A stretch of DNA of 64,000 bases from Caenimonas sp. SL110 (GTDB taxonomy: Bacteria; Pseudomonadota; Gammaproteobacteria; Burkholderiales; Burkholderiaceae_C): the NCBI RefSeq assembly GCF_001044395.1, contig NZ_JANU01000001.1, positions 1 to 64,000 of the forward strand, in the 5' to 3' direction. The notes beneath the pieces were generated by a model. That model saw only the letters and a program-made list of their open reading frames with translations. It did not search any database and was not told where the DNA came from. A program made the translations under genes and the position numbers. Positions 1 through 64,000 of the stretch are shown one piece after another; position 1 is the first letter of the stretch; every line of letters begins with the position of its first letter.

Positions 1-26
1 TTTGCGGCAGGGGGCCGATTACTTCG

Positions 27-44
27 CTTGATCCGCAATCCATG
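27..44. repeat. Partial copy of a dispersed intergenic repeat
   Basis: The string TTGATCCGCAATCCATG just outside the 3' end of the first gene is nearly the same as GATCCGCAATCCATG in the intergenic repeat near 47.03 kb. Two copies in unrelated intergenic places suggest a dispersed palindromic element. Only one arm is visible here because the window begins at base 1. Bases 1-26 hold nothing else I can name. Confidence 0.45.
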
Positions 45-55
45 ACTTCAGCGGC

Positions 56-1165
56 TTACTTCTTGCCCAGCTTGCGATAGACCGTCGCGCGGCTGATGCC
101 CAGGGCGCGCGCGGCTTGCATCACATTGCCGCGCGCTTCGTCGACGGCCTTGCGAATCAATGCTGCTTCCACATCTCGCAGTGGCAACGCGCGAGATGCC
201 TGCCGACCCTGGGCAGGTTGCCCCGGCGCACAAGACAGCACCTGCAGCCGCAAGCCCGACCACAGCGGCACTTCCAGCGGATGCTCCAGCCCGGCGGAGT
301 CGAACAGCATCTCCATCGGCATCGCAAACAGCTCGCTGCAATGCAGCCGTCCGGGACGCGGCTCTGCCAGCAGCGACACCATCTGCCGCGCCGACGGATT
401 CGCACCCACCACACAGCCATCGCCATCCAGCGCAATCAGGCCATCGGTGTCGTCGCCGATCGCGTGACCGGGCCAGTTGAGCCGCAGCAGCAAGGCATGG
501 GGACGCGCGATCGCCAGCGCGTTTTCGATGCTGCGCGCCGCCTGCGCGGCAAGGTGCTTGAGCTCCGGTCGCTCTATCGTTTCGACGCCCGTCAAATCGA
601 GCATGCCCGCGCAACTGCCGTCCGGGCCGAAGAAGGGCGCGCCCGCGCAGCTGTACACGCTGGTGTCGCGAAAGAAGTGTTCGCCTCGATGCAGCCACAC
701 CGGCTGGTGCTCGGCAAGCGCTGCGCCAATCGCAGTCGTGCCAACAGCGGCTTCGGACAGGTCAACGCCGATACGCGTTATCAGATGCGCCCGCGCATCG
801 CTGCGATCAATCGAGCCGCCCACATCGACAACGATGCCGTTCGCATCCGTCAGGATCGCAAAGTAGCGCGTACTGGCAATCGCGCGGCTCAACTGGTCGA
901 GCACGGGTCGCGCGACCTGCACCAGCTCATGCCCCGCATCTGACGCGCGGCGCGTGGCCTGCGCTGGCAATACATCAAACGCCAGGTGTTCATCGGGCCG
1001 GCGACCGCGCGCCATGCAGCGACGCCAGGACCGCTCGATCCAGCTGTGGTTGAACCAGGCGTCGACCATGGAATCGGTGGCGCTGCGGCCCTCGAACATG
1101 ATGGCGGCGCGCGCCTGCTCGATGCGCAGCAGGCGTTCGTCAGAGCTCGTTTGCGTGGTCGCCAT
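56..1165 (-). CDS. GAF-domain transcriptional regulator with Fis-type HTH (AcoR-like, no AAA+ domain)
   Basis: A protein of 369 residues. The N-terminal half resembles the sensory GAF part of AcoR-type activators (ILTDANGIVVDVGG, then AAVGTTAIGAAL and SCAGAPFFGPDG). The C-terminus is a Fis-like helix-turn-helix (VEAALIRKAVDEARGN then AARALGISRATVYRKL). The sigma-54-contacting AAA+ module (GAFTGA loop, Walker A) that normally lies between these parts is absent, so it probably acts with ordinary sigma factors. I start at ATG 1165 (MATTQTSS) because the upstream extension depends on a TTG codon and a low-complexity run. It is divergent from the molybdenum hydroxylase operon and is its likely regulator; the effector is unknown. 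Confidence 0.8.
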   Translation of the reverse strand: MATTQTSSDERLLRIEQARAAIMFEGRSATDSMVDAWFNHSWIERSWRRCMARGRRPDEHLAFDVLPAQATRRASDAGHELVQVARPVLDQLSRAIASTRYFAILTDANGIVVDVGGSIDRSDARAHLITRIGVDLSEAAVGTTAIGAALAEHQPVWLHRGEHFFRDTSVYSCAGAPFFGPDGSCAGMLDLTGVETIERPELKHLAAQAARSIENALAIARPHALLLRLNWPGHAIGDDTDGLIALDGDGCVVGANPSARQMVSLLAEPRPGRLHCSELFAMPMEMLFDSAGLEHPLEVPLWSGLRLQVLSCAPGQPAQGRQASRALPLRDVEAALIRKAVDEARGNVMQAARALGISRATVYRKLGKK

Positions 1166-1350
1166 GGTGTCGTGTGTGAACCCCGGGGATTGTCTGTGTC
1201 TGTGTCGAACAGGCCGCAACCGCCGATTGTTCCATTTTGAGAATTTCGTGTCAGCCTTTCTTTGCGCCTAGGGTTTCGCCTAGGTGCCGGGTTCGGGCGT
1301 GGTCGAACAATGAAATTTCCTGGAGACAACCCAAGAGGAAGGCACACGCC
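1166..1350. promoter_or_regulatory. Divergent promoter region between regulator and molybdenum hydroxylase operon
   Basis: This 185-bp spacer separates the divergent start codons. It contains two direct copies of CGCCTAGG at 1265-1272 and 1277-1284, about one helical turn apart, which is a plausible regulator site. An AT-rich stretch (TGTTCCATTTTGAGAATTTC, about 1229-1248) could hold a promoter. The ribosome binding site AAGAGGAAGG at 1333-1342 precedes the small-subunit gene. No -24/-12 sigma-54 promoter was found by eye. Promoter positions are inference. Confidence 0.4.
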
Positions 1351-1815
1351 ATGCAGGTTCAACTGAAGGTCAACGGCAAGGCCGCGTCCATCGACGTCGC
1401 CCCCAACACTCTGCTCGTCACCGCGCTGCGGGAGCACCTCAAGCTCACCGGCACGCACGTCGGCTGCGACACCGCCCAGTGCGGCGCGTGCACCGTGATC
1501 GTCAACGGCCGCGCGATCAAGTCGTGCAACACCCTGGCCGCGCAGCAGGACGGCAGCGAGATCACCACCATCGAAGGCCTCGCGCAGGAGGACGGCACCA
1601 TGCACCCGATGCAGGCTGCGTTCAAGGAGTGCCACGGCCTGCAATGCGGCTTCTGCACCACCGGCATGGTGATGAGCGCCATCGACCTGTGCAAGCAAAA
1701 GCCCAATGCGTCCGAGACCGAGATCCGCGAGATGCTGGACGGCAACATCTGCCGCTGCACCGGCTATCAGAACATTGTCAAAGCCGTGCAACAGGGCCAG
1801 CAGGCCATGAGCTAA
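1351..1815 (+). CDS. Molybdenum hydroxylase small subunit, two [2Fe-2S] clusters (CoxS-like)
   Basis: A protein of 154 residues, the normal length for the iron-sulfur subunit of xanthine oxidase/CO-dehydrogenase family enzymes. The plant-type [2Fe-2S] ligands are in [16 protein letters not shown] and the second, alpha-helical cluster site is CxxC in [12 protein letters not shown] plus [11 protein letters not shown]. It carries electrons from the molybdenum site of the large subunit to FAD in the medium subunit. I start at ATG 1351 because AAGAGGAAGG lies just upstream; the open frame continues further upstream but is not family-like. It is the first gene of a five-gene operon, 12 bp from the large-subunit gene. 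The name coxS is avoided because the substrate is probably not CO. Confidence 0.92.
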
Positions 1816-1827
1816 CAGGAGACAGAC

Positions 1828-4200
1828 ATGGGTGCATCAGACTTCTCCAAACTGCCTCACATCGGTGAGTCCGTCCGCCGCAAGGAGGACTACCGCTTTC
1901 TGACCGGCGCAGGCCAGTACACCGACGACATCAACCTGGCCAACCAGCGCTATGCGGTCTTCGTGCGCTCGCCGCATGCGCATGCCACGATCAATTCGAT
2001 CGACACCGCGGCAGCGTCGGCCATGCCCGGCGTGACGCGAATCTTCACCGGCAAGGACCTCGAAGGAAAGATGGGCGGCTTGCCATGCGGCTGGCTCATC
2101 ACCTCCACCGACGGCACGCCGATGAAGGAGCCGCCGCATCCGGTGCTCGCGCTCGGCAAGGTGCGCTACGTCGGCGACCATGTGGCGATGGTCGTGGCCG
2201 ACACGCTCGACCAGGCACGCAATGCGGCCGAGGCGGTGGAAGTCGATTACGACGTGTTGCCTGCCGTGGTGAGCGTCTCGGACGCCGCCAAGGCCACGGC
2301 GCTTCACGAGGCCGCGCCGGACAACCATTGCTACAAGTGGGCGCTGGGCGACAAGGCGGCGGTGGACGCTGTGTTTGCTACAGCCGCACACGTCACCAAG
2401 CTGGACCTGACCAACAACCGGCTGATTCCCAACGCGATGGAGCCGCGCGCTGCCATCGGCTCGTTCAGCCGGGCGAACGACGAGTACACGCTGTACGTGT
2501 CCAACCAGAACCCGCACGTCGAACGCCTGTTGATGACGGCATTTGTGCTGGGCCTGCCCGAGCACAAGGTGCGCGTGATCGCACCGGATGTCGGCGGTGG
2601 CTTCGGCTCCAAGATCTTTCTCTACGCCGAAGATGTGGCGCTGACCTGGGCCGCCAAGCAGCTCAACTGCGCGATCAAGTGGACCGCCGATCGCAGCGAA
2701 TCCTTCGTGTCGGACGCGCATGGCCGCGACCATGTGAGCCACGCCGAAATGGCGATGGATGCCAACGGCAAGTTCCTCGCCATGCGGGTGCACACCGATG
2801 CCAATCTGGGCGCGTATCTTTCGACCTTCTCCACAGCAGTGCCGACCATCCTGTACGCAACACTGCTCGCGGGCCAGTACGCAACGCCAATGATTCACGT
2901 CGAGGTCGATGCGTGGTTTACCAACACTGCGCCGGTCGATGCGTATCGCGGGGCGGGACGGCCCGAGGCGACCTATCTGCTGGAGCGACTGGTCACACGT
3001 TGCGCGTGGGAGATGAACCTGGCGCAAGACGAAATCCGCAGGCGCAATTTCATCACCACATTCCCCTACCAGACGCCGGTCGCATTGCAATACGACGTAG
3101 GCGACTACGGCGCTGCGATGGACAAGGCCAATGCGCTGGCCGAGGTGGCCGGCTTCGATGCGCGGCGCAAGGCGAGCGAGGCCAGGGGCTTCAAGCGCGG
3201 CATCGGCTACAGCAGCTACATCGAGGCGTGCGGCATCGCACCATCGAACATCGCAGGCGCGCTCGGTGCGCGCGCGGGCCTGTTCGAGTGCGGCGAAATC
3301 CGCGTGCACCCGACCGGCAGCGTGACGGTGTTCACCGGATCGCACAGCCACGGCCAGGGGCACGAGACCACGTTTGCACAAGTGGTAGCTGCGCGCCTGG
3401 GCATCCCGGTGGAGAACGTCGATGTGGTTCACGGCGACACCGGGCGTGTGCCTTTCGGCATGGGCACTTATGGCTCACGGTCCATCTCGGTGGGCGGCGC
3501 TGCGATCATGAAGGCGCTCGACAAGATCGAGACCAAGGCCAAGAAGATCGCGGCCCACCTGATGGAGGCGAGCGACGCCGACATCGAGTTCGAAGGCGGC
3601 GAGTTCAAGGTCAAGGGAACGGACAAGAAGATTCCGTTCGGCCAGGTGGCGCTCACGGCCTACGTCCCGCACAACTATCCGCTGGACAAGCTGGAGCCCG
3701 GCCTGAACGAGACGGCGTTTTATGACCCGACCAACTTCACCTTCCCGGCGGGCACCTACATCTGCGAAGTGGAGATCGATACGGCGACCGGCTCCGTGCG
3801 TGTCGACCGCTTCACCGCTGTCGATGACTTCGGCACCATCATCAACCCGATGATCGTCGAGGGCCAGGTGCATGGCGGCATCGTGCAGGGCATTGGCCAG
3901 GCGCTGATGGAAAACTGCGTGTACGACAAGGAATCGGGCCAGTTGCTCACCGGCAGTTTCATGGACTACGCCATGCCGCGCGCCGACGACTTTCCGATGT
4001 TCAAGCTCGACACGATCTGCACGCCGTGTACGCACAACCCGCTGGGCACCAAAGGCTGCGGCGAAGCCGGCGCGATCGGCTCACCACCGGCAGTCATCAA
4101 TGCTGTGCTCGATGCATTGCGCCCGCTGGGCGTGACAGACCTCGACATGCCCGCATCGTCCGCACGCGTGTGGGATGCCATCCAGTCGGCCCGGCCCTGA
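1828..4200 (+). CDS. Molybdenum hydroxylase large (Mo-cofactor) subunit, form II CoxL-like
   Basis: A protein of 790 residues holding the molybdopterin cytosine dinucleotide active site. The active-site loop is AYRGAGR at residues 372-378, the signature of 'form II' CoxL-like proteins; true CO dehydrogenases have AYxCSFR with the copper-binding cysteine. The catalytic glutamate is in GCGEAGAIG (Glu746). Cofactor-contacting GGGFGSK (near 2594-2612) and [14 protein letters not shown] are also present. The start has an AGGAGA ribosome site. It should oxidise an aldehyde, purine or N-heterocycle, using water as the oxygen source. The exact substrate cannot be read from sequence. Confidence 0.9.
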
Positions 4201-4213
4201 AAGGATCATCACC

Positions 4214-5005
4214 ATGTACCAATTTGCATTGCAGCGCCCCGCATCCCTTGCCGATGCGACGGCGAACCTCGGCGCCAGCGTCAGGCCTCTGGCCGGTGGG
4301 CAGACCCTGATCGCGTCGCTCAAGATGCGCCTGGCCAGCCCGGATGCGCTAGTGGATCTGTCGCGCATTCCCGATCTCGGCCTCATCCGCAAGGACGGGA
4401 ATGCGATCGTCGTCGGGGCGATGGCGCGTCACGCCGATGTGGCGTCGAATGCCGAGTTGCTCGCTGCGATTCCTGCGCTCGCGCATCTGGCCTCCAGCAT
4501 CGGCGACAGGCAGGTGCGGGCGATGGGCACGCTGGGCGGCTCGATTGCCAACAACGATCCTGCGGCCGACTATCCGGCGGGCGTTCTCGGCCTGGGTGCG
4601 ACGGTGCAGACGACGCAGCGCAAGATCCCGGCGGACCAGTATTTCCAGGGGCTGTTCACCACGGCACTCAATGAGAACGAGTTGATCACATCGGTCTCGT
4701 TCCCGATTCCGAAACGTGCGGCCTACGTCAAGTTCAAGCAACCGGCTTCGCGCTTTGCGTTGACGGGTGTCTTTGTGGCGCAGACCGATGCCGGTGTTCG
4801 CGTGGCCGTGACGGGCGGAGGCAAGGGCGTGTTCCGGCACGCAGGCCTGGAGGCTGCGCTCAACCAGAGTTTCTCGGCTGCATCGGCTGCGGGCGTGAAG
4901 ATCGACGCCAGCGATCTGTCGAGTGATCTGCACGGCTCGGCTGCCTATCGCGCCAACCTCATCAGCGTGCTGACCCAGCGCGCGGTGACGCAGGCGCTGG
5001 GCTAA
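4214..5005 (+). CDS. Molybdenum hydroxylase medium (FAD) subunit, CoxM-like
   Basis: A protein of 263 residues, slightly shorter than typical CoxM (about 285). It is the PCMH-type FAD subunit that passes electrons out of the enzyme complex. FAD-binding motifs are PLAGGQTLIASLKMRL near the N-terminus and TLGGSIANNDPAADYPA in the middle, both characteristic of the family. ATG 4214 is chosen because AAGGA lies nine bases upstream and the protein then begins with the family-like MYQFALQRPASL. It lies 13 bp behind the large subunit gene, and the order small-large-medium is the form II arrangement. Confidence 0.9.
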   Translation: MYQFALQRPASLADATANLGASVRPLAGGQTLIASLKMRLASPDALVDLSRIPDLGLIRKDGNAIVVGAMARHADVASNAELLAAIPALAHLASSIGDRQVRAMGTLGGSIANNDPAADYPAGVLGLGATVQTTQRKIPADQYFQGLFTTALNENELITSVSFPIPKRAAYVKFKQPASRFALTGVFVAQTDAGVRVAVTGGGKGVFRHAGLEAALNQSFSAASAAGVKIDASDLSSDLHGSAAYRANLISVLTQRAVTQALG

Positions 5006-5015
5006 GCTCGCGGGG

Positions 5016-5945
5016 ATGACAACCAGCCCAGAGCCATCTGCCCAGCAGCCATTCGCCGATATCGACGCGGTTGTTCGCGGGCTTGAGCAGGTCGGCTACT
5101 TTGCCGACCGGCGGCTCGCCACCGCTGTATTTCTTGCGCTGCGGTTGCAGCGCCCCTTGCTGCTCGAAGGCGAGCCGGGGGTTGGCAAGACCGAACTCGC
5201 CAAGGCCTTGTCACGCGCCTTGCAGCGCGAGCTGCTGCGCTTGCAGTGCTATGACGGCCTGGAGCAGCGCGAGGCGCTCTACGAATGGAACTACGCGGCG
5301 CAGCTTCTGCACATGCGTGCGGCGGAGGGCAAGGAGGGCGTGGACCAGATCGAGCGAGAGGTCTACCAGGACCGCTACCTGATCCGCCGTCCGTTGTTGC
5401 AGGCCCTGCAGGCGCCGTCGCCGGGGGCCGTGCTGCTCATCGACGAAGTGGACCGCGCCGACGAGCCGTTCGAGGCGTTTCTGCTGGAGTATCTGGGCGA
5501 GTACCAGGTGAGCATTCCCGAGATCGGCACGATCCGCGCGCAGGCGACGCCGGTCACGATTCTCACGAGCAATCGAACGCGCGAGCTCAACGATGCGGTG
5601 AAGCGGCGGTGCCTTTATCACTGGCTCGACTACCCCGATCGCGAGCGTGAGCTGGCGATCGTGCGGTCTCAGGTTCCGCAGGCCAGCGCGGCCTTGTCGC
5701 AGCAGGTGGCCAACTTTGTGGGCAGGCTGCGCAGCCAGCCGTTTGCAGATGCATTCCAGCGCTCGCCCGGTATTGCCGAGGGCGTGGAGTGGGCCAGGGC
5801 GCTGGTCGCGCTGGACACACTGGAGCTGGACCCCGAGGTCGTGACGGATACAGCCGGCATCCTGTTCAAGCAGCGCGACGACGTGGCTGCGCTCACGCGC
5901 GAACTCGCTGCCGAGGTGCTCAAGCCTGAGCCTGAGCTGGGCTAG
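5016..5945 (+). CDS. MoxR-type AAA+ ATPase (CoxD-like)
   Basis: A protein of 309 residues with Walker A GEPGVGKTELAKAL, Walker B AVLLIDEVDRAD and sensor I ILTSNRTREL, typical of the MoxR/CoxD AAA+ family. In CO dehydrogenase clusters CoxD works as a chaperone-like ATPase in maturation of the active-site metal centre, usually together with the VWA protein CoxE encoded next door. The start codon lies 10 bp after the medium subunit stop, so it is very probably translated in the same operon. The same role is inferred here, but for an enzyme without the copper-binding cysteine loop. Confidence 0.88.
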   Translation: MTTSPEPSAQQPFADIDAVVRGLEQVGYFADRRLATAVFLALRLQRPLLLEGEPGVGKTELAKALSRALQRELLRLQCYDGLEQREALYEWNYAAQLLHMRAAEGKEGVDQIEREVYQDRYLIRRPLLQALQAPSPGAVLLIDEVDRADEPFEAFLLEYLGEYQVSIPEIGTIRAQATPVTILTSNRTRELNDAVKRRCLYHWLDYPDRERELAIVRSQVPQASAALSQQVANFVGRLRSQPFADAFQRSPGIAEGVEWARALVALDTLELDPEVVTDTAGILFKQRDDVAALTRELAAEVLKPEPELG

Positions 5946-5956
5946 GCTCATCACGC

Positions 5957-7141
5957 ATGGCCTCGCAGCTTGGCGATTCGCGCACCGGCAAGCTGGCCGG
6001 CAACATCACCGGGTTTGGCCGGGCGCTTCGGCGTGCCGGCGTCAATGTCGATAGCGCGCGCATCGCGCTGGCCACTGACGCGGCGCTGGAAGTGGGCGTG
6101 CATCGCAAGTTCGACCTGGGCGCTGCGCTCGAAGCGGTGATGGTCAGCCGCGAGCAGGACCGGCTGGTGTTTCGCGAACTGTTCGAGATCTACTTTCGCG
6201 ACCCCGATATCGCGGGCAAGCTGCTGTCGCAGATGCTGCCGAGCGCCGAAGGCAAGGCAGAGCCCGTCAAGCGCAGGCCGCGTGTGCGCGATGCGCTCGC
6301 GCCGCAGAAATCGTTTGGCAAGAACCAGGCGCAGACCGACAAGGAAATCGACCTCGATGCCGCGATGACGGCCAGCGATTTTCGGCGTCTGCAGCATGCG
6401 GATTTCAACGGACTGGGGGCTGCGGAATACCGGCTGGTCGAAAAGCTCGCGCGAGACATCCGGCTGGCCGTGCCGACGGTGTTGTCGCGCCGCACACAGC
6501 CGGCTGCGCGAGGCAATCGGATGCACTGGCCGGGGATCATGCGGCACGCGCCACGCACGGGCGGCGAGCTGATCGAGCTGAGGCATCTGCAGCGACGGCG
6601 TGAGCCGTTGCCGCTGCTCGTGCTGGTGGATGTGTCGGGGTCGATGGAGCGGTATGCGCGCTTGCTGCTGGCGTTTTTGCACACGGCCACGAGGGGTCAC
6701 AGGCGGCGCGATGTGTTTGCCTTCGGAACCCATCTGACGGACCTCACGCCTGCGTTTCGCATCTCGGACTCGGATGCGATGCTGGCAGCTGCAAGCGCCG
6801 CGATTTCGGATTTCGCAGGGGGGACGCGCCTGGGCGAATCGCTTTCAACGCTGCGGATTCACCATGCGCGCAGGCTGGTGGGGCGCCGTACGCTCGTGTT
6901 GCTCATCAGCGATGGACTGGACACGGGTGAGCCCGAAGTGCTGACCCGCGAACTGGGTTGGCTCAAGCGCCATACGCGGCGCTTGCTGTGGCTCAACCCT
7001 CTGCTGCGCTTCGACGGCTATGAGCCGCTCGCGCGCGGCGCTGCGGTGTTGCACCGGCATGTCGACGGCATGCTGGCAGTGCACAACCTGGAGAAGCTGG
7101 GGGACCTCGCGGGTAGCCTGGCGAAGGTGCTCAGGGCCTGA
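5957..7141 (+). CDS. VWA-domain protein (CoxE-like)
   Basis: A protein of 394 residues. The C-terminal half is a von Willebrand A domain with the metal-binding MIDAS motif DxSxS in LVDVSGSMERYARLL and a second part, LLISDGLDTGEPE. The N-terminal part (IRLAVPTVLSRR, ARGNRMHWPGIMR) matches the CoxE/YeaD2-type arrangement. It normally partners the MoxR ATPase encoded 11 bp upstream in maturing the molybdenum enzyme. It ends the operon: the next gene is convergent, with only 9 bp between stops and no clear terminator between them. Confidence 0.87.
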   Translation: MASQLGDSRTGKLAGNITGFGRALRRAGVNVDSARIALATDAALEVGVHRKFDLGAALEAVMVSREQDRLVFRELFEIYFRDPDIAGKLLSQMLPSAEGKAEPVKRRPRVRDALAPQKSFGKNQAQTDKEIDLDAAMTASDFRRLQHADFNGLGAAEYRLVEKLARDIRLAVPTVLSRRTQPAARGNRMHWPGIMRHAPRTGGELIELRHLQRRREPLPLLVLVDVSGSMERYARLLLAFLHTATRGHRRRDVFAFGTHLTDLTPAFRISDSDAMLAAASAAISDFAGGTRLGESLSTLRIHHARRLVGRRTLVLLISDGLDTGEPEVLTRELGWLKRHTRRLLWLNPLLRFDGYEPLARGAAVLHRHVDGMLAVHNLEKLGDLAGSLAKVLRA

Positions 7142-7150
7142 GCGCCTGCA

Positions 7151-8446
7151 TCACATCTTTCCTGGAAGCCAGGTCGCGATCTGCGGGAAGAACCACAGCA
7201 ACAAAACCATCAGGCACATCAGTAAAAAGAACGGCATGGTCACCTTGGCAATCCAGGTGATTTCCTTGCCGGTCATGCCCTGCAGCACAAACAGGTTGAA
7301 GCCCACGGGCGGCGTGATCTGCGCCATCTCGACCACGATCACGATGAAGATGCCGAACCAGATCAGGTCGAGCCCGGCGGCCTGCACCGTCGGAAGAATC
7401 ACGCCCATGGTCAGCACCACCATCGAGATGCCGTCGAGAAAGCAGCCCAGGATGATGTAGAAAACCGCGAGCGCGACGATCAGCATGAAGGGGCTCAGGC
7501 CCAGCCCGGTGACGAATTCAGCGAGGTGTCTTGGCAGGCCAATATAGCCCATCGCCAGCGTGAGGAAAGCGGCCCCCGCCAGGATCAGCGCGATCATGCA
7601 ATACAGGCGTGTTGCGCCCAGCAGCGAGTCGCGAAACGCAGCCCATGACAGCGAGCCCTGGAACAGCGACAGCACCAGCGAACCCACGACGCCCAGTGCG
7701 GCTGCCTCCGTCGCTGTTGCGATGCCGGTGTAGATCGAGCCCAGCACGCAGCCGATCAGCAGCACCACGGGTATCAGGTGCCTTGATTCATGAACACGCT
7801 GGACAAAGGTCATGTTGCCATCGGGCAAGGGAATCTTGTCCTTGTTCATCAGGGCCCAGACCGCGAGGTAGGCCGAGAACAGCGACGCGAGCAGGATGCC
7901 CGGAAAGATGCCGGCCACAAAGAGCCGCGCAATCGATACGTCGGCCGTGACGCCGTAGACGATCATGATGATGGAAGGCGGAATCAAGAGGCCCAGCGTG
8001 CCCGCGCCGGCGAGCGATCCGATGGTGATGGACTCGGGGTAGCCGCGCTTGCCCAGTTCGGGAAGCGTCATCTTGCCGATGGTGGCGCAGGTGGCTGCCG
8101 AGGAACCGGAGACAGCCGCGAAGATCGTGCAGCCGATCACGTTGGTGTGCAGCAGGCGGCCGGGCAGCTTGTCGACCCAGGGCGCCAGCCCCTTGAACAT
8201 GCTTTCGCTCAACTTCGTTCGAAACAGGATCTCGCCCATCCAGACGAACAGCGGCAAAGCCGTGAGCGTCCAGCTCGACGCCGATCCCCAGACCGTGATG
8301 GCCATGGCATCGCCGGCAGGGCGCGACGAGAACAGTTGCATGCCGATCCATGCAACGCCGGACAGGGTCAGGCCGATCCACACACTGCTGCCCAGCAGGG
8401 CAAACAGCGTGACGATCAGCAAGGTGGTGATGACGACGTCATTCAT
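7151..8446 (-). CDS. dctM: TRAP transporter large permease subunit DctM
   Basis: A protein of 431 residues, very hydrophobic and with about twelve membrane segments, the usual size of DctM. Family-like stretches include SVWIGLTLSGVAWIG, GLLIPPSIIMIVYGVTADVS and GCFLDGISMVVLTMGVILP. It is the sodium-driven transport channel of a tripartite ATP-independent periplasmic transporter. Its start overlaps the end of dctQ by 8 bp, which suggests translational coupling. The substrate is not readable from the permease; the binding protein is encoded just upstream. Confidence 0.92.
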   Translation of the reverse strand: MNDVVITTLLIVTLFALLGSSVWIGLTLSGVAWIGMQLFSSRPAGDAMAITVWGSASSWTLTALPLFVWMGEILFRTKLSESMFKGLAPWVDKLPGRLLHTNVIGCTIFAAVSGSSAATCATIGKMTLPELGKRGYPESITIGSLAGAGTLGLLIPPSIIMIVYGVTADVSIARLFVAGIFPGILLASLFSAYLAVWALMNKDKIPLPDGNMTFVQRVHESRHLIPVVLLIGCVLGSIYTGIATATEAAALGVVGSLVLSLFQGSLSWAAFRDSLLGATRLYCMIALILAGAAFLTLAMGYIGLPRHLAEFVTGLGLSPFMLIVALAVFYIILGCFLDGISMVVLTMGVILPTVQAAGLDLIWFGIFIVIVVEMAQITPPVGFNLFVLQGMTGKEITWIAKVTMPFFLLMCLMVLLLWFFPQIATWLPGKM

Positions 8447-8948
8447 TGTGGAGCGCCTCTTCGCTTGTCGCTTGCTTGCGCTGTCCGGTCAGCTGCAGCC
8501 ACCACTCGTCCATGAATGCAACCAGCAGGATGACCGAGCCCACGGCCATTGCGATCTGCGGAATCCACAGGGGCGTGGCGTCGTTGCCGGTGGAGATGTC
8601 GTTGATGACCCGTGACTGCCAGGCCAGGCGCACCGAGTAGTACGCGAACAGGCCAGACAGGAAGATCGCGGCCGTCAGGGCCCACATCTCCAGGGCGTGC
8701 AATGCCTTGCCCTTCAGGCGCCCGAGCAGCAGGGTCACGCGAATGTGTTCGTTGTGCTTGAGCGTGTGGGCCAGCGCCAGAAATCCGGCGGCAGCCATGC
8801 TGTAGCCCGCGTAGGCGTCGGTGCCCGCCGCGTGAAAACCGAACTGCCGGCTGATGATGGACAGCAGCACCATCAGCAAGACGCCGATCATCGCGAGCGC
8901 AGCAAGCCATGCCGCGCCGTCATACAACAGGTCCAGGAATCGTCTCAT
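8439..8948 (-). CDS. dctQ: TRAP transporter small permease subunit DctQ
   Basis: A protein of 169 residues with four hydrophobic segments (for example LAALAMIGVLLMVLLSII and the stretch before ALAHTLKHNEHIRV), the size and layout of DctQ. The N-H-E-H-IRV element is typical of the family. ATG 8948 is chosen because it gives the expected MRRFLDLLYDG start; the open frame continues upstream only through the intergenic hairpin. It lies behind the hairpin at 8952-8989 and before dctM, so it should be made at lower level than the binding protein. Confidence 0.9.
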   Translation of the reverse strand: MRRFLDLLYDGAAWLAALAMIGVLLMVLLSIISRQFGFHAAGTDAYAGYSMAAAGFLALAHTLKHNEHIRVTLLLGRLKGKALHALEMWALTAAIFLSGLFAYYSVRLAWQSRVINDISTGNDATPLWIPQIAMAVGSVILLVAFMDEWWLQLTGQRKQATSEEALHNE

Positions 8949-8951
8949 CGC

Positions 8952-8989
8952 AAAAAAATCCCGCTGCGACTCGGGTTCGCAGCGGGATT
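8952..8989 (-). terminator. Hairpin with U-run between dctP and dctQ (attenuator)
   Basis: A perfect 13-bp inverted repeat (AATCCCGCTGCGA at 8957-8969 and TCGCAGCGGGATT at 8977-8989, 7-nt loop) is followed, in the direction of the dctP transcript, by seven U residues (A-run 8952-8958 on the plus strand). This is a textbook intrinsic terminator placed between the binding-protein gene and the permease genes. It fits partial termination, giving more binding protein than permease. Confidence 0.85.
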
Positions 8990-9007
8990 GCCTTTCATGT
9001 GGGGGAA

Positions 9008-9973
9008 TTACTTGCGGTACGCGTCGACGGCGGCTTTGCCATCGGGACCGGCCTTGGCGAGCCAGTCGTTGAGCATGGTCGCGCCGACTTTCTTCAGGTC
9101 TGCGTTGAGCTGCGCAGTGGGCTGGACGATGTTCATGCCCTTGGCCTTGAGCTGCTCCACATACCAGCCGTTCTTTTCTTCGCTGAGTTTCCAGCCACGC
9201 GTTTCCGCATCGGCGGCCGCCTTGAGCACCGCGTCTTGCGTGGGCTTGTCCAGCGCCCCGAATGCAGCTGCATTGACGATGATTGCGTTCTTGGGCAACC
9301 AGGCCTGCGTGTTGTACCAGTTCTTGATGTGCTCGTAGGTCTTGGAGTCGTAGCCGGTGGAGCCGGACGACATGTACGAATCGACCACGCCGGTGGCAAG
9401 TGCCTGCGAGAGTTCGGCGGCCTGCACGGTGACAGGTTGCGCACCGACCAGTTCGGCGATCTTGGCGGTGGCGGGGCTGTAGGCGCGCCACTTCAGGCCC
9501 TTCATGTCGGCCGCGGAGTTGAGCGTCTTGTTGGCGTAGATGCCTTGTGGCGGCCACGCGACCGTGTAGAGCAGGCGCATGTTCTGTGTGGCCAGCAGCT
9601 TTTCGAGCGCGGGCTTTTGCGCGCGATAGAGCTTCATCGAATCGGCGTATCCGGTTGCCAGGAAGGGCACGCCGTCCAGGCCGAACAGGGGATTTTCATT
9701 TTCAAAGTTCACCAGCAGGATTTCGCCGGCCTGTGCCTGGCCCTGCTGCACCGCGCGCTTGATCTCGGGCGCCTTGAACAGCGACGCGTTGGCGTGAACC
9801 GTGATCTTGAGCTTGCCGGCCGTGGCCTTGTCCACATCAGCGGCGAACTGCATCAGGTTTTCGGTGTGGAAGTTCGATGCCGGGTAGGCGGCAGGCAGGT
9901 CCCACTTGGTCTGTGCGTAGGCGCTTGCGCCGAGCGTGAGGGCCGCCGCGAGCAGTACTTGCTTGAATTTCAT
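9008..9973 (-). CDS. dctP: TRAP transporter periplasmic substrate-binding protein DctP
   Basis: A protein of 321 residues with a clear signal peptide (MKFKQVLLAAALTLGASAYA, cleavage before QTKW). The mature part has the DctP family pattern: NLMQFAADVDKATAGKL, EIKRAVQQGQAQAGEI, MKGLKWRAYSPATAKIAELVGAQPV and SQALATGVVDSYMSS. It binds a solute, usually a carboxylate, in the periplasm and delivers it to DctQM. Its start is only 21 bp from that of the divergent racemase-like gene, so the two may be co-regulated. That hints, by inference only, at a substrate related to the racemase and hydantoinase-type genes. Confidence 0.92.
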   Translation of the reverse strand: MKFKQVLLAAALTLGASAYAQTKWDLPAAYPASNFHTENLMQFAADVDKATAGKLKITVHANASLFKAPEIKRAVQQGQAQAGEILLVNFENENPLFGLDGVPFLATGYADSMKLYRAQKPALEKLLATQNMRLLYTVAWPPQGIYANKTLNSAADMKGLKWRAYSPATAKIAELVGAQPVTVQAAELSQALATGVVDSYMSSGSTGYDSKTYEHIKNWYNTQAWLPKNAIIVNAAAFGALDKPTQDAVLKAAADAETRGWKLSEEKNGWYVEQLKAKGMNIVQPTAQLNADLKKVGATMLNDWLAKAGPDGKAAVDAYRK

Positions 9974-9994
9974 GGACTCTCCGAGAATGCTGGA

Positions 9995-10774
9995 ATGGAT
10001 GAGGAAGCAAGGATAAATGCAAGTAGCGGGCCAGCACTACCGGTGTTTCCCCCCGGAGCAAGGCGTCTGGGCATCCTGATGCTGGATACGCGGTTCCCCA
10101 GGCCGATGGGGGATCTGGGCAATCCGGCGAGCTGGGGGGTGCCGACCGAACTGCTTGTCGTGCAGGGGATTGGCCCCGCCGATGCGGTTCAATCGGCGCA
10201 GCAGCTCAGGCAGGGGCCCGTATTGCGCGCGTTCTGCGAAGCGGTCGTGGAACTGAAGCGGCGCGGCGTGGCGGCCATCACGACGAGTTGCGGGTTTCTC
10301 GCGCCCTTGCAGCGTGATCTGCAACGTGCAGCTTCGATACGCGCGGTGACATCGAGCCTGACGCTGCTGCCCTCATTGCTGGCAGAAGGCCTGCCGGTGG
10401 GCGTGTTGACCATCAACTCCCAGCGCCTGGGGGCGGATCACTTTCTGGCGCTGGGCATCTCGCATGCGCAACTGGGCCGACTGGTCGTGGAAGGAATGCC
10501 GGCAGGTGGGCGGTTCTCCCGCTCTATCCTGGGCAATCGCAAGGATCTGGATATCGAGGGGGCCGGCGACGAGGTTGTCGCTGCGGCCCTGCGCCTGAAG
10601 GCGCGAGCGCCCGCTGTGCGGACGCTGGTGCTGGAGTGCACCAACATGCCGCCCTATGCGCAGCGAATCAGGCAGGCCACCGGCTTTCGCGTGCTGAGCC
10701 TGCTGGATTCCCCGCTGTTGCGGGCGGCTTTGGCGGTCGATCAGCTTGCTGCATGCAGGGCCCCGATCGCCTGA
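9995..10774 (+). CDS. Aspartate/glutamate/hydantoin racemase-like protein
   Basis: About 259 residues. The two catalytic cysteines of the cofactor-independent Asp/Glu racemase superfamily are visible: Cys99 in [12 protein letters not shown] and Cys215 in [14 protein letters not shown]. The N-terminal [19 protein letters not shown] is typical of members sitting next to hydantoinase-like genes. I start at ATG 9995; a start some residues later, near [10 protein letters not shown], is possible because the first 20 residues look unconserved and no good ribosome site is visible. It lies 20 bp before the hydantoinase-type gene, so it probably epimerises the substrate or product of that enzyme. Confidence 0.75.
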
Positions 10775-10794
10775 GAGTGGGTACGATCCACGGC

Positions 10795-13700
10795 ATGACG
10801 GACACCGCAATTCCAACCCCGACCCCAACCCCAACGTCCACCCAGCGCTGGCAATTCTGGATTGACCGGGGCGGCACTTTCACCGACGTGGTGGGGCGGC
10901 GTCCTGATGGCAGCCTGGTGACGCACAAGCTGCTGTCGGAAAACCCCGAGCAGTACCGAGATGCGGCAGTCGCCGGCATTCGTCACCTGCTGGGCTTGAA
11001 GGCTGGCGAGGCCGTCACACCGCAGCAGGTGGAGTGCGTGAAGATGGGCACCACGGTGGCCACCAATGCCCTGCTCGAACGCAAGGGCGAGCCGACGCTG
11101 CTGGTGACCACGCGCGGCTTTCGCGATGCCTTGCGGATCGCGTATCAAAACCGGCCTCGCATTTTTGATCGCCACATCGTGTTGCCCGAGCTGCTGTATT
11201 CGGAGGTGATCGAGGCCAACGAGCGCGTTGGCGCACGCGGCGAGATGCTGGTGGCGCTCGACGAACCGCAGCTGCAGGCCGAACTGGTCGCCGCATACGG
11301 GCGCGGCCTGCGCAGCGTTGCGGTCGTTTTCATGCACGGCTATCGCTTCACCGAGCACGAGCAGGCCGCAAGGCGCATCGCGGCCGAGGTGGGATTCACC
11401 CAGATCAGCACGTCGCATGAAACCAGCCCGATGATGAAGTTCGTCAGCCGAGGCGACACGACGGTGGTCGATGCCTATCTGTCGCCCATCCTGCGGCGTT
11501 ATGTGGACCAGGTTGCAGGTGAAATGCCGGGCGTGAAGCTGTTTTTCATGCAGTCGTCGGGCGGGCTCACCGACGCGCACGCGTTTCATGGCAAGGATGC
11601 GATTCTTTCCGGCCCGGCGGGCGGCATTGTGGGCATGGCGCGTACAGCGCAACTCGGCGGCCACGACAAGGTGATTGGTTTTGACATGGGCGGCACCTCC
11701 ACCGACGTGTCGCACTTTGCAGGCGAATTCGAGCGCGAGTTCGAAACGCAGGTTGCGGGTGTTCGCATGCGCGCGCCGATGATGAGCATTCACACCGTGG
11801 CGGCAGGCGGCGGATCGATCCTGGAGTTCGACGGATCGCGCTTTCGGGTGGGGCCGCGAAGCGCGGGCGCCAATCCCGGACCGGCGAGCTACCGGCGTGG
11901 CGGGCCGCTTGCCGTGACCGATGCCAACGTGATGGTCGGCAAGATCCAGCCGCGTTATTTTCCGAAGGTGTTCGGGCCCGGGGCCGATGAGGCGCTGAGT
12001 TACGAGGCGGTCGAAGCGAAGTTCACCGAGCTCGCTGCGCGCACCGGCCGCAGCGCCGAAATGGTGGCCGAAGGTTTCATCGACATTGCCGTGCAGCAGA
12101 TGGCCAATGCGATCAAGAAGATTTCGGTCGCGCGCGGCTACGACGTGACTCGCTACACCCTGCAATGCTTTGGCGGCGCGGGCGGACAGCATGCGTGCCT
12201 GGTTGCCGATGCGCTGGGCATGACGCGCGTCTTCGTCCATCCGCTGGCGGGTGTGCTATCGGCATACGGCATGGGGCTTGCGGACCAGAACGCGATTCGT
12301 GAGCAGGCCATTGAATTGCCGCTCGCGCAAGCATCGCTTGCGTTGGTCGCTGAACGTCTGGACGCCCTGGGTGCGGCTGCGCAAGCCGAACTGGAGCGCG
12401 AGCAGGTCAACGCTGGCAAGGTGCGCATTCTTCGGCGCGTCCATGTGCGCTACGAAGGCAGCGATGCGGCGCTCGTGGTGCCCTTTGGCGATCTTGGGGC
12501 GATCGTTGCCGGATTCGAGTCGGCGTATCGCCAGCGGTTTGCCTTTCTCATGCAGGGCAAGAATTTGATGGTGGAGGCCGTGTCTGTTGAGGCGGTGGTC
12601 TCGGGCGACGCGCCTGCTGAACCGCGGCGCGAGATGAACCCGCCGCGTCCGGTGCCGCATCGCGAAAAGGTCAAGATGTATTCGGGCGGCCTGTGGCACG
12701 AAGCCGCGCTGGTCGTGCGCGAAGACTTGCAGGCCGGCGACATCATTGCCGGGCCCGCGATCATCGCGGAGAAAAATGCGACCACGATTGTCGAACCCGG
12801 CTGGGAGGCACAACTCACTGCGCTGGACCACATCGTGCTCGATCGTCGCGTGGCTCGTGACGTCAAGTACGCAGCGGGCACCACGGTGGACCCGGTGTTG
12901 CTGGAGGTCTTCAACAACCTCTTCATGAACATCGCCGAACAAATGGGACTGCAATTGCAGAACACCGCGTACTCGGTGAACATCAAGGAGCGTCTGGATT
13001 TCTCTTGCGCGCTGTTCGATGCACAGGGCAACCTGATCGCGAATGCGCCGCACATGCCGGTTCACCTGGGTTCCATGGGCGAAAGCATCAAGACGGTGAT
13101 TCGGGAGAACGCGGGCCGCATGTCGCCGGGCGATGTGTTCGTGCTCAATGATCCGTATCACGGTGGAACGCATCTGCCGGACGTGACGGTGATCACGCCG
13201 GTGTACCTGGGTGTTGCGGGCGAGGACAAGCCGCTGTTCTATGTCGGCTCTCGTGGGCATCACGCGGATATCGGCGGGATCACGCCGGGCTCGATGCCGC
13301 CTTTTTCGACACGGATCGAAGAGGAGGGCGTGCAGATCAACAACGTGAAGCTGGTCGATCGCGGCGTGCTGCGCGAGGCCGAGATACTGGCGCTGCTGCG
13401 AAGCGGACAACACCCGAGCCGAAATCCGCAGCAGAACCTCGCCGATCTGAAAGCGCAGATCGCGGCCAACGAGAAAGGTGTTCAGGAACTGCGCAAGATG
13501 GTCACGCAGTTCGGCCTGGATGTCGTGCAGGCCTACATGCGGCACGTGCAGGACAACGCAGAGGAATCGGTACGGCGCGTGATCACCCGGCTGAAAGATG
13601 GTGCATTCACCTTGCCGCTGGACAACGGCGCGCAGATCAAGGTTGCGATTCGTGTGGATGCGGGCAACCGCAGCGCCGAAATCGACTTCACGGGTACATC

Positions 13701-14451
13701 GCCGCAGCAGGTGAACAACTTCAATGCGCCGACGGCGGTGTGCATGGCTGCCGTGCTCTATGTGTTCCGTACGCTGGTCGATGACGACATCCCGCTCAAT
13801 GCCGGCTGCCTGAAGCCCTTGAAGGTGATCATTCCACCGGGCTCGATGCTCAACCCCAACCCGCCTGCGTCTGTCGTGGCGGGCAATGTCGAGACATCGA
13901 CCTGCATCACCAACACGCTCTACGGCGCGCTCGGCGTGATGGCCGCAGGGCAGTGCACCATGAACAATTTCACGTTCGGCAATGCGCGGTATCAGTACTA
14001 CGAGACGATTTCCGGCGGCAGCGGCGCGGGTGCGGTGATCGATGCATCAGGCAGCGTGGTCGATGGCTTCAATGGGACGAGCGTGGTGCAGGCGCACATG
14101 ACCAACTCGCGCCTGACCGATCCGGAAGTGCTGGAGTTCCGCTTTCCGGTTCGACTCGAAAGCTACGAGATTCGCAAGGGATCGGGCGGGGCAGGGCATT
14201 GGCATGGAGGCGATGGTGGTGTGCGCCGCGTTCGATTCCTGGAGCCGATGACGGCGAGCATCTTGTCCAACGGCCGCAAGCACGGCTCGTTTGGCATGGC
14301 GGGCGGGCAGGCGGGTCAGGTGGGATTGAATCGCGTTGTCCGCGTGGACGGCACGACCCTGTCGCTGGATCACATCGGCCAGGCCGAGATGAACGAAGGC
14401 GACATCTTCGAGATTCAGACCCCCGGCGGCGGCGGTTACGGCAAGGCGTAA
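10795..14451 (+). CDS. Fused hydantoinase A/B (5-oxoprolinase-type ATP-dependent hydrolase)
   Basis: A protein of 1218 residues joining HyuA- and HyuB-like halves in one chain, as in ATP-dependent 5-oxoprolinases (about 1200-1300 residues). The HyuA part begins [14 protein letters not shown], then [15 protein letters not shown] and the sugar-kinase-like [14 protein letters not shown]. The HyuB part starts near residue 700 ([20 protein letters not shown]) and has [15 protein letters not shown] and [16 protein letters not shown]. The N-terminus has an odd run of PT repeats from a repetitive DNA stretch. It should open a lactam or hydantoin ring using ATP; 5-oxoproline is one option but unproven. 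It lies behind the racemase-like gene. Confidence 0.88.
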
Positions 14452-14489
14452 AAAACCCGCCGGGGCGCTGGGCACACGGCGGGTTTTTT
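14450..14489. terminator. Bidirectional terminator between hydantoinase gene and comEA
   Basis: A 13-bp inverted repeat, AAAAAACCCGCCG (14450-14462) and CGGCGGGTTTTTT (14477-14489), with a 14-nt loop. A-run and T-run flank it on both sides, so it can end transcription from both converging genes. It overlaps the stop codon of the hydantoinase-type gene. Confidence 0.9.
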
Positions 14490-14538
14490 GCTGACGTCTG
14501 CGCGTCTTCGTGTTCGTCCTCTTCGTTACTTCTTCGCC

Positions 14539-14910
14539 TTACTTCTTGGCCACTTCTGACTTGGCGACCTCAGACTTTGCTTCTTTCTTGTCTTCCTTTT
14601 TCGGGAAACGGCTGGGGGCCTTGGCGTCGGTGGTGGCGCCGGTAGGCTTGAAGCTCGCGCCGCTCACGGTCATGCCTTCGGCCGAGAGCTTGATCGCGCG
14701 GGCTTCGCCGATGCCCTTCATGCGATCGATGAAGTCTTCCCAGCTCTTGAACTCGCCCTTCTTGCGCTCGTTCATGATCATCTTGGTGGTGGATGGGCCG
14801 ACGCCTTTGATACCGTCAAGCTCGGCTTCGGTGGCCCGGTTGACGTCGACAGCAGCGAATGCCAGGGTGGCGCACAGCGTGACCACAAGAGCCAAAAACT
14901 TCTTGAACAT
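14539..14910 (-). CDS. comEA: ComEA-family helix-hairpin-helix DNA-binding protein
   Basis: A protein of 123 residues with a signal peptide (MFKKFLALVVTLCATLAFA, then AVDVNRATEAEL) and one pair of helix-hairpin-helix motifs (LDGIKGVGPSTTKMIM and FIDRMKGIGEARAIKL). It is a small periplasmic ComEA-like protein that would bind incoming DNA during transformation. The C-terminus is an unusual low-complexity tail of KKEDKKEAK and two copies of SEVAK. ATG 14910 is chosen because GAGGAG lies just upstream and the signal peptide starts there. Confidence 0.85.
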   Translation of the reverse strand: MFKKFLALVVTLCATLAFAAVDVNRATEAELDGIKGVGPSTTKMIMNERKKGEFKSWEDFIDRMKGIGEARAIKLSAEGMTVSGASFKPTGATTDAKAPSRFPKKEDKKEAKSEVAKSEVAKK

Positions 14911-15033
14911 TTGATTTCTCCTCGTTGGATTGAACCCGGTACAGCGCCCCCTTGGCACCGACTCGGATATGAACTAACGAGGCAATCTTATTTGCCAGAT
15001 GAAGTGTTTGGTAGTAATTATTTCACCGCAGCG

Positions 15034-16035
15034 CTATGACGCAATCAGCGCATTCATGTACTGCCGCACACCGGTTTGCACGTCTGCAAATTGATGGTCA
15101 CAACCGGCAGCGCGCAAGGCGGTGAGGTCGGCCTGCGTGTAGCTCTGGTACTTGCCTTTCAAGGCCTCGGGGAATGCAAGGTATTCGATCAGGCCCTGTG
15201 CGACTGCAAGGCTTGTGTTGTGCGGCGCGCTCGTTCCAGCGTGCAAGGCACCGACCACAGCGGTTGCGACGTCGTTGAAGGGCTGCGCCCGGCCCGTTCC
15301 CAGATTGAAGAGGCCCGATTTTTCGGGGTGGTCCAGGAACCAGAGGTTCACTGCCACGACGTCGTCGATATAGACAAAGTCGCGCATCTGTTGTCCGTCA
15401 CCGTATCCGTCATAGCCACCAAAGAGTTTGACTTTGCCCTCGGCGCGAAACTGGTTGAACTGGTGGAAGGCGACGCTCGCCATGCGTCCCTTGTGCTGCT
15501 CGCGTGGGCCGTAGACGTTGAAGTAGCGAAAGCCCACGAGTTGCGACCTGGCCTTGCTGAAATCCATGCCGCATTCGCGGCGCATGCGCTGGTCGAACAG
15601 CAGCTTTGAGTAGCCGTAGACGTTGAGCGGCAGCTCGCACTCAGGCGATTCCCTGAACGTGTCGGAGCCACCGTACGTCGCCGCTGACGATGCGTAGATC
15701 AGGCGTGAGCCGCGTTCCTGGCATGCGTTGAAAAGACCGCAGGACAAGGTGTAGTTGTTGTCCATCATGTACTTGCCGTCGGTCTCCATCGTGTCGCTGC
15801 ACGCGCCTTCGTGGAAGACCGCTTCGACCTTGCCGAAGTAGCCGTCTGCGAACAGGTCGTAGAAGAGGTCGGCATCGACGTAGTCGGCGATCTTCAGGTC
15901 CGCGAGGTTGCGAAACTTGTCGCCCTGGGTCAGGTCATCGACGCAGATGATGTCGTCGATGCCGCGGGCGTTCAGGCCCTTGACGATGTTGCTGCCGATG
16001 AAGCCGGCGGCACCCGTCACGACTATGCGTGTCAT
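15034..16035 (-). CDS. hldD: ADP-L-glycero-D-manno-heptose 6-epimerase
   Basis: A protein of 333 residues of the extended SDR family. The NAD(P) motif is [11 protein letters not shown] and the catalytic YxxxK is in [10 protein letters not shown]. The heptose epimerase signatures [15 protein letters not shown] and [13 protein letters not shown] are present. It makes ADP-L-glycero-beta-D-manno-heptose for the lipopolysaccharide inner core. ATG 16035 ([11 protein letters not shown]) is clear from the fold start. It lies downstream of rfaE1, separated by a 76-bp spacer with two GC-rich hairpins. Confidence 0.95.
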
Positions 16036-16046
16036 GTCGCCCCCAC

Positions 16047-16079
16047 GCCCGGTTGCACCGGGCTGCCCCCCGAGGGGGC
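16047..16079. repeat. Twin GC-rich hairpins between rfaE1 and hldD
   Basis: Two short perfect inverted repeats lie side by side: GCCCGG/CCGGGC (16047-16052 and 16058-16063) and GCCCCC/GGGGGC (16065-16070 and 16074-16079). There is no U-run in the rfaE1-hldD direction, so read-through is likely. From memory, similar GC-rich intergenic hairpins recur in Comamonadaceae genomes, so this may be a dispersed element; that part is unproven. Confidence 0.5.
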
Positions 16080-16111
16080 TTTCGCTTGCTTGAAGCGGTT
16101 CTGCGCTGCGC

Positions 16112-17041
16112 TCATTCGAAAAGCTCCTCGTAAGAGACGGTGGCGGTCCCGAACTTGCCCACCACGATGCCGCCCGCCTTGTTTGCCAGCGGCATGGCAT
16201 CGCGCAGGCTCATGCCGGAGGCGACCAGTGCAGCAAGCGTCGCGATCACGGTGTCGCCTGCGCCGGTCACGTCGAAGACCTCGCGCGCCTGCGCCGTCAC
16301 ATGCAGCTCGCCGTGGGCATCGAAAAGTGTCATGCCCTCTTCGCTGCGGGTGACGAGCAGCGCTGCCATGTGCAGTGATTCGCGCAGGTTCTGCGCCTTG
16401 GTCCGCAATTGATCTTCGGTGTGCCAGGCGCCCACGACTTGCTGCAGTTCGGCCCGGTTGGGTGTGATCACCGATGCGCCGCTGTAGCGCGAATAGTCGG
16501 ACCCTTTCGGGTCGATCAGCACCATCTTGTTCTGGGCGCGTGCCTTGGCGATCATCGTGCCGATGTGCGCAAGCCCGCCCTTGCCATAGTCGGAGAAAAG
16601 CACGGTATCGTGCGCTGGCGCGAGTTCGGCGAAGGCTTCATTTTGCGAAGCGAGCGTCTCGTGATCGGGCTCGTTTTCGAAGTCCAGCCTGAGCAGCTGT
16701 TGCTGCCGGCCGATGATGCGCAGCTTCACTGTTGTCTTGAGCCCAGGGTCGCGCTTGAGGTGACCCGCAATGCCTGCGCCGCGCAGCAGCGACTCCAGGC
16801 GATTACCGGGTTCATCGTCGCCGACGACGCCCAGGAAGCTCGCCTGGGCACCCAGCGTGACGATGTTGTAGGCCACGTTGGCGGCAGCGCCGATACGCTC
16901 TTCTTCGCGCGTGACCCGCACGACGGGCACCGGCGCCTCAGGCGAGATTCGATCGACGGCGCCGTGCCAGTAACGGTCGAGCATCGCATCGCCCACCACC
17001 AGCACGCGGGCTTTCGCCAGTTCCTGTTTGCTCGGGTTCAT
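16112..17041 (-). CDS. rfaE1: D-glycero-beta-D-manno-heptose-7-phosphate kinase (kinase-only)
   Basis: A protein of 309 residues of the PfkB/ribokinase family. It has the heptose kinase N-terminus [26 protein letters not shown], and the C-terminal signature with catalytic Asp, [16 protein letters not shown]. The cytidylyltransferase domain present in E. coli HldE is absent, so the adenylyltransferase must be encoded elsewhere. ATG 17041 overlaps the lapB stop (ATGA), which argues for translational coupling. Its product feeds the pathway that ends with the neighbouring HldD. Confidence 0.93.
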
Positions 17042-18171
17042 AACTCTTCCACCCGCCTTGCGGGGTAGCTGTCCCAGGCCTGACAGCCGGGGCATTGCCA
17101 GAAATGCTGTTTCGCCTCGAAGCCGCAGGCCGCGCAGCGATATCGCCGCAAGGGCTTGACGGCGTGTTCCAGCGCGTTTTGCACGGATGCATGGGTCGTC
17201 TCGTCTTCCAGCTTCTCGCCCGCAAGCCACCTGGTTGCGGCGACAAGGGAAGGTTCGCGTTCCAGGTGCTTGACGTACCAGTTGCGCGCGATCGCCGGAT
17301 CGGGCTCGAGTGCCACGATGCCCTCCAGCACGTCGATGGAAGGCGAGAGTTCATAGCTGGCCAGAAGGATCTGCGTCGCCTTGTCCGACTGCGCTGATGC
17401 GAGGGCCGCATCCGTCAACGGCCGTGCGACCAGTGGGATGGAGGCGGGCACGGACTGCGCCAGGTCTGCCAGCGTTTCAAACGCGAGTGCCGATTCACCA
17501 GCGCGGCGCTGCAATGCGGCAAGATCCATGCGAGGGCGTGCAACGTCAGGCGCAATCGTCATCGCTTCGCGCAAGAGCTCCACGGCTTCCTCGGGGGCGG
17601 CGCTGGAGGCTTGCTCGCACAGGTAATGCGCCAGCCGGCCGTTGAAGTTGCCGTGGCCCGACGCATCGAGCTTCCTGGCGGTGACCGAGGCGTTGCTCCA
17701 GTCCCGGGTTCGCTCATAGATCGACAGCAAGGCAAGCAGCGCCTGGCTCTCGTACGCGGTGCCTTCGAGTTTGCGCAGCGCCTCTTCGGCGCGGTCGAGC
17801 AGGCCCGCCTTGAGGAAGTCGAGCGCCAGCGCGTGCTGTGCGCGATGCCTCTCGGCGCGGCTCAGGTCGCCGCGCGACAACAGATGCTCATGCACCCGCA
17901 CCGCGCGCTCGTACTCGCCGCGGCGGCGAAACAGGTTGCCCAGTGCGAAGTGCAGCTCGGACGTGTCCGGATCGTTCTGGACGGCCTCGATGAAGGCATC
18001 GATGGCCTGGTCCTGCTGTTCGTTCAGCAGGAAATTCAGGCCCCTGAAATACGCCTTGGGCGCGAGCCGGTTTTCAATGCGCAACTGGCGCAGGTCCAGG
18101 CGCGAAGCCAGCCATCCCAGAACGAACGCAATTGGCAGGCCCCACAGGACCCAGCTCAGGTCAAAGTCCAT
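17038..18171 (-). CDS. lapB: Lipopolysaccharide assembly protein B (TPR + rubredoxin-like)
   Basis: A protein of 377 residues. One N-terminal membrane segment (WVLWGLPIAFVLGWLAS) is followed by tetratricopeptide repeats (AIDAFIEAVQNDPDTSELHF, FRRRGEYERAVRVHEHLL) and a C-terminal rubredoxin-like metal knuckle (CAACGF and CPGC). This is the LapB/YciM layout. In E. coli LapB brings LpxC to FtsH and so controls lipopolysaccharide synthesis. It overlaps lapA by 11 bp and rfaE1 by 4 bp, a logical grouping of LPS genes. Confidence 0.93.
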   Translation of the reverse strand: MDFDLSWVLWGLPIAFVLGWLASRLDLRQLRIENRLAPKAYFRGLNFLLNEQQDQAIDAFIEAVQNDPDTSELHFALGNLFRRRGEYERAVRVHEHLLSRGDLSRAERHRAQHALALDFLKAGLLDRAEEALRKLEGTAYESQALLALLSIYERTRDWSNASVTARKLDASGHGNFNGRLAHYLCEQASSAAPEEAVELLREAMTIAPDVARPRMDLAALQRRAGESALAFETLADLAQSVPASIPLVARPLTDAALASAQSDKATQILLASYELSPSIDVLEGIVALEPDPAIARNWYVKHLEREPSLVAATRWLAGEKLEDETTHASVQNALEHAVKPLRRYRCAACGFEAKQHFWQCPGCQAWDSYPARRVEEL

Positions 18172-18448
18172 GGTGCGGCGTCGTGCCCAGTTGGGGTTGT
18201 GCGTCTGGTGCGGGGTGGGCTGCTACGGCACGGCGTGCCGCGACCCGGTGTTTCCACCAGCGGGGCACCATGCCCAGGGCGCCGACGGCGAGGCCGGCTG
18301 CAAACGCAGCCAGTACCACCAGGACCAGCGGCGCTTTCCAGTAGGTGCCAAAGAAGAAATGCACCATCGCCTCCTGCTGGTTATTCAGCGCGAATGCGAA
18401 GAGGGCAAAAAAAATGGCTGCCTTGAGCAGCCATGTCAGGTATTTCAT
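18161..18448 (-). CDS. lapA: Lipopolysaccharide assembly protein A domain protein (DUF1049)
   Basis: A protein of 95 residues with two membrane segments (LLKAAIFFALFAFALN and LVLVVLAAFAAGLAVGALG), the standard LapA size and shape. It is the small inner-membrane partner of LapB. It lies between ihfB and lapB, which is its usual position, and overlaps lapB by 11 bp. The cytoplasmic tail is rich in Ala, Arg and Pro and not obviously conserved. Confidence 0.88.
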   Translation of the reverse strand: MKYLTWLLKAAIFFALFAFALNNQQEAMVHFFFGTYWKAPLVLVVLAAFAAGLAVGALGMVPRWWKHRVAARRAVAAHPAPDAQPQLGTTPHHGL

Positions 18449-18549
18449 CGAGCTCCTCGATATGACGCCAATGACTTAGGCTTTGCCGTCAATGACCGGC
18501 CTGCGGCCCAGATTCTGTCATTTTGTCATCGACACGCGAAGCTGAGAAC

Positions 18550-18852
18550 TCATTTCGTCGTCATCGCCTTCGTGCGCTCATCCACCGCTTCGCGCAGGGC
18601 CTTGCCCGGCTTGAAATGGGGGACGCGCTTTTCAGGGATATGGACGCTTTCGCCAGAACGGGGATTGCGGCCCATGCGGGGTGGACGCCTGTTGATGGAG
18701 AAACTTCCGAACCCACGAATCTCGATCCGGTGGCCGCGCACCAGTGCGTCGCCCATCGCGTCAAGAATGGTCTTGACGGCGTATTCGGCATCACGATGCG
18801 TGAGCTGGCCGAAACGTGCGGCCAGTTCTTCGACGAGGTCGGATCGGGTCAT
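18550..18852 (-). CDS. ihfB: Integration host factor subunit beta
   Basis: A protein of 100 residues of the HU/IHF family. The DNA-minor-groove arm is [20 protein letters not shown], followed by NPRSGE and the C-terminal [17 protein letters not shown] 18852 ([10 protein letters not shown]) is chosen because it gives the exact family N-terminus; the frame extends a few codons upstream. It lies behind rpsA in the usual rpsA-ihfB order. It pairs with IHF-alpha to bend DNA. Confidence 0.96.
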
Positions 18853-18943
18853 TTTTAGCCAGTTGGGGACAGAGCACACGGCCGGTCTGCGCCGGCCCGC
18901 GTGGTCTGCCCCGCAAGGTCACACGATGTGCTGCCCGTCAGAC

Positions 18944-20635
18944 TTACTGCTTGTCTTGCGGGTTGTCCAGCTTGGCACGCAGGAGTGCGCCCAGGCTGGT
19001 CGTGCCGGCGTTTTCACGCGACGATTGCTGGCTCAGGTTGGCCATCTGGCCTTGCTCGTCAGCCATGTCCTTGGCCTTGACCGACAACTGGATGTTGCGG
19101 GTCTTGCGGTCGATGTTGACGACCACGGCATTGACTTCGTCGCCTTCCTTGAGCACGTTGCGGGCATCTTCGACGCGGTCGCGCGAGATTTCCGAAGCAC
19201 GCAGGTAGCCGATGATGTCCTGGCCCAGGTCGATTTCGGCGCCCTTGGGGTCCACCGTCTTGACCTTGCCCGAAACAGCCGAGCCCTTGTCGTGGATCGA
19301 CACGAACGTGGTGAACGGGTCTGCATCCAGCTGCTTGATGCCCAGGCTGATGCGTTCGCGGTCGACGTCCACTGCCAGCACGAGCGCTTCGACTTCCTGG
19401 CCCTTCTTGTAGTTGCGAACAGCGGCTTCGCCGGTTTCGTTCCACGAGAGGTCAGACAGGTGTACCAGGCCGTCGATGCCGGCAGCCAGGCCCACGAACA
19501 CGCCGAAGTCGGTGATCGACTTGATCGGGCCCTTGACGCGGTCGCCACGCTTGGTGTTTTGCGCGAACTCTTGCCATGGGTTGGCCTTGCACTGCTTCAT
19601 GCCCAGGCTGATGCGGCGCTTGTCTTCGTCGATTTCCAGGACCATGACTTCGACTTCGTCGCCGAGCGAAACGATCTTGGACGGAGCGACGTTCTTGTTG
19701 GTCCAGTCCATTTCGGAAACGTGCACCAGGCCTTCGATGCCGGGCTCGAGTTCCACGAATGCGCCGTAGTCGGCGATGTTGGTGATCTTGCCGAACATGC
19801 GCGTGCCCTGCGGGTAGCGGCGGTTGACGCCCATCCACGGGTCGTCGCCCATTTGCTTGAGGCCCAGCGAGACACGGTTCTTTTCGGTGTCGAACTTGAG
19901 GATCTTGGCGGTGATTTCCTGGCCGGCCTGAACGACTTCGCTCGGGTGGCGGACACGGCGCCAGGCCATGTCGGTGATATGCAGCAGGCCGTCGATGCCG
20001 CCGAGGTCAACGAACGCACCGTATTCGGTGATGTTCTTGACGACGCCGCGAACAACGGAGCCTTCCTTCAGGGTTTCCATCAGCTTGGCGCGCTCTTCGC
20101 CCATCGACGCTTCGACGACGGCGCGGCGACTCAGCACCACGTTGTTGCGCTTGCGGTCGAGCTTGATGACCTTGAATTCCATGGTCTTGTTCTCGTAGGG
20201 AGACAAGTCCTTGATGGGGCGGGTGTCGATGAGCGAGCCGGGCAGGAATGCGCGGATGCCGTTGACCAGGACGGTGAGGCCGCCCTTGACCTTGCCGGAG
20301 GTGGTGCCGGTGACGAATTCGCCGGATTCCAGGGCCTTTTCGAGGCTCATCCACGAGGCGAGGCGCTTGGCCTTGTCGCGCGAGAGGATGGTGTCGCCGT
20401 AGCCGTTTTCGATGGCGTCGATGGCCACCGAGACGAAGTCGCCTACCTGGACTTCGACTTCGCCCTTGTCGTTCTTGAATTCTTCGATTGGCACATACGC
20501 TTCGGACTTGAGACCGGCGTTGACGACAACGAAGCTGTGTTCGATGCGAACCACTTCAGCGGTGATGACTTCACCGGTGCGCATTTCGGAGCGCTGCAGC
20601 GATTCTTCAAAGAGGGCGGCAAAAGATTCTGACAT
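18944..20635 (-). CDS. rpsA: 30S ribosomal protein S1
   Basis: A protein of 563 residues with six S1 RNA-binding repeats (for example MGVVSLG-type repeats around [38 protein letters not shown] and [18 protein letters not shown]). It brings mRNA to the 30S subunit. ATG 20635 ([13 protein letters not shown]) is the family start; the open frame continues into the spacer after aroA-cmk but is not conserved-looking. The order cmk-rpsA-ihfB is widely conserved in proteobacteria. Confidence 0.97.
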
Positions 20636-20748
20636 TGAGTTTGTTTGCGGCTTGCGCCACGGGTTGAGTTTTCGAACCGCACTGCCGGTGCGCTGAGCAT
20701 CTCGGAGGATGCGCTGACGCGCGAGAGGAGCAATGAGGGCCTGTTCAG

Positions 20749-22761
20749 CTACCTGGCAAGGCCAAATGGCTGTTTTTCCTCCCACCACTGGAGCACCTGG
20801 CCAACCGACTCGTCGACGGTTTGGCTTGAGTTATCCAGGAGGAGGGCGTCTTGTGCGGGCTTGAGGGGCGCGGTGACGCGATTGATGTCGCGTGAGTCGC
20901 GCGCTTCCAGGTCAGCGCGAAGAACGTCGATTGTAGTGGGAATTCCCTTTGAAATCAATTGCTTATGCCGCCGTTCGGCGCGCTGCGAAGCGCTGGCTGT
21001 GAGGTACACCTTCAGGGGCGCATCCGGGAAGATGACGGTGCCCATGTCGCGCCCGTCCGCCACAAGTCCAGGATGGCGCCTGAAGCTCTGCTGCAGGGCA
21101 ACCAGGGCCGTGCGCACTGCCGGGAGCGCGGACACTTTCGACGCGTTCATCCCGCCTTCTTCGCTGCGGATGGCGTCGGTCACGTCGAGCTGGTCGAGCA
21201 TGACGCGGCCGCCGATGAACTGCACCGGCAGCCTTTCGGCCATGTGGGCGATGGTGTGTTCGTGAGCGATGTCCAGTTCGAGCCCTGCACGGCGGGCAGC
21301 GAACGCGGTGACCCGATAGAGAGCCCCGGAGTCGAGGTAGTGATAGCCGAGTCGGTGAGCGACTTCTGACGCGAGCGTGCCTTTGCCTGAGGCCGTCGGA
21401 CCGTCAACGCAGATCACCGGAACATGCTGCGGCGTCGTCTGCACGATCGAAAACATCGCTTCAAAGTAATCCGGGAATGTCTTCGCGACGCATTTCGGAT
21501 CTTCGATCCGGACGTGGACCCCGGCTGGGTTGAACGCTGCGAGCGAAAAGCACATCGCGATGCGATGGTCGTCGTAGGTATGGATGCTCGCGGGCTTCCA
21601 GTTCGCTGGCGGCGTGACGCTGATGAAGTCATCGCCAACGACGACCTGCGCGCCCAGCTTGCCAAGCTCGGCTGCCATCGCCGCGAGCCGGTCCGTTTCC
21701 TTCACGCGCCAGCTTGCGATGTTGCGAAGGGTGGTCGTGCCATTCGCATAGAGCGCCATCACGGCGAGCGTCATGGCTGCATCGGGGATGTGATTGCAAT
21801 CCAGGTCGATGGCCTTCAAGGGCCATGCGCCGCGTGACACTTCCAGCGAGTTGGGAGAGCCACTGACAACAGCGCCCATGGCCCGCGCTGCGTCGATGAA
21901 GCGGATGTCGCCCTGGATGGAGTTTTCGCCGACGCCCAGGATTCGCACGCTGCGGCCTTCTTCGGGACGGGCAGCGATGGCACCGAGCGCGATGAAGTAG
22001 CTTGCAGACGACGCATCGGCTTCGACGTGAATGGTGCCTGGCGACTGGTAACGGCTTGCGGCGGGAATGGTGAAGCGCTGCCAGCCGTCGCGCTGCACGC
22101 GCACACCAAATTGCTCCAGCAGGCGCAGCGTGATTTCGACGTAAGGGCGCGAGATCAGCTCGCCGACGACCTCGATCGTCACATCTGAACCTTCGCCCTT
22201 GCCGGCGACCAGCGGCAGCGCCAGTAAAAGCGCGGTGAGGAACTGGCTGGAGACATCGCCCCGCACCCTGATCGGCCCGTCGAGCTTCACGGATGGCTTG
22301 CCGATGCGCAGCGGCGGATAGCCCTCGGTCCCCAGGTAATCGATCTGGCAACCCATGCCACGCAGCGCATCGACCAGGTCGCCAATCGGGCGCTCGTGCA
22401 TTCGCGCGACGCCGCTCAATTCGAAATCCCCACCGACCAGTGCCAATGCGGCGGTGAGGGGGCGCATGGCCGTGCCTGCATTGCCCAGGAACAGCCGCGC
22501 GTGCGCTGCAGGATCGCGTCCGCCGAAGCCCGTGATTTCGACATCGCTGCCGGCATGACGCACGCAGCACCCCAGCGCGCGCAGCGCGTCGAGCATCACG
22601 CGGGTGTCGTCGGAGTCGAGCACGTCCTGCACGAGCGTGGAGCCGCTGCTCAGGGCGGCCAGAAGCAGCACGCGGTTGGAGATGCTCTTGGATCCCGGCA
22701 GCAGCACCTCGCCCGATGCGCTGTCCAGGGGCGGAAGGTCCAGGAATGGGATATCGAACAT
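20749..22761 (-). CDS. aroA-cmk: Bifunctional EPSP synthase / cytidylate kinase fusion
   Basis: A single frame of 670 residues with two enzymes. Residues 1 to about 442 are class I EPSP synthase ([32 protein letters not shown] at 94-107, RVKETDRL), making the shikimate-pathway intermediate EPSP. From about residue 447 follows cytidylate kinase, with P-loop GPTASGKGT (454-462) and [15 protein letters not shown]. No stop codon or frame change separates them, and the join around [10 protein letters not shown] is short. I recall the same fusion from other Burkholderiales. ATG 22761 overlaps the tyrA stop (TGATG), so the two are coupled. Confidence 0.95.
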
Positions 22762-23636
22762 CAGGAGGGCTTTTTGGAGCCCATGCGCCATTGCGCGCGC
22801 GTGTCGCTGGCATGGGCGATCAGCGTTTCGATGGCCTCGCTATTGCCGGTCTCGATCATCTGCTCCATGGTCTGGAGCGCCTGCCTGAACAGCTGCGTCT
22901 GCGCGAGCAATTCGTGGCGGTTCGCCAGCAGAATGTCGCGCCACATCTTGGGGTCGCTCGCGGCAATCCGCGTGAAATCGCGAAATCCGGGGCCTGCCAG
23001 CGAGAGGTAATCCTTGCCGTGGGGCTGTCCGACGATGGCGTTCATCAGCGCGAACGCGATGAGGTGAGGGAGGTGGCTCACGGCCGCATAGGCGGAGTCG
23101 TGCTCTTCGGGCTGCATGCGCAGCACCGTACAGCCCAGGCCCTCCCACACGCGGACAGCCTTTTGCAAATGCTGTGGATTGGTCTTGTCGATCGGGGTCA
23201 GGATCACCTGCTTGCCGGTGTAGAGATCGGCATCTGCGTTCTCGACACCCGAGGTCTCGCTGCCTGCGATAGGGTGGCAGGGCACGAACGAGCCGATGTG
23301 GTCGCGCAGCACGCGGCGCGCCGAATCGATGACATCGCGCTTGGTCGAGCCGACGTCCATGATCAGCATGTCGTTCGTCACGAGGTGCTTGATGGCCTTG
23401 AGCGTCGCTTCCGTGGCGGAAACCGGCACCGCGAGCAGCACGATATCGGCGCCCGAAACGGCCAGCAACGCGGATGGCGCCTCGACGTCGATCACCCCCA
23501 TCGCGCGCGCACGCTCGGTGGTGGAGGGCGACTTGCTGTAACCCACGACGCGCTTCACCAGCCCCGCGCGCTTGAGCGCCAGGGCGAATGAGCCTCCCAT
23601 GAGTCCGCAACCGATCAGGCCGAGTTGTTCAAACAT
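22761..23636 (-). CDS. tyrA: Prephenate dehydrogenase
   Basis: A protein of 291 residues. The NAD motif [17 protein letters not shown] starts the protein and the prephenate-binding region [16 protein letters not shown] follows, with catalytic His in HPIAG. No chorismate mutase domain is fused. It makes 4-hydroxyphenylpyruvate for tyrosine. ATG 23636 (MFEQLGLIG) is the natural start. It lies 13 bp after pheA and overlaps aroA-cmk by one base. Confidence 0.95.
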
Positions 23637-23649
23637 CTTTAATAATTTC

Positions 23650-24735
23650 TCAGTCGCCGACCGGGTAGGTACCCAGTACTTTGTAGAACGCGCAGAGCGA
23701 ACGCAGGTCGGCCAGCGCGGCCGCCACATGTGGCTGCGAAGGGTGGCCCTGCACATCGATGTAGAAGTAGTACTCCCACTGACCCGAGCGAGCGGGGCGT
23801 GACTCGAACCGCGTCATCGAAACGCCATGCTTCTTGAGCGGCACCAGGATGTCATGCACGGCTCCCGGCTTGTTGGGAACGGAGACAACCAGGCTCACGC
23901 AGTCGGAGCCGGACGCCTGCGGTGCCTCCAGGGTTTGTGGCAGGCACACGACCGCAAAGCGCGTGCGATTGAAGGCATCGTCCTGTATGGCGTGCGCTGC
24001 AACGTGCAGCCCGAACGCGCTTGCTGCTCGCTCGCTGGCAATGCCGGCCCATGCAGGATTGGTCGCGGCGAGCCGGGCGCCTTCGGCATTGCTTGAAACC
24101 GCGCGCCGCTCCGCATTTGGCAGATGCTTGTTGAGCCAGCCCTGGCACTGCGCGAGTGCTTGTGGATGCGCGAGAACCACTTCGATCCCATCGGTCGACG
24201 GGCTCAGGCGCAGCAGGTGGTGCCGCACGAGCAGACTGATCTCGCCGACGATGTGCAAAGGGGAGTGCAGCAGCAGGTCGAGCGACCGCGTGACAACGCC
24301 TTCGCTATTGTTTTCCACCGGGACGACGCCAAAGTCGGCTGTGCCTGAAGTTGCCGCCTGGAACACTTCATCGAAGTTCACGCACGGAACGTGATGGATG
24401 CTGGAGCCAAAAAACTTGATCGCGGCTTCTTCGCTGAAGGTGCCGGCAGGGCCGAGGTAGGCCACGCGTTGCGGGGCTTCAAGCGCACGGCAAGCCGACA
24501 TGATCTCGCGCCAGATCGTCGCGACGTTGGCGTCTTTCAGCGGCCCGGGGTTGGCGGCCTGCAGCCCATTGATGACCTGGGCCTCGCGGTCGGGGCGAAA
24601 GACCTGCGAGCCTTCCCTGCGCTTGAGCTCGCCGACCTCGTTGGCGAGTTCGGCGCGGCGGTTCAATGCGGCCAGCAGTTCCCGGTCGACCGCGTCGATC
24701 GCGGTTCGCAGCTGCCCGAGATCTCTCTGGCTCAT
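23650..24735 (-). CDS. pheA: P-protein: chorismate mutase / prephenate dehydratase
   Basis: A protein of 361 residues with three parts: chorismate mutase of the AroQ type (residues 1-90, [22 protein letters not shown]), prephenate dehydratase ([29 protein letters not shown]) and a C-terminal ACT regulatory domain with the phenylalanine-binding signature [16 protein letters not shown]. It catalyses the two steps from chorismate to phenylpyruvate and is expected to be feedback-inhibited by phenylalanine. Its ATG overlaps the gyrA stop (ATGA). Confidence 0.96.
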
Positions 24736-27380
24736 TCTTCGGTGCCGCCAGCTGTGTCTTCGCCGGCCGGCGGAAGCTCTTCGCCTTCCGCCGCTTGCGC
24801 ATCGTTTTCAACAATGCGTTGCAGGCCGCTCAGCTTGGAGCCCTCATCGAGCCCAATCAGAGTGACGCCCTGCGTCGCACGGCCCAGCTCACGAATCTCG
24901 CTCACGCGGGTGCGGACAAGAACGCCCTTGTCGGTGATCAGCATGATTTCGTCGTCGGTGTGGACCAGCGTTGCTGCCACGACCTTGCCGTTGCGCTCGC
25001 TTTGCTGGATCGCAATCATTCCCTTGGTGCCGCGACCGTGACGTGTGTACTCGGCGATCGGCGTGCGCTTGCCGTAGCCGTTGACGGTGGCTGTGAGAAC
25101 GCTTTGCTGCTCGTCCTCGGCCACCAGCATCGCAATCACGCTTTGTCCCGGGTCGAGCGCCATGCCGCGGACGCCGCGCGCCGCACGGCCCAGCGGCCGA
25201 ACATCGTCCTCGTCGAAGCGCACAGCTTTTCCGCCGTCTGAAAACAGCATCACGTCGTGTTTTCCGTCGGTGAGCGCTGCGCCGATCAGGTAGTCGCCGT
25301 CGTCCAGGTTGACGGCAATGATGCCGCCCTTGCGCGGGTTGTTGAATTCGTCGAGCGCGGTCTTCTTGACCGTGCCCATGCTCGTTGCCATGAACACGAA
25401 GTGGTCCGCCGGGAACGTGCGGTTCTCGCCCGTCAGCGGCAGCACGACGTTGACCTTTTCACCTTCTTGCAGCGGGAACATGTTGACAATGGGACGTCCA
25501 CGCGAACCGCGTGAGCCCGCGGGCACTTCCCAGACCTTGAGCCAATACATGCGCCCTCGGTTGGAAAAGCACAGGATCCAGTCGTGCGTGTTGGCAATGA
25601 AGAGCTGGTCCACCCAGTCGTCTTCCTTGGTGGATGTCGCCTGCTTGCCGCGGCCGCCGCGCTTTTGCGCGCGGTATTCCGACAGGGGCTGGCTCTTGAT
25701 ATATCCGGAATGCGAAAGCGTCACCACCATGTCAGTAGGTGTGATCAGGTCTTCGGTCGCCAGGTCCTGGGCGTTGTGCTCGATCACGCTGCGTCGAGCG
25801 CCCAGCTTGGTCTGGCCGAACTCATTGCGAATTGCAGTGAGTTCGTCGCTGATGATGGTGGATACGCGCGCGGGCCGTGCAAGGATGTCGAGCAGGTCCT
25901 CGATCTCGGCCATCACTTCCTTGTACTCGGCGACGATCTTGTCCTGTTCCAGGCCCGTGAGGCGCTGCAGGCGCATCTGCAGGATTTCCTGGGCCTGCGT
26001 ATCCGACAGGCGATACAGGCCGCCGTCCTGCATGCCGAACTCACGGTCAAGCCCATCGGGACGGTAGTCATCAGCGTTGATCACGCCGCCGTCCTCGCGC
26101 GTGCGGGTCAGCATCTCGCGCACCAGCTGGCTGTCCCATGAGCGGGCCATCAGCTCTGCCTTGGCCACCGGCGGCGTTGGTGCGTTGCGAATGATCGCGA
26201 TGAATTCGTCGATGTTGGCGAGCGCCACGGCAAGGCCTTCGAGCACGTGGCCGCGTTCGCGCGACTTGCGCAGCGTGAAAACCGTGCGGCGCGTCACCAC
26301 TTCACGGCGATGCTCCAGGAACACCTTGATCAGGTCCTTGAGGTTGCACAGGCGCGGCTGGCCGTCGATGAGCGCAACCATGTTGATGCCGAAGGTGTCC
26401 TGCAGCTGGGTCTGCTTGTACAGGTTGTTGAGCACCACCTCGGGTACTTCACCCCGCTTGAGTTCGATGACCAGGCGCATGCCCGACTTGTCGCTCTCGT
26501 CCTGGATATGGCTGATGCCTTCGATCTTTTTCTCGTTGACCAGCTCGGCCATGCGTTCCTGCAAGGTCTTCTTGTTCACCTGGTAGGGGAGCTCGTCAAC
26601 GATGATGGCCTGTCGCTGTCCACGGTCGATGTCTTCGAAGTGGCACTTGGCCCGCATGACCACCTTGCCGCGACCTGTGCGATAGCCGTCCTTCACGCCA
26701 TTGATGCCGTAGATGATGCCGGCGGTGGGGAAGTCGGGGCCGGGCACGATCTCCATCAGCTCCTCGATGGTCGCTTCGGGGTTGCGCAGCATGTGCAGGC
26801 ATGCATCGACTACCTCGTTGAGGTTGTGCGGGGGAATATTGGTGGCCATGCCAACGGCGATGCCGCCCGAGCCATTGACCAGCAAATTGGGAAGCTTGCT
26901 CGGAAGAACGAGCGGCTCTTTTTCGCTGCCGTCATAGTTGGGTCCGAAATCGACGGTTTCCTTGTCGATGTCGGCAAGCATCTCGTGCGCAATCTTGGAC
27001 AGGCGGATTTCGGTGTAACGCATCGCCGCCGCGTTGTCGCCGTCGACCGATCCGAAATTGCCCTGGCCATCCACCAGCATGTGGCGCATCGAGAAGTCCT
27101 GCGCCAGTCGAACGATGGTGTCGTACACCGACTGGTCGCCGTGCGGGTGGTACTTGCCGATGACGTCGCCAACGATACGCGCGGACTTCTTGTAAGGCCG
27201 GTTCCAGTCGTTATTGAGTTCGTGCATCGCGAACAGAACCCGACGGTGCACGGGCTTGAGACCATCGCGTGCATCCGGGAGGGCCCGGCCCACGATCACG
27301 CTCATCGCGTAGTCGAGGTAACTGCGCCGCATTTCCTCTTCAAGGCTGACGGGCAGGGTTTCTTTGGCGAATTGGGTCAT
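24732..27380 (-). CDS. gyrA: DNA gyrase subunit A
   Basis: A protein of 882 residues. The catalytic tyrosine is in the [11 protein letters not shown] element, and the GyrA box KRGGRGKQ begins the DNA-wrapping C-terminal domain. In the quinolone-determining region the sequence is [10 protein letters not shown], so position 83 (E. coli Ser83) is Gln, while Asp87 is kept. The length and start ([19 protein letters not shown]) are normal. It is directly followed by pheA with a 4-bp overlap; serC, which in many betaproteobacteria lies between them, is absent here. Confidence 0.97.
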
Positions 27381-27514
27381 GCGAGGGGGACTTTTGCGAA
27401 GAGGACGCGTGGGCGCGAAGCGGCTGATTTTACGGTGAACCCCGGCATGTAGCTAACTCGCAACATTCAAGGGGTAATCAGGTTTCGTCCTACCCAACCC
27501 AACCACGGCCAGCG

Positions 27515-27542
27515 TTGATTGTGTAAGGACGTGTGGCACAAT
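27515..27542 (+). promoter_or_regulatory. Putative promoter of ompA
   Basis: A -35-like TTGATT (27515-27520) and a -10-like CACAAT (27537-27542) are spaced by 16 bp, about 80 bp upstream of the ompA start, within the 244-bp divergent spacer between gyrA and ompA. A small inverted repeat GGTGA-TGG-TCACC follows. The ompA ribosome binding site is AAGAGGAG at 27613-27620. This is prediction by consensus only. Confidence 0.45.
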
Positions 27543-27624
27543 AAGTTTGACGCTTTTGGTGATGGTCACCTTAATCGTAGTGTTCACGCAGCGCGGCTGC
27601 GGCTTTTTCCCCAAGAGGAGAACC

Positions 27625-28302
27625 ATGAAGAAACTGAATAAAGTGGCGCTGATGTTTGCCGTTGCTGCGCTGGCTGGCGCTGCTGGCGCGCAAACTCGCG
27701 TGACTGCGGCCAATGGCGGCAACCGTATCGACAACTGGCAAAACGGTTCCGGCGAGCTGGTCTGGAGAAATGGCACCGGCGAATACTGCTGGCGCGATGC
27801 TTTCTGGACCCCGGCCACGGCCGCACGCGGCTGCGATGGCGCTCTGGTCGTGGCTGCTCCGGCACCCGCTCCGGTCGCTGCCCCGGTCGTTCGTCCCCCA
27901 CCGCCTGCTCCGGCTCGTCCTCCTGCAGCGCCAGCCGTAGCCGCCACCAAGGTGACGTACGCTGCTGATGCCTTCTTCGACTTCGACAAGTCTGTGCTCA
28001 AGCCTGAAGGCAAGGCCAAGCTTGACGACCTGGTCGGCAAGATTCAAGGCATCAACCTGGAAGTCATCATCGCCGTGGGTCACACCGACTCCGTGGGCTC
28101 CGATGCTTACAACCAGTCGCTGTCGGTTCGTCGCGCTGAGTCCGTCAAGGCTTACCTCGTGACCAAGGGCATCGAAAAGAACCGCGTGTACACCGAAGGC
28201 AAGGGCGAGAAGCAGCCTGTCGCGGACAACAAGACCAGCGAAGGCCGTGCGAAGAATCGTCGCGTGGAAATCGAAGTGGTCGGCACCCGCGCCAATCGCT
28301 AA
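27625..28302 (+). CDS. ompA: OmpA-family outer membrane / peptidoglycan-binding protein
   Basis: A protein of 225 residues with a signal peptide ([20 protein letters not shown] then GAQ), a short N-terminal region with two cysteines ([14 protein letters not shown]), an Ala/Pro-rich linker ([16 protein letters not shown]) and a C-terminal OmpA domain ([48 protein letters not shown]). It lacks the eight-stranded barrel of E. coli OmpA, so it probably anchors the outer membrane to peptidoglycan by its OmpA_C domain. A strong AAGAGGAG ribosome site precedes it, and stacked terminators follow. Confidence 0.9.
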
Positions 28303-28320
28303 GAGGCCAAGCCTCCTTGA

Positions 28321-28352
28321 GAAAAGCCCCGCTCCGCGGGGCTTTTCTTTTT
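28321..28352 (+). terminator. Terminator of ompA
   Basis: A perfect 12-bp inverted repeat GAAAAGCCCCGC / GCGGGGCTTTTC (28321-28332 and 28336-28347) with a 3-nt loop is followed by TTTTT. It is a strong intrinsic terminator 18 bp after the ompA stop. Confidence 0.92.
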
Positions 28353-28353
28353 C

Positions 28354-28415
28354 AGCCGCTTGCGGGGCTTTTCTCTTTCTGTCACCAATCGCCCCGCTTG
28401 CGGGGCTTTTTCTTT
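28354..28415 (+). terminator. Second and third terminator-like repeats before ubiG
   Basis: The element GCTTGCGGGGCTTTT occurs again at about 28359-28373 and as a complete hairpin GCCCCGC-TT-GCGGGGC (28391-28406) followed by TTTTTCTTT. Together with the terminator at 28321-28352, three related copies stand in under 100 bp. The ubiG start follows only about 15 bp after the last one, so ubiG must be transcribed from within or through this array. Confidence 0.7.
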
Positions 28416-28430
28416 GGGACAATCGCCCCC

Positions 28431-29141
28431 ATGACCGAGACTGTTGTAAACGCCGACCCTGCCGAACTGGCCAAGTTTTCCGACCTGGCCCATCGCTGGT
28501 GGGATACCGAAAGCGAGTTCCGACCGCTTCACCAGATAAACCCTGTGCGGCTGGACTGGATCCAGTCCCATGCCCCGCTTAAGGGCAAACGAGTGCTCGA
28601 TGTGGGTTGTGGCGGGGGAATTCTTGCGGATGCGATGGCGCGCAAAGGCGCGCAGGTGTTGGGTATCGACCTTGCTGCCAAAGCTCTGAAGGTCGCGCAG
28701 TTGCATGCGCTTGAAGCTGCGACTCCTGATGTGCAGTACCGGGAAATCAGCGTCGAATCATTGGCGCAGGAGCAGCCCGGGTCTTTCGATGTCGTCACCT
28801 GCATGGAGATGCTCGAGCATGTCCCCGACCCCTCGTCAGTGGTTCGCGCCTGCAGTTCGTTGGTCAAACCAGGAGGCTGGGTGTTCTTTTCAACGATCAA
28901 TCGCAACGCGAAGTCCTTCATGTTCGCGATCGTCGGCGCCGAGTACATGCTCAACCTGTTGCCCCGCGGCACGCATGAATACCTCAAGTTCATACGCCCC
29001 AGTGAGCTCGCTTCGCATTGCCGCGCGAGCGGCCTTGAACTCGTGCATACCCGCGGCATGGAGTACAACCCGCTGACCCGTCGGTATTGGCTCTCGGACA
29101 ATACGGGCGTCAATTACCTGATCGCCACCCGGAAGCCGTGA
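28431..29141 (+). CDS. ubiG: Ubiquinone biosynthesis O-methyltransferase
   Basis: A protein of 236 residues, the usual UbiG length. Family signatures are [19 protein letters not shown] near the N-terminus, SAM-binding [16 protein letters not shown], and [12 protein letters not shown]. It performs the two O-methylation steps of ubiquinone synthesis. ATG 28431 is chosen because it fits the family start; the open frame extends upstream only through terminator repeats. No clear Shine-Dalgarno is visible. It overlaps gph by one base (TGATG). Confidence 0.95.
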
Positions 29142-29800
29142 TGTTCAATGATGTAAGGGCCGTACTGTTCGATCTGGACGGCACACTCATCGACAGTGCC
29201 CCCGATCTGGGAGCCGCTGCAGACAAGATGCGCGTGGATCGCGGCTTGGCCTCGCTCCCGTTCGAGCACTATCGTCCCATGGCTGGCGCGGGCGCGCGGG
29301 GCATGCTCGGGATCGCATTCGGTATGGGTACCGATCATCCCGACTACCCGGTGATGCGCGAGGAGTTCTTCAAGAACTATGAGAGTTGCATGACGCAACG
29401 CACGTCGGTCTTCAACGGCGTGCCGGAGCTGATCGAACAATTGCTGGGTCGAGGATTGGCATGGGGTGTTGTCACCAACAAGTCGATGCGATTTGCCGGG
29501 CCCCTGACCAAAGGCATGAATTTGTTTGCGACGGCCAAGGCTGTCGTGGGCGGGGACACCACCCCGTATGCAAAACCGCATCCGGCTCCCTTGTTCGAAG
29601 CTGCCCGGCTGCTGCGCATTGAGCCCATCAAGTGCATCTACGTCGGCGATGACGAGCGAGACGTTGCGGCGGGCAGGGCGGCGAGCATGGGAACTGTTGC
29701 GGCGACCTACGGATACCTCGGAAGTGCCGGCGACACACAGGCCTGGGGCGCAAGCGCACATATAAAGACGCCGCTGGAACTGCTCGCCCTCTTGAAATAG
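29141..29800 (+). CDS. gph: Phosphoglycolate phosphatase (HAD family)
   Basis: A protein of 219 residues of the HAD superfamily. Motif I is LFDLDGTLIDSAPDL, motif II VVTNKSMRF, motif III Lys in AKPHPAPLFEAA and motif IV YVGDDERDVAAGRAA. It removes phosphate from 2-phosphoglycolate, a product of DNA repair. The gene directly follows ubiG, a common betaproteobacterial pairing (ubiG-gph). ATG 29141 shares a base with the ubiG stop codon. Confidence 0.9.
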   Translation: MFNDVRAVLFDLDGTLIDSAPDLGAAADKMRVDRGLASLPFEHYRPMAGAGARGMLGIAFGMGTDHPDYPVMREEFFKNYESCMTQRTSVFNGVPELIEQLLGRGLAWGVVTNKSMRFAGPLTKGMNLFATAKAVVGGDTTPYAKPHPAPLFEAARLLRIEPIKCIYVGDDERDVAAGRAASMGTVAATYGYLGSAGDTQAWGASAHIKTPLELLALLK

Positions 29801-29827
29801 GCGCAAGCGGCGTAAAATGGAAGGCTT

Positions 29828-30244
29828 GGGGCTGCACCGGTTTCGACGTGGGTTCGGACGCGTGGCAGGGCATGCCGAGGTTTCAGTTCCTCGTTAATCT
29901 TCTGAAAAACTAAAGTAACTGCCACAAACAGTCGCTTCGGTGAGCCTGCGAACATGGACCAGTTCCGTGTTCCTGCTTACGCTTAACTAAAACTTAAGCA
30001 ACCGCTCCGCGCCAATCCGCCGATGGGTTGGGGTCCGAGACGCAAGTCAAAGACTGCGGAGTCATCTACATCGGCTGGTCCTGATCCGGGCGCCTTGGAT
30101 CAAGACGAGACAATAGGACGCTGGCTGACTGCGTAGCGTGCGACTGCGCGACGCAGAAGGCGAGATCCAAATCAGATCGCTAAGCATGTAGAACTGTACG
30201 AAGAAGGCTTGCGGACGCGGGTTCAATTCCCGCCAGCTCCACCA
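29828..30244 (+). ncRNA. ssrA: Transfer-messenger RNA (tmRNA)
   Basis: The 5' end GGGGCTGCACCGGTTTCGAC and the 3' end GACGCGGGTTCAATTCCCGC-CAGCTCCACCA form the tRNA-like domain, and their acceptor arms pair (GGGGCTG with CAGCTCC). Length is about 417 nt. The resume codon is probably GCC at 29921, because the preceding UAACU matches the E. coli UAGUC context. The tag frame then runs to TAA at 29984-29986: 21 codons beginning ATNSRFGEP and ending RVPAYA. This is longer than, and ends differently from, the usual ...ALAA tags. It rescues stalled ribosomes with SmpB. Confidence 0.95.
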
Positions 30245-30255
30245 CTACCGCCGTC

Positions 30256-30292
30256 AAAAGCCGCTAACGACATGTCGTTGGCGGCTTTTTTC
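30256..30292 (+). terminator. Terminator of ssrA
   Basis: A 16-bp inverted repeat with one G-U pair (AAAAGCCGCTAACGAC at 30256-30271 and GTCGTTGGCGGCTTTT at 30274-30289) and a U-run follows the tmRNA 3' CCA by 11 bp. With A residues at its left edge it may also serve the converging cytochrome gene. Confidence 0.9.
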
Positions 30293-30302
30293 TTTCCCTG
30301 TT

Positions 30303-30644
30303 TCAATGAAAGGCGACCGACTTGGCCCTGTCCGGCGCCAATCGGTAGACAGTCTTGTTCAGGTGGCGTGCAACCTCTGTCACGTCCTCTTCGCTCCATC
30401 GCAGTCCGGCCGTCGCTTGCCAGCGATTCACTTGCGCGCGCAGGCTGGGCCAGTCTCGCACCTGCCTGCCGTCGCGCCAGTGAATTTGCGACGTGTGGCA
30501 CTCGATGCAATGGTTGTTGTAGAGCAACTCGCCTCGGGTCTCTGATGGGAGCTGCTGTGCCTGCGCCGCCATGACGAACGCCGCGAACACGGCGGCAAGC
30601 AGATGACGCGCGAGCGAACGCATTCGAGGTGAGGCAACCAGCAT
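30303..30644 (-). CDS. Small secreted c-type cytochrome, single haem
   Basis: A protein of 113 residues with a signal peptide (MRSLARHLLAAVFAAFVMAA...) and one haem site CIECH in YNNHCIECHTSQIHWRDG. The conserved ending VTEVARHLNKTVYRL is seen in a family of small betaproteobacterial cytochromes. ATG 30644 is chosen because AAGGAG lies five bases upstream; an internal ATG at 30623 would give a shorter signal peptide. The axial methionine is not obvious. It is convergent with ssrA, and its redox partner is unknown. Confidence 0.8.
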   Translation of the reverse strand: MLVASPRMRSLARHLLAAVFAAFVMAAQAQQLPSETRGELLYNNHCIECHTSQIHWRDGRQVRDWPSLRAQVNRWQATAGLRWSEEDVTEVARHLNKTVYRLAPDRAKSVAFH

Positions 30645-30721
30645 CCAGGCTCCTTGCGCGGTAAACATGAGAATTGCTTATGTCAGCCTAGCTGCGCGCC
30701 CGGTCTGGATGTTGACATTCA

Positions 30722-32551
30722 TCAATTGATCGGCAGGCCCGGCCGCTGGAACGCCAGACCATATCGCTGCAGGACCGCGTCGAGCAGCGGTGCGATGTCG
30801 TTCCCGGGTGCGATGGCGTCGATGAATTTCGTGCTGCACGACTGCACGACCGAGCGCAGTTGCGGTGACAACGCCTGGAACCCCAACACCAGATCGAGTC
30901 GGTCCAGCGGCAGACCTACCCTGTCGAGCGTTCCTGCGGTGACCTCTATTACCAGCGCGTCGCAGCCAGGGTCACAGATGAGTGCCATGACCCGCGCCGG
31001 CAAGTCATCGCCTCGCTGACAGCGCTTGTGACCGGCGAGCATCGTGTCCTCGCCGCTCGTCTGCCCCACGGCCAGGCCCTTTGCGGCGAGCAACGCGCAA
31101 ATGCGCTGCACTACTCCGGCGGGTGCATCGATCAGCAACACGCTCGGGATGCGTCCATCGGAGCCGGCAGGAAACCTGGCGAGCAGGATTTTTTCCGCAC
31201 GGGAATCGTAGAAGATGCCCGGCGTACCGTTGACTTCGATCACTGCGCACGGCACCTCACGCCACGAGCGGCTGATGTCCGGCGTCATGAAATCGACACC
31301 CATCGCATCCATGCGGAAACTCCGGGCGATGGCCTCGGCCATGTGGATGTTGTCCGGATGCGCCAGGTGAGTGACATCGGCAATCGAGCCGCCCTTGGCG
31401 ATGTTGGCGACGCTGCGCAGGCTGACCACCGTGCCTGCGGGAGGCAGGCTATCGGGCGAGAGACCGTGTTTGCGCAGATGCACGATCACGTCCGGGTCGA
31501 CCTCCAGTTGCCGCAGCCCATCATCGGTCGCGGCGGGGTCTCGCCTGCGTCGGTGGTTCTCCGCCTCTATCAGTTCGGCGACTGTACGCAGGCCGTCACC
31601 GGTCACGCTGGCCGGATAGCGCGCCGCCACCCAGGCCAGCTTGCCGCCAAATACCGCCAGCCGATGGTCGTCGCCAGCAACATGTCGCTCGACGATGACG
31701 CCCTGACGCGACGAGGCTGCTGCGTTGGCGAATGCGACGCCGGTTTCCGAGTCGTCCATCACATAGGCAGAAACCCCTTTGCCTTTGCCGCTGGAGATCG
31801 GCTTGAGGACCACCGGATAGCCCAGCCGCCGCGCCGCTGCAATGGCCTGCTCCTCGTTCGACGCAACCAAGTGCGTTACACCGGGAAATCCAAGCCGCCG
31901 CACGAGCCGGTTCGAAAGGAGTTTGTCGCGCGCCAGGAGCGTGCCGGTCATGGAGTCTGCCTGGCCTGCTGCCGAGAAGAAGTGCGCGCCGGCCGAACCT
32001 TGTCCAAAGAGCCAGATGCGCGAATTCTCGGCCACCGGATACACGGGAATCGCACGGCGGCGGGCTATGCGGGCCAGCGTGCGAGCCACCGGTGCGTGTG
32101 GAAGTGCCAGCTGCAGCCCCGCTTGCACCTGCCGCAGGCGGGGCGCAAGTCGTTTCAGACTGTCCGTATCCTCAGCGGCACCCAGAAATATCTTCTCGGC
32201 GAGATCGATGGCGGTCTGCAAAACCAGCGAGGTGGCCCCGGGATCCGCAAAACCCAGAGCCATTGAACTGGGCCGGCTCGCGGTCCCCGCCTCGATGCGA
32301 ACAGCCGCGTCCTGCGGCTCATCCGGGTGCTGGAGATGGACGGCGAGCAGGCACGCCAGGCCCTCGAATGCGACGCTATCGGGCGGCTGCGCGGAGCCTT
32401 CCCACAAAGGCCTGTCGCTGACCATGCGCCACTGTGCCTGGACAACCGAAGGCGCCAGTTGATGCTGAAAGGGATTGGTGAATTGCGCAATCACCGCAGC
32501 AAACGGCGCATGGACGCTGGGTCCGTGAAACACGCGCAAACTGATCTTCAT
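30722..32551 (-). CDS. Cyanophycin synthetase-like ATP-grasp ligase with degenerate Mur domain (CphA2-like)
   Basis: A protein of 609 residues. Residues 1-200 resemble the CphA N-terminal domain. Residues about 205-450 are an ATP-grasp fold (TLLARDKLLSNRLVRRLGF, PVVLKPISSGKGKGVSAYV, VERHVAGDDHRLAVFGGKL, VASVTGDG-type turn, AKGGSIADVTHLAHPDN, VIEVNGTPGI). The C-terminal 140 residues look like the start of a Mur-ligase domain, but the P-loop GxxGKTT is replaced by DAPAGVVQRI, and the catalytic remainder is absent. Full CphA is about 870-900 residues; CphA2, which joins beta-Asp-Arg dipeptides, is of about this length. It is the last gene of the minus-strand catabolic array, 6 bp behind a flavoprotein gene. 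Making an amide or peptide is inferred. Confidence 0.75.
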   Translation of the reverse strand: MKISLRVFHGPSVHAPFAAVIAQFTNPFQHQLAPSVVQAQWRMVSDRPLWEGSAQPPDSVAFEGLACLLAVHLQHPDEPQDAAVRIEAGTASRPSSMALGFADPGATSLVLQTAIDLAEKIFLGAAEDTDSLKRLAPRLRQVQAGLQLALPHAPVARTLARIARRRAIPVYPVAENSRIWLFGQGSAGAHFFSAAGQADSMTGTLLARDKLLSNRLVRRLGFPGVTHLVASNEEQAIAAARRLGYPVVLKPISSGKGKGVSAYVMDDSETGVAFANAAASSRQGVIVERHVAGDDHRLAVFGGKLAWVAARYPASVTGDGLRTVAELIEAENHRRRRDPAATDDGLRQLEVDPDVIVHLRKHGLSPDSLPPAGTVVSLRSVANIAKGGSIADVTHLAHPDNIHMAEAIARSFRMDAMGVDFMTPDISRSWREVPCAVIEVNGTPGIFYDSRAEKILLARFPAGSDGRIPSVLLIDAPAGVVQRICALLAAKGLAVGQTSGEDTMLAGHKRCQRGDDLPARVMALICDPGCDALVIEVTAGTLDRVGLPLDRLDLVLGFQALSPQLRSVVQSCSTKFIDAIAPGNDIAPLLDAVLQRYGLAFQRPGLPIN

Positions 32552-32557
32552 GCGGCA

Positions 32558-33925
32558 CTATAGACACCCGCCGCCCAGCTTCGCGAGTTCCGCCTTCAAC
32601 ACATCATCCTGGTATCGGTCCATGGTCAGCTGCATGGCGTACTGCGGCACTTCCTGCCCAAAAACCCATGCCGCGCACAGCGCACCTGTCGAACAGGCGG
32701 CCATTGATCCATAGCCCGACAATGCGCCGGCGATGAAAGCGCCAGGCGTTTTCATCTTGCCGATCAGCGGCCAGTTCTCGTCGGTCATCGTGTAGTAGCC
32801 GCCGTAGTGGCGCGCGCCGCGTGGCAGCCTGCCGATGTAGGCAGCGAGCTTGGGGTGCAGGTTGCTCGCGCCGCGCAGCACGGTGTCCGGGAAATGCGGA
32901 TCGAGCGGGTCTTCGCCGTGCGGGTCCGACGCATCCTTGTTGTAGGCCCAGCCCAGCTTGATCCAGTTGCCATCGACGGGTCCATCGGGCCTGCAATGGA
33001 TGCTGCCCTGCATCGGGCCGACCAGGCGGCGAGTTTGCGGATCGCTCGCCAGCAGGGCCGCGTCTTCCACGCTCCACGTCAGGCGCTGCTCGTCGAGGTC
33101 GATGGTGAAGGGCATCTTGCGATCGATGGCGTGCTCGCGATCCTGGAATGAGATCTTCTGCTGGTAGATGTGCTTGACCGGAATTTCTTCGCCCAGCATG
33201 GCGCCGATGTCCTGCAGGTAGGGCCCGGCGGCATTCACGACCACGTCCGCGTGCAGGCTCGAAGTGCCTTCGGCGGTAGCCACCTCCAGCCTGAAGGGTG
33301 AACTGCCGCTGATGCCTTTGACTTCGGCGCGAACCACGCGCGCGCCCTCGGCGCGGATTCGCGTGAGCATGTACTGCCCCAGCTGCTGCGCGCTGATGGA
33401 GCCCGCGCGGCGAACGTGAATCACCGCGCCGACGTCGCTCGCATAGTACGGAAAGGTCGCGCGGATCAGATCGCGATTGAGCAGCACATCAACGCCGGCA
33501 GGGGCCGACTGCCACGGAGCGCGAAGCGGCGGCTCGTAGTCGCAGGAGGCACTCTCGCGGATGCGGATCTGCGCGCTGCCCGCGCCGTAGCCGCGATAGA
33601 GATCGTCGATGAGATCCTGCGGCTTGTCACGCCGCGTCACCAGCGCGTAGCCACCGCGCGTCATGTTCAGCATTCCGCCCGATTCGCGATCAATCGCTTC
33701 CATCAGGTCTATCGAGTGATCGGTAAATGCAGTCATCACCGGATGCGGCCACCAGTTGCGATAGTTCTCGCCTGACTGCGCCGAGGTCAGGCTCATGGGG
33801 TCGCGCGGATCGACGAGCACCACGTTCGTGGCCTTGTGCTGCGTGACCAGGTAATACGCAACGGCGATGCCGACACTACCCGCGCCGATCACGGCGATGC
33901 TGGCGTTCCTGTCGATGGTGTTCAT
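32558..33925 (-). CDS. FAD-dependent oxidoreductase of the DAO family (first of a pair)
   Basis: A protein of 455 residues. The dinucleotide motif AVIGAGSVGIAVAYYL is followed by SAQSGENYRNWWPHPVM and the C-terminal substrate-cap element GGYYTMTDENWPLIG, a DAO (D-amino acid oxidase / sarcosine oxidase beta) pattern. It probably oxidises a C-N bond of an amino acid or imino acid. Its start overlaps the stop of the next upstream DAO gene (TGATG), so the two are coupled and may act together. No haem or iron-sulfur motif is seen. The substrate is unknown. Confidence 0.8.
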   Translation of the reverse strand: MNTIDRNASIAVIGAGSVGIAVAYYLVTQHKATNVVLVDPRDPMSLTSAQSGENYRNWWPHPVMTAFTDHSIDLMEAIDRESGGMLNMTRGGYALVTRRDKPQDLIDDLYRGYGAGSAQIRIRESASCDYEPPLRAPWQSAPAGVDVLLNRDLIRATFPYYASDVGAVIHVRRAGSISAQQLGQYMLTRIRAEGARVVRAEVKGISGSSPFRLEVATAEGTSSLHADVVVNAAGPYLQDIGAMLGEEIPVKHIYQQKISFQDREHAIDRKMPFTIDLDEQRLTWSVEDAALLASDPQTRRLVGPMQGSIHCRPDGPVDGNWIKLGWAYNKDASDPHGEDPLDPHFPDTVLRGASNLHPKLAAYIGRLPRGARHYGGYYTMTDENWPLIGKMKTPGAFIAGALSGYGSMAACSTGALCAAWVFGQEVPQYAMQLTMDRYQDDVLKAELAKLGGGCL

Positions 33926-35103
33926 CAGATGATTCCTGTTTCGCGATAGGGCTGGTTCTGCTCCACGCGCTCATATCCGAGCCGCGTGAGGTCCAGGGTC
34001 TGGTAGGAGCCGTGCACGACCAGCTCTGCGATGGCGCGGCCTGCGGCCGGCGCATGCATCATTCCGTGACCCGAAAATCCGGCGACGACCAGAAGGTTCG
34101 CCAGGCCGTTGTTCCAGCGCCCGATCACCGCGTTGCCGTCGAGCTCGCATTCTTCATACAGGCCCGCCCAGGTGCGATGGCACTTCGCGGCCTCCAGCGG
34201 TGGGAAACGATGCGCGACCGCGGGCCACACCACGCGTTCGAAGTAGTCGTGGTCCACCTCGAAGTCAAAGCCCCGCTCGGTCGATCCATCCACGAGCCCG
34301 CCGGAGAACCCGTTGCCCTCCGACCGGAAGGCGAGCCGCGCGATATCTTTCACATACGGCAGCCGCTCCATCGGCGATGCCGGCGTGAAGTAATGTTCGT
34401 ATCGTTTCATCGGCGCGATGGGCAGGTTCATGCCGGCCATCGCTGCCACTTGTCCCGACCATGCACCTGCCGCATTGATGAAGGTGTCTGCGGCAATGGT
34501 GGAGCCGTCGTCCAGGCGCAAGGCCCTGACCTTCGCAGCATCGACGTCGATGGCGACCACGCGGCCCTTCACGAAGTCCACGCCTTGCGAGGCGGCCTTG
34601 CGCCTGAAACCCCACAGCAGGCTGTGCGGATCGCACCAGCCGTCGCGCGGTGAATGCGCGCCCGCGCCGAGGTCTTGCACGTTCATCGACGGAAACTTCG
34701 CCTTCAATTCCTGCGGCGTGAGCAGGTTCACTTCGCAGCCCAGCGCGTTCTGCAGCTTCACGTTGCCCGCCAGTGCTTCGACGTGTTCGGGCGGCACGAC
34801 GAACAGGTAGCCACCCTCTATCCAGCCCACGTCTGGCTGCGCGTCAGCGATCGCCATGTGCTGCGCAAAGGTCTTGATGAACTCGATGCTCGCTTTCGAC
34901 AGCTCGATGTTCTCGGGGCATGTGAACTGCACGCGGCAGCCGCCCGAAGCGCGAGGCGTGGACGCGAACTCGTAAGTCGGATCAGGCTCGATCACGGCGA
35001 CGCTCGCGTCCGGTGCCAGGTTGCGGATGAAGTGCGCGGCGCTGCATCCCATCAGGCCGCCGCCGATGATCGCGATATCGAATCTCTTTGTCGGGCTTTG
35101 CAT
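33925..35103 (-). CDS. FAD-dependent oxidoreductase of the DAO family (second of a pair)
   Basis: A protein of 392 residues, close to monomeric sarcosine oxidase size. The FAD motif is IAIIGGGLMGCSAAHFI, followed by RASGGCRVQFTCPENIEL and the C-terminal FSGHGMMHAPAAGRAIAEL, typical of the glycine/D-amino acid oxidase family. It overlaps the following DAO gene by one base and lies 13 bp after the LDH2-family gene. A likely role is deamination or N-dealkylation of the pathway substrate, but the sequence does not identify it. Confidence 0.82.
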   Translation of the reverse strand: MQSPTKRFDIAIIGGGLMGCSAAHFIRNLAPDASVAVIEPDPTYEFASTPRASGGCRVQFTCPENIELSKASIEFIKTFAQHMAIADAQPDVGWIEGGYLFVVPPEHVEALAGNVKLQNALGCEVNLLTPQELKAKFPSMNVQDLGAGAHSPRDGWCDPHSLLWGFRRKAASQGVDFVKGRVVAIDVDAAKVRALRLDDGSTIAADTFINAAGAWSGQVAAMAGMNLPIAPMKRYEHYFTPASPMERLPYVKDIARLAFRSEGNGFSGGLVDGSTERGFDFEVDHDYFERVVWPAVAHRFPPLEAAKCHRTWAGLYEECELDGNAVIGRWNNGLANLLVVAGFSGHGMMHAPAAGRAIAELVVHGSYQTLDLTRLGYERVEQNQPYRETGII

Positions 35104-35116
35104 GGGGTGATCCGGT

Positions 35117-36121
35117 TCAGTGAGGGCTTGACTGCAGGAGCTTCATCGCCGCGTCCCCAACCGCGATGCCGCCTGCTTTTGCCTTCGCGCGATTGATGTA
35201 GCGGCGATCACCCGGCATGCGCGTGGTGCCGGCGTCTGCCAGCGCGTGCATCAACTGCTCGATGCGATCGGCAAAGTCGCTTGCGCCCGCACGCGACGGG
35301 TCGATGAGGATCAGCATCTGCCCCGCATTCGAGGTCACCGCGCCGGGGATGCGGGCGGATTCGTCTTCAAAACCGAAGCGGCTGCCTGTGAGGGCCGCGG
35401 CCAGCACCTCCACCAGCAACGCGATGAGAAAACCCTTGTGGGCGCCGAAAGGCAGCAGGGCACCGCCGTCCAGCACGGCAGCCGGGTCCCGGCTGACATG
35501 CCCCGACCTGTCCACGCCGGCATCTGGAGGAAGTGTGTGTCCGTTCTTTGCGGCAAGAATCACATCGCCGTGCGCGAGCACGCTCGACGCCTGGTCCCAG
35601 ACCACCGGATCGCGACCGGCACGAGGCAGTGCAAAGGCCATCGGGTTGGTGCCCAGCACCGCGCGCGATGCGCTCGGCGCAACGATGCGGCTGCGCGATT
35701 GAACAAATGCCAGGCACACCAGGCCCTGCACGGCAAACGGCTCCACATCGGGCCACAGGCTGCCGAAGTGATGCGAGTCATGGATGCTGATGGCGCAGAT
35801 GCCATTGGCACGCGCCTTCGCAATGCCCATGTCCCTGCCGCGCGCCAGCGCGCCTTGCGCGAAGCCGTTGGCCGCGTCGATGCGCACCACCGCGGGCGCC
35901 TGGTCTGTCACGATCATCTCGGGAGAGCCCGTGACCCAACCCGATTCCAGCGATGAGACAAAGCCGGGCAGTCGTGCGAGGCCATGACTGAGAGTGCCGT
36001 CACGCTCGGCGGCCACGATGGAGCCTGCGACCGCATCGGCGGTGATGCCGTCCACGCCATTGGCGACCAGCAGTCGGCGCACCAGTTGCTGGAGTGCTTC
36101 TTCGGACAGATTCACCGGCAT
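35117..36121 (-). CDS. LDH2/malate dehydrogenase family NAD(P)-dependent oxidoreductase
   Basis: A protein of 334 residues of the family that includes ureidoglycolate, sulfolactate and delta1-piperideine-2-carboxylate reductases. Typical motifs are ERDGTLSHGLARLPGF, ISIHDSHHFGSLWPDVE (catalytic His region), LGTNPMAFALPR and PFGAHKGFLIALLVEVL. It interconverts a 2-oxo (or 2-imino) acid and its 2-hydroxy (or amino) form. ATG 36121 is chosen because it overlaps the stop of the preceding gene (TGATG); the longer frame upstream is in coding sequence of that gene. Next to two DAO flavoproteins, an imine reductase role is possible. Confidence 0.85.
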   Translation of the reverse strand: MPVNLSEEALQQLVRRLLVANGVDGITADAVAGSIVAAERDGTLSHGLARLPGFVSSLESGWVTGSPEMIVTDQAPAVVRIDAANGFAQGALARGRDMGIAKARANGICAISIHDSHHFGSLWPDVEPFAVQGLVCLAFVQSRSRIVAPSASRAVLGTNPMAFALPRAGRDPVVWDQASSVLAHGDVILAAKNGHTLPPDAGVDRSGHVSRDPAAVLDGGALLPFGAHKGFLIALLVEVLAAALTGSRFGFEDESARIPGAVTSNAGQMLILIDPSRAGASDFADRIEQLMHALADAGTTRMPGDRRYINRAKAKAGGIAVGDAAMKLLQSSPH

Positions 36122-39100
36122 CACGATTCTCCTGATATTGGCCTGGGTGCGAGGTGCTCCAGCAGCACTTGCACCGGGTGTCGCAATGTCCGGTCCTGAA
36201 GCCGTGCCGCCTGGCTGCGGCACGAGTAGCCCGTTGCAAGAATTTCAGCTGGGGCTGCGCCAGAAGTCGCGGAAAGCAGCGGACCCCAGGACTGCCCGAA
36301 GATGATTTTTGAAGTCGCCACGTTGCGCGATTCGTGGCCGTAGGTGCCCGACATGCCGCAGCAACCGCTCTCCATCGGCGTGAGCGTGAGGCCAGCTCTT
36401 GCAAACACCGCAGTCCATTGACTCACGCTCGCGGGCACGTTGGTTTTTTCAGTGCAGTGCGCGAGCAGCCTGTACTGCTGCGCGCGCGCGGCATTTTGTT
36501 CGGGCATTGCCTGAAGCAGCCACTCCTGCGGCAGCAGCACCTGCGGGCAATCCTGCGCGCTCGCGATCTTGAGATATTCCTGCCGGTACACCAGCGTCAT
36601 CGCAGGGTCGAGGCCCACCAGCGGAATGCCGCTTGCAGCGAGCGCGCGAAGCAGGGCCGTCTGCCGCTCGGCCGCACGTTCGAACGAATGCAAAAATCCC
36701 TGTACATGCAGCGGCTTGCCATTGGGTCGAAACGGCGCGATGTACGCCGTGTGACCCGTGCGCGCGGCAAGCTCCACGAACGCGGCCCAAACAGGCGTTT
36801 CGAACCAGCGGGTGAATGCGTCCTGGACCAGGATCACGCTCTTGGCACGTTGCGCCGGCGTGAGCGATGCCAGCAGCTCGGGTGTCGCGGTGCGCACCTG
36901 CAGGCGCTGGAGTGTGCGTTCGATATCGAAGCGAGACAGCAGCGGACTGTCGACCATCCCCGCGATGCGGTCGAGCGCCCTGGTCACAACAGGCGCGGAC
37001 ATGATCGCGTTGTACAAGCGCGGCATTCTTGCGAGGTACGGAATCGTGAATTCGAGCGAGCCGATCAGGTAGTCCTTGAGCGGCCTCAGGTAGCGCGCGT
37101 GGTACAGCTGCAAAAAGCGCGAGCGGAACTCGGGCACGCTGACCTTCACGGGGCACTGGCCCGCGCAGGACTTGCACGCCAGGCATCCTGCCATGGCCTC
37201 ATACACCTCGTGCGAGAAATCCGGGCTGGCATCGCGGTGCTGCGACCGCGTATTGCGCCACCGCCCCGGCAAGCCTGTCACGAAGGCGGCGACTCCGCGC
37301 GGCGCTGTCATCACATCCGCACCGGCTGCGCCCTGCAGCCGCAGCCACTCGCGCATCAGCGACGCGCGGCCCTTGGGTGAGTGACGCCGCTCGCGCGTGC
37401 CTTTCCATGAGGGGCACATCGCGTCATCGGGGTCGAAGTTGTAGCAGGCACCGTTGCCGTTGCAATGCATGGCAGTGCCGAAGCTTTGCCACACACGCTC
37501 GTCGATCTGCCGGTCCGAGTCGCCTCGCATCGGCACACCATCGATGCGCAGCAACTGGTCGCCCGGCCTCGATGCGGGCGTGGCGATCTTGCCGGGGTTG
37601 AGCTGGTTGTGCGGATCGAACGCAGCTTTCAATTGCTGCAACGCAGGGTAGAGCGGACCAAAAAACTTGGGTACATATTCGGAACGCACGCCCTTGCCAT
37701 GCTCGCCCCACAGCAGGCCACCGTATTTTTGCGTCAGGTCGGCAACCGCATCGGACACCGTACGAACCAGCGCGGCTTGCGCGGGGTCCTTCAGGTCGAG
37801 CGCGGGCCGCACATGCAGCACGCCTGCATCGACGTGTCCGAACATGCCGTAGGCCAGGCCCAGTCCGTCCAGCAGCGCACGGAATTCCGCGATGTACTCG
37901 GGCAGGCGCTCCGGCGGCACGGCCGTGTCTTCGACGAAGGGTTGCGGCCGCACTTCGCCCTGCACATTGCCAAGCAGCCCGACAGCACGCTTGCGCATCT
38001 GGTAGACACGCTCGACGGCGTCGTGTCCTGCGGCGATGGTGTGACCCAGGCGCTCCACACTCAGGTCGGTTTGCAGGTGCAAGGCAAACGCCTCCACGCG
38101 TGCATCCACTTGCGCGATGTCATCGCCACTGAACTCCACCAGGTTGATGCCCAGCGCGGCAGCTTCGCCCTGCGCCTGCGGAAAGTATTCCTTCACCCGT
38201 GTCCACACCATGTCCTGCATGGCGAGCTGCAACACGCGCGAGTCCACCGTCTCGATTGACAGGGGGCGATGCGCCATCAGCGCGCGGGCATCGCTCAGGG
38301 CATCCATGAAGCTCGCATAGCGCACGTTGACGAGCACCGAGTAGGTGGGGATAGCAAGGACCGCGAGTTCGGCTTCGACGATGAAACCGAGCGAGCCTTC
38401 CGCGCCGCACAGCACGCTGTTGAGGTTGAAGCGGCCATCGGGCTCGCGCAGGTGCGCCAGGTCGTAGCCGGTGAGGCATCGGTTGAGTTTTGGAAAGTGC
38501 GCCTCGATGAGCGCGCCCTGGGTCTGGGCGATGTCGGCGGCGCAGCGGTAGGCATCACCGATGCGTCCGGGGCGCTGCAGGGCCTCGCGCAGTTCATCTT
38601 CTTCAAGCGCAAAGCTTTCGAAGCGCTCGCCGCCCAGCAGCACGCAGTCGAGTGACACCACATGGTCGCGTGTCTTGCCGTAGGTGCAGCTGCCTTGTCC
38701 GCTGGCGTCGGTATTGATCATGCCGCCCAGCGTTGCGCGATTGCTGGTCGAAAGCTCCGGCGCGAAGAACAGGCCGTGCGGTTGCAGCGCCTTGTTCAAC
38801 TGGTCCTTGACGACACCGGTCTGCACCCGCACGCGGCGTGCCCGGGCATCGATGGAAAGGATGCCGTTCATGTGCCGAGAGAGATCGACCACGATGCCGT
38901 CGGTGAGCGACTGGCCGTTGGTGCCGGTGCCGCCGCCGCGGGGCGTGAGCACGATGCGTTGCCAGGCGGGTTCTGCGGCCAGTCGTGCGAGCCGCTGTAC
39001 ATCATCGGCATCACGCGGAAACACGACGGCCTGCGGCAGGCGCTGGTAGATCGAGTTGTCGGTTGCGAGCACGACGCGATCGGCGTGCGTGCTGCTGATC

Positions 39101-39189
39101 TCGCCCGCAAATCCTGCTTTCTCCAGCGCGCGCAGAAAGCCCAGGTAGGTCGACGCGATCGGCTGGGGCGATGCGATGCTGGCGATCAT
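36121..39189 (-). CDS. ydiJ: D-2-hydroxyglutarate-type dehydrogenase, FAD plus iron-sulfur (YdiJ-like)
   Basis: A protein of 1022 residues, almost the length of E. coli YdiJ. The N-terminal half is a GlcD-type FAD domain (VLTPRGGGTGTNGQSLTDG, SNRATLGGMINTDASGQGS, and the C-terminal FAD domain with GMFGHVDAGVLHVRP). The C-terminal half binds iron-sulfur clusters (CNGNGACYN...MCPSWKGT, CLACKSCAGQCPV) and a GlpC/HdrD-type CCG site (SGCCGMSGTYGHE). It oxidises a D-2-hydroxyacid and passes electrons to the membrane quinone pool. It lies between the LDH2-type and aldehyde dehydrogenase genes. Confidence 0.9.
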   Translation of the reverse strand: MIASIASPQPIASTYLGFLRALEKAGFAGEISSTHADRVVLATDNSIYQRLPQAVVFPRDADDVQRLARLAAEPAWQRIVLTPRGGGTGTNGQSLTDGIVVDLSRHMNGILSIDARARRVRVQTGVVKDQLNKALQPHGLFFAPELSTSNRATLGGMINTDASGQGSCTYGKTRDHVVSLDCVLLGGERFESFALEEDELREALQRPGRIGDAYRCAADIAQTQGALIEAHFPKLNRCLTGYDLAHLREPDGRFNLNSVLCGAEGSLGFIVEAELAVLAIPTYSVLVNVRYASFMDALSDARALMAHRPLSIETVDSRVLQLAMQDMVWTRVKEYFPQAQGEAAALGINLVEFSGDDIAQVDARVEAFALHLQTDLSVERLGHTIAAGHDAVERVYQMRKRAVGLLGNVQGEVRPQPFVEDTAVPPERLPEYIAEFRALLDGLGLAYGMFGHVDAGVLHVRPALDLKDPAQAALVRTVSDAVADLTQKYGGLLWGEHGKGVRSEYVPKFFGPLYPALQQLKAAFDPHNQLNPGKIATPASRPGDQLLRIDGVPMRGDSDRQIDERVWQSFGTAMHCNGNGACYNFDPDDAMCPSWKGTRERRHSPKGRASLMREWLRLQGAAGADVMTAPRGVAAFVTGLPGRWRNTRSQHRDASPDFSHEVYEAMAGCLACKSCAGQCPVKVSVPEFRSRFLQLYHARYLRPLKDYLIGSLEFTIPYLARMPRLYNAIMSAPVVTRALDRIAGMVDSPLLSRFDIERTLQRLQVRTATPELLASLTPAQRAKSVILVQDAFTRWFETPVWAAFVELAARTGHTAYIAPFRPNGKPLHVQGFLHSFERAAERQTALLRALAASGIPLVGLDPAMTLVYRQEYLKIASAQDCPQVLLPQEWLLQAMPEQNAARAQQYRLLAHCTEKTNVPASVSQWTAVFARAGLTLTPMESGCCGMSGTYGHESRNVATSKIIFGQSWGPLLSATSGAAPAEILATGYSCRSQAARLQDRTLRHPVQVLLEHLAPRPISGES

Positions 39190-39203
39190 CCTTCAGGGCG
39201 CCG

Positions 39204-40649
39204 TCATGCCTGGGTGTAGGCCGTCTTCACGATGGTGAAGAACTCCTGCGCATAACGGCCCTGCTCGCGTGGGCCGTAGCTGCTGCCCTTGCGGCCGCCG
39301 AATGGCACGTGATAGTCCACGCCGGCAGTGGGCAGGTTCACCATGACCATGCCGGCCTGCGAATGACGCTTGAAATGAGTCGCGTACTTCAGGCTGGTGG
39401 TGGCGATGCCCGACGAAAGGCCGAACTCGGTGTCGTTGGCGACGGCCAGGGCCTCGTCGTAGTCGCGCACGCGAATGATGCTGGCCACGGGGCCGAACAC
39501 TTCTTCGCGGTTGATGCGCATGGCCGGGAGGGTGTCGGCAAACAGGGTCGGTTCGACGAAGTAGCCTTCCTTGCCGCTACCCGTGTGGCAGGCGATGCGC
39601 TGGCCGCCGGCCACAAGCCGGCCGCCTTCGCTGCGGGCGATGTCAATGTACTTCAGGTCCTGTTCCATCTGCGACCGGCTGGATGCCGGGCCGATGTCGG
39701 TTCCGGCAGTCAGCGCATCGCCGACCTTCAGGCTGGCCATGCGCGCAGCCATGGCTGCGATGAAACGGTCATGGATGCCCTCGGTGACGATCAGCCTGCT
39801 CGAAGCCGTGCAGCGCTGGCCCGTGGAAAAGAATGCACTCTGCACGCACAGCTCGACTGCCTGCTGCAAGTCCGCGTCGTCCAGCACCACTTGCGGGTTC
39901 TTGCCACCCATCTCCAGTTGCACCTTCTTGCCGTGTTCGGCGCACTGCACCGCGATGCGGCGGCCGACTTCCACCGACCCGGTAAAACTCACGGCTGCAA
40001 TGCCGGGGTGCGTGACAAGCCGGTCGCCGATCACGCTGCCGCGACCCATCACCAGGTTGAAGACGCCCGCCGGGATGCCGCTGCGGTGAATGATCTCTGC
40101 CAGTGCCCAGGCCGAGCCGGGCACGAGATCCGCTGGCTTGAACACGACGCAGTTGCCGAATGCGAGTGCCGGTGCGATCTTCCACGCGGGAATCGCGATC
40201 GGAAAATTCCACGGCGTGACCAGGCCCACCACACCGATGGGTTCGCGCGTGATCTCCACGCCCACACCGGGCCGCACCGAAGGTAATGTCTCGCCGGACA
40301 GGCGCACGCACTCGCCGGCGAAGAAGCGAAAGAGATAGCCGGCGCGAGTCACCTCGCCGATCGCCTCGGGGCGAGTCTTGCCCTCTTCGCGCGCCAGCAG
40401 GGCGCCGAGTTCATCGCGTCGCGCGTGGATCTCCATGCCGATCCGGTCGAGCGCATCGGCGCGTGCCTGTATGCCGCCGGTGCTCCAGGCCGGGAATGCA
40501 GCCTGCGCGGCAGCGACGGCCGCGTCGAGCTGGGCCACATCGGCCTGCGCGTACTCGCCGACGATGTCCGATGGATCGGATGGATTGGCGTTGACGCTGA
40601 AGCGCTCGTTGGGCACCCATTGGCCGGCGATGAGATTTGCGTAGGACAT
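39204..40649 (-). CDS. NAD(P)-dependent aldehyde dehydrogenase (semialdehyde type)
   Basis: A protein of 481 residues with all catalytic residues: Asn148 in TPWNFP, Lys171 in VVFKPADL, Glu246 in VQLEMGGKNP and the nucleophile Cys280 in STGQRCTASSR. The sequence looks most like the 2,5-dioxovalerate (alpha-ketoglutarate semialdehyde) and succinate semialdehyde group. It converts an aldehyde to the acid. The stop lies 14 bp before the ydiJ-like start. Together with YdiJ and the 2-hydroxyacid dehydrogenase this suggests breakdown of a hydroxy- or oxo-dicarboxylate. Confidence 0.9.
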   Translation of the reverse strand: MSYANLIAGQWVPNERFSVNANPSDPSDIVGEYAQADVAQLDAAVAAAQAAFPAWSTGGIQARADALDRIGMEIHARRDELGALLAREEGKTRPEAIGEVTRAGYLFRFFAGECVRLSGETLPSVRPGVGVEITREPIGVVGLVTPWNFPIAIPAWKIAPALAFGNCVVFKPADLVPGSAWALAEIIHRSGIPAGVFNLVMGRGSVIGDRLVTHPGIAAVSFTGSVEVGRRIAVQCAEHGKKVQLEMGGKNPQVVLDDADLQQAVELCVQSAFFSTGQRCTASSRLIVTEGIHDRFIAAMAARMASLKVGDALTAGTDIGPASSRSQMEQDLKYIDIARSEGGRLVAGGQRIACHTGSGKEGYFVEPTLFADTLPAMRINREEVFGPVASIIRVRDYDEALAVANDTEFGLSSGIATTSLKYATHFKRHSQAGMVMVNLPTAGVDYHVPFGGRKGSSYGPREQGRYAQEFFTIVKTAYTQA

Positions 40650-40654
40650 GATGT

Positions 40655-41608
40655 TCAGTTGACGCGGGTCAGCAGGGGCTTTCCCGAAAAATGGGCATCG
40701 GCGTTCTGCAGGAAGCGCACGACGGACGCATGGATGGCCTGCGGCGAGATGCCGCCTATGTGCGGCGTGAGCACCGCATTCTCGAATTCAAGCAGTGGCG
40801 CGGGCGGCGTCGGCTCGCCTTCATAGACGTCCAGCGCGGCGGCCCAGATGCGCTTGTCGCGCAGCGCGTCGGCGACCGCATTCGTGTCGACCAGCGTGCC
40901 GCGCGCCACATTGACCACGACGCCTTGCGGCCCCAGCGCATCGAGCACCTGCGCGTTGACGATGTGGTAGGTCGCCTTGCCGCCCGGCGCGGCGATGACC
41001 AGAAAGTCGCACCACTGCGCCAGGCTCACGATGTCGTCGAACCAGCGAAAGCCCGATTCGTCCTTGCGGTTGCGGCTGTGATAGCCGATCTCCATGTCAA
41101 AGCCCTGCGCCCGCTTTGCGACCTTGCGGCCGATGGCGCCCAGCCCGAAGATGCCCATCTTGCGGCCAGAGACATGGGGCGGGCGCGGAATGTCATCACG
41201 CCACAACCCCGTGCGTACGCCACTGTTGAGAAACGGAATGCGGCGCACGGCCGCAAGCAGGATCGCCATCGCGTGGTCTGCCACCGCGTCGTCGTTGGTG
41301 CCAGCCGCATTGCACACCGGGATGCCGCGCGCACTCGCCGCGTCGATGGCCACGTTCTCGAAGCCCACGCCCACGGTGCAGATCAGCTCCACCTTGGGCA
41401 GGGCTGCGATCTCTTGCGGCAAGAGGCCGTTCGTGCCGTTGGTCAGCACGACGCGGATCTCGTTGCCGCGCGCTGCAATCTGCGCAGCGCCATTGGAGCG
41501 ATCGGCGCCCAGGCCTTCGTTCGGCGCATAGATCATGTCGAATTGCTCCGACACGAGCGCGCGATGTTCATCGGAAAGATAGACGAGTACGAGTAGCGTG
41601 GGTTTCAT
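40655..41608 (-). CDS. D-2-hydroxyacid dehydrogenase (NAD-dependent)
   Basis: A protein of 317 residues with Rossmann motif GIFGLGAIGRKVAKRA (153-168), Arg236 in VNVARGTLVD, Glu265 in DVYEGEP and His283 in TPHIGGIS: the Arg-Glu-His triad of D-isomer hydroxyacid dehydrogenases. It reduces a 2-oxoacid or oxidises its D-hydroxy form; glyoxylate/hydroxypyruvate-type substrates are common. It lies 5 bp before the aldehyde dehydrogenase gene and behind a Bug gene in the same array. Confidence 0.9.
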   Translation of the reverse strand: MKPTLLVLVYLSDEHRALVSEQFDMIYAPNEGLGADRSNGAAQIAARGNEIRVVLTNGTNGLLPQEIAALPKVELICTVGVGFENVAIDAASARGIPVCNAAGTNDDAVADHAMAILLAAVRRIPFLNSGVRTGLWRDDIPRPPHVSGRKMGIFGLGAIGRKVAKRAQGFDMEIGYHSRNRKDESGFRWFDDIVSLAQWCDFLVIAAPGGKATYHIVNAQVLDALGPQGVVVNVARGTLVDTNAVADALRDKRIWAAALDVYEGEPTPPAPLLEFENAVLTPHIGGISPQAIHASVVRFLQNADAHFSGKPLLTRVN

Positions 41609-41648
41609 GCTTGGCTGCGAGGTATCGGGATAGGTGGCAGTGTGGAGG

Positions 41649-42617
41649 TCAGTCGACCTTGGCGCCGGACAGCTTGACCAGCTTGCCCCACTTCTCGATT
41701 TCGGAGGCGAGCACCTTCTTGAACTCGGCGGGGCTGTTGCCCACCGGGGTCGAGCCCTGGTCGGCCAGCGTCTTCCTGACGGCCGGGTCCTGCAGCACCT
41801 TGCGAATCGCTGCGTTCAGCTTCGTGACGACGTCAGCAGGCGTGCCGGTGGGTGCGAAGACGCCGTTCCACAAGACCACTTCATAGCCCGGCAGCACTTC
41901 GCCAATCGCGGGCACGTTGGGCACGCGCGGCGAGCGCCTGGCCGTCGTGATGCCCAGCGGACGCAGCTTGCCGGTGTCGATGTACGGCAGCACTTCGACC
42001 AGCGGCGAGAACACCGCCTGGATCTGGCCGGCCAGCAGGTCGGCATTGGCCGGAGCGCCGCCCTTGTAAGGCACGTGCACCATCTCGCCGCCAGCGAGGT
42101 TGTTGAACAGCGCGCCCGACAGGTGCTGCGATGTGCCGTTGCCTGCGGAGCCGAAGTTGACCGGTGCCTTCCTGGCCTTGACGTAGTCGACGAACTCCTT
42201 GAGCGTCTTGGCGGGCACGTCGTTGTTCACCATCAGCACGTTGGGGATCAGCGCAACTTGAGAGACGGGGATCAGGTCCTTGTTGAGGTCGAACCCCATG
42301 TCGGCGTAGAGCGTCACATTGGTCGCGATGGTGCTGGTGTGCATCAGCAGTGTGTAGCCGTCTGCCGGTGCGCGAGCCACGAAAGCCGAGCCGATGTTGC
42401 CGCCGGCGCCGGCCTTGTTGTCGATGACCACGCGCTGGCCCAGCACGCCGCTGAGCTTTTCGGCCAGCATGCGCGCCGTGGTGTCGGTGCTGCCGCCGGG
42501 TGACAGCGGAACGACGAGCGTGATCGGCTTTTCGGGCCAGCCGGCCGCGTGGGATGCGAAGCCGCATGCCGCGAATGCGAGGGCTGCGGCGGTCTTGATG
42601 AATGTGGAGCGTTGCAT
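41649..42617 (-). CDS. Bug-family (TctC-like) periplasmic solute-binding protein
   Basis: A protein of 322 residues with signal peptide MQRSTFIKTAAALAFAACGF then ASHAAGWPEKPIT. The Bug signatures are ITLVVPLSPGGSTDTTARML, PADGYTLLMHTSTIATN and MVHVPYKGGAPANADLLAGQ. Such proteins bind carboxylates and serve tripartite tricarboxylate transporters or act as orphan sensors. ATG 42617 is chosen because the signal peptide starts there. It lies inside the minus-strand catabolic array, 28 bp behind the DUF1185 gene. No tctA or tctB permease gene lies in the window. Confidence 0.92.
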   Translation of the reverse strand: MQRSTFIKTAAALAFAACGFASHAAGWPEKPITLVVPLSPGGSTDTTARMLAEKLSGVLGQRVVIDNKAGAGGNIGSAFVARAPADGYTLLMHTSTIATNVTLYADMGFDLNKDLIPVSQVALIPNVLMVNNDVPAKTLKEFVDYVKARKAPVNFGSAGNGTSQHLSGALFNNLAGGEMVHVPYKGGAPANADLLAGQIQAVFSPLVEVLPYIDTGKLRPLGITTARRSPRVPNVPAIGEVLPGYEVVLWNGVFAPTGTPADVVTKLNAAIRKVLQDPAVRKTLADQGSTPVGNSPAEFKKVLASEIEKWGKLVKLSGAKVD

Positions 42618-42645
42618 GAGGAGTGGACTACTTCTTGAAAAAAAT

Positions 42646-43227
42646 TTAGCGCTGGCCGTCGCCGACCTTGATCTCGGAGGCACGCAGGCCGCCCAGGCGT
42701 TCATGCACGCGGGTGCCGGTGGACATGACAAGCGCATAGAGCAGCTCGTCGGCGCGCGGGCCGTCGATGGTGCCGACTTCCATCGTGGTGAAGTGGCTGC
42801 GCACGTAGCACGCCTCGATATGGTGAAGCGGAATCTGCAGGCGCGTGCCGGCAACTGCGACGACCTTGGCCGCCGGAACAATCGACTTGGCCCGTGGCAG
42901 GCACGAGCGCATCGGATAGCCGCCTGCGATATGCCAGATCGCGCCGTGCTCGAGTTCGCCGTCAAGGCCCACGATGGCGCCCTTGCCGTAGGCCTCGATC
43001 TTGTCGGCGCCGCCCAGTGCTTCGATCAGTTCGGGAACCAGCTTGTTGGCCATCTCGGTTGCGTCCTTGACGAACGGCTGGAGGTCTTCCACATAGCGCC
43101 CTGCATAGGGGTTCTTCAGGATGACGGCGATGGAACCCATCTTGATGGGAACGTCACGTGCGGGGCCGCCTTCGTGATAGATGGATTCGACGTTGAGCAG
43201 CTTTTTGCGGATCTGGACGAGGGACAT
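42646..43227 (-). CDS. DUF1185 / 'amino acid synthesis' family protein
   Basis: A protein of 193 residues of the AA_synth family (DUF1185), whose biochemical role is not established to my knowledge. Family-like stretches are ESIYHEGGPARDVPIKMGSI, VLKNPYAGRYVEDL, GKGAIVGLDGELEHGAIWHI and TTMEVGTIDGPRADELLYAL. No signal peptide or membrane segment is visible. It lies between the beta-hydroxyacid dehydrogenase and Bug genes, so it belongs to the same catabolic array. Orthologues I remember also sit in metabolic clusters of Burkholderiales. Confidence 0.82.
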   Translation of the reverse strand: MSLVQIRKKLLNVESIYHEGGPARDVPIKMGSIAVILKNPYAGRYVEDLQPFVKDATEMANKLVPELIEALGGADKIEAYGKGAIVGLDGELEHGAIWHIAGGYPMRSCLPRAKSIVPAAKVVAVAGTRLQIPLHHIEACYVRSHFTTMEVGTIDGPRADELLYALVMSTGTRVHERLGGLRASEIKVGDGQR

Positions 43228-43276
43228 GTGGGTAACTCCGGGATGAATGTGAATGAGGTGGAGGCAGGGGGCTGGG

Positions 43277-44167
43277 TCAGGCGGCCGGCTTTTCGCCGAA
43301 CTGCACGCCAGCCCATTGCTCGAAATGGCGGATAGGGAACACGTTGTCCTTGTCGCCGTCGCCTTGCGTCATGGCGAATGCGAGAAACTGGCGGGCGGCG
43401 GGGCTCACGAACAGCGGCGCGCCGAGTTTCTCGGCCTCGTCGATGCACATCTTGATGTCCTTGTGCAGCAGCTCGGTGGTGAACCGCACCGGGAAGCTGC
43501 GGTCCAGCACGCACTGCGGAATGCGTTCCAGCGTGGCGAATGAGCGGCCGCTCGACACATTGATCACGTCGAGCATGGTCTTGGCGTCCAGGCCTGCCTT
43601 GACGCCGTAGACCAGCGTCTCCAGGCTGGCGACCATGCTGGTGGCGTACAGCGTGTTGTTGATGATCTTCATCGTCTGGCCCAGGCTGGGGTCGGCGCCC
43701 AGATAGAAGATCTTGTTGCCGATCACGCGCAGCAGCGGCTCGATTTCTTCGTAGGCCTGCGACGGGCCGGCGGGCATCACGGCGAGCGCGCCTTTCTCGG
43801 CATTGGCAGTGCCGCCGCTGACGGGTGCGCCAACCAGGGAAATATTCCTGGCTTTGAGCAGGGCTTCAACTTCCTTGGTCACCGAAGGGCCGGTGGTGGA
43901 CAGGTCGACGACGATGCGCACCTTGCTGCCCTGCGCAACCTCCGCTGCAACCTCGGCGACGACGCGCGGCAGCGGCAGGCACAGCAGCACGATTTCCACG
44001 GTGCTGGCGAGTTCCTTTGCGTTCGCTGCGGCTATCGCGCCCTTGGCCACGAGGCGATCCTGCGCGGCGGCGCTGCGGTCATTGACGTGCAGTTCGTGGC
44101 CGGCGGCGAGCAGGCGCGTGCCGAAGTGCACGCCGATGTTGCCGAGACCGATCAATCCGATTTTCAT
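43277..44167 (-). CDS. NAD(P)-dependent beta-hydroxyacid dehydrogenase
   Basis: A protein of 296 residues of the 3-hydroxyisobutyrate / tartronate semialdehyde reductase family. The nucleotide motif is GLIGLGNIGVHFGTRLL, the substrate loop VDLSTTGPS then GAPVSGGTANAEKGAL, and the catalytic lysine is Lys167 in GQTMKIINNTL. It opens the minus-strand array, and a copy of the shared 17-bp operator lies 128 bp upstream of its start. An AGGAAG ribosome site precedes ATG 44167. Confidence 0.9.
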   Translation of the reverse strand: MKIGLIGLGNIGVHFGTRLLAAGHELHVNDRSAAAQDRLVAKGAIAAANAKELASTVEIVLLCLPLPRVVAEVAAEVAQGSKVRIVVDLSTTGPSVTKEVEALLKARNISLVGAPVSGGTANAEKGALAVMPAGPSQAYEEIEPLLRVIGNKIFYLGADPSLGQTMKIINNTLYATSMVASLETLVYGVKAGLDAKTMLDVINVSSGRSFATLERIPQCVLDRSFPVRFTTELLHKDIKMCIDEAEKLGAPLFVSPAARQFLAFAMTQGDGDKDNVFPIRHFEQWAGVQFGEKPAA

Positions 44168-44294
44168 GAGGCTCTTCCTGGGTTCCTGGGTGTGGAGTCA
44201 CAAGCCGCGCGATACAGGCAGCGTGCGACTTGCGGCGTGGGACGAAAGATAGGCTTGCACGCGTTGCAGGGCCAGTGCTGTTTGTGGCCCTGCA

Positions 44295-44311
44295 TATGCA
44301 GTTGTGTTAAT
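44295..44311 (-). promoter_or_regulatory. Putative LysR operator upstream of the minus-strand catabolic array
   Basis: On the minus strand the sequence reads ATTAACACAACTGCATA, matching RTTAAC-N3-A-N3-CATA exactly. It lies 128 bp upstream of the beta-hydroxyacid dehydrogenase start, in the same orientation. It contains the T-N11-A spacing usual for LysR sites. The rest of the 165-bp spacer 44168-44332 holds nothing else I can name. Confidence 0.6.
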
Positions 44312-44332
44312 CGCTCATGCAATGGCTGGCGC

Positions 44333-45004
44333 TCAGGGCGCCAGGTAACCCTTTTGCCTGAGCATGGCGTCGATCCAGGATGTGTCGAGGGTTCCCGCTG
44401 CAATCGCCTTGAGCGTTTGCTCCTCCTGCGAGTGCTTTTCTTCTGCGGCAGCGCAGATGGCAGCGGCCTGTTCCAGCGGGATACACAGCACGCCATCGCC
44501 ATCGCCCAGCATGATGTCGCCGGGGTTCACGACCATGCCGTCCAGGCTCACGGCAACATTGATCTGGCCGGGGCCGTCCTTGTAGGGGCCGCGGTGCGAG
44601 ACACCGGCCGCAAACACCGGAAGCGATGCCTTGCGCAGGAAGTCGGCGTCACGCACCGACCCGTTGATGACGAGACCCGCGATGCCGCGCGAAGCGGCGT
44701 AGCTGGTCATCAGCTCGCCAATGATCGCGTTGGTCAGGTCGCCGCCTGCGTCCACCACGACGATGTCGCCGGGCTTTGCCAGGTCGAGCGCCTTGTGCAC
44801 GAAGAGGTTGTCACCGGGGCGGGTCTTGACGGTGAGTGCAGTGCCCGCCATCGGGCTGCCGTCGTGCATGGGCCGCAGGCGCGGACCTCCTGCGGTCAGG
44901 CGCATCATCATGTCGCTGATGTTGGCAACGGGGATGCGGCGAAGGCGCTCGACGAGTGCGGGGTCGGCTTGTACGTGCCGCTCGAAAATGCAGGGCTGGC
45001 TCAT
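44333..45004 (-). CDS. RraA-like / HMG-type aldolase family protein
   Basis: A protein of 223 residues of the RraA-like family, which includes 4-hydroxy-4-methyl-2-oxoglutarate and 4-carboxy-4-hydroxy-2-oxoadipate aldolases and oxaloacetate decarboxylases. Conserved parts are GTALTVKTRPGDNLFVHKAL, GELMTSYAASRGIAGLVING-SVRD and GDIMLGDGDGVLCIP, which hold the Arg and Asp used for substrate and metal binding. It would split a 2-oxo-4-hydroxy acid to pyruvate plus a fragment. It has its own operator copy at 45111-45127 and no clear Shine-Dalgarno. Confidence 0.85.
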   Translation of the reverse strand: MSQPCIFERHVQADPALVERLRRIPVANISDMMMRLTAGGPRLRPMHDGSPMAGTALTVKTRPGDNLFVHKALDLAKPGDIVVVDAGGDLTNAIIGELMTSYAASRGIAGLVINGSVRDADFLRKASLPVFAAGVSHRGPYKDGPGQINVAVSLDGMVVNPGDIMLGDGDGVLCIPLEQAAAICAAAEEKHSQEEQTLKAIAAGTLDTSWIDAMLRQKGYLAP

Positions 45005-45110
45005 GCGTGGATTCCATCAACAAAAGGAGGCAGGCCCACCGGTGTGGCGGGCCATTTGTTGAATCTATCCGCGCAATCACCCGTGGACGTGTGTTGTTTG
45101 TGGGGTGCGG

Positions 45111-45127
45111 GATGCAGTCAGGTTAAT
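45111..45127 (-). promoter_or_regulatory. Putative LysR operator upstream of the RraA-like gene
   Basis: Minus-strand sequence ATTAACCTGACTGCATC, matching RTTAAC-N3-A-N3-CATA except the last base. It is 107 bp upstream of the RraA-like start and overlaps the end of the LysR coding sequence. Orientation is the same as the gene behind it. Confidence 0.5.
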
Positions 45128-46046
45128 CGCCCCGGTCATTGCCCCGGTCATCGCGCCGGTCGTGCGCCGCCTGCTGGCGCAACAGTTCGATGAACTTTTC
45201 GGCGTGCGTGCGGCCGTTGTCGAAAACCGATCGCACGATGCTCGGCTCCAGCCAGATGTCCACCGACAGCGGCAGCGTTTGCAGGTCGGTCCAGCCCATG
45301 CCCTCGGCGGTGAACTCATCCACGATGGCCACGCCTGCGCCAGATCGCGCGAGCGAACACGCCATGTCGCTCTGGTGGATGTTGATGCGCGTGGTGAGCT
45401 CGACGCCCGCCTTCTGGAAGGCCGATGCGATGAGCTGGCCGAAAGGAATGCCCGGGTCGTGCGAGATGACGGGGTAGCGCGCGATCTCCTCCAGCGGAAC
45501 CGCCGTCATCTGCGCCAGCTGATGCCCGCGCGGCACCACGCACACCATGCGCCCGCGGGTGAACGGCTCGACCCGCAGGTTGGGGTGGTCGATCGGGTGC
45601 ACCGAGACGCCCAGGTCCACCTTGTTGCTCAAAATCTCTTGCGGCATGTTGTTGAGCAGCGTGGTGCGAAAGTTCACCCGGATCTTCGGGTAGCGCTGCA
45701 CGAAGGCCGCAATCGCGCGCGACATGATCCCGCGCGACAGGCTGGGGCTTGCTGCGATGCGCAGCGTGCCCGACGGTCCCTGCGCCAATGCGCGCGCGAA
45801 CTCATCAACCTTGACGGCTTGCTGGTAGAACTCGTCCACCTCGGTGAACAGGGCCTCGCCCTCGGGCGTGGGCACCAGCTTGCCCTTGACCCGGTTGAAC
45901 AGGGTCAGGCCCAGCGTCTGCTCGGTGTGCGAAATGATGCGGCTGACCGCCGGCTGCGAAGCGAATAGCAATTGAGCGGCAGCCTTGATCGAGCCGGTCA
46001 GCATCACTGCCCGGAACACCTCCATTTGCCTGAGTCTGAATTTCAT
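45123..46046 (-). CDS. LysR-family transcriptional regulator (first of a divergent pair)
   Basis: A protein of 307 residues. The N-terminal winged HTH reads RLRQMEVFRAVMLTGSIKAA then FASQPAVSRIISHTEQTLG, followed by the LysR ligand-binding domain. It is very similar along its whole length to the divergent LysR protein encoded from 46124 (same FRAVMLTGSI, KGKLVPTPEGEALFTEVD, ILSNKVDL and RGRMVC blocks), a sign of duplication. The C-terminal tail HDRRDDRGNDRGD comes from three 12-bp DNA repeats and is not family-like. It probably controls the operator series in this region. Confidence 0.92.
   Translation of the reverse strand: MKFRLRQMEVFRAVMLTGSIKAAAQLLFASQPAVSRIISHTEQTLGLTLFNRVKGKLVPTPEGEALFTEVDEFYQQAVKVDEFARALAQGPSGTLRIAASPSLSRGIMSRAIAAFVQRYPKIRVNFRTTLLNNMPQEILSNKVDLGVSVHPIDHPNLRVEPFTRGRMVCVVPRGHQLAQMTAVPLEEIARYPVISHDPGIPFGQLIASAFQKAGVELTTRINIHQSDMACSLARSGAGVAIVDEFTAEGMGWTDLQTLPLSVDIWLEPSIVRSVFDNGRTHAEKFIELLRQQAAHDRRDDRGNDRGD
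45129..45164. repeat. Three tandem 12-bp repeats in the end of the LysR gene
   Basis: Units GCCCCGGTCATT (45129-45140), GCCCCGGTCATC (45141-45152) and the weaker GCGCCGGTCGTG (45153-45164) stand head to tail. They encode the charged tail of the LysR protein and probably arose by slippage. Confidence 0.75.
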
Positions 46047-46073
46047 TGCCGCAAAGTATCCGCTATCGCCGGG

Positions 46074-46090
46074 TATGCGTTGCTGTTAAT
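46074..46090 (-). promoter_or_regulatory. Putative LysR operator between the divergent LysR genes
   Basis: Minus-strand sequence ATTAACAGCAACGCATA matches RTTAAC-N3-A-N3-CATA exactly. It lies in the 77-bp spacer between the two LysR starts (46046 and 46124), so binding could control both genes. This is the expected place for autoregulation of LysR proteins. Confidence 0.6.
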
Positions 46091-46123
46091 CGCCCTGTGA
46101 ACTTGCCGTCTAAACTCGCGCAC

Positions 46124-47005
46124 ATGACATTGCGGCTGCGACAAATGGAAGTCTTCCGGGCAGTGATGCTGACCGGCTCGATCAATGGCGCCTCCCGGAT
46201 GCTGTTCATTTCGCAGCCTGCGGTGAGCCGCATCATCTCCCACATGGAGCAGGGGCTGGGCTACCAGCTGTTCAACCGCACCAAGGGCAAACTCGTGCCC
46301 ACGCCCGAGGGCGAGGCCCTGTTCACCGAGGTCGACGATTTCTACCAGCACGCGATGCGGGTCAGCGACTTTGCGGCCGACCTCGCGCACGGCCCTGCCG
46401 GCACGCTGAACATCTCGTCGAGTCCCTGCCTGAGCTACCGCATCGTGCCGCGTGCGATTGCGCGCTTCGTCGATCGCTACCCGCGCATCCGGGTCAACTA
46501 CCACACGACCCTGATGCACATGATGGCGGCCGAGGTGCTGAGCAACAAGGTGGACCTGGTGGTCTCGGTGTTGCCGCTGGAGCATCCCCACCTGAAAGTG
46601 GAGACCTTCCGGCGCGGGCGCATGGTCTGCGTGATGCCCGAGGGTCACGAACTTGCGGCGGCAGAGACCATCACCTTCAGCGATCTGTCATCGGTGCCGC
46701 TGATCACGCACAACCCCAGCATCCAGTTCGGCAAGCTGATCGAATCCGCATTTGCACAAGCCGGGTTCACACCGGCACCTCGCATCCATGTGCTGCAGAC
46801 CGAGATCGCTTGTTCGCTGGTGCGTGCGGGCGCGGGGCTGGCGATCGTCGATGAATACACGGCTGCGGGTGGGCCGTGGTCTGGCATCGTGATCAGGCCG
46901 CTGGCCCACGAGATCCCGCTCGCGCCCAGCATCGCCCGCACCGTGTTCGACCGGCACGGCACCCACGCGCAGAAGTTCATCGAGATATTGACGGCGCTGG
47001 ATTGA
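46124..47005 (+). CDS. LysR-family transcriptional regulator (second of a divergent pair)
   Basis: A protein of 293 residues. The HTH is RLRQMEVFRAVMLTGSINGA then FISQPAVSRIISHMEQGLG, with the usual ligand-binding domain. I judge by eye that well over half of its residues match the divergent LysR at 45123-46046. ATG 46124 (MTLRLRQMEVF) is chosen to match that paralogue; the upstream frame is intergenic. It stands before the Bug/CaiB/crotonase operon and is a likely regulator of it. The effector is unknown. Confidence 0.92.
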   Translation: MTLRLRQMEVFRAVMLTGSINGASRMLFISQPAVSRIISHMEQGLGYQLFNRTKGKLVPTPEGEALFTEVDDFYQHAMRVSDFAADLAHGPAGTLNISSSPCLSYRIVPRAIARFVDRYPRIRVNYHTTLMHMMAAEVLSNKVDLVVSVLPLEHPHLKVETFRRGRMVCVMPEGHELAAAETITFSDLSSVPLITHNPSIQFGKLIESAFAQAGFTPAPRIHVLQTEIACSLVRAGAGLAIVDEYTAAGGPWSGIVIRPLAHEIPLAPSIARTVFDRHGTHAQKFIEILTALD

Positions 47006-47017
47006 GCCAATACGGCT

Positions 47018-47100
47018 GTCATTGCGGACTCGATCCGCAATCCATGTCTTCGACGGCACGTGCCGCTTCGCGGTGGATGCCGGATCAAGTCCGGCATGAC
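47018..47100. repeat. Dispersed inverted-repeat element downstream of LysR
   Basis: Two 27-nt arms face each other: the left from 47018 (GTCATTGCGGACTCGATCC...) and the right ending at 47100 (...TCAAGTCCGGCATGAC). Comparing arm with reverse complement gives 22 of 27 identical. Between them is a perfect palindrome CGGCACGTGCCG (47054-47065). A related fragment stands at 27-44. In the 303-bp spacer 47006-47308 it probably ends the LysR transcript. A further half-copy CCCGGCATGACAA lies at about 47111. Confidence 0.75.
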
Positions 47101-47185
47101 AACCTGTTCGCCCGGCATGACAAACGGGCCCTCCGCACTTACCCGTACATGCTAAGCATTCATCCGGGCCGTAAACCCACCACCT

Positions 47186-47202
47186 GTTAACACAAGGTCA
47201 TA
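47186..47202 (+). promoter_or_regulatory. Putative LysR operator upstream of the Bug/CaiB/crotonase operon
   Basis: GTTAACACAAGGTCATA matches RTTAAC-N3-A-N3-CATA exactly, 106 bp upstream of the Bug gene start. A second partial copy, GCGGTTAACGGCATGC, lies about 40 bp nearer the gene (47225-47240) and could be a weaker activation site. Both point toward the operon. Confidence 0.6.
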
Positions 47203-47308
47203 GGCTGCGTGCAATTGAGCAATCGCGGTTAACGGCATGCCTCCATAAGATGGATCGAACGTAGCGCGGACCTACCGTGCACGGAAAGTCGATCAGGAGA
47301 CACAGGAC

Positions 47309-48256
47309 ATGAAGTTCAGCCGCAGAACCGTTTGCTTCCTTCTGGGAAGCGCCATGCTCGCAGGCACCGCTGTCGCGCAGACCTGGGAGCCCACCAAGCC
47401 GATCCAGCTGATCGTGGGCTTCAGCCCCGGCGGTGGCACCGACGTGATCGCCCGCGCCATCGCGGCGGGCTCGCAGGAGGTGATGCCCCAGCCGATGGTC
47501 GTCATCAACAAGCCGGGTGCATCCGGCGTGATCGCCGCCGACGCCGTGTCCAGGGCCGCGCCCGACGGCTACACGCTGCTGGTCGCCGGTGGCAGCGAGA
47601 GCACCTCGTTGCCCAATCACCAGCAGGTGTCGTACAAGCAATCGAGCTTTCGCCCCATCGGCCACGTCATCCGGCTTCGCATGATGGTGGTGGTCAAGAA
47701 CGACGGCAAGATCAAGAACTTTGCCGACCTGGTGAAGTACGCCAAGGCCAACCCCGGCAAGATGGCCTATGGCACATCGGGCGTGGGCAGCCTGACGCAT
47801 TCGATGATGCTCATGGTCAACAAGGCAGCGGGTATCGATACCTTCCACGTGCCCTACAAGGGCGATGCGGAAGTGGTGACCGGCATCCTGGGCGACCAGG
47901 TGCAGATCGGCCTGGGGTCGCCCGATCAGTTCAAGAGCTGGATCGACACCGGCAAGCTGATACCGCTGACGCTCAGCTCCAACGACCGGTTTCCCGGCCT
48001 GCCGAATGTGCCCACGCTCAAGGAACTGGGCTACGACATCTACCTGGAAAACATGAAGGGCGTTGTCGCGCCGGCGGGCTTGCCCGACGAGATCTACACC
48101 TACCTCAACGAGAAGCTGCGCAAGGCGATGGAGACCGAGGGTTTCCGCAACATCGTCAACAAGAGCAACTTTGAAGTGCAGTACATGGACGGCCCGATGT
48201 TCGGTCGCACCATGGCCAGCATGTCCAACGGCATCGCCGCCGCCTTGAAGAAGTAA
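47309..48256 (+). CDS. Bug-family (TctC-like) periplasmic solute-binding protein
   Basis: A protein of 315 residues with signal peptide MKFSRRTVCFLLGSAMLAGT then AVAQTW. Bug signatures are IQLIVGFSPGGGTDVIARAI, KPGASGVIAADAVSRAAPDG and FHVPYKGDAEVVTGILGDQ. An AGGAGA ribosome site precedes ATG 47309. It is followed by a CoA-transferase and a crotonase gene, so its ligand is probably a carboxylate that is activated to a CoA ester inside the cell. Confidence 0.92.
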   Translation: MKFSRRTVCFLLGSAMLAGTAVAQTWEPTKPIQLIVGFSPGGGTDVIARAIAAGSQEVMPQPMVVINKPGASGVIAADAVSRAAPDGYTLLVAGGSESTSLPNHQQVSYKQSSFRPIGHVIRLRMMVVVKNDGKIKNFADLVKYAKANPGKMAYGTSGVGSLTHSMMLMVNKAAGIDTFHVPYKGDAEVVTGILGDQVQIGLGSPDQFKSWIDTGKLIPLTLSSNDRFPGLPNVPTLKELGYDIYLENMKGVVAPAGLPDEIYTYLNEKLRKAMETEGFRNIVNKSNFEVQYMDGPMFGRTMASMSNGIAAALKK

Positions 48257-48280
48257 GACAGCAAGACGAGACGCAAGACG

Positions 48281-49525
48281 ATGACCAATGAGACACAGGC
48301 AACGGCGAGCGCCACGGCGCTGCCGCTGTCGGGGATGCGCATTCTCGACCTGACGGTGATGACGGCAGGCCCGGTGGGCACCATGATGCTGGGCGACCTG
48401 GGCGCCGATGTCATCAAGATCGAGGAACTGCAAGGCGGCGAGTTGTCGCGCAGCATGGGCACCATGTATGTGGGCGTGGAAAGCGCCAACTTTCTTTCGC
48501 AAAACCGCAACAAGCGCAGCGTACGGCTGGACTTGAAGAAAGCCGAAGGACGCGAGGCATTCCTGCGCATGGCCGCGCAGGCCGACGTGGTGACCGAGAA
48601 CTTCCGCCCCGGCACGCTCGACCGGTTGGGCATCGGGTACGAGGCGCTGCGCAAGGTCAATCCGCGCATCATCTTCGCCAGCATTTCCGCGTTCGGCCAG
48701 ACCGGACCGTACGCGCATCTGCCTGCCAACGACCCGATCGTGCAGGCGCTCAGCGGCCTCATGCACATGACCGGCGATGCCGATGGCGACCCGGTTCGCG
48801 TGGGGCATCCTTACCCGGACTTCGGCGCGGCCGCGTTGCTCGCGTTCGGTGTGTGCGCGGCGCTGTTGCATCGCGAGCGCACGGGGCAGGGCCAGTCGCT
48901 GGACCTGTCGCTGCTCAATGGAACGATCTTCAGTGCCATTCCCCGCGACGGTGAAACGCTGCGCTCGGGCAAGGCACCTCCGCGCCTGGGCAGCGGCCAT
49001 CCGGCGTTCGTGCCGTATCGCAATTACAAGGGCAGCGATGGTGCGCCGTTTTTCCTGGCGTGCTTCAACGAGAAGTTCTGGGGTTCGGTGTGCGACGCGG
49101 TAGAGCGGCCCGACCTGATGACCGACGCGCGCACGGTCAATAACGTCGCGCGTTGCAACAACCGCGAATTCGTCGATGCGCAGCTTGAAGCCATCTTCGC
49201 CACCCGCACGACCGATGAATGGCTGGAGCGCCTGGCGCGATTCAACGTGCCGTCAGCGCGCGTGCAGGACCTGAACCACGCTCTGCGCAGCGACCCGCAG
49301 GTGCGCCACAACAACACCATCGTGGAAGTGGAGCATCCCACGGCGGGCACGGTGGAAACGCTCGCGCTGCCGGTGAACTTCCACGCGACGCCGGCCGAAT
49401 ACCGCAGGCCGCCACCGCGCCTGGGCGAGCACAGCGTGGAGGTGCTGCGCGAGTTCGGCTTCACCGGCGAAGAGGTCGATGCGCTGCTGGCAAGCCAGGC
49501 CGTGGCGGGGCTCAATACCCCATGA
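48281..49525 (+). CDS. CaiB/BaiF family (type III) CoA-transferase
   Basis: A protein of 414 residues of the formyl-CoA transferase family. It has LSGMRILDLTVMTAGPVGTM, GADVIKIEELQGG, NRNKRSVRLDLKKAEGR and NFRPGTLDRLGIGYE, and the catalytic aspartate is probably Asp180 in GHPYPDFGAAAL. It moves CoA from a donor ester to a carboxylic acid. It overlaps the next gene by 4 bp (ATGA) and lies 24 bp after the Bug gene. Confidence 0.93.
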   Translation: MTNETQATASATALPLSGMRILDLTVMTAGPVGTMMLGDLGADVIKIEELQGGELSRSMGTMYVGVESANFLSQNRNKRSVRLDLKKAEGREAFLRMAAQADVVTENFRPGTLDRLGIGYEALRKVNPRIIFASISAFGQTGPYAHLPANDPIVQALSGLMHMTGDADGDPVRVGHPYPDFGAAALLAFGVCAALLHRERTGQGQSLDLSLLNGTIFSAIPRDGETLRSGKAPPRLGSGHPAFVPYRNYKGSDGAPFFLACFNEKFWGSVCDAVERPDLMTDARTVNNVARCNNREFVDAQLEAIFATRTTDEWLERLARFNVPSARVQDLNHALRSDPQVRHNNTIVEVEHPTAGTVETLALPVNFHATPAEYRRPPPRLGEHSVEVLREFGFTGEEVDALLASQAVAGLNTP

Positions 49526-50298
49526 CAGCGCCGGTGCTGCTCGTCGAAGAGCCGGCACCTGGTGTTCGGTTGCTCAGGCTCAATCGGCCCGAAGCGCGCA
49601 ACGCGCTCAGCATGGCCCTGCGGCGCGAGCTCGTGCGATGCATCGCGCAGGCCAGCGATGACGCGGCTGTGCGCGTGGTCGTGATCGCAGGCAACGAGCG
49701 TGCATTTGCGGCCGGCGCGGACATCAAGGAGATGGCCAACGCGAGCACCGTGGACATGATGGCGCGCGGCGTGCTCGGCCTGTGGCGCGCAACCGCGTCC
49801 TGCACCAAGCCTGTCATCGCCGCCGTTCGCGGTTATGCGCTGGGTGGTGGCTGCGAACTGGCGCTCTTGTGCGACATGGTCATCGCCAGCGAGACTGCGC
49901 GTTTCGGCCAGCCCGAGATCCGCATCGGCATCATTCCCGGCGGCGGCGGCACCCAGCGGCTGGTTGCTGCCATCGGCAAGCACCGCGCGATGAAGTACCT
50001 GCTCACGGGCGCGATGTTCTCCGGGCGTGAAGCGTTCGAGATGGGCCTGGCCAGCGAAGCCGTGCCCGACGACCAGGTCGATGCGCGCGCTGTCGAACTG
50101 GCCTGCGAGATCGCAGCCCTGTCGCCGCTTGCGGTGCAGCAGTTGAAAGACGTCGCGCTGCGTGGCATGGACCTTCCGCTGGACGCGGGGCTCGCGCTGG
50201 AGACCAAGGCGCTGCACCTGCTGTTTTCCACCGAAGACCAGAAGGAAGGCATGGCTGCGTTCATCGAAAAGCGGCCACCGAAATTCGAGGGGCGCTGA
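49522..50298 (+). CDS. Enoyl-CoA hydratase/isomerase family protein
   Basis: A protein of 258 residues of the crotonase fold. The oxyanion hole is formed by AFAAGADIKEM and GYALGGGCELALLCD; both catalytic glutamates are present (GGGCELAL and GQPEIRIGIIPGGGG). It probably hydrates an unsaturated acyl-CoA made by the preceding CoA-transferase. ATG 49522 is chosen because it overlaps the preceding stop and fits the family N-terminus; the frame extends upstream only within the other gene. Confidence 0.92.
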   Translation: MTAPVLLVEEPAPGVRLLRLNRPEARNALSMALRRELVRCIAQASDDAAVRVVVIAGNERAFAAGADIKEMANASTVDMMARGVLGLWRATASCTKPVIAAVRGYALGGGCELALLCDMVIASETARFGQPEIRIGIIPGGGGTQRLVAAIGKHRAMKYLLTGAMFSGREAFEMGLASEAVPDDQVDARAVELACEIAALSPLAVQQLKDVALRGMDLPLDAGLALETKALHLLFSTEDQKEGMAAFIEKRPPKFEGR

Positions 50299-50323
50299 TG
50301 CGCAATTGCCCTGCGCATCACGC

Positions 50324-50340
50324 GTTAACCGCAAGACATA
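50324..50340 (+). promoter_or_regulatory. Putative LysR operator upstream of the long plus-strand operon
   Basis: GTTAACCGCAAGACATA matches RTTAAC-N3-A-N3-CATA exactly. Read with the two following bases it is also a dyad, GTTA-N11-TAAC. It starts 91 bp upstream of the Bug gene start, in the same orientation. The spacer 50299-50414 shows no terminator. Confidence 0.6.
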
Positions 50341-50414
50341 ACACCCGCCCAAATACGCACTCGCCAACGAGCGGGTCGCTTCCTACGATCACCCCACCAC
50401 AAGGAGACAAGCAG

Positions 50415-51401
50415 ATGTTTCATCCGAATCGCCGCGCAGTTCACCGGGCCATCGCGCTCGCCAGCTTGCTGTGCGTCCTGGCGCCCGCCAGCGTACTTGC
50501 GCAAGCCGCATGGCCCAGCAAGCCGATCACGCTGATCGTTCCGTTTGCGCCCGGTGGCAGCACCGACGTGACGGGCCGCATGCTCGCCGCGAAGCTCAAG
50601 GACGAACTCGGGCAGACCGTCGTTGTCGAAAATCGCGGCGGCGCAGGCGGCAACCTGGGCGCCGACGCGGCCGCACGTGCTGCGCCGGACGGCCACACGC
50701 TGTTTCTCGCAACCAGCACCCATGTGACCAACATCAGTCTCTACAAGAAGCTCTCCTACGACTTCCAGAAAGACTTCGCGCCGGTCTCGCAGGTGGCCTT
50801 CATCCCCAATGCGCTGGCAATCAATGCCAAGGTGCCGGTGAACAACCTGGCCGAGTTCATGACCTACATCCGCGACCCGCGCAACGAGATGCGCTACGGG
50901 TCGGCAGGCAATGGCTCTTCGCTGCACATCGCAGGCGCGCTGTTCAACAGCATGGCCAAGGCGAACATGGTGCATGTGCCCTACAAGGGCAGCGGCCCTG
51001 CGATCGTGGACGTGCTGGGCGGCCAGATCGAAGCCATCTTCTCTCCGCTGGTCGATGTGTTGCCCCACATTCGCAGCGGCAAGCTCAAGGCGATCGGCGT
51101 CACGACCAAGGGCCGCTCGGACCAGTTGCCCGGCACACCCGCCATCAATGAGGGACTGGCCGGCTATGAGGTGACGTTGTGGAACGGCATCCTCGTTCCC
51201 GCCAAGACGCCGCCGGAAATCGTCGCACGCCTGAACACCGCCATCAACAAGATCCTGGCGCAGCCCGATACCAGGCGGCTGCTGGCCGAACAGGGTTCCG
51301 AGCCCGCACCCGGCACGCCCGCGCAGTTTCGCGACTTCATCGCCAAGGAAGTCCCGGTCTGGAAGCGCCTGGTCGAGTTGTCCGGCGCGACTGCAGACTG
51401 A
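50415..51401 (+). CDS. Bug-family (TctC-like) periplasmic solute-binding protein
   Basis: A protein of 328 residues with a signal peptide (AIALASLLCVLAPASVLAQA). Bug signatures are ITLIVPFAPGGSTDVTGRML, NRGGAGGNLGADAAARAAPD and MVHVPYKGSGPAIVDVLGGQ. It resembles the Bug protein at 41649-42617 in several blocks (for example SLYKKLSYDFQKDFAPVSQV against LYADMGFDLNKDLIPVSQV). An AAGGAGA ribosome site precedes ATG 50415. It opens the operon that runs to the MFS gene and is directly followed by another Bug gene. Confidence 0.92.
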   Translation: MFHPNRRAVHRAIALASLLCVLAPASVLAQAAWPSKPITLIVPFAPGGSTDVTGRMLAAKLKDELGQTVVVENRGGAGGNLGADAAARAAPDGHTLFLATSTHVTNISLYKKLSYDFQKDFAPVSQVAFIPNALAINAKVPVNNLAEFMTYIRDPRNEMRYGSAGNGSSLHIAGALFNSMAKANMVHVPYKGSGPAIVDVLGGQIEAIFSPLVDVLPHIRSGKLKAIGVTTKGRSDQLPGTPAINEGLAGYEVTLWNGILVPAKTPPEIVARLNTAINKILAQPDTRRLLAEQGSEPAPGTPAQFRDFIAKEVPVWKRLVELSGATAD

Positions 51402-51418
51402 ACCGAAAGCACCACACC

Positions 51419-52402
51419 ATGAAATCGTTGAACCGCCGTATTGTTTCCGCCGCGCTGCTCGCAGCGTGCGCCCCGTTCGCTGCGCAGGCCCAGGCGCCTG
51501 CGCCGAACTGGGCATCCAAACCCATCCGCATCGTCGTGCCGTTCGCACCGGGCGGCACCACCGACATCGTGGCCCGCATGATCGGCCAGCGCCTGGGCCC
51601 CGCGCTGGGCACAACGGTCGTGATCGACAACAAGCCCGGCGCCAACGGCATCATGGGCTCGGAAGTGGTGGCGCGCGCCCCCGCCGACGGCCATACGCTG
51701 GTCATCGTCGCACCGGGCCACGCGAGCAATGTCACGCTGTACAAGAAGCTGCCGTACGACACGCTGACCGACTTCGAGCCCATCTTGCTGCTGCTCACGC
51801 AGCCCAGTGTGCTGGTCGTGCATCCGTCGGTCCCGGTGACCAGCACCGCAGAGCTGATCAGGCGCGCGAAGGCGCAGCCCGGCATGGTGTCTTACGCCTC
51901 GGGTGGCAACGGTTCGTCGCAACATCTGGCCGCGGCCATGTTTGCCGACATGGCCGGCATTGAACTCGTGCATGTGCCGTACAAGGGCAGCGCCCCGGCA
52001 GAAGCCGACCTGCTGGGCGGCCAGGTCAACATGATGCTGGCGTCGATGGTGTCCGCGCTGCCGCAGGTCAAGTCCGGGCGGCTTCGCGCACTGGCCGTGA
52101 GTTCGGAGCGCCGCTCGCCTGCAGCACCCGACTTGCCCACGGTTGCGGAGGCCGGCGTGCCGGGTTACAGCGCGGTCGCATGGGCAGGCTTGCTCGCGCC
52201 CAAGGGCACGCCGCCGCAGACACTGGCGGCGCTCAACGCTGCGGTCACAAAAATCATGAACGAGCCCGAGGTCAAGGAAAAGCTGGCAGGGCTGGGCGCT
52301 GATTTCAGCCCCAATACGCCCAAAGGGTTCGACCAGTTCATCCGCTCGGAAATCACGCGCTGGGGTGAGGTGATCCGCCGCTCCAACCTGAAGGTCGATT
52401 GA
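51419..52402 (+). CDS. Bug-family (TctC-like) periplasmic solute-binding protein
   Basis: A protein of 327 residues with signal peptide SAALLAACAPFAAQAQAPAP. Signatures are IRIVVPFAPGGTTDIVARMI, NKPGANGIMGSEVVARAPAD and ELVHVPYKGSAPAEADLLGG. It lies 17 bp behind another Bug gene and overlaps the following CoA-transferase gene by one base (TGATG). Two adjacent Bug genes without a permease suggest either different ligands or a shared membrane component encoded elsewhere. Confidence 0.92.
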   Translation: MKSLNRRIVSAALLAACAPFAAQAQAPAPNWASKPIRIVVPFAPGGTTDIVARMIGQRLGPALGTTVVIDNKPGANGIMGSEVVARAPADGHTLVIVAPGHASNVTLYKKLPYDTLTDFEPILLLLTQPSVLVVHPSVPVTSTAELIRRAKAQPGMVSYASGGNGSSQHLAAAMFADMAGIELVHVPYKGSAPAEADLLGGQVNMMLASMVSALPQVKSGRLRALAVSSERRSPAAPDLPTVAEAGVPGYSAVAWAGLLAPKGTPPQTLAALNAAVTKIMNEPEVKEKLAGLGADFSPNTPKGFDQFIRSEITRWGEVIRRSNLKVD

Positions 52403-54015
52403 TGAGCGGTGCGCGCGTCATGGAAGCTGCGCAGGCTGCTGCGCTGGTTCGATCGGGCGACACGGTCGCGATCTCGGGGGTCGTGTCGCTGCTGTCCACC
52501 GAAGCCGTGCTGCGCGCGCTGCAAGAGCGATTTGCGGATACCGGCGAACCTGCAGGCCTGACCGTCATCTGCCCATGCCGCACCGGCTGGTCTGTCGTAG
52601 GCGAAACGACAGGGCTGGAGCACCTGGCCGCGCCAGGCATGGTCAAGACGCTGATTGCGTCTTCGTACAACGTGCGCGATACGCCCACGCTGATGGCGTC
52701 CGTGATGGACGGGCGCATCGCAACCTATGTGCTGCCGATGGGCGTGATGTACCGGTGGCTGCGTGAATGTGCGGCACGCTCACCCGGATTGCTCACGCAT
52801 GTTGGGCTGAACACGTATTTCGACCCCGACGGCGGCGACGTGCGCGTGCATCCGTCGGTGCCGCCGCTGGACCTGCTGCAGCGGATGGAGATCGACGGCG
52901 AGCCCTGCATGCTGCTGCGCAGCAAGCGCATCGATGTGGCGATCGTGCGTGGCTCGGTGGCCGATGAGCACGGCAACATCAGCCTGGAAGACGAGCCGAT
53001 CTCCGGCAGCGTGCGTCATCTTGCAATGGCGGCACGCACCAGCGGCGGCCGCGTGATCGCCGTGGTCAAGCGCATCGTGGCCGCAGGCAGTCTGCATCCG
53101 CGCAACGTGGAGATTCCGGGCATCTGGGTCGATGCGGTGGTGGTGGACGCGGATGCCATACAGACACAGCTGGGCGATGAGCCCGCCTTCACCGGCGCAA
53201 AGCGCGAAGCGCCGATGCCGCAGCCGATGGCGCTGGACCAGCAAAAGATCATCGTGCGCCGCGCCGCGATGGAACTGCAGGCGCGCGACATCGTGAACCT
53301 CGGCGTGGGCATGGGCTCGCAGTTGCCGAGCGTGCTGGCCGAAGAAGGCGCGCTGGGTGACATCACCTTCAGCGTCGAGCACGGCGCGCTGGGCGGGATT
53401 CCGGCGATGGGCGTGCCGGGGCAGACCGGTGCGTTCGGCGCCCACTTCAACCCCGACGCCATCGTCGATGCCGCCGACCTGATGGATTTCTATCACGGCG
53501 GCGGTCTCGACGCGACGCTGCTGGGCTTTGCGCAAATCGATGGACAGGGCAGCGTGAACGTCGGCCGCTTCGACGGCAACATTCGCGGCCCGGGCGGCTT
53601 CGTCGATATCACCTATCGCACCCGCAAGGTGCTGCTTTGCGGCACGCTCAACAGCGGCGGCCTCCAGGTGCGCGTGGACCGTTCGTCGACCGGCACACCC
53701 ATCCTGCACATTGAACGCGAAGGGCGCCACCGCAAGCTGCTTGCCAACCTGGAGCAGGTCAACCTGCACGGACCGAGCGCGTTCGAGCGCGGCACGCATG
53801 TGCGGGTCATCACCGAGCGCTGCGTCTTTGCGCTGGACGACCACGGCCTGGTCCTGATCGAAGTGGCACCGGGCATCGACATCGATACCCAGATCCGTCC
53901 GCACCTTGAGTTTGCCTTGCGTGTCTCGCCCGATTGCAAGGCGATGGACGCGCGGCTTTTTTCTTCCGAACCCATGGGCCTGCAACTGCCGGCCCGACCA
54001 GAAACACTGAACTGA
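52402..54015 (+). CDS. Family I CoA-transferase (propionate/acetoacetate CoA-transferase type)
   Basis: A protein of 537 residues with alpha and beta parts fused in one chain, as in propionate CoA-transferase. The N-terminal part has SGDTVAISGVVSLLSTEAV, and the C-terminal part DIVNLGVGMGSQLPSVLAEE followed by the catalytic glutamate Glu326 in TFSVEHGALGGIPAMG. It transfers CoA between a short-chain acyl-CoA and a carboxylate. It is translationally coupled to the Bug gene before it and followed 15 bp later by the GH105-like gene. Confidence 0.9.
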   Translation: MSGARVMEAAQAAALVRSGDTVAISGVVSLLSTEAVLRALQERFADTGEPAGLTVICPCRTGWSVVGETTGLEHLAAPGMVKTLIASSYNVRDTPTLMASVMDGRIATYVLPMGVMYRWLRECAARSPGLLTHVGLNTYFDPDGGDVRVHPSVPPLDLLQRMEIDGEPCMLLRSKRIDVAIVRGSVADEHGNISLEDEPISGSVRHLAMAARTSGGRVIAVVKRIVAAGSLHPRNVEIPGIWVDAVVVDADAIQTQLGDEPAFTGAKREAPMPQPMALDQQKIIVRRAAMELQARDIVNLGVGMGSQLPSVLAEEGALGDITFSVEHGALGGIPAMGVPGQTGAFGAHFNPDAIVDAADLMDFYHGGGLDATLLGFAQIDGQGSVNVGRFDGNIRGPGGFVDITYRTRKVLLCGTLNSGGLQVRVDRSSTGTPILHIEREGRHRKLLANLEQVNLHGPSAFERGTHVRVITERCVFALDDHGLVLIEVAPGIDIDTQIRPHLEFALRVSPDCKAMDARLFSSEPMGLQLPARPETLN

Positions 54016-54030
54016 ACAGGAGTCTTACCC

Positions 54031-55065
54031 ATGGCAGAAACGATAGTCCGCAAGATGCTGGAGCGCGGCCTCCAGGAGCCGATCGACACAGGCGGCAAGC
54101 ACGCCGCCATGCTCAACGGCATGCATCTGTCGGGACACACGCAGATGCTCAAGGAGCAGCTTGAGCACACGCTCGCAGGCACCGGCAACATTCCGCGCAG
54201 CAAGAACCCGCTGGGCCGCATCGTTGCGCATCCGAACATCAGCGATTCGATGTCGCGCATCCGTCCGCTGGTGCTGGCCGGCTACGAAGGCCAGGCGCGC
54301 GAAGCGCTGGGCATCTACCTGCGCGAGCGGGTCGAAGTCGCGGGTGCGCCTGTATTCTCGACCGCGCCGAGCACGCCAGGCTGGATCTTTGCCGACACCG
54401 CCTACATGGTTGCGCCCTCATTGGCCATCATGGGCGAGAGTGATCGCGCCGTGTCCGACCTGGTGCGTCACCACGAACTGCTGGCAACCGAGACCGGGCT
54501 CATCCGCCATGTGCTCAACGCAGCAGTCCCGGTGGAAGACAGCTATTGCAAGGTGGACCTGTGGATCGACGGCACCGCCTGGGGTCGCGCCAATGGCTGG
54601 TGGCTGGCCGGGGTGGTGGACGCACTGGAAGTGATCGACAAGCCGTCAGAGCAATTGCTCGCCATGTTCCGCCAGACCTGCGCGTCGCTGCTTGCCTTGC
54701 AGGAAGACGGGTTCTGGCGCGCAACGGTCGATGACAGCTATTCGCTGATCGACTCCAGCGCCACCGTGATGATCAGCTACGGCTTCGTCAAGGGCTACCA
54801 GCTCGGGCTGCTGGGCCAGGAGTTCGAGGAGTCGGGGGTCAAGGGGCTGGAGTACGTGCTGCGGCATCACTTTGACCTGCGCACCGGCACCTTGCGCCAT
54901 CAGCAAAAGGGTCCGCTGATCGTGAATGTCGCAAGCCCCAATCCGCGCTATCTGGCTGAGGCCAATCCCTACGGCCAGGGTTTCATCGCGAGCCTGTACT
55001 CATTGGTCGCTGCCGATGTGAATGTGCGTGACATGAAAGTGCGTGCACTGGCCCGCGCGAGCTGA
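54031..55065 (+). CDS. GH88/GH105-like unsaturated-glycosyl hydrolase (six-hairpin fold)
   Basis: A protein of 344 residues without signal peptide. Several blocks match unsaturated rhamnogalacturonyl hydrolases: GWIFADTAYMVAPSLA (Asp122 in the place of the catalytic Asp of GH105), WGRANGWWLAGVVDALEVI (184-202), DDSYSLIDSSATVMISYGF and YGQGFIASLYSL. Known enzymes act by hydrating the C4=C5 double bond of unsaturated uronic acids. Here no polysaccharide lyase, sugar kinase or sugar transporter is near; the neighbours are CoA-transferases and acyl-CoA dehydrogenase. A repurposed enol-ether hydratase is possible. Start ATG 54031 has AGGAG upstream. Confidence 0.75.
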   Translation: MAETIVRKMLERGLQEPIDTGGKHAAMLNGMHLSGHTQMLKEQLEHTLAGTGNIPRSKNPLGRIVAHPNISDSMSRIRPLVLAGYEGQAREALGIYLRERVEVAGAPVFSTAPSTPGWIFADTAYMVAPSLAIMGESDRAVSDLVRHHELLATETGLIRHVLNAAVPVEDSYCKVDLWIDGTAWGRANGWWLAGVVDALEVIDKPSEQLLAMFRQTCASLLALQEDGFWRATVDDSYSLIDSSATVMISYGFVKGYQLGLLGQEFEESGVKGLEYVLRHHFDLRTGTLRHQQKGPLIVNVASPNPRYLAEANPYGQGFIASLYSLVAADVNVRDMKVRALARAS

Positions 55066-55098
55066 GTCCGCCGAACAGACAAAAGGGAAGGACACGAC

Positions 55099-56280
55099 AT
55101 GCAGAAACTCGAGAAATTGCTGGGCCGCCGCGAGCTGGCTCCTTATCTCAACGCCGAACAGTTCGAGTTCCGCGAGAGCGTGCACCGCGCGCTCGCCGAA
55201 CACGCCACGCCCGACTACCTTCGGCGTGCCGATGAAGAAAAGCGCTTTCCCACCGAGCTGGTGGACCTGATGGCGCGTCAGGGCTGGTTCGCAGTGAACC
55301 TGCCTGAAGAGTATGGCGGCGTCGGTGGTGCGATGGACATGATCGGCATGCTGGAAGTGATCGGCTATCACAGCAGCACACTGGCGCGTTACTGGAACAT
55401 CAATGTCAACATGGTGGGCGGCGCGCTCGTGCATCTCGCCACGCCCGAGATGAAGCGCGAACTGCTGCCGCGCCTGGCAGAAGGCAAGACCTTCTTCGCC
55501 TTTGCCTTGAGCGAAAACGGCTCGGGCTCGGACGCCGCCAGCCTGAAGACGAATGCGGTTCGCGAAGGCGACTACTTCCGTGTCAACGGCACCAAGATGT
55601 GGATCACCGGCTCCATGCAGGCCAACAACATCCTGATGGCGATCCGCACCGAGAAAGGCGAGGGCAAGCACGAAGGCATCAGCCTGCTGCTGGTGCCCAA
55701 TCCGACGCCGGGTCTGGAAGTGCGGCCCATCGACCTGCTGGGCGGGCACATGGTTCGATCGTGCGAGCTGAACCTGGTCGATGCGAAGGTGCATGCGAGC
55801 CAGCTGGTAGGCGACCTGCATCACGGCTGGCGACAGCTGATGGGGGTGCTGGCCAAGGAGCGCATTGCGCTGGGCGCCATCGTGGTCGGCGCAGCGCAGG
55901 CGGCGCTGGACCTGGCCATCGAATACACCAACGAGCGCAAGCAGTTCGGCCGGTCGATCTCGTCATTCCAGGCGATCAACCATCGCCTGGTCGAGTTGCA
56001 GACGCAGGTCGATTGCGCACGCCTGCTCACCTATCGCGGTGCAGCGCTGCTGGCGTCGGGGCAGGAGTGCAATGTGGAATCGGCGCAAGCCAAGTACTTT
56101 GCCGGCGACACCTACATGAAGGTCGCGCTGGAAGGACTGCAGGTCATGGGTGCCAACGGCTACTCGATGGAGTACGCGATGCAGCGGCACTTTCGCGAAG
56201 CCAAGGTGTTCCAGATCCTGGGCGGAACCGGCGAGATCCTGCGCAATGTGGTTGCGCGCGAACTGACTTCGGGGCGCTGA
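55099..56280 (+). CDS. Acyl-CoA dehydrogenase
   Basis: A protein of 393 residues, the normal length. Typical parts are FALSENGSGSDAASLKT, NGTKMWITGSMQANNILMAI, ERKQFGRSISSFQAINHRL and KVFQILGGTGEILRNVVARE. The Glu at the usual C-terminal catalytic place is absent (GGT instead of EGT), while Glu254 in LAKERIALGA is present; this is the isovaleryl-CoA dehydrogenase arrangement, where the base sits in helix G. It introduces a double bond in a CoA ester. It is 2 bp from the flavoprotein gene. Confidence 0.92.
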   Translation: MQKLEKLLGRRELAPYLNAEQFEFRESVHRALAEHATPDYLRRADEEKRFPTELVDLMARQGWFAVNLPEEYGGVGGAMDMIGMLEVIGYHSSTLARYWNINVNMVGGALVHLATPEMKRELLPRLAEGKTFFAFALSENGSGSDAASLKTNAVREGDYFRVNGTKMWITGSMQANNILMAIRTEKGEGKHEGISLLLVPNPTPGLEVRPIDLLGGHMVRSCELNLVDAKVHASQLVGDLHHGWRQLMGVLAKERIALGAIVVGAAQAALDLAIEYTNERKQFGRSISSFQAINHRLVELQTQVDCARLLTYRGAALLASGQECNVESAQAKYFAGDTYMKVALEGLQVMGANGYSMEYAMQRHFREAKVFQILGGTGEILRNVVARELTSGR

Positions 56281-56281
56281 G

Positions 56282-57994
56282 ATGACTGCGCGCATCCAGC
56301 TTGAGACGCGTGATGCCGACGTCGTGATCGTCGGCGGCGGGGGAGCCGCCAGCCGCGCTGCCCTTTCTGCGCGCAGCGAAGGTGCCAACGTGCGCATGTT
56401 GACCAAGGCACCGTTCAAGACCGGCGGCAGCACGGTGCACGGCGCCAGCGAGATCATGAGCATGGGTGCGGCGGGCTTCGGTGAAGCAGCCGACAGCCGC
56501 CAGAAACACTACGACGACACCATGCGTGCCGGGCAGGGCTTCATTGACCGGGCGCTGGTTCGGGTGCTCGCCGAGGAAGCGCCCGAGCGCATCCGCGACC
56601 TGATGTCCATCGGTGTGCCGTTCGACCGCGAGGGCGAGCATTTCAAGCTGATCCAGAGCGATTTCGGCAGCCATGCGCGTGCGCTCGGCGTCAAGGGCAA
56701 GACCGGCAAGGCTTTTGTGGAGGCGCTGTCCGATGAACTGGTGCGCACTGGCGTGCAGGTGGAGGACAGCGTCTCGCTGGTCGATCTGGTTCGCGATGCC
56801 CGGGGCGAAGCCTGCGGTGTGCTGGGCTTCGACACGAAGCGCGGCGTGCTGGTGCATTACCGCGCGCCCTCGGTGGTGCTGGGTACCGGCGGCCTGCACA
56901 GCTGCTTTGACCTGCAGGTGTCCACGGCGGAGATGACGGGCGACGGTCAGGCGATCTGCTTTCGGCATGGCGCGGAACTGGTCAACCTGGAGTTCCACCA
57001 GGTCGGTCCCGCGCTGGTGCATCCCTATGTGCAACTGTTCAGCGGGTCTGCCTTCCGGCTGTATCCGAAGATGCTCAATTCAGACGGGCGCGAGTTCCTG
57101 CAGGACTACCTGCCCGAGGGTGTCACCGCGCAAACCGTCTATGACGAAAAGGGCTTTCCGTTCACTGCAACCAATGTCTCACGCTACCTCGACATCGCGA
57201 TGGCGCATGAGGTGGCCGAGGGACGCGGCTCGCCGCACGGCGGCGTGTATTTCTCGTTCGCGCATGTGCCGCCGCAGGAGATGCGCCGCGTGCTGCCCAA
57301 CACCGCGCGCTGGATGAACGAGCGTGGCGTCGATCTGCAAAAGGAGACGCTGGAAGTGGGCGTCGCATTCCAGTGCATGAATGGCGGTGTTCGCATGACG
57401 GATGCCAATGCGCAAAGCAGCGTGCCGGGCCTCTTCGTCATCGGCGAACTGGCGGGTGGTGTTCGCGGCCCGGACCGGCCGGGTGGCAACTCGCTTGCGG
57501 AAGGGCAGGTGTTTGGCCATCGCAGCGGCAAGGCCGCGGCCTTGCGTGCACTTGGAATGCGTGGGGGTCTGGCTGGTCGGGGTGAGGGCGCGACGCTGGC
57601 TGAATCGGTCGATGGCGTTGAGCGATTGCTGCGCGGCGGCGTGCCCACCGACACGGCCGAGCCTGCGCGCCGCATCCGCAAGGCGATGCAGGGCGAGTGC
57701 CTGGTCGAGAAGACGGGGGACGGCTTGCGATCTGCCTTGAAGACGGTGCGTGAGGTAAGGGCCGAGATGGAGACCGACGCCCGCGCGAGCCTGGACACGC
57801 TGGTGTCGGCGCTGAGCGTGCGAAACATGGCGCAGGCCAGTGAGCTGGTCTTGAGCGCCTGCCTCAATCGCGCGGAGACCAGAAGCGCGCACTACCGGCT
57901 CGACTACCCCAAGACCGAGACCTCGCTGGCTCACAGCTACCTGGTGCGCAAGGCCGCCGATGGGCAGCCTGCGTTCGAGCGCTTCGACTACTGA
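56282..57994 (+). CDS. Fumarate reductase / succinate dehydrogenase-like flavoprotein
   Basis: A protein of 570 residues of the succinate dehydrogenase/L-aspartate oxidase flavoprotein family. The FAD motif is DVVIVGGGGAASRAALSA, followed by GGSTVHGASEIMSM and the C-terminal FVIGELAGGVRGPDRPGGNS. The segment near RAETRSAHYRLDYPKTE resembles the L-aspartate oxidase active-site end. No iron-sulfur or membrane subunit gene adjoins it, so it is probably soluble. It may oxidise or reduce an intermediate of the CoA pathway. It starts 1 bp after the acyl-CoA dehydrogenase stop. Confidence 0.88.
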   Translation: MTARIQLETRDADVVIVGGGGAASRAALSARSEGANVRMLTKAPFKTGGSTVHGASEIMSMGAAGFGEAADSRQKHYDDTMRAGQGFIDRALVRVLAEEAPERIRDLMSIGVPFDREGEHFKLIQSDFGSHARALGVKGKTGKAFVEALSDELVRTGVQVEDSVSLVDLVRDARGEACGVLGFDTKRGVLVHYRAPSVVLGTGGLHSCFDLQVSTAEMTGDGQAICFRHGAELVNLEFHQVGPALVHPYVQLFSGSAFRLYPKMLNSDGREFLQDYLPEGVTAQTVYDEKGFPFTATNVSRYLDIAMAHEVAEGRGSPHGGVYFSFAHVPPQEMRRVLPNTARWMNERGVDLQKETLEVGVAFQCMNGGVRMTDANAQSSVPGLFVIGELAGGVRGPDRPGGNSLAEGQVFGHRSGKAAALRALGMRGGLAGRGEGATLAESVDGVERLLRGGVPTDTAEPARRIRKAMQGECLVEKTGDGLRSALKTVREVRAEMETDARASLDTLVSALSVRNMAQASELVLSACLNRAETRSAHYRLDYPKTETSLAHSYLVRKAADGQPAFERFDY

Positions 57995-58006
57995 CACGGA
58001 AGAAAA

Positions 58007-59203
58007 ATGACCGCATTGCCACTGGAGGGCGTCATCGTCCTCGATCTCTCCCGCCAGTTGCCGGGGCCTGTTTCCACGCAGATCCTGGCCGACTTCGGCG
58101 CCGACGTGATCAAGATCGAAGACACGGGCGCAGGCGACAACTTTCGCGGTGTCGCGCCCTTGCGCAATGGCGTCTCGGCGCGCCACGCACAGATCAACCG
58201 CAACAAGCGCGGCCTGGCGATCGACCTCAAGAGCAGGGAGGGCCATGAGGTTTTCATGAAGCTGTGCGAGACCGCCCATGTGGTGTTCGAGCAGTTCCGC
58301 CCCGGCGTGGTCAAGCGGCTGGGCATTCACTACGAAGCGGTGCGCGAGGTGAACCCGCGCATCGTCTATTGCGCCCTGTCGGGATTTGGGCAGAACGGGC
58401 CGCTGCGCGATGTGGTCGCGCACGACCCCAACTACCTGTCGGTGGCGGGCGTGCTGGGTCTGCTGGGCCGGCGCGGCGGCCCGCCTGCGATGAGCGGCCC
58501 GCAGATTTCGGACCTGGCCGCAGCGCATCTGGCGACCATCGGCATCCTGCTGGGCCTGCGGCGCGCGGAGCACACCGGCGAGGGCGAGTACATCGACATT
58601 TCGCTGTTCGACAGCGCGATGTCGATGTCGGTGACGGCGGTGGCCACCTATCTCGGTGGCGGCAAGGCACCCAGCCGCGGCGAGGAGCGCCACAACGGCC
58701 GCTATCCGTGGTCGGACATCTATGAAACGTCTGATGGCGGCTACGTCACCATTTCGGCGATCGAAGAACACTTCTTTGCCAACCTGTGCAACGCGCTGGA
58801 ACGGCCCGAGTGGCTGCCTGACCAGTATGCGGATGACGCACGTCAGGAAGAAATTCGCGCGGGCATGGCGCAGATTTTCCGAACTCGGACACGCGACGAA
58901 TGGTTCGAACGGCTCAAGGACAAGGACCTGTGCATCAGTCCGGTACTGACGGTGGCAGAGGCTGTTGAAAGCGATCATGCGAAGGCACGAGGCAGTGTCG
59001 TGACGCACCAGCATCCCGTGGCAGGCGAGACGCGCATGCTGGCAAGCCCCATCCACATGCGCAATGCGCCTGCGGCCATCCGGCGTGCCGCGCCAGCGCT
59101 GGGGGAGCACTCCGCCGAGATCCTGCAATCATTGGGATATGACGAAGCGGCCATTGACCAGCTCGTCGCGCGTGGCGTGGTCCGGGTGCCTGCGGCAGGA
59201 TGA
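58007..59203 (+). CDS. CaiB/BaiF family (type III) CoA-transferase
   Basis: A protein of 398 residues. Conserved blocks are LEGVIVLDLSRQLPGPVSTQ, GADVIKIEDTGAGD, NRNKRGLAIDLKSREGHEVF and the catalytic Asp169 in QISDLAAAHLATIG, the same place as in formyl-CoA transferase. It is the second CaiB-type enzyme of the region; the other is at 48281-49525 and is clearly different in sequence. It stands 12 bp after the flavoprotein gene and is followed by the MFS gene. Confidence 0.93.
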   Translation: MTALPLEGVIVLDLSRQLPGPVSTQILADFGADVIKIEDTGAGDNFRGVAPLRNGVSARHAQINRNKRGLAIDLKSREGHEVFMKLCETAHVVFEQFRPGVVKRLGIHYEAVREVNPRIVYCALSGFGQNGPLRDVVAHDPNYLSVAGVLGLLGRRGGPPAMSGPQISDLAAAHLATIGILLGLRRAEHTGEGEYIDISLFDSAMSMSVTAVATYLGGGKAPSRGEERHNGRYPWSDIYETSDGGYVTISAIEEHFFANLCNALERPEWLPDQYADDARQEEIRAGMAQIFRTRTRDEWFERLKDKDLCISPVLTVAEAVESDHAKARGSVVTHQHPVAGETRMLASPIHMRNAPAAIRRAAPALGEHSAEILQSLGYDEAAIDQLVARGVVRVPAAG

Positions 59204-59264
59204 CGCGCGAGAGTCTGGCACGATGGCCAGTCGGCGCGCTTTCGTGCGCGGGAGTGAACAAGAC

Positions 59265-60518
59265 ATGAGCGTTGGCGGCAAGTGGTATTTCGGCTGGAAC
59301 ATCGTCGGCGCTGCAGCGATGCTGACGCTCCTGTCCGTGGGCATGCGGCTGGGCATCGGCCCTTTTTTCCTGCCCATTGCCAACGACCTCGGATTCAGCC
59401 GCAGCCTGCTGGCCTCCATCGTGGCGGCGGGCATGCTTTGCTACGGTCTGGCGATGCCGGTGGCGGGGTTTCTGGTCGCGCGGCGCGGTACGCGTTTTGT
59501 CTTGCTGCTGGGCACGACCATCGTCGTGCTGGCGGCCATCTGGTCGGTCAATGCGCGCAGCGCGACGACCTTTCTGCTGTCCTTTGGCGTGATGCTGTCG
59601 GTGGGTCTTGCCTTCACGAGCCCGGTGGCGCTCACGCCGGTCATCAGCCACTGGTTCACACGCCGGCGGGGCATGGCCCTGTTCTTCCTGTCCACGGGTT
59701 CGATGGCGGGCATGGCCGTGATGACACCGGTGCTCGCCTGGGCCATTGCCGAAGTGGGGTGGCGCGTGACACTGCTTGGGTTCGCCGCAGTGTTTGCCTT
59801 GTTCACGATTCCAGTGGCACTGCTGGTCATGCGAGACGACGCGCCAGAACACACCGACCTCGGTGCGCACGAAATTGCCGCCATGCGCGCGAATCCGCCC
59901 GCAGTCACAACCAGCCTGCAACTGCGTGAAGTGATGCGCACGGTGCCGTTCTGGCAGGTGTTTCTGGGCCTGTTTGCATGCGGCTTTTCGATGAACCTGC
60001 TTGGCACGCATGGCATGCCGATGCTGATGGACCATGGCTTCGATGCGATGTCCAGTTCGATGGGCATAGGCCTGATCGGGCTGGTGGCGATTTTCGGCAC
60101 GATGGCGCTGGGTCGACTGGCCGATCGGGTGCCGCGCCGCAAGTTGCTGGCAGTGATTTATTCGATTCGCGGCCTCGGATTCTTTGCACTGGTGCTGGTG
60201 GGAACGCACTTCGAGCTGTACCTGGCCGCTTCGATTGGAGGGCTCGTCTGGGCAGGCAGCATTGCACTTTCATCGGCCATTCTTGCCGACGTCTATGGCG
60301 TTCGGCTGGTGGGCGTGCTCTATGGCCTGGCGTACCTGGGCCACCAGATCGGCGGCATGCTCAGCTCGTGGCTGGGCGGATGGGGCTATGAAACCTTCGG
60401 CACGCACTGGGTCGCGTTTGGAAGCGCTGGCGTGCTGCTGCTGCTCGCGGCTGCACTGTCGCTGCGACTGCCGTTGAAGGGCTACACATTGATGCGGCCG
60501 GCTCCTCACCAGGCCTGA
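59265..60518 (+). CDS. MFS transporter
   Basis: A protein of 417 residues with about twelve membrane segments. The conserved loop 2-3 region is VAGFLVARRGTRFVLLLG and the second half repeats it as TMALGRLADRVPRRKLLAV. The N-terminus WYFGWNIVGAAAMLTLLSVG is typical of the oxalate/formate-antiporter-like group of MFS carriers. ATG 59265 is preferred over ATG 59223 because GGGAG lies upstream at a good distance. It closes the catabolic operon and probably imports or exports a carboxylate. Confidence 0.88.
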   Translation: MSVGGKWYFGWNIVGAAAMLTLLSVGMRLGIGPFFLPIANDLGFSRSLLASIVAAGMLCYGLAMPVAGFLVARRGTRFVLLLGTTIVVLAAIWSVNARSATTFLLSFGVMLSVGLAFTSPVALTPVISHWFTRRRGMALFFLSTGSMAGMAVMTPVLAWAIAEVGWRVTLLGFAAVFALFTIPVALLVMRDDAPEHTDLGAHEIAAMRANPPAVTTSLQLREVMRTVPFWQVFLGLFACGFSMNLLGTHGMPMLMDHGFDAMSSSMGIGLIGLVAIFGTMALGRLADRVPRRKLLAVIYSIRGLGFFALVLVGTHFELYLAASIGGLVWAGSIALSSAILADVYGVRLVGVLYGLAYLGHQIGGMLSSWLGGWGYETFGTHWVAFGSAGVLLLLAAALSLRLPLKGYTLMRPAPHQA

Positions 60519-60743
60519 GAAATAGGAACTCCGGACTGGCTCCGGCGCGGCTGCGGACACAGACTTCTGGATGAGCATTTGCCCTTGATTAAGGGTTTAC
60601 CAGCTAGAGAGCATCTCCTAAACTAATACGTATCTGTTAATCAATTGGACTAACTTAGTTCAAAAATCTGATGAAACAGTGATGTCGTGCCCGGTCGGGC
60701 TCGCATCTGCCCCCAAGCGGCGACGTATGAAAAGGATTGGGAA
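60519..60743. other. AT-rich intergenic region before fliQ
   Basis: This 225-bp spacer is distinctly richer in A and T than the rest of the window. A small hairpin CCCTT-GATT-AAGGG (60582-60595) followed by TTTA may weakly end the MFS transcript. Further on are ATACGTAT (about 60627), GTTAATCAATTGG and the near-palindrome GACTAACTTAGTTC (about 60649-60662). These may hold the promoter and regulator site for the flagellar genes, but no sigma-28 or sigma-54 consensus is clear. Confidence 0.4.
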
Positions 60744-61019
60744 ATGCGATCAGATGTGGCCATCGCCATGATGGCCGACCTGTTTTGGACCGGCCTGCTG
60801 GTTTGCTTGCCCGTCCTGGGGCTGGTGATGCTGGTCGGGCTTGCCATCAGCATCCTGCAGGTCGTCACGCAAGTGCAGGAAATGTCCCTGACCTTTGTGC
60901 CAAAGCTGATTACGGCAGGCATTTCCCTCGTTGTGTTTGGTCCCTGGATGCTTCGCACGCTTTCCCAGTTCGCGACCCGCCTCTGGACCCAGATTCCCGC
61001 CATGTTCGTCGGGCCGTGA
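60744..61019 (+). CDS. fliQ: Flagellar export apparatus protein FliQ
   Basis: A protein of 91 residues with two membrane segments (LFWTGLLVCLPVLGLVMLVG and the ITAGISLVVFGPWML region), the standard FliQ size. The family block AISILQVVTQVQEMSLTFVPKL is clear. It forms part of the export gate with FliP and FliR. AAGGA lies upstream of ATG 60744. Contrary to the usual fliPQR order, no fliP precedes it; an MFS gene does. It is 1 bp from the GTG start of fliR. Confidence 0.92.
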   Translation: MRSDVAIAMMADLFWTGLLVCLPVLGLVMLVGLAISILQVVTQVQEMSLTFVPKLITAGISLVVFGPWMLRTLSQFATRLWTQIPAMFVGP

Positions 61020-61020
61020 C

Positions 61021-61854
61021 GTGAATTTCAGTCTCATCACGTCAGGCCTGGCTGGCGCCCTCGATCCCGGCTATGTCGTGGCCGTTTTCCTGCTGTCGCT
61101 GCGTCTTTCGGCCGTGTTCCTGATGACGCCCGTGCTGTATGCATTCGGGGTTCCTGCTGTCGCTCGCGTCCTGCTGGTCATCGGCATGGCGGCCGCTCTG
61201 GCGCTCGGCGTTCCGACCGAGGGATTGGCTGTCCTGTTCTCCGCTTCCAGCACGGCCTCCCTGTTTGTTGCAGCCATGACTGAGGTCGCGCTCGGGGCCA
61301 TGCTGGCGCTGGGAATCCTCAGCGCGTTCGCCGCCATATCGCTGGCCGGCCGTCTGATCGACATACAGATTGGCTTCGGCATGGCGCAGGTGTACGACCC
61401 CGTGTCCAACCGCCAGGTACCAGTGCTGACATCGGCCTTCGACCGGCTGGGTGTGATCGCATTCTTTCTCATCAACGGGCACCACGCACTGCTGCGCGGC
61501 ATCGCGTTCAGCCTTGAGCGATTTCCTCTGGGGCGTCCCTGGCCGCTGGAGGCGACGGTGCCGCTGGTCATCAAGCAGGTCGGCGGGCTCTTCGCGATGG
61601 GCTTCGCGCTCGCAGCGCCTGTGGTGGTTTGCCTGCTGCTGGTCGAATTGGCGCTTGGCGTGGTCGCACGCAACCTGCCCCAGATGAACATGTTCGTGAT
61701 CGGCATCCCGCTCAAGATCGTCGTCGGCCTCGCGGCGCTCTCGCTGTGGTTTGGTGGAATGGGCGATTCCATGAGCCGTATCTACGGGTCCATCTACAAG
61801 AGCTGGGATGCCACGCTGTCTGTCCCGCCTGTACCCGCCCAGGGAGCGCGCTGA
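61021..61854 (+). CDS. fliR: Flagellar export apparatus protein FliR
   Basis: A protein of 277 residues starting with GTG at 61021, one base after the fliQ stop. It has about six membrane segments, and family stretches are VFLMTPVLYAFGVPAVARVL, AGRLIDIQIGFGMAQVYDP and QMNMFVIGIPLKIVVGL. It belongs to the membrane export gate. It overlaps flhB by one base (TGATG), so the set is translationally coupled. Confidence 0.92.
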   Translation: MNFSLITSGLAGALDPGYVVAVFLLSLRLSAVFLMTPVLYAFGVPAVARVLLVIGMAAALALGVPTEGLAVLFSASSTASLFVAAMTEVALGAMLALGILSAFAAISLAGRLIDIQIGFGMAQVYDPVSNRQVPVLTSAFDRLGVIAFFLINGHHALLRGIAFSLERFPLGRPWPLEATVPLVIKQVGGLFAMGFALAAPVVVCLLLVELALGVVARNLPQMNMFVIGIPLKIVVGLAALSLWFGGMGDSMSRIYGSIYKSWDATLSVPPVPAQGAR

Positions 61855-62942
61855 TGGCCGAGCAGGACCTCGACCGCAACGAAGCGGCCACGCCCTACAA
61901 GCTGGAGAAAGCCAGGGACAAGGGCCAGGTCGGCAAGAGCGCGGACGTGGTTTCCGCGATCGTATTCACGGTGGCCGTGGCGTATCTGTACTGGCAGGGT
62001 GCCGACGGACTGGTCGCGCAATTTCGATACGACCACTCGCTGCTTGCGCAAGCCGGTCGCATGGAGGCGAGCCCGGCCAGTCTCTGGCGGCTGGTGAGCG
62101 CCATGGTCAAGGACAGCCTGCTCATGCTGGCGCCTTTCATGGGGGCCATCGTCATCGCCGCGATCGCCGGCAACATGATGCAAACCGGGCCCATCCTTTC
62201 GGCCGACCCCGTCAAGCCCGACTTTGACCGAGCCAATCCTGTCAACGGCTTCAAGAAGGTGTTTTCCATGCGCACCTTGTTCGATGGTGCGCGGGCCATC
62301 ATCAAGCTGCTGTTGCTGGGCCTCGTGGTTTATCAGGCGCTCAAGAGCCTGACGCCGCAGTTCTTTCACCTGGCCTCGATGTCCGCCCCGAGGCTGCTTC
62401 GCACGCTGGTTGACGACGTGGCCGCCACGGGCCTGAAGATGGCCTTGATGCTGTGCATCATCGCGCTGGTTGATTTCGGGTTCACCCGCCGCGAGTTCGA
62501 CAAGAAGATGCGCATGAGCCGGCGCGAACTCAAGGACGAAAACAAGACTCGCGAAGGCGACCCGCGCATTCGGGCGAGGTTGCGCGAACTGCGCCGCGAG
62601 GCGCTCAAACGCAGCATGGCGGTGCGCCACACCTCAACTGCGGACGTCGTGCTGACCAACCCGACGCATTTCGCTGTGGCACTGCGTTATGTGCACGGCC
62701 AGATGCAGTCACCGCAGGTCGTTGCGAAGGGGGCGGGCACGCTCGCGGCGACCATGAGGAAGATCGCCGCGCGGCACAGCATTCCGGTCGTGCAGAACCC
62801 GCCGCTGGCGCGCGAGCTCTACCACACGGTCGAAGTTGAGCAGCACGTCCCACCCAACCTGTACGCGCAGGTGGCACGCATCCTGGTGTGGGTGTTTGCG
62901 ATGAGGCAGGCCCGCACGGGTGCCTCTGGGGCTGCAGCATGA
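61854..62942 (+). CDS. flhB: Flagellar export switch protein FlhB
   Basis: A protein of 362 residues. The N-terminal part has four membrane segments, and the cytoplasmic part carries the autocleavage site NPTH in VVLTNPTHFAVALRY, with Asn269-Pro270. The sequence before it, RRELKDENKTREGDPRIRAR, is typical of FlhB. Cleavage switches export from rod/hook to filament substrates. The stop overlaps the flhA start (ATGA). The length and the Asn position match E. coli FlhB closely. Confidence 0.93.
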   Translation: MAEQDLDRNEAATPYKLEKARDKGQVGKSADVVSAIVFTVAVAYLYWQGADGLVAQFRYDHSLLAQAGRMEASPASLWRLVSAMVKDSLLMLAPFMGAIVIAAIAGNMMQTGPILSADPVKPDFDRANPVNGFKKVFSMRTLFDGARAIIKLLLLGLVVYQALKSLTPQFFHLASMSAPRLLRTLVDDVAATGLKMALMLCIIALVDFGFTRREFDKKMRMSRRELKDENKTREGDPRIRARLRELRREALKRSMAVRHTSTADVVLTNPTHFAVALRYVHGQMQSPQVVAKGAGTLAATMRKIAARHSIPVVQNPPLARELYHTVEVEQHVPPNLYAQVARILVWVFAMRQARTGASGAAA

Positions 62943-64000
62943 ACGCGCTGGAGCGATTCTTCGGCAAGCAAAGCGATATCGCCCTTGTCGCATTGGTGCT
63001 GGGCGTCCTGGTCGTCCTGTTCGCGCCTATTCCCAGCGGCCTGCTGGACTTTCTCATCCTGGCGAACTTCAGCTTCGCTTTCCTGATCCTGCTGCTCACG
63101 TTCTATATGGCGCGGCCTGTCGAGTTCTCGACTTTTCCGTCGCTGCTTCTGATTGCGACTCTTTTCCGTCTTTCACTCAATGTTGCCGCTACCCGCCTGA
63201 TTCTTTCTGATGCAGATGCCGGCAAGGTGATCGGTGCCGTGGGCTCGTACGTGGTCGGTGGAAACTATGTGATCGGGCTGATCGTCTTTTGCATCCTGAT
63301 CGTGGTGCAGTACGTGGTCGTGACCAGTGGCGCGCAACGCGTGTCTGAAGTCGCGGCGCGCTTCACGCTCGACAGCATGCCCGGGCAGCAGATGAGCATC
63401 GATGCGGACCTGAACATGGGTTTCATCGACCAGGCAGAAGCCCAGAAGCGCCGCAAGCAGATCGAGAAAGAAGCAGGCTTCTATGGCGCCATGGATGGTG
63501 CAAGCAAGTTCGTCAAGGGCGATGCGATTGCCGGCATCATCATCTTGCTGATCAACATCGTGGGTGGCTTGCTGATCGGCGTCATGCAGCACCACATCCC
63601 GTGGGGCCAGGCGCTCCAGACCTACACCTTGCTCACCATTGGCGATGGAATCGTCACCCAGGTTCCCGCGCTGGTCATCGCGGTAGGCACCGGCATCATC
63701 GTGACGCGCTCGTCGTCGGACAGCAACCTGAGCCGCGAAGCGTTGCGGCAGATCACGTCGTTTCCCAAGACCCTGCTGCTGGTGGCTGGCGCGCTTTGCG
63801 GACTCATGCTCTTGCCGGGCATTCCGCTCGTCCCGACGCTCATTCTGGTCGCGGGGGTGATGGCGGTGGCGTTCATCTCGTCGCGCCTGTCGAAGCGAAG
63901 CCATGAGGCTTCGAATCAGGAAGGTGCTGCCGACACAGACGGCAGCAGCGGGGAGGGCGCTGACGATCCTTACGCAACGCTTCCGGTCGAGCCTATCGAG
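62939..64000 (+). CDS. flhA: Flagellar export apparatus protein FlhA (partial, runs off the window)
   Basis: The first 354 codons are present, without a stop, so the gene continues beyond the right edge. The N-terminal membrane region has LLDFLILANFSFAFLILLLT and FSTFPSLLLIATLFRLSLN. The FHIPEP signature appears as RFTLDSMPGQQMSIDADLNM; the usual PGKQM has Gln150 in place of Lys. The last part, SRLSKRSHEASNQEGAADTD, is the start of the linker to the cytoplasmic domain. FlhA docks export substrates. ATG 62939 overlaps the flhB stop. Confidence 0.93.
   Translation, partial: MNALERFFGKQSDIALVALVLGVLVVLFAPIPSGLLDFLILANFSFAFLILLLTFYMARPVEFSTFPSLLLIATLFRLSLNVAATRLILSDADAGKVIGAVGSYVVGGNYVIGLIVFCILIVVQYVVVTSGAQRVSEVAARFTLDSMPGQQMSIDADLNMGFIDQAEAQKRRKQIEKEAGFYGAMDGASKFVKGDAIAGIIILLINIVGGLLIGVMQHHIPWGQALQTYTLLTIGDGIVTQVPALVIAVGTGIIVTRSSSDSNLSREALRQITSFPKTLLLVAGALCGLMLLPGIPLVPTLILVAGVMAVAFISSRLSKRSHEASNQEGAADTDGSSGEGADDPYATLPVEPIE

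Follow-up and report, generated by a model that had tools for sequence, protein, structure and literature searches.

A 17-bp sequence, RTTAAC-N3-A-N3-CATA (11 positions specified), recurs in a predicted catabolic region of Caenimonas sp. SL110, where two arms of other genes flank a head-to-head pair of LysR-type regulator genes. The question raised by this locus is whether the copies are recognition sites of those regulators and whether, as the initial annotation proposed, they join both arms in one regulon. The window analysed here is the 64,000-nucleotide stretch at positions 1-64,000 of the forward strand of contig NZ_JANU01000001.1 (GCF_001044395.1). Because these rare 17-mers precede predicted breakdown genes or, in one case, lie between the LysR genes, and close variants stand beside related regulators in other genomes, we consider it quite probable that they are recognition sites of the sister regulators, LysR A and LysR B. 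This is an ordinary kind of gene control; what is unusual is the head-to-head layout.

Results

LysR A (45123..46046, minus strand) and LysR B (46124..47005, plus strand) are 62% identical, and in both the N-terminal HTH_1 and C-terminal LysR_substrate domains score well above cut-off. Beyond LysR A lie an RraA-like aldolase-family gene (44333..45004, minus) and the left arm (35117..44167, minus), a predicted single operon of closely spaced genes for an HIBDH-like protein, a PF06684 (AA_synth) protein, a putative TctC-like receptor, a D-2-hydroxyacid dehydrogenase, an aldehyde dehydrogenase, YdiJ (D-2-hydroxyglutarate dehydrogenase) and Ldh_2. Beyond LysR B, the first right-arm operon (47309..50298, plus) encodes a TctC receptor, a CaiB-type CoA-transferase and an enoyl-CoA hydratase. 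The second (50415..60518, plus) encodes a TctC receptor, a putative second TctC-like protein, a CoA-transferase, a GH88-like protein, an acyl-CoA dehydrogenase, an FRD/SDH-like flavoprotein, CaiB and a putative MFS-like protein, so named from its sequence.

The five copies have the coordinates, strands and sequences originally given for them, four being exact and one carrying a single mismatch, and each is oriented with the gene behind it. They are ATTAACACAACTGCATA (44295..44311, minus) before the HIBDH-like operon, ATTAACCTGACTGCATC (45111..45127, minus) before the RraA-like gene, ATTAACAGCAACGCATA (46074..46090, minus) between the divergent LysR genes, GTTAACACAAGGTCATA (47186..47202, plus) before the TctC-CaiB-ECH operon and GTTAACCGCAAGACATA (50324..50340, plus) before the second right-arm operon. 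Two details needed amendment. The 45111 copy overlaps the LysR A stop codon (45123-45125), so not every copy lies wholly in a promoter spacer, and the four copies placed some 90-130 bp before a start codon lie 91 to 144 bases from it, measured from the start of the site. The last-base mismatch at 45111 is shared by the ortholog L022, whose 17-mer is identical, and is therefore a conserved variant.

Only 0.14 copies would be expected in the window, and none of 100 shuffles contained five or more. Across the genome (4,721,438 bases, 74 contigs) the pattern occurs with at most one mismatch at eight places, five of them in the window, and the 4.72-Mb genome has no exact copy outside the window. 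The reversed pattern occurs at 20 places at one mismatch and never exactly; the pattern is thus not enriched over the genome as a whole, and its distinctive features are the clustering and the occurrence of exact matches. The motif matrix gives less than 5 to each of the three one-mismatch places away from the cluster (L006-L008), which were rejected as sites. With only 11 specified positions, and fewer one-mismatch places than its own reversal, the sequence could be suspected of being a chance cluster or a small dispersed repeat. The window enrichment, the confinement of exact matches, the reversed and Markov controls, the varying spacer bases of the five copies and their conservation among orthologs leave that reading a negligible probability, and we rejected it.

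The same motif emerges from related loci. Unseeded motif discovery beside LysR relatives, with the window excluded, recovers the motif ATTAACCnAAnGTTATA, a dyad ATAAC-N5-GTTAT containing T-N11-A; expectation maximisation over 70 nonredundant loci gave a gamma of 0.84 and a log-likelihood of 584.8, against 77.3 for shuffled input. The T-N11-A spacing first noted as fitting LysR proteins is borne out, T3-N11-A15 being present in all five window copies and the full dyad in relatives, although the right half-site is degenerate in the window. When the 17-bp pattern was used as seed to collect sites from relatives, the resulting matrix placed the five copies ahead of every other place in the window, with scores of 15.6 to 27.0 against 10.7 for the next; on Markov copies of the window it reaches 16.7, exceeding the 45111 and 44295 copies. 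The unseeded 17-mer matrix gives 45111 less than 5, 44295 6.5 and 50324 11.6, the last just below an unrelated place at 60625 (11.7). L022 and L090/G036 agree fully in their site sequences and LysR row and were counted as a single source; seeded and unseeded matrix training and the -10 offset count excluded L022, which the 80-locus pattern count included.

Allowing up to one mismatch, those 80 relative loci (L009-L088) contain 51 matches to the pattern, spread over 42 loci; the reversed pattern gives 5 and Markov nulls 8, 5 and 2. Of the 51 matches, 33 fall within 250 bases outside a LysR end, against 0 of 5 for the reversed control. A site scoring at least 11 is found in 73 of the 80 with a matrix trained on 70 of them; L018, L032, L057, L060, L078 and L085 have none at that score. 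The comparison with orthologous clusters finds the motif before orthologous operons as well as beside related LysRs: sites in L009-L033 precede an HIBDH, RraA, TctC or ACAD match by 82 to 199 bases, counted to its start. In L009, neither the two right-arm TctC genes nor RraA is preceded by a site at score 5. Among same-genus loci, the eight best-matching (L091-L098, LysR identity 34-42%) all have a site, compared with 2 of the next 20 (L099-L118, 26-36%), so site frequency falls with LysR distance. Another transcription factor encoded elsewhere might bind the sites, with the LysR genes as bystanders, and it is true that in five loci (L020, L021, L029-L031) the sites keep their place before the target genes though the LysR is 1.5 to 6.5 kb away. 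The high frequency of sites in the relative loci, the 33 loci with a pattern match right beside a LysR, the scarcity of sites near distant LysRs and the suitability of a T-N11-A dyad for LysR proteins make this very unlikely. The reading of the 17-mers as LysR operators, already offered in the initial annotation, is strongly supported by the de novo motif, its place before orthologous operons and its fixed distance to the -10 box.

As regards that distance, the 17-mer proves to be only the upstream quarter of a module of about 66 bases, with a conserved second block (A29, GCA34-36). Of 66 nonredundant sites in relatives, 43 have a TAnnAT whose first base is exactly position 61, counted from the site start; a hand selection of 43 of the 66 went into the promoter alignment and model, and 28 sites, also chosen by hand, entered the column table. 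Once the sites are grouped into 25 loosely linked clusters, a -10 at 61 remains in only 6 first members, other offsets averaging 0.07 (maximum 3). Two window sites match this placement exactly: 47186, with second block ATTGAGCAA and -35-like TCGCGG (47214..47228, plus, positions 29-43) and -10 box TAAGAT (47246..47251, plus, positions 61-66), and 50324, with AATACGCAC and TCGCCA (50352..50366, plus, positions 29-43) and TACGAT (50384..50389, plus, positions 61-66). Two match it nearly: 44295, with AAACAGCAC and TGGCCC (44269..44283, minus, positions 29-43) and -10-like TATCTT (44246..44251, minus, positions 61-66, located by reference to relatives), and 45111, with AAACAACAC and ACGTCC (45085..45099, minus, positions 29-43) and TAGATT (45062..45067, minus, positions 61-66). 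With a 73-column promoter model from relatives, no place in the genome other than the two right-arm promoters has E <0.1 among the 150 of 515 candidates that were scored. The same model gives the left promoters only 10.4 and 5.3 bits and the inter-LysR site 5.7, and six places in the window that are not sites score 5.7 to 8.6. A consensus sigma-70 scan found no promoter here, against 1.1 expected. LysR recognition sites are typically centred near -65 of the regulated start, with a second (activation) site near -35; the -10 boxes at positions 61-66 would place the predicted operator dyad at about -64, and the conserved second block is the candidate activation site.

The fifth copy, between the LysR genes, has no promoter module behind it and is predicted to be autoregulatory. 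No counterpart scoring at least 4 was found upstream of 24 of 25 A/B orthologs, and L028 has a weak one.

The two regulators share the recognition helix SQPAVSRIISH and 52 of 65 HTH residues, with ten differences between positions 21 and 48, and are more diverged in the effector part (111 of 200 identical over residues 90-289). A tree of 59 rows, from the window, L009-L061 and L090-L093 (L062-L088 not in the tree), supports the A and B clades at 96/92 and 100/97. For both proteins PRK11013, the model that covers E. coli LysR, is the top-scoring NCBIfam model, but at 171.2 and 165.9 bits they fall short of its curated cut-off of 288 and do not count as E. coli LysR equivalogs. The E. coli K-12 lysA-lysR spacer has no motif match at score 6, the one match in that stretch (11.7) lying inside lysA. 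There is no close solved structure, the best being CysB (72 bits), a Rubisco operon regulator, OccR, CatM and BenM chains.

Whether both arms form one regulon is less sure than first proposed, with left promoters of A class, right promoters of B class and clades with differing gene sets. Among the relatives' loci inspected, A-clade LysRs adjoin left-arm genes, and B-clade LysRs adjoin right-arm genes, both arms or left-arm genes; tree and synteny are suggestive of two ancestral modules, one pairing LysR A with the left arm, the other LysR B with the right arm or with both arms. Promoter models trained on other genomes assign the window's left promoters to the A class and its right promoters to the B class; built from 27 hand-chosen sites, with L022 scored both with and without, they are correct for 25 of 27 with the own locus left out, descent of the promoters being a partial confounder of the classes. 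On the first 21 columns alone, 47186 is called A type. Among 17 genomes with an A-type and no B-type LysR, the right-arm GH88-like marker matches strongly in one (G068) and weakly in two, a scarcity from which we infer that LysR A and LysR B probably served different arms.

A single shared regulon of the BenM/CatM kind is a real if lesser possibility: any of the five sites would accept either LysR, in homo- or heteromeric form, and either inducer would switch on both arms. It would fit the identical recognition helix, the common consensus of both clades in other genomes, and L009 and L010, where one B-type LysR stands beside both arms' genes (in L010 the sites precede both). Against it are the window's two operator dialects, which follow the arms (A at 44295, B at 47186 and 50324), the rarity of the GH88-like marker in A-only genomes and the ten differing residues between positions 21 and 48. 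Taking tree, synteny and promoter classes together, we therefore regard two sister regulons joined head-to-head as likely. The identical helix and similar operators would make cross-binding between LysR A and LysR B sites likely, and cross-talk between the regulons possible.

Discussion

Under the favoured reading of two sister regulons, four of the five copies would open a promoter module (seen by alignment) consisting of an operator dyad at about -64, block 29-37 as activation site, a weak -35 and the -10 at 61-66. The inducer would probably be an acid of the pathway or a metabolite of it; on its arrival, an operator-bound LysR tetramer would contact RNA polymerase. The main targets of LysR A would be the left arm and the RraA gene, those of LysR B the two right-arm operons, and the copy between the LysR genes would serve autoregulation.

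The closest parallel is BenM and CatM of Acinetobacter baylyi, two paralogous LysR-type regulators with overlapping functions, whose Site 1 has T-N11-A within the dyad ATAC-N7-GTAT and whose tetramer shifts between sites near the promoter upon effector binding (PMC6628147). The Caenimonas pair is alike in being paralogous and in having T-N11-A inside a dyad, but it differs in the dyad itself (ATAAC-N5-GTTAT), in the genes served (hydroxyacid, CoA and TctC rather than benzoate and catechol) and in the head-to-head abutment of the regulator genes. Viewed as such a pair, LysR A and LysR B combine 62% identity and an identical helix and yet have two operator dialects. The CatR/ClcR/TfdR-type motif AkACC-N5-GGTAT has similar counterparts in homologous regulators, for which possible cross-regulation is named (PMC6449761); it shares the inverted repeat with N5 and T-N11-A, whereas the half-site here is AAC/GTT rather than ACC/GGT and the LysR subfamily is another.

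Among 399 family genomes, with six candidates per genome scored and E up to 1e-100, no further head-to-head A|B locus came to light: two matches occur in the own genome alone, and three other genomes have one. A bolder and rather doubtful proposal is that two ancestral modules, which lie 0.5 Mb apart in Bordetella sp. BOR01, fused head-to-head here into a dual-input switch, in which paralogs with nearly the same operator might respond to different pathway acids and jointly control about 19 genes, with a new shared inter-LysR operator for mutual control.

Searches of listings of open-licence papers named no publication on this motif or cluster and no described motif for this Burkholderiales-wide LysR subfamily. 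For that subfamily the present analysis supplies an operator together with a promoter layout and a list of targets. The constant spacing of operator and -10 box would bring regulon prediction in these genomes within practical reach, and could help to find substrates for TctC receptors that are uncharacterised. The head-to-head pair lends itself naturally to testing how paralogous regulators separate or share their operators once their regulons have been brought together.

Results

A both-strand search of the window for the 17-bp pattern RTTAAC-N3-A-N3-CATA gave four exact copies and one with a single mismatch, at 44295-44311(-), 45111-45127(-), 46074-46090(-), 47186-47202(+) and 50324-50340(+), against 0.14 expected; none of 100 shuffles reached five. 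The initial annotation, which had reported these copies, was right in its observation. A whole-genome search found exact copies confined to this cluster, since all four exact matches in 4,721,438 bases (74 contigs) are those of the window. With up to one mismatch there are eight places in the genome, five of them the window copies, versus 20 for the reversed pattern used as a control, and the signal is therefore one of clustering and exact matching rather than of genome-wide excess. A consensus variant derived from relatives, WTAACNNNANSNYATA, occurs at three genome places, all within the cluster, and its reverse at one. Of 36 genomes of the same genus, G024 and G036 (the ortholog) each hold one exact match, and G003 holds one match to the reverse; 24 genomes from other families of the order held 15 exact matches (in eight genomes) versus 36 for the reversed pattern. 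G036 is of the same genus as the present genome and matches the Ramlibacter locus L022, which suggests that this genome belongs to Ramlibacter.

The annotation had read the copies as LysR operators, and this is very probably correct, as the motif recurs beside LysR relatives and ahead of related operon genes. In 80 relatives' loci (29 more were fetched alongside our own locus), allowing one mismatch gives 51 occurrences of the pattern (four exact), spread over 42 loci, compared with five occurrences of the reversed pattern and eight, five and two in Markov nulls. Thirty-three occurrences, each in a different locus, fall outside a LysR end by no more than 250 bases, versus none of the five control occurrences. 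Unseeded expectation maximisation (EM), run on the 200 bases flanking LysR on each side and covering 70 nonredundant loci without the window and the Ramlibacter locus L022, recovered ATTAACCnAAnGTTATA on the other strand (24 bits, gamma 0.84; log-likelihood 584.8, versus 77.3 for shuffled input). This motif is a dyad, ATAAC-N5-GTTAT, in which T3 and A15 of the motif give the T-N11-A spacing. At a score of at least 11 the EM matrix finds one or more sites in 73 of the 80 loci, a partly circular figure given that 70 were used for training, and some of these sites lie far from LysR. No site at this score was found on scanning L018, L022, L032, L057, L060, L078 and L085; L022 has two sites by the original pattern. 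Across L009-L033, each site precedes the start of a tblastn match (HIBDH, RraA, TctC or ACAD) by 82 to 199 bases; in some further loci this distance reaches 397 bases.

Within the window, the EM matrix scores 20.1 at 47186, 11.8 at 46074, 11.6 at 50324, 6.5 at 44295 and below 5 at 45111. A motif-like place after an MFS-like gene, ATTAACAGATACGTATT at 60625-60641(-), scores 11.7 and has no exact pattern match. A longer matrix, seeded with the 17-bp pattern and trained on loci outside the window, ranks the five copies first (27.0, 23.8, 17.4, 16.1 and 15.6; next place 10.7), with a best score of 16.7 on 40 Markov copies of the window.

The picture is extended from the 17-mer to a predicted promoter module. 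Site-anchored alignment of 28 hand-picked sites shows conservation well past 17 bases: CCCC after the site and, counted from its first base, A29, GCA at 34-36, T38-G40-C42 and a TAnnAT-like box at 61-66. TAnnAT begins at position 61 in 43 of 66 nonredundant sites; other starts average 0.15 (positions 18-57) or zero (70-111), with five at the next most frequent position. Relatedness inflates this figure but does not create it, because after collapse into 25 loosely linked clusters TAnnAT stands at 61 in six (other offsets: mean 0.07, maximum 3). In the window, positions 61-66 hold the -10 letters TAAGAT (47186) and TACGAT (50324) and the -10-like TATCTT (44295) and TAGATT (45111). If transcription begins some 7 bases beyond the -10 box, the dyad centre would fall near -64; the typical position of a LysR recognition site is near -65.

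A 73-column promoter model built from 43 of the 66 nonredundant sites had only two genome matches below E 0.1, 50323-50392 (28.8 bits) and 47186-47252 (27.2), with 150 of 515 candidates scored. Its scores in the window are 10.4 and 5.3 bits for the left promoters, 5.7 for the inter-LysR site and 5.7 to 8.6 for six non-site places. Between the window and L022, the left-arm spacers can be aligned across the operator, a block resembling ACAAACAGCACTCG and a box resembling TAGATT. Within the 47186 promoter, 47224-47250 contains a second GTTAAC, followed by CATAAG at longer spacing, which might be a second half-site.

The copy at 46074-46090, with 27 bases between it and the LysR A start codon and 33 bases on the LysR B side, has the 17-mer and lacks the promoter module; positions 61-66 read GGCAAA, with no -10 box. 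In the 200 bases upstream of 25 A/B orthologs (L009-L033) nothing scored 4 or more in 24, and L028 had one weak site (10.8); in L011 a site (13.1) lies farther out, 244 bases upstream. From its position alone, we infer a putative autoregulatory role for the 46074 copy.

Domain search identifies LysR A (45123-46046, -) and LysR B (46124-47005, +) as LysR-type regulators, which share 62% identity across 289 residues. Fifty-two of the first 65 residues are identical, and both proteins share SQPAVSRIISH, the presumed recognition helix, without a change; over residues 90-289 the count is 111 of 200. Because the N-terminal part and helix are conserved and the remainder less so, the comparison suggests that operator reading has been kept while inducer sensing has diverged. 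The proline of SQP is present in both proteins and presumably aligns with the BenM/CbnR residue contacting the T of T-N11-A. Such a residue contact is described for BenM and CbnR (PMC12609908). The spacer separating LysR B from the right arm includes, at 47010-47125, a palindromic stretch rich in GC (ggatcaagtccggcatgacaa and its partner) and resembling a dispersed extragenic repeat.

In a tree of 59 rows, LysR A falls in a 25-row clade (96/92) and LysR B in a 6-row clade (100/97). In the loci compared for gene content, A-type LysRs (L014-L030, L033) occur with left-arm genes, in most HIBDH, AA_synth, TctC and D-2-hydroxyacid dehydrogenase, some loci also having RraA, aldehyde dehydrogenase and YdiJ. 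Right-arm genes of at least 64% identity are confined to B loci in this set. The B-type LysR accompanies both arms in L009 and L010, left-arm genes in L012 and the right arm in L011 and L013, the last with two left-arm genes 8-10 kb on. Bordetella sp. BOR01 carries both types on a single contig, L011 (B) lying about 0.5 Mb from L027 (A), with sites in each. The right-arm GH88-like protein has a strong match in four of 22 relatives' genomes searched, namely three of the five B-bearing genomes (G061, G062, G063) and one of the 17 A-only genomes (G068); two more A-only genomes have a weak match. Across 399 family genomes, with six candidates scored in each, two LysR B matches at E up to 1e-100 occur only in our own genome and a single one in three others.

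Class models of the A and B promoters, built from 19 A and 8 B sites of other genomes, assigned 25 of 27 sites correctly with the locus left out. Without L022, the left promoters score as class A (25.8 vs 22.6 and 30.7 vs 10.2) and the right as class B (18.7 vs 15.0 and 28.3 vs 19.2), and the inter-LysR copy is near zero under both 47-column models. Limited to the first 21 columns, the models classed 21 of 27 correctly and called 47186 A type.

Discussion

The left arm, 35117..44167(-) with the RraA-like gene 44333..45004(-), and the right arm, 47309..50298(+) and 50415..60518(+), probably act on an acid or its CoA ester, given their TctC receptors, CoA-transferases and dehydrogenases. YdiJ exceeds the curated cut-off for D-2-hydroxyglutarate dehydrogenase (1535 vs 1350 bits); the remaining enzymes are named at family level only. 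Four TctC-type receptor genes lie in one region (41649-42620, 47309-48256, 50415-51401 and about 51416-52402; two by domain scan, two by sequence likeness), and no adjoining TctA/TctB membrane genes were noticed in the course of annotation. Just beyond the left arm, 30722-35103 encodes a cyanophycin-synthetase-like protein and two FAD (DAO) oxidoreductases.

Among the systems compared, the closest to LysR A and LysR B is the BenM/CatM pair (PMC6628147). The CatR/ClcR-type consensus given in PMC6449761, AkACC-N5-GGTAT, differs from ATAAC-N5-GTTAT here. PMC12016517 also describes a regulator pair of redundant operons, but one comprising a LysR and a MarR protein.

The dyad may serve as an operator throughout the subfamily, because similar sites occur in the loci of more distant LysRs of the same genus, the eight best-matching being L091-L098 (34-42% identity). 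All eight have a site, in five no more than 60 bases from where LysR starts, compared with two of the next 20 (L099-L118, 26-36% identity). The initial annotation had proposed a single regulon joining both arms. The promoter classes split, left as A and right as B, and this moves the reading towards two sister regulons that would be governed through related operators.
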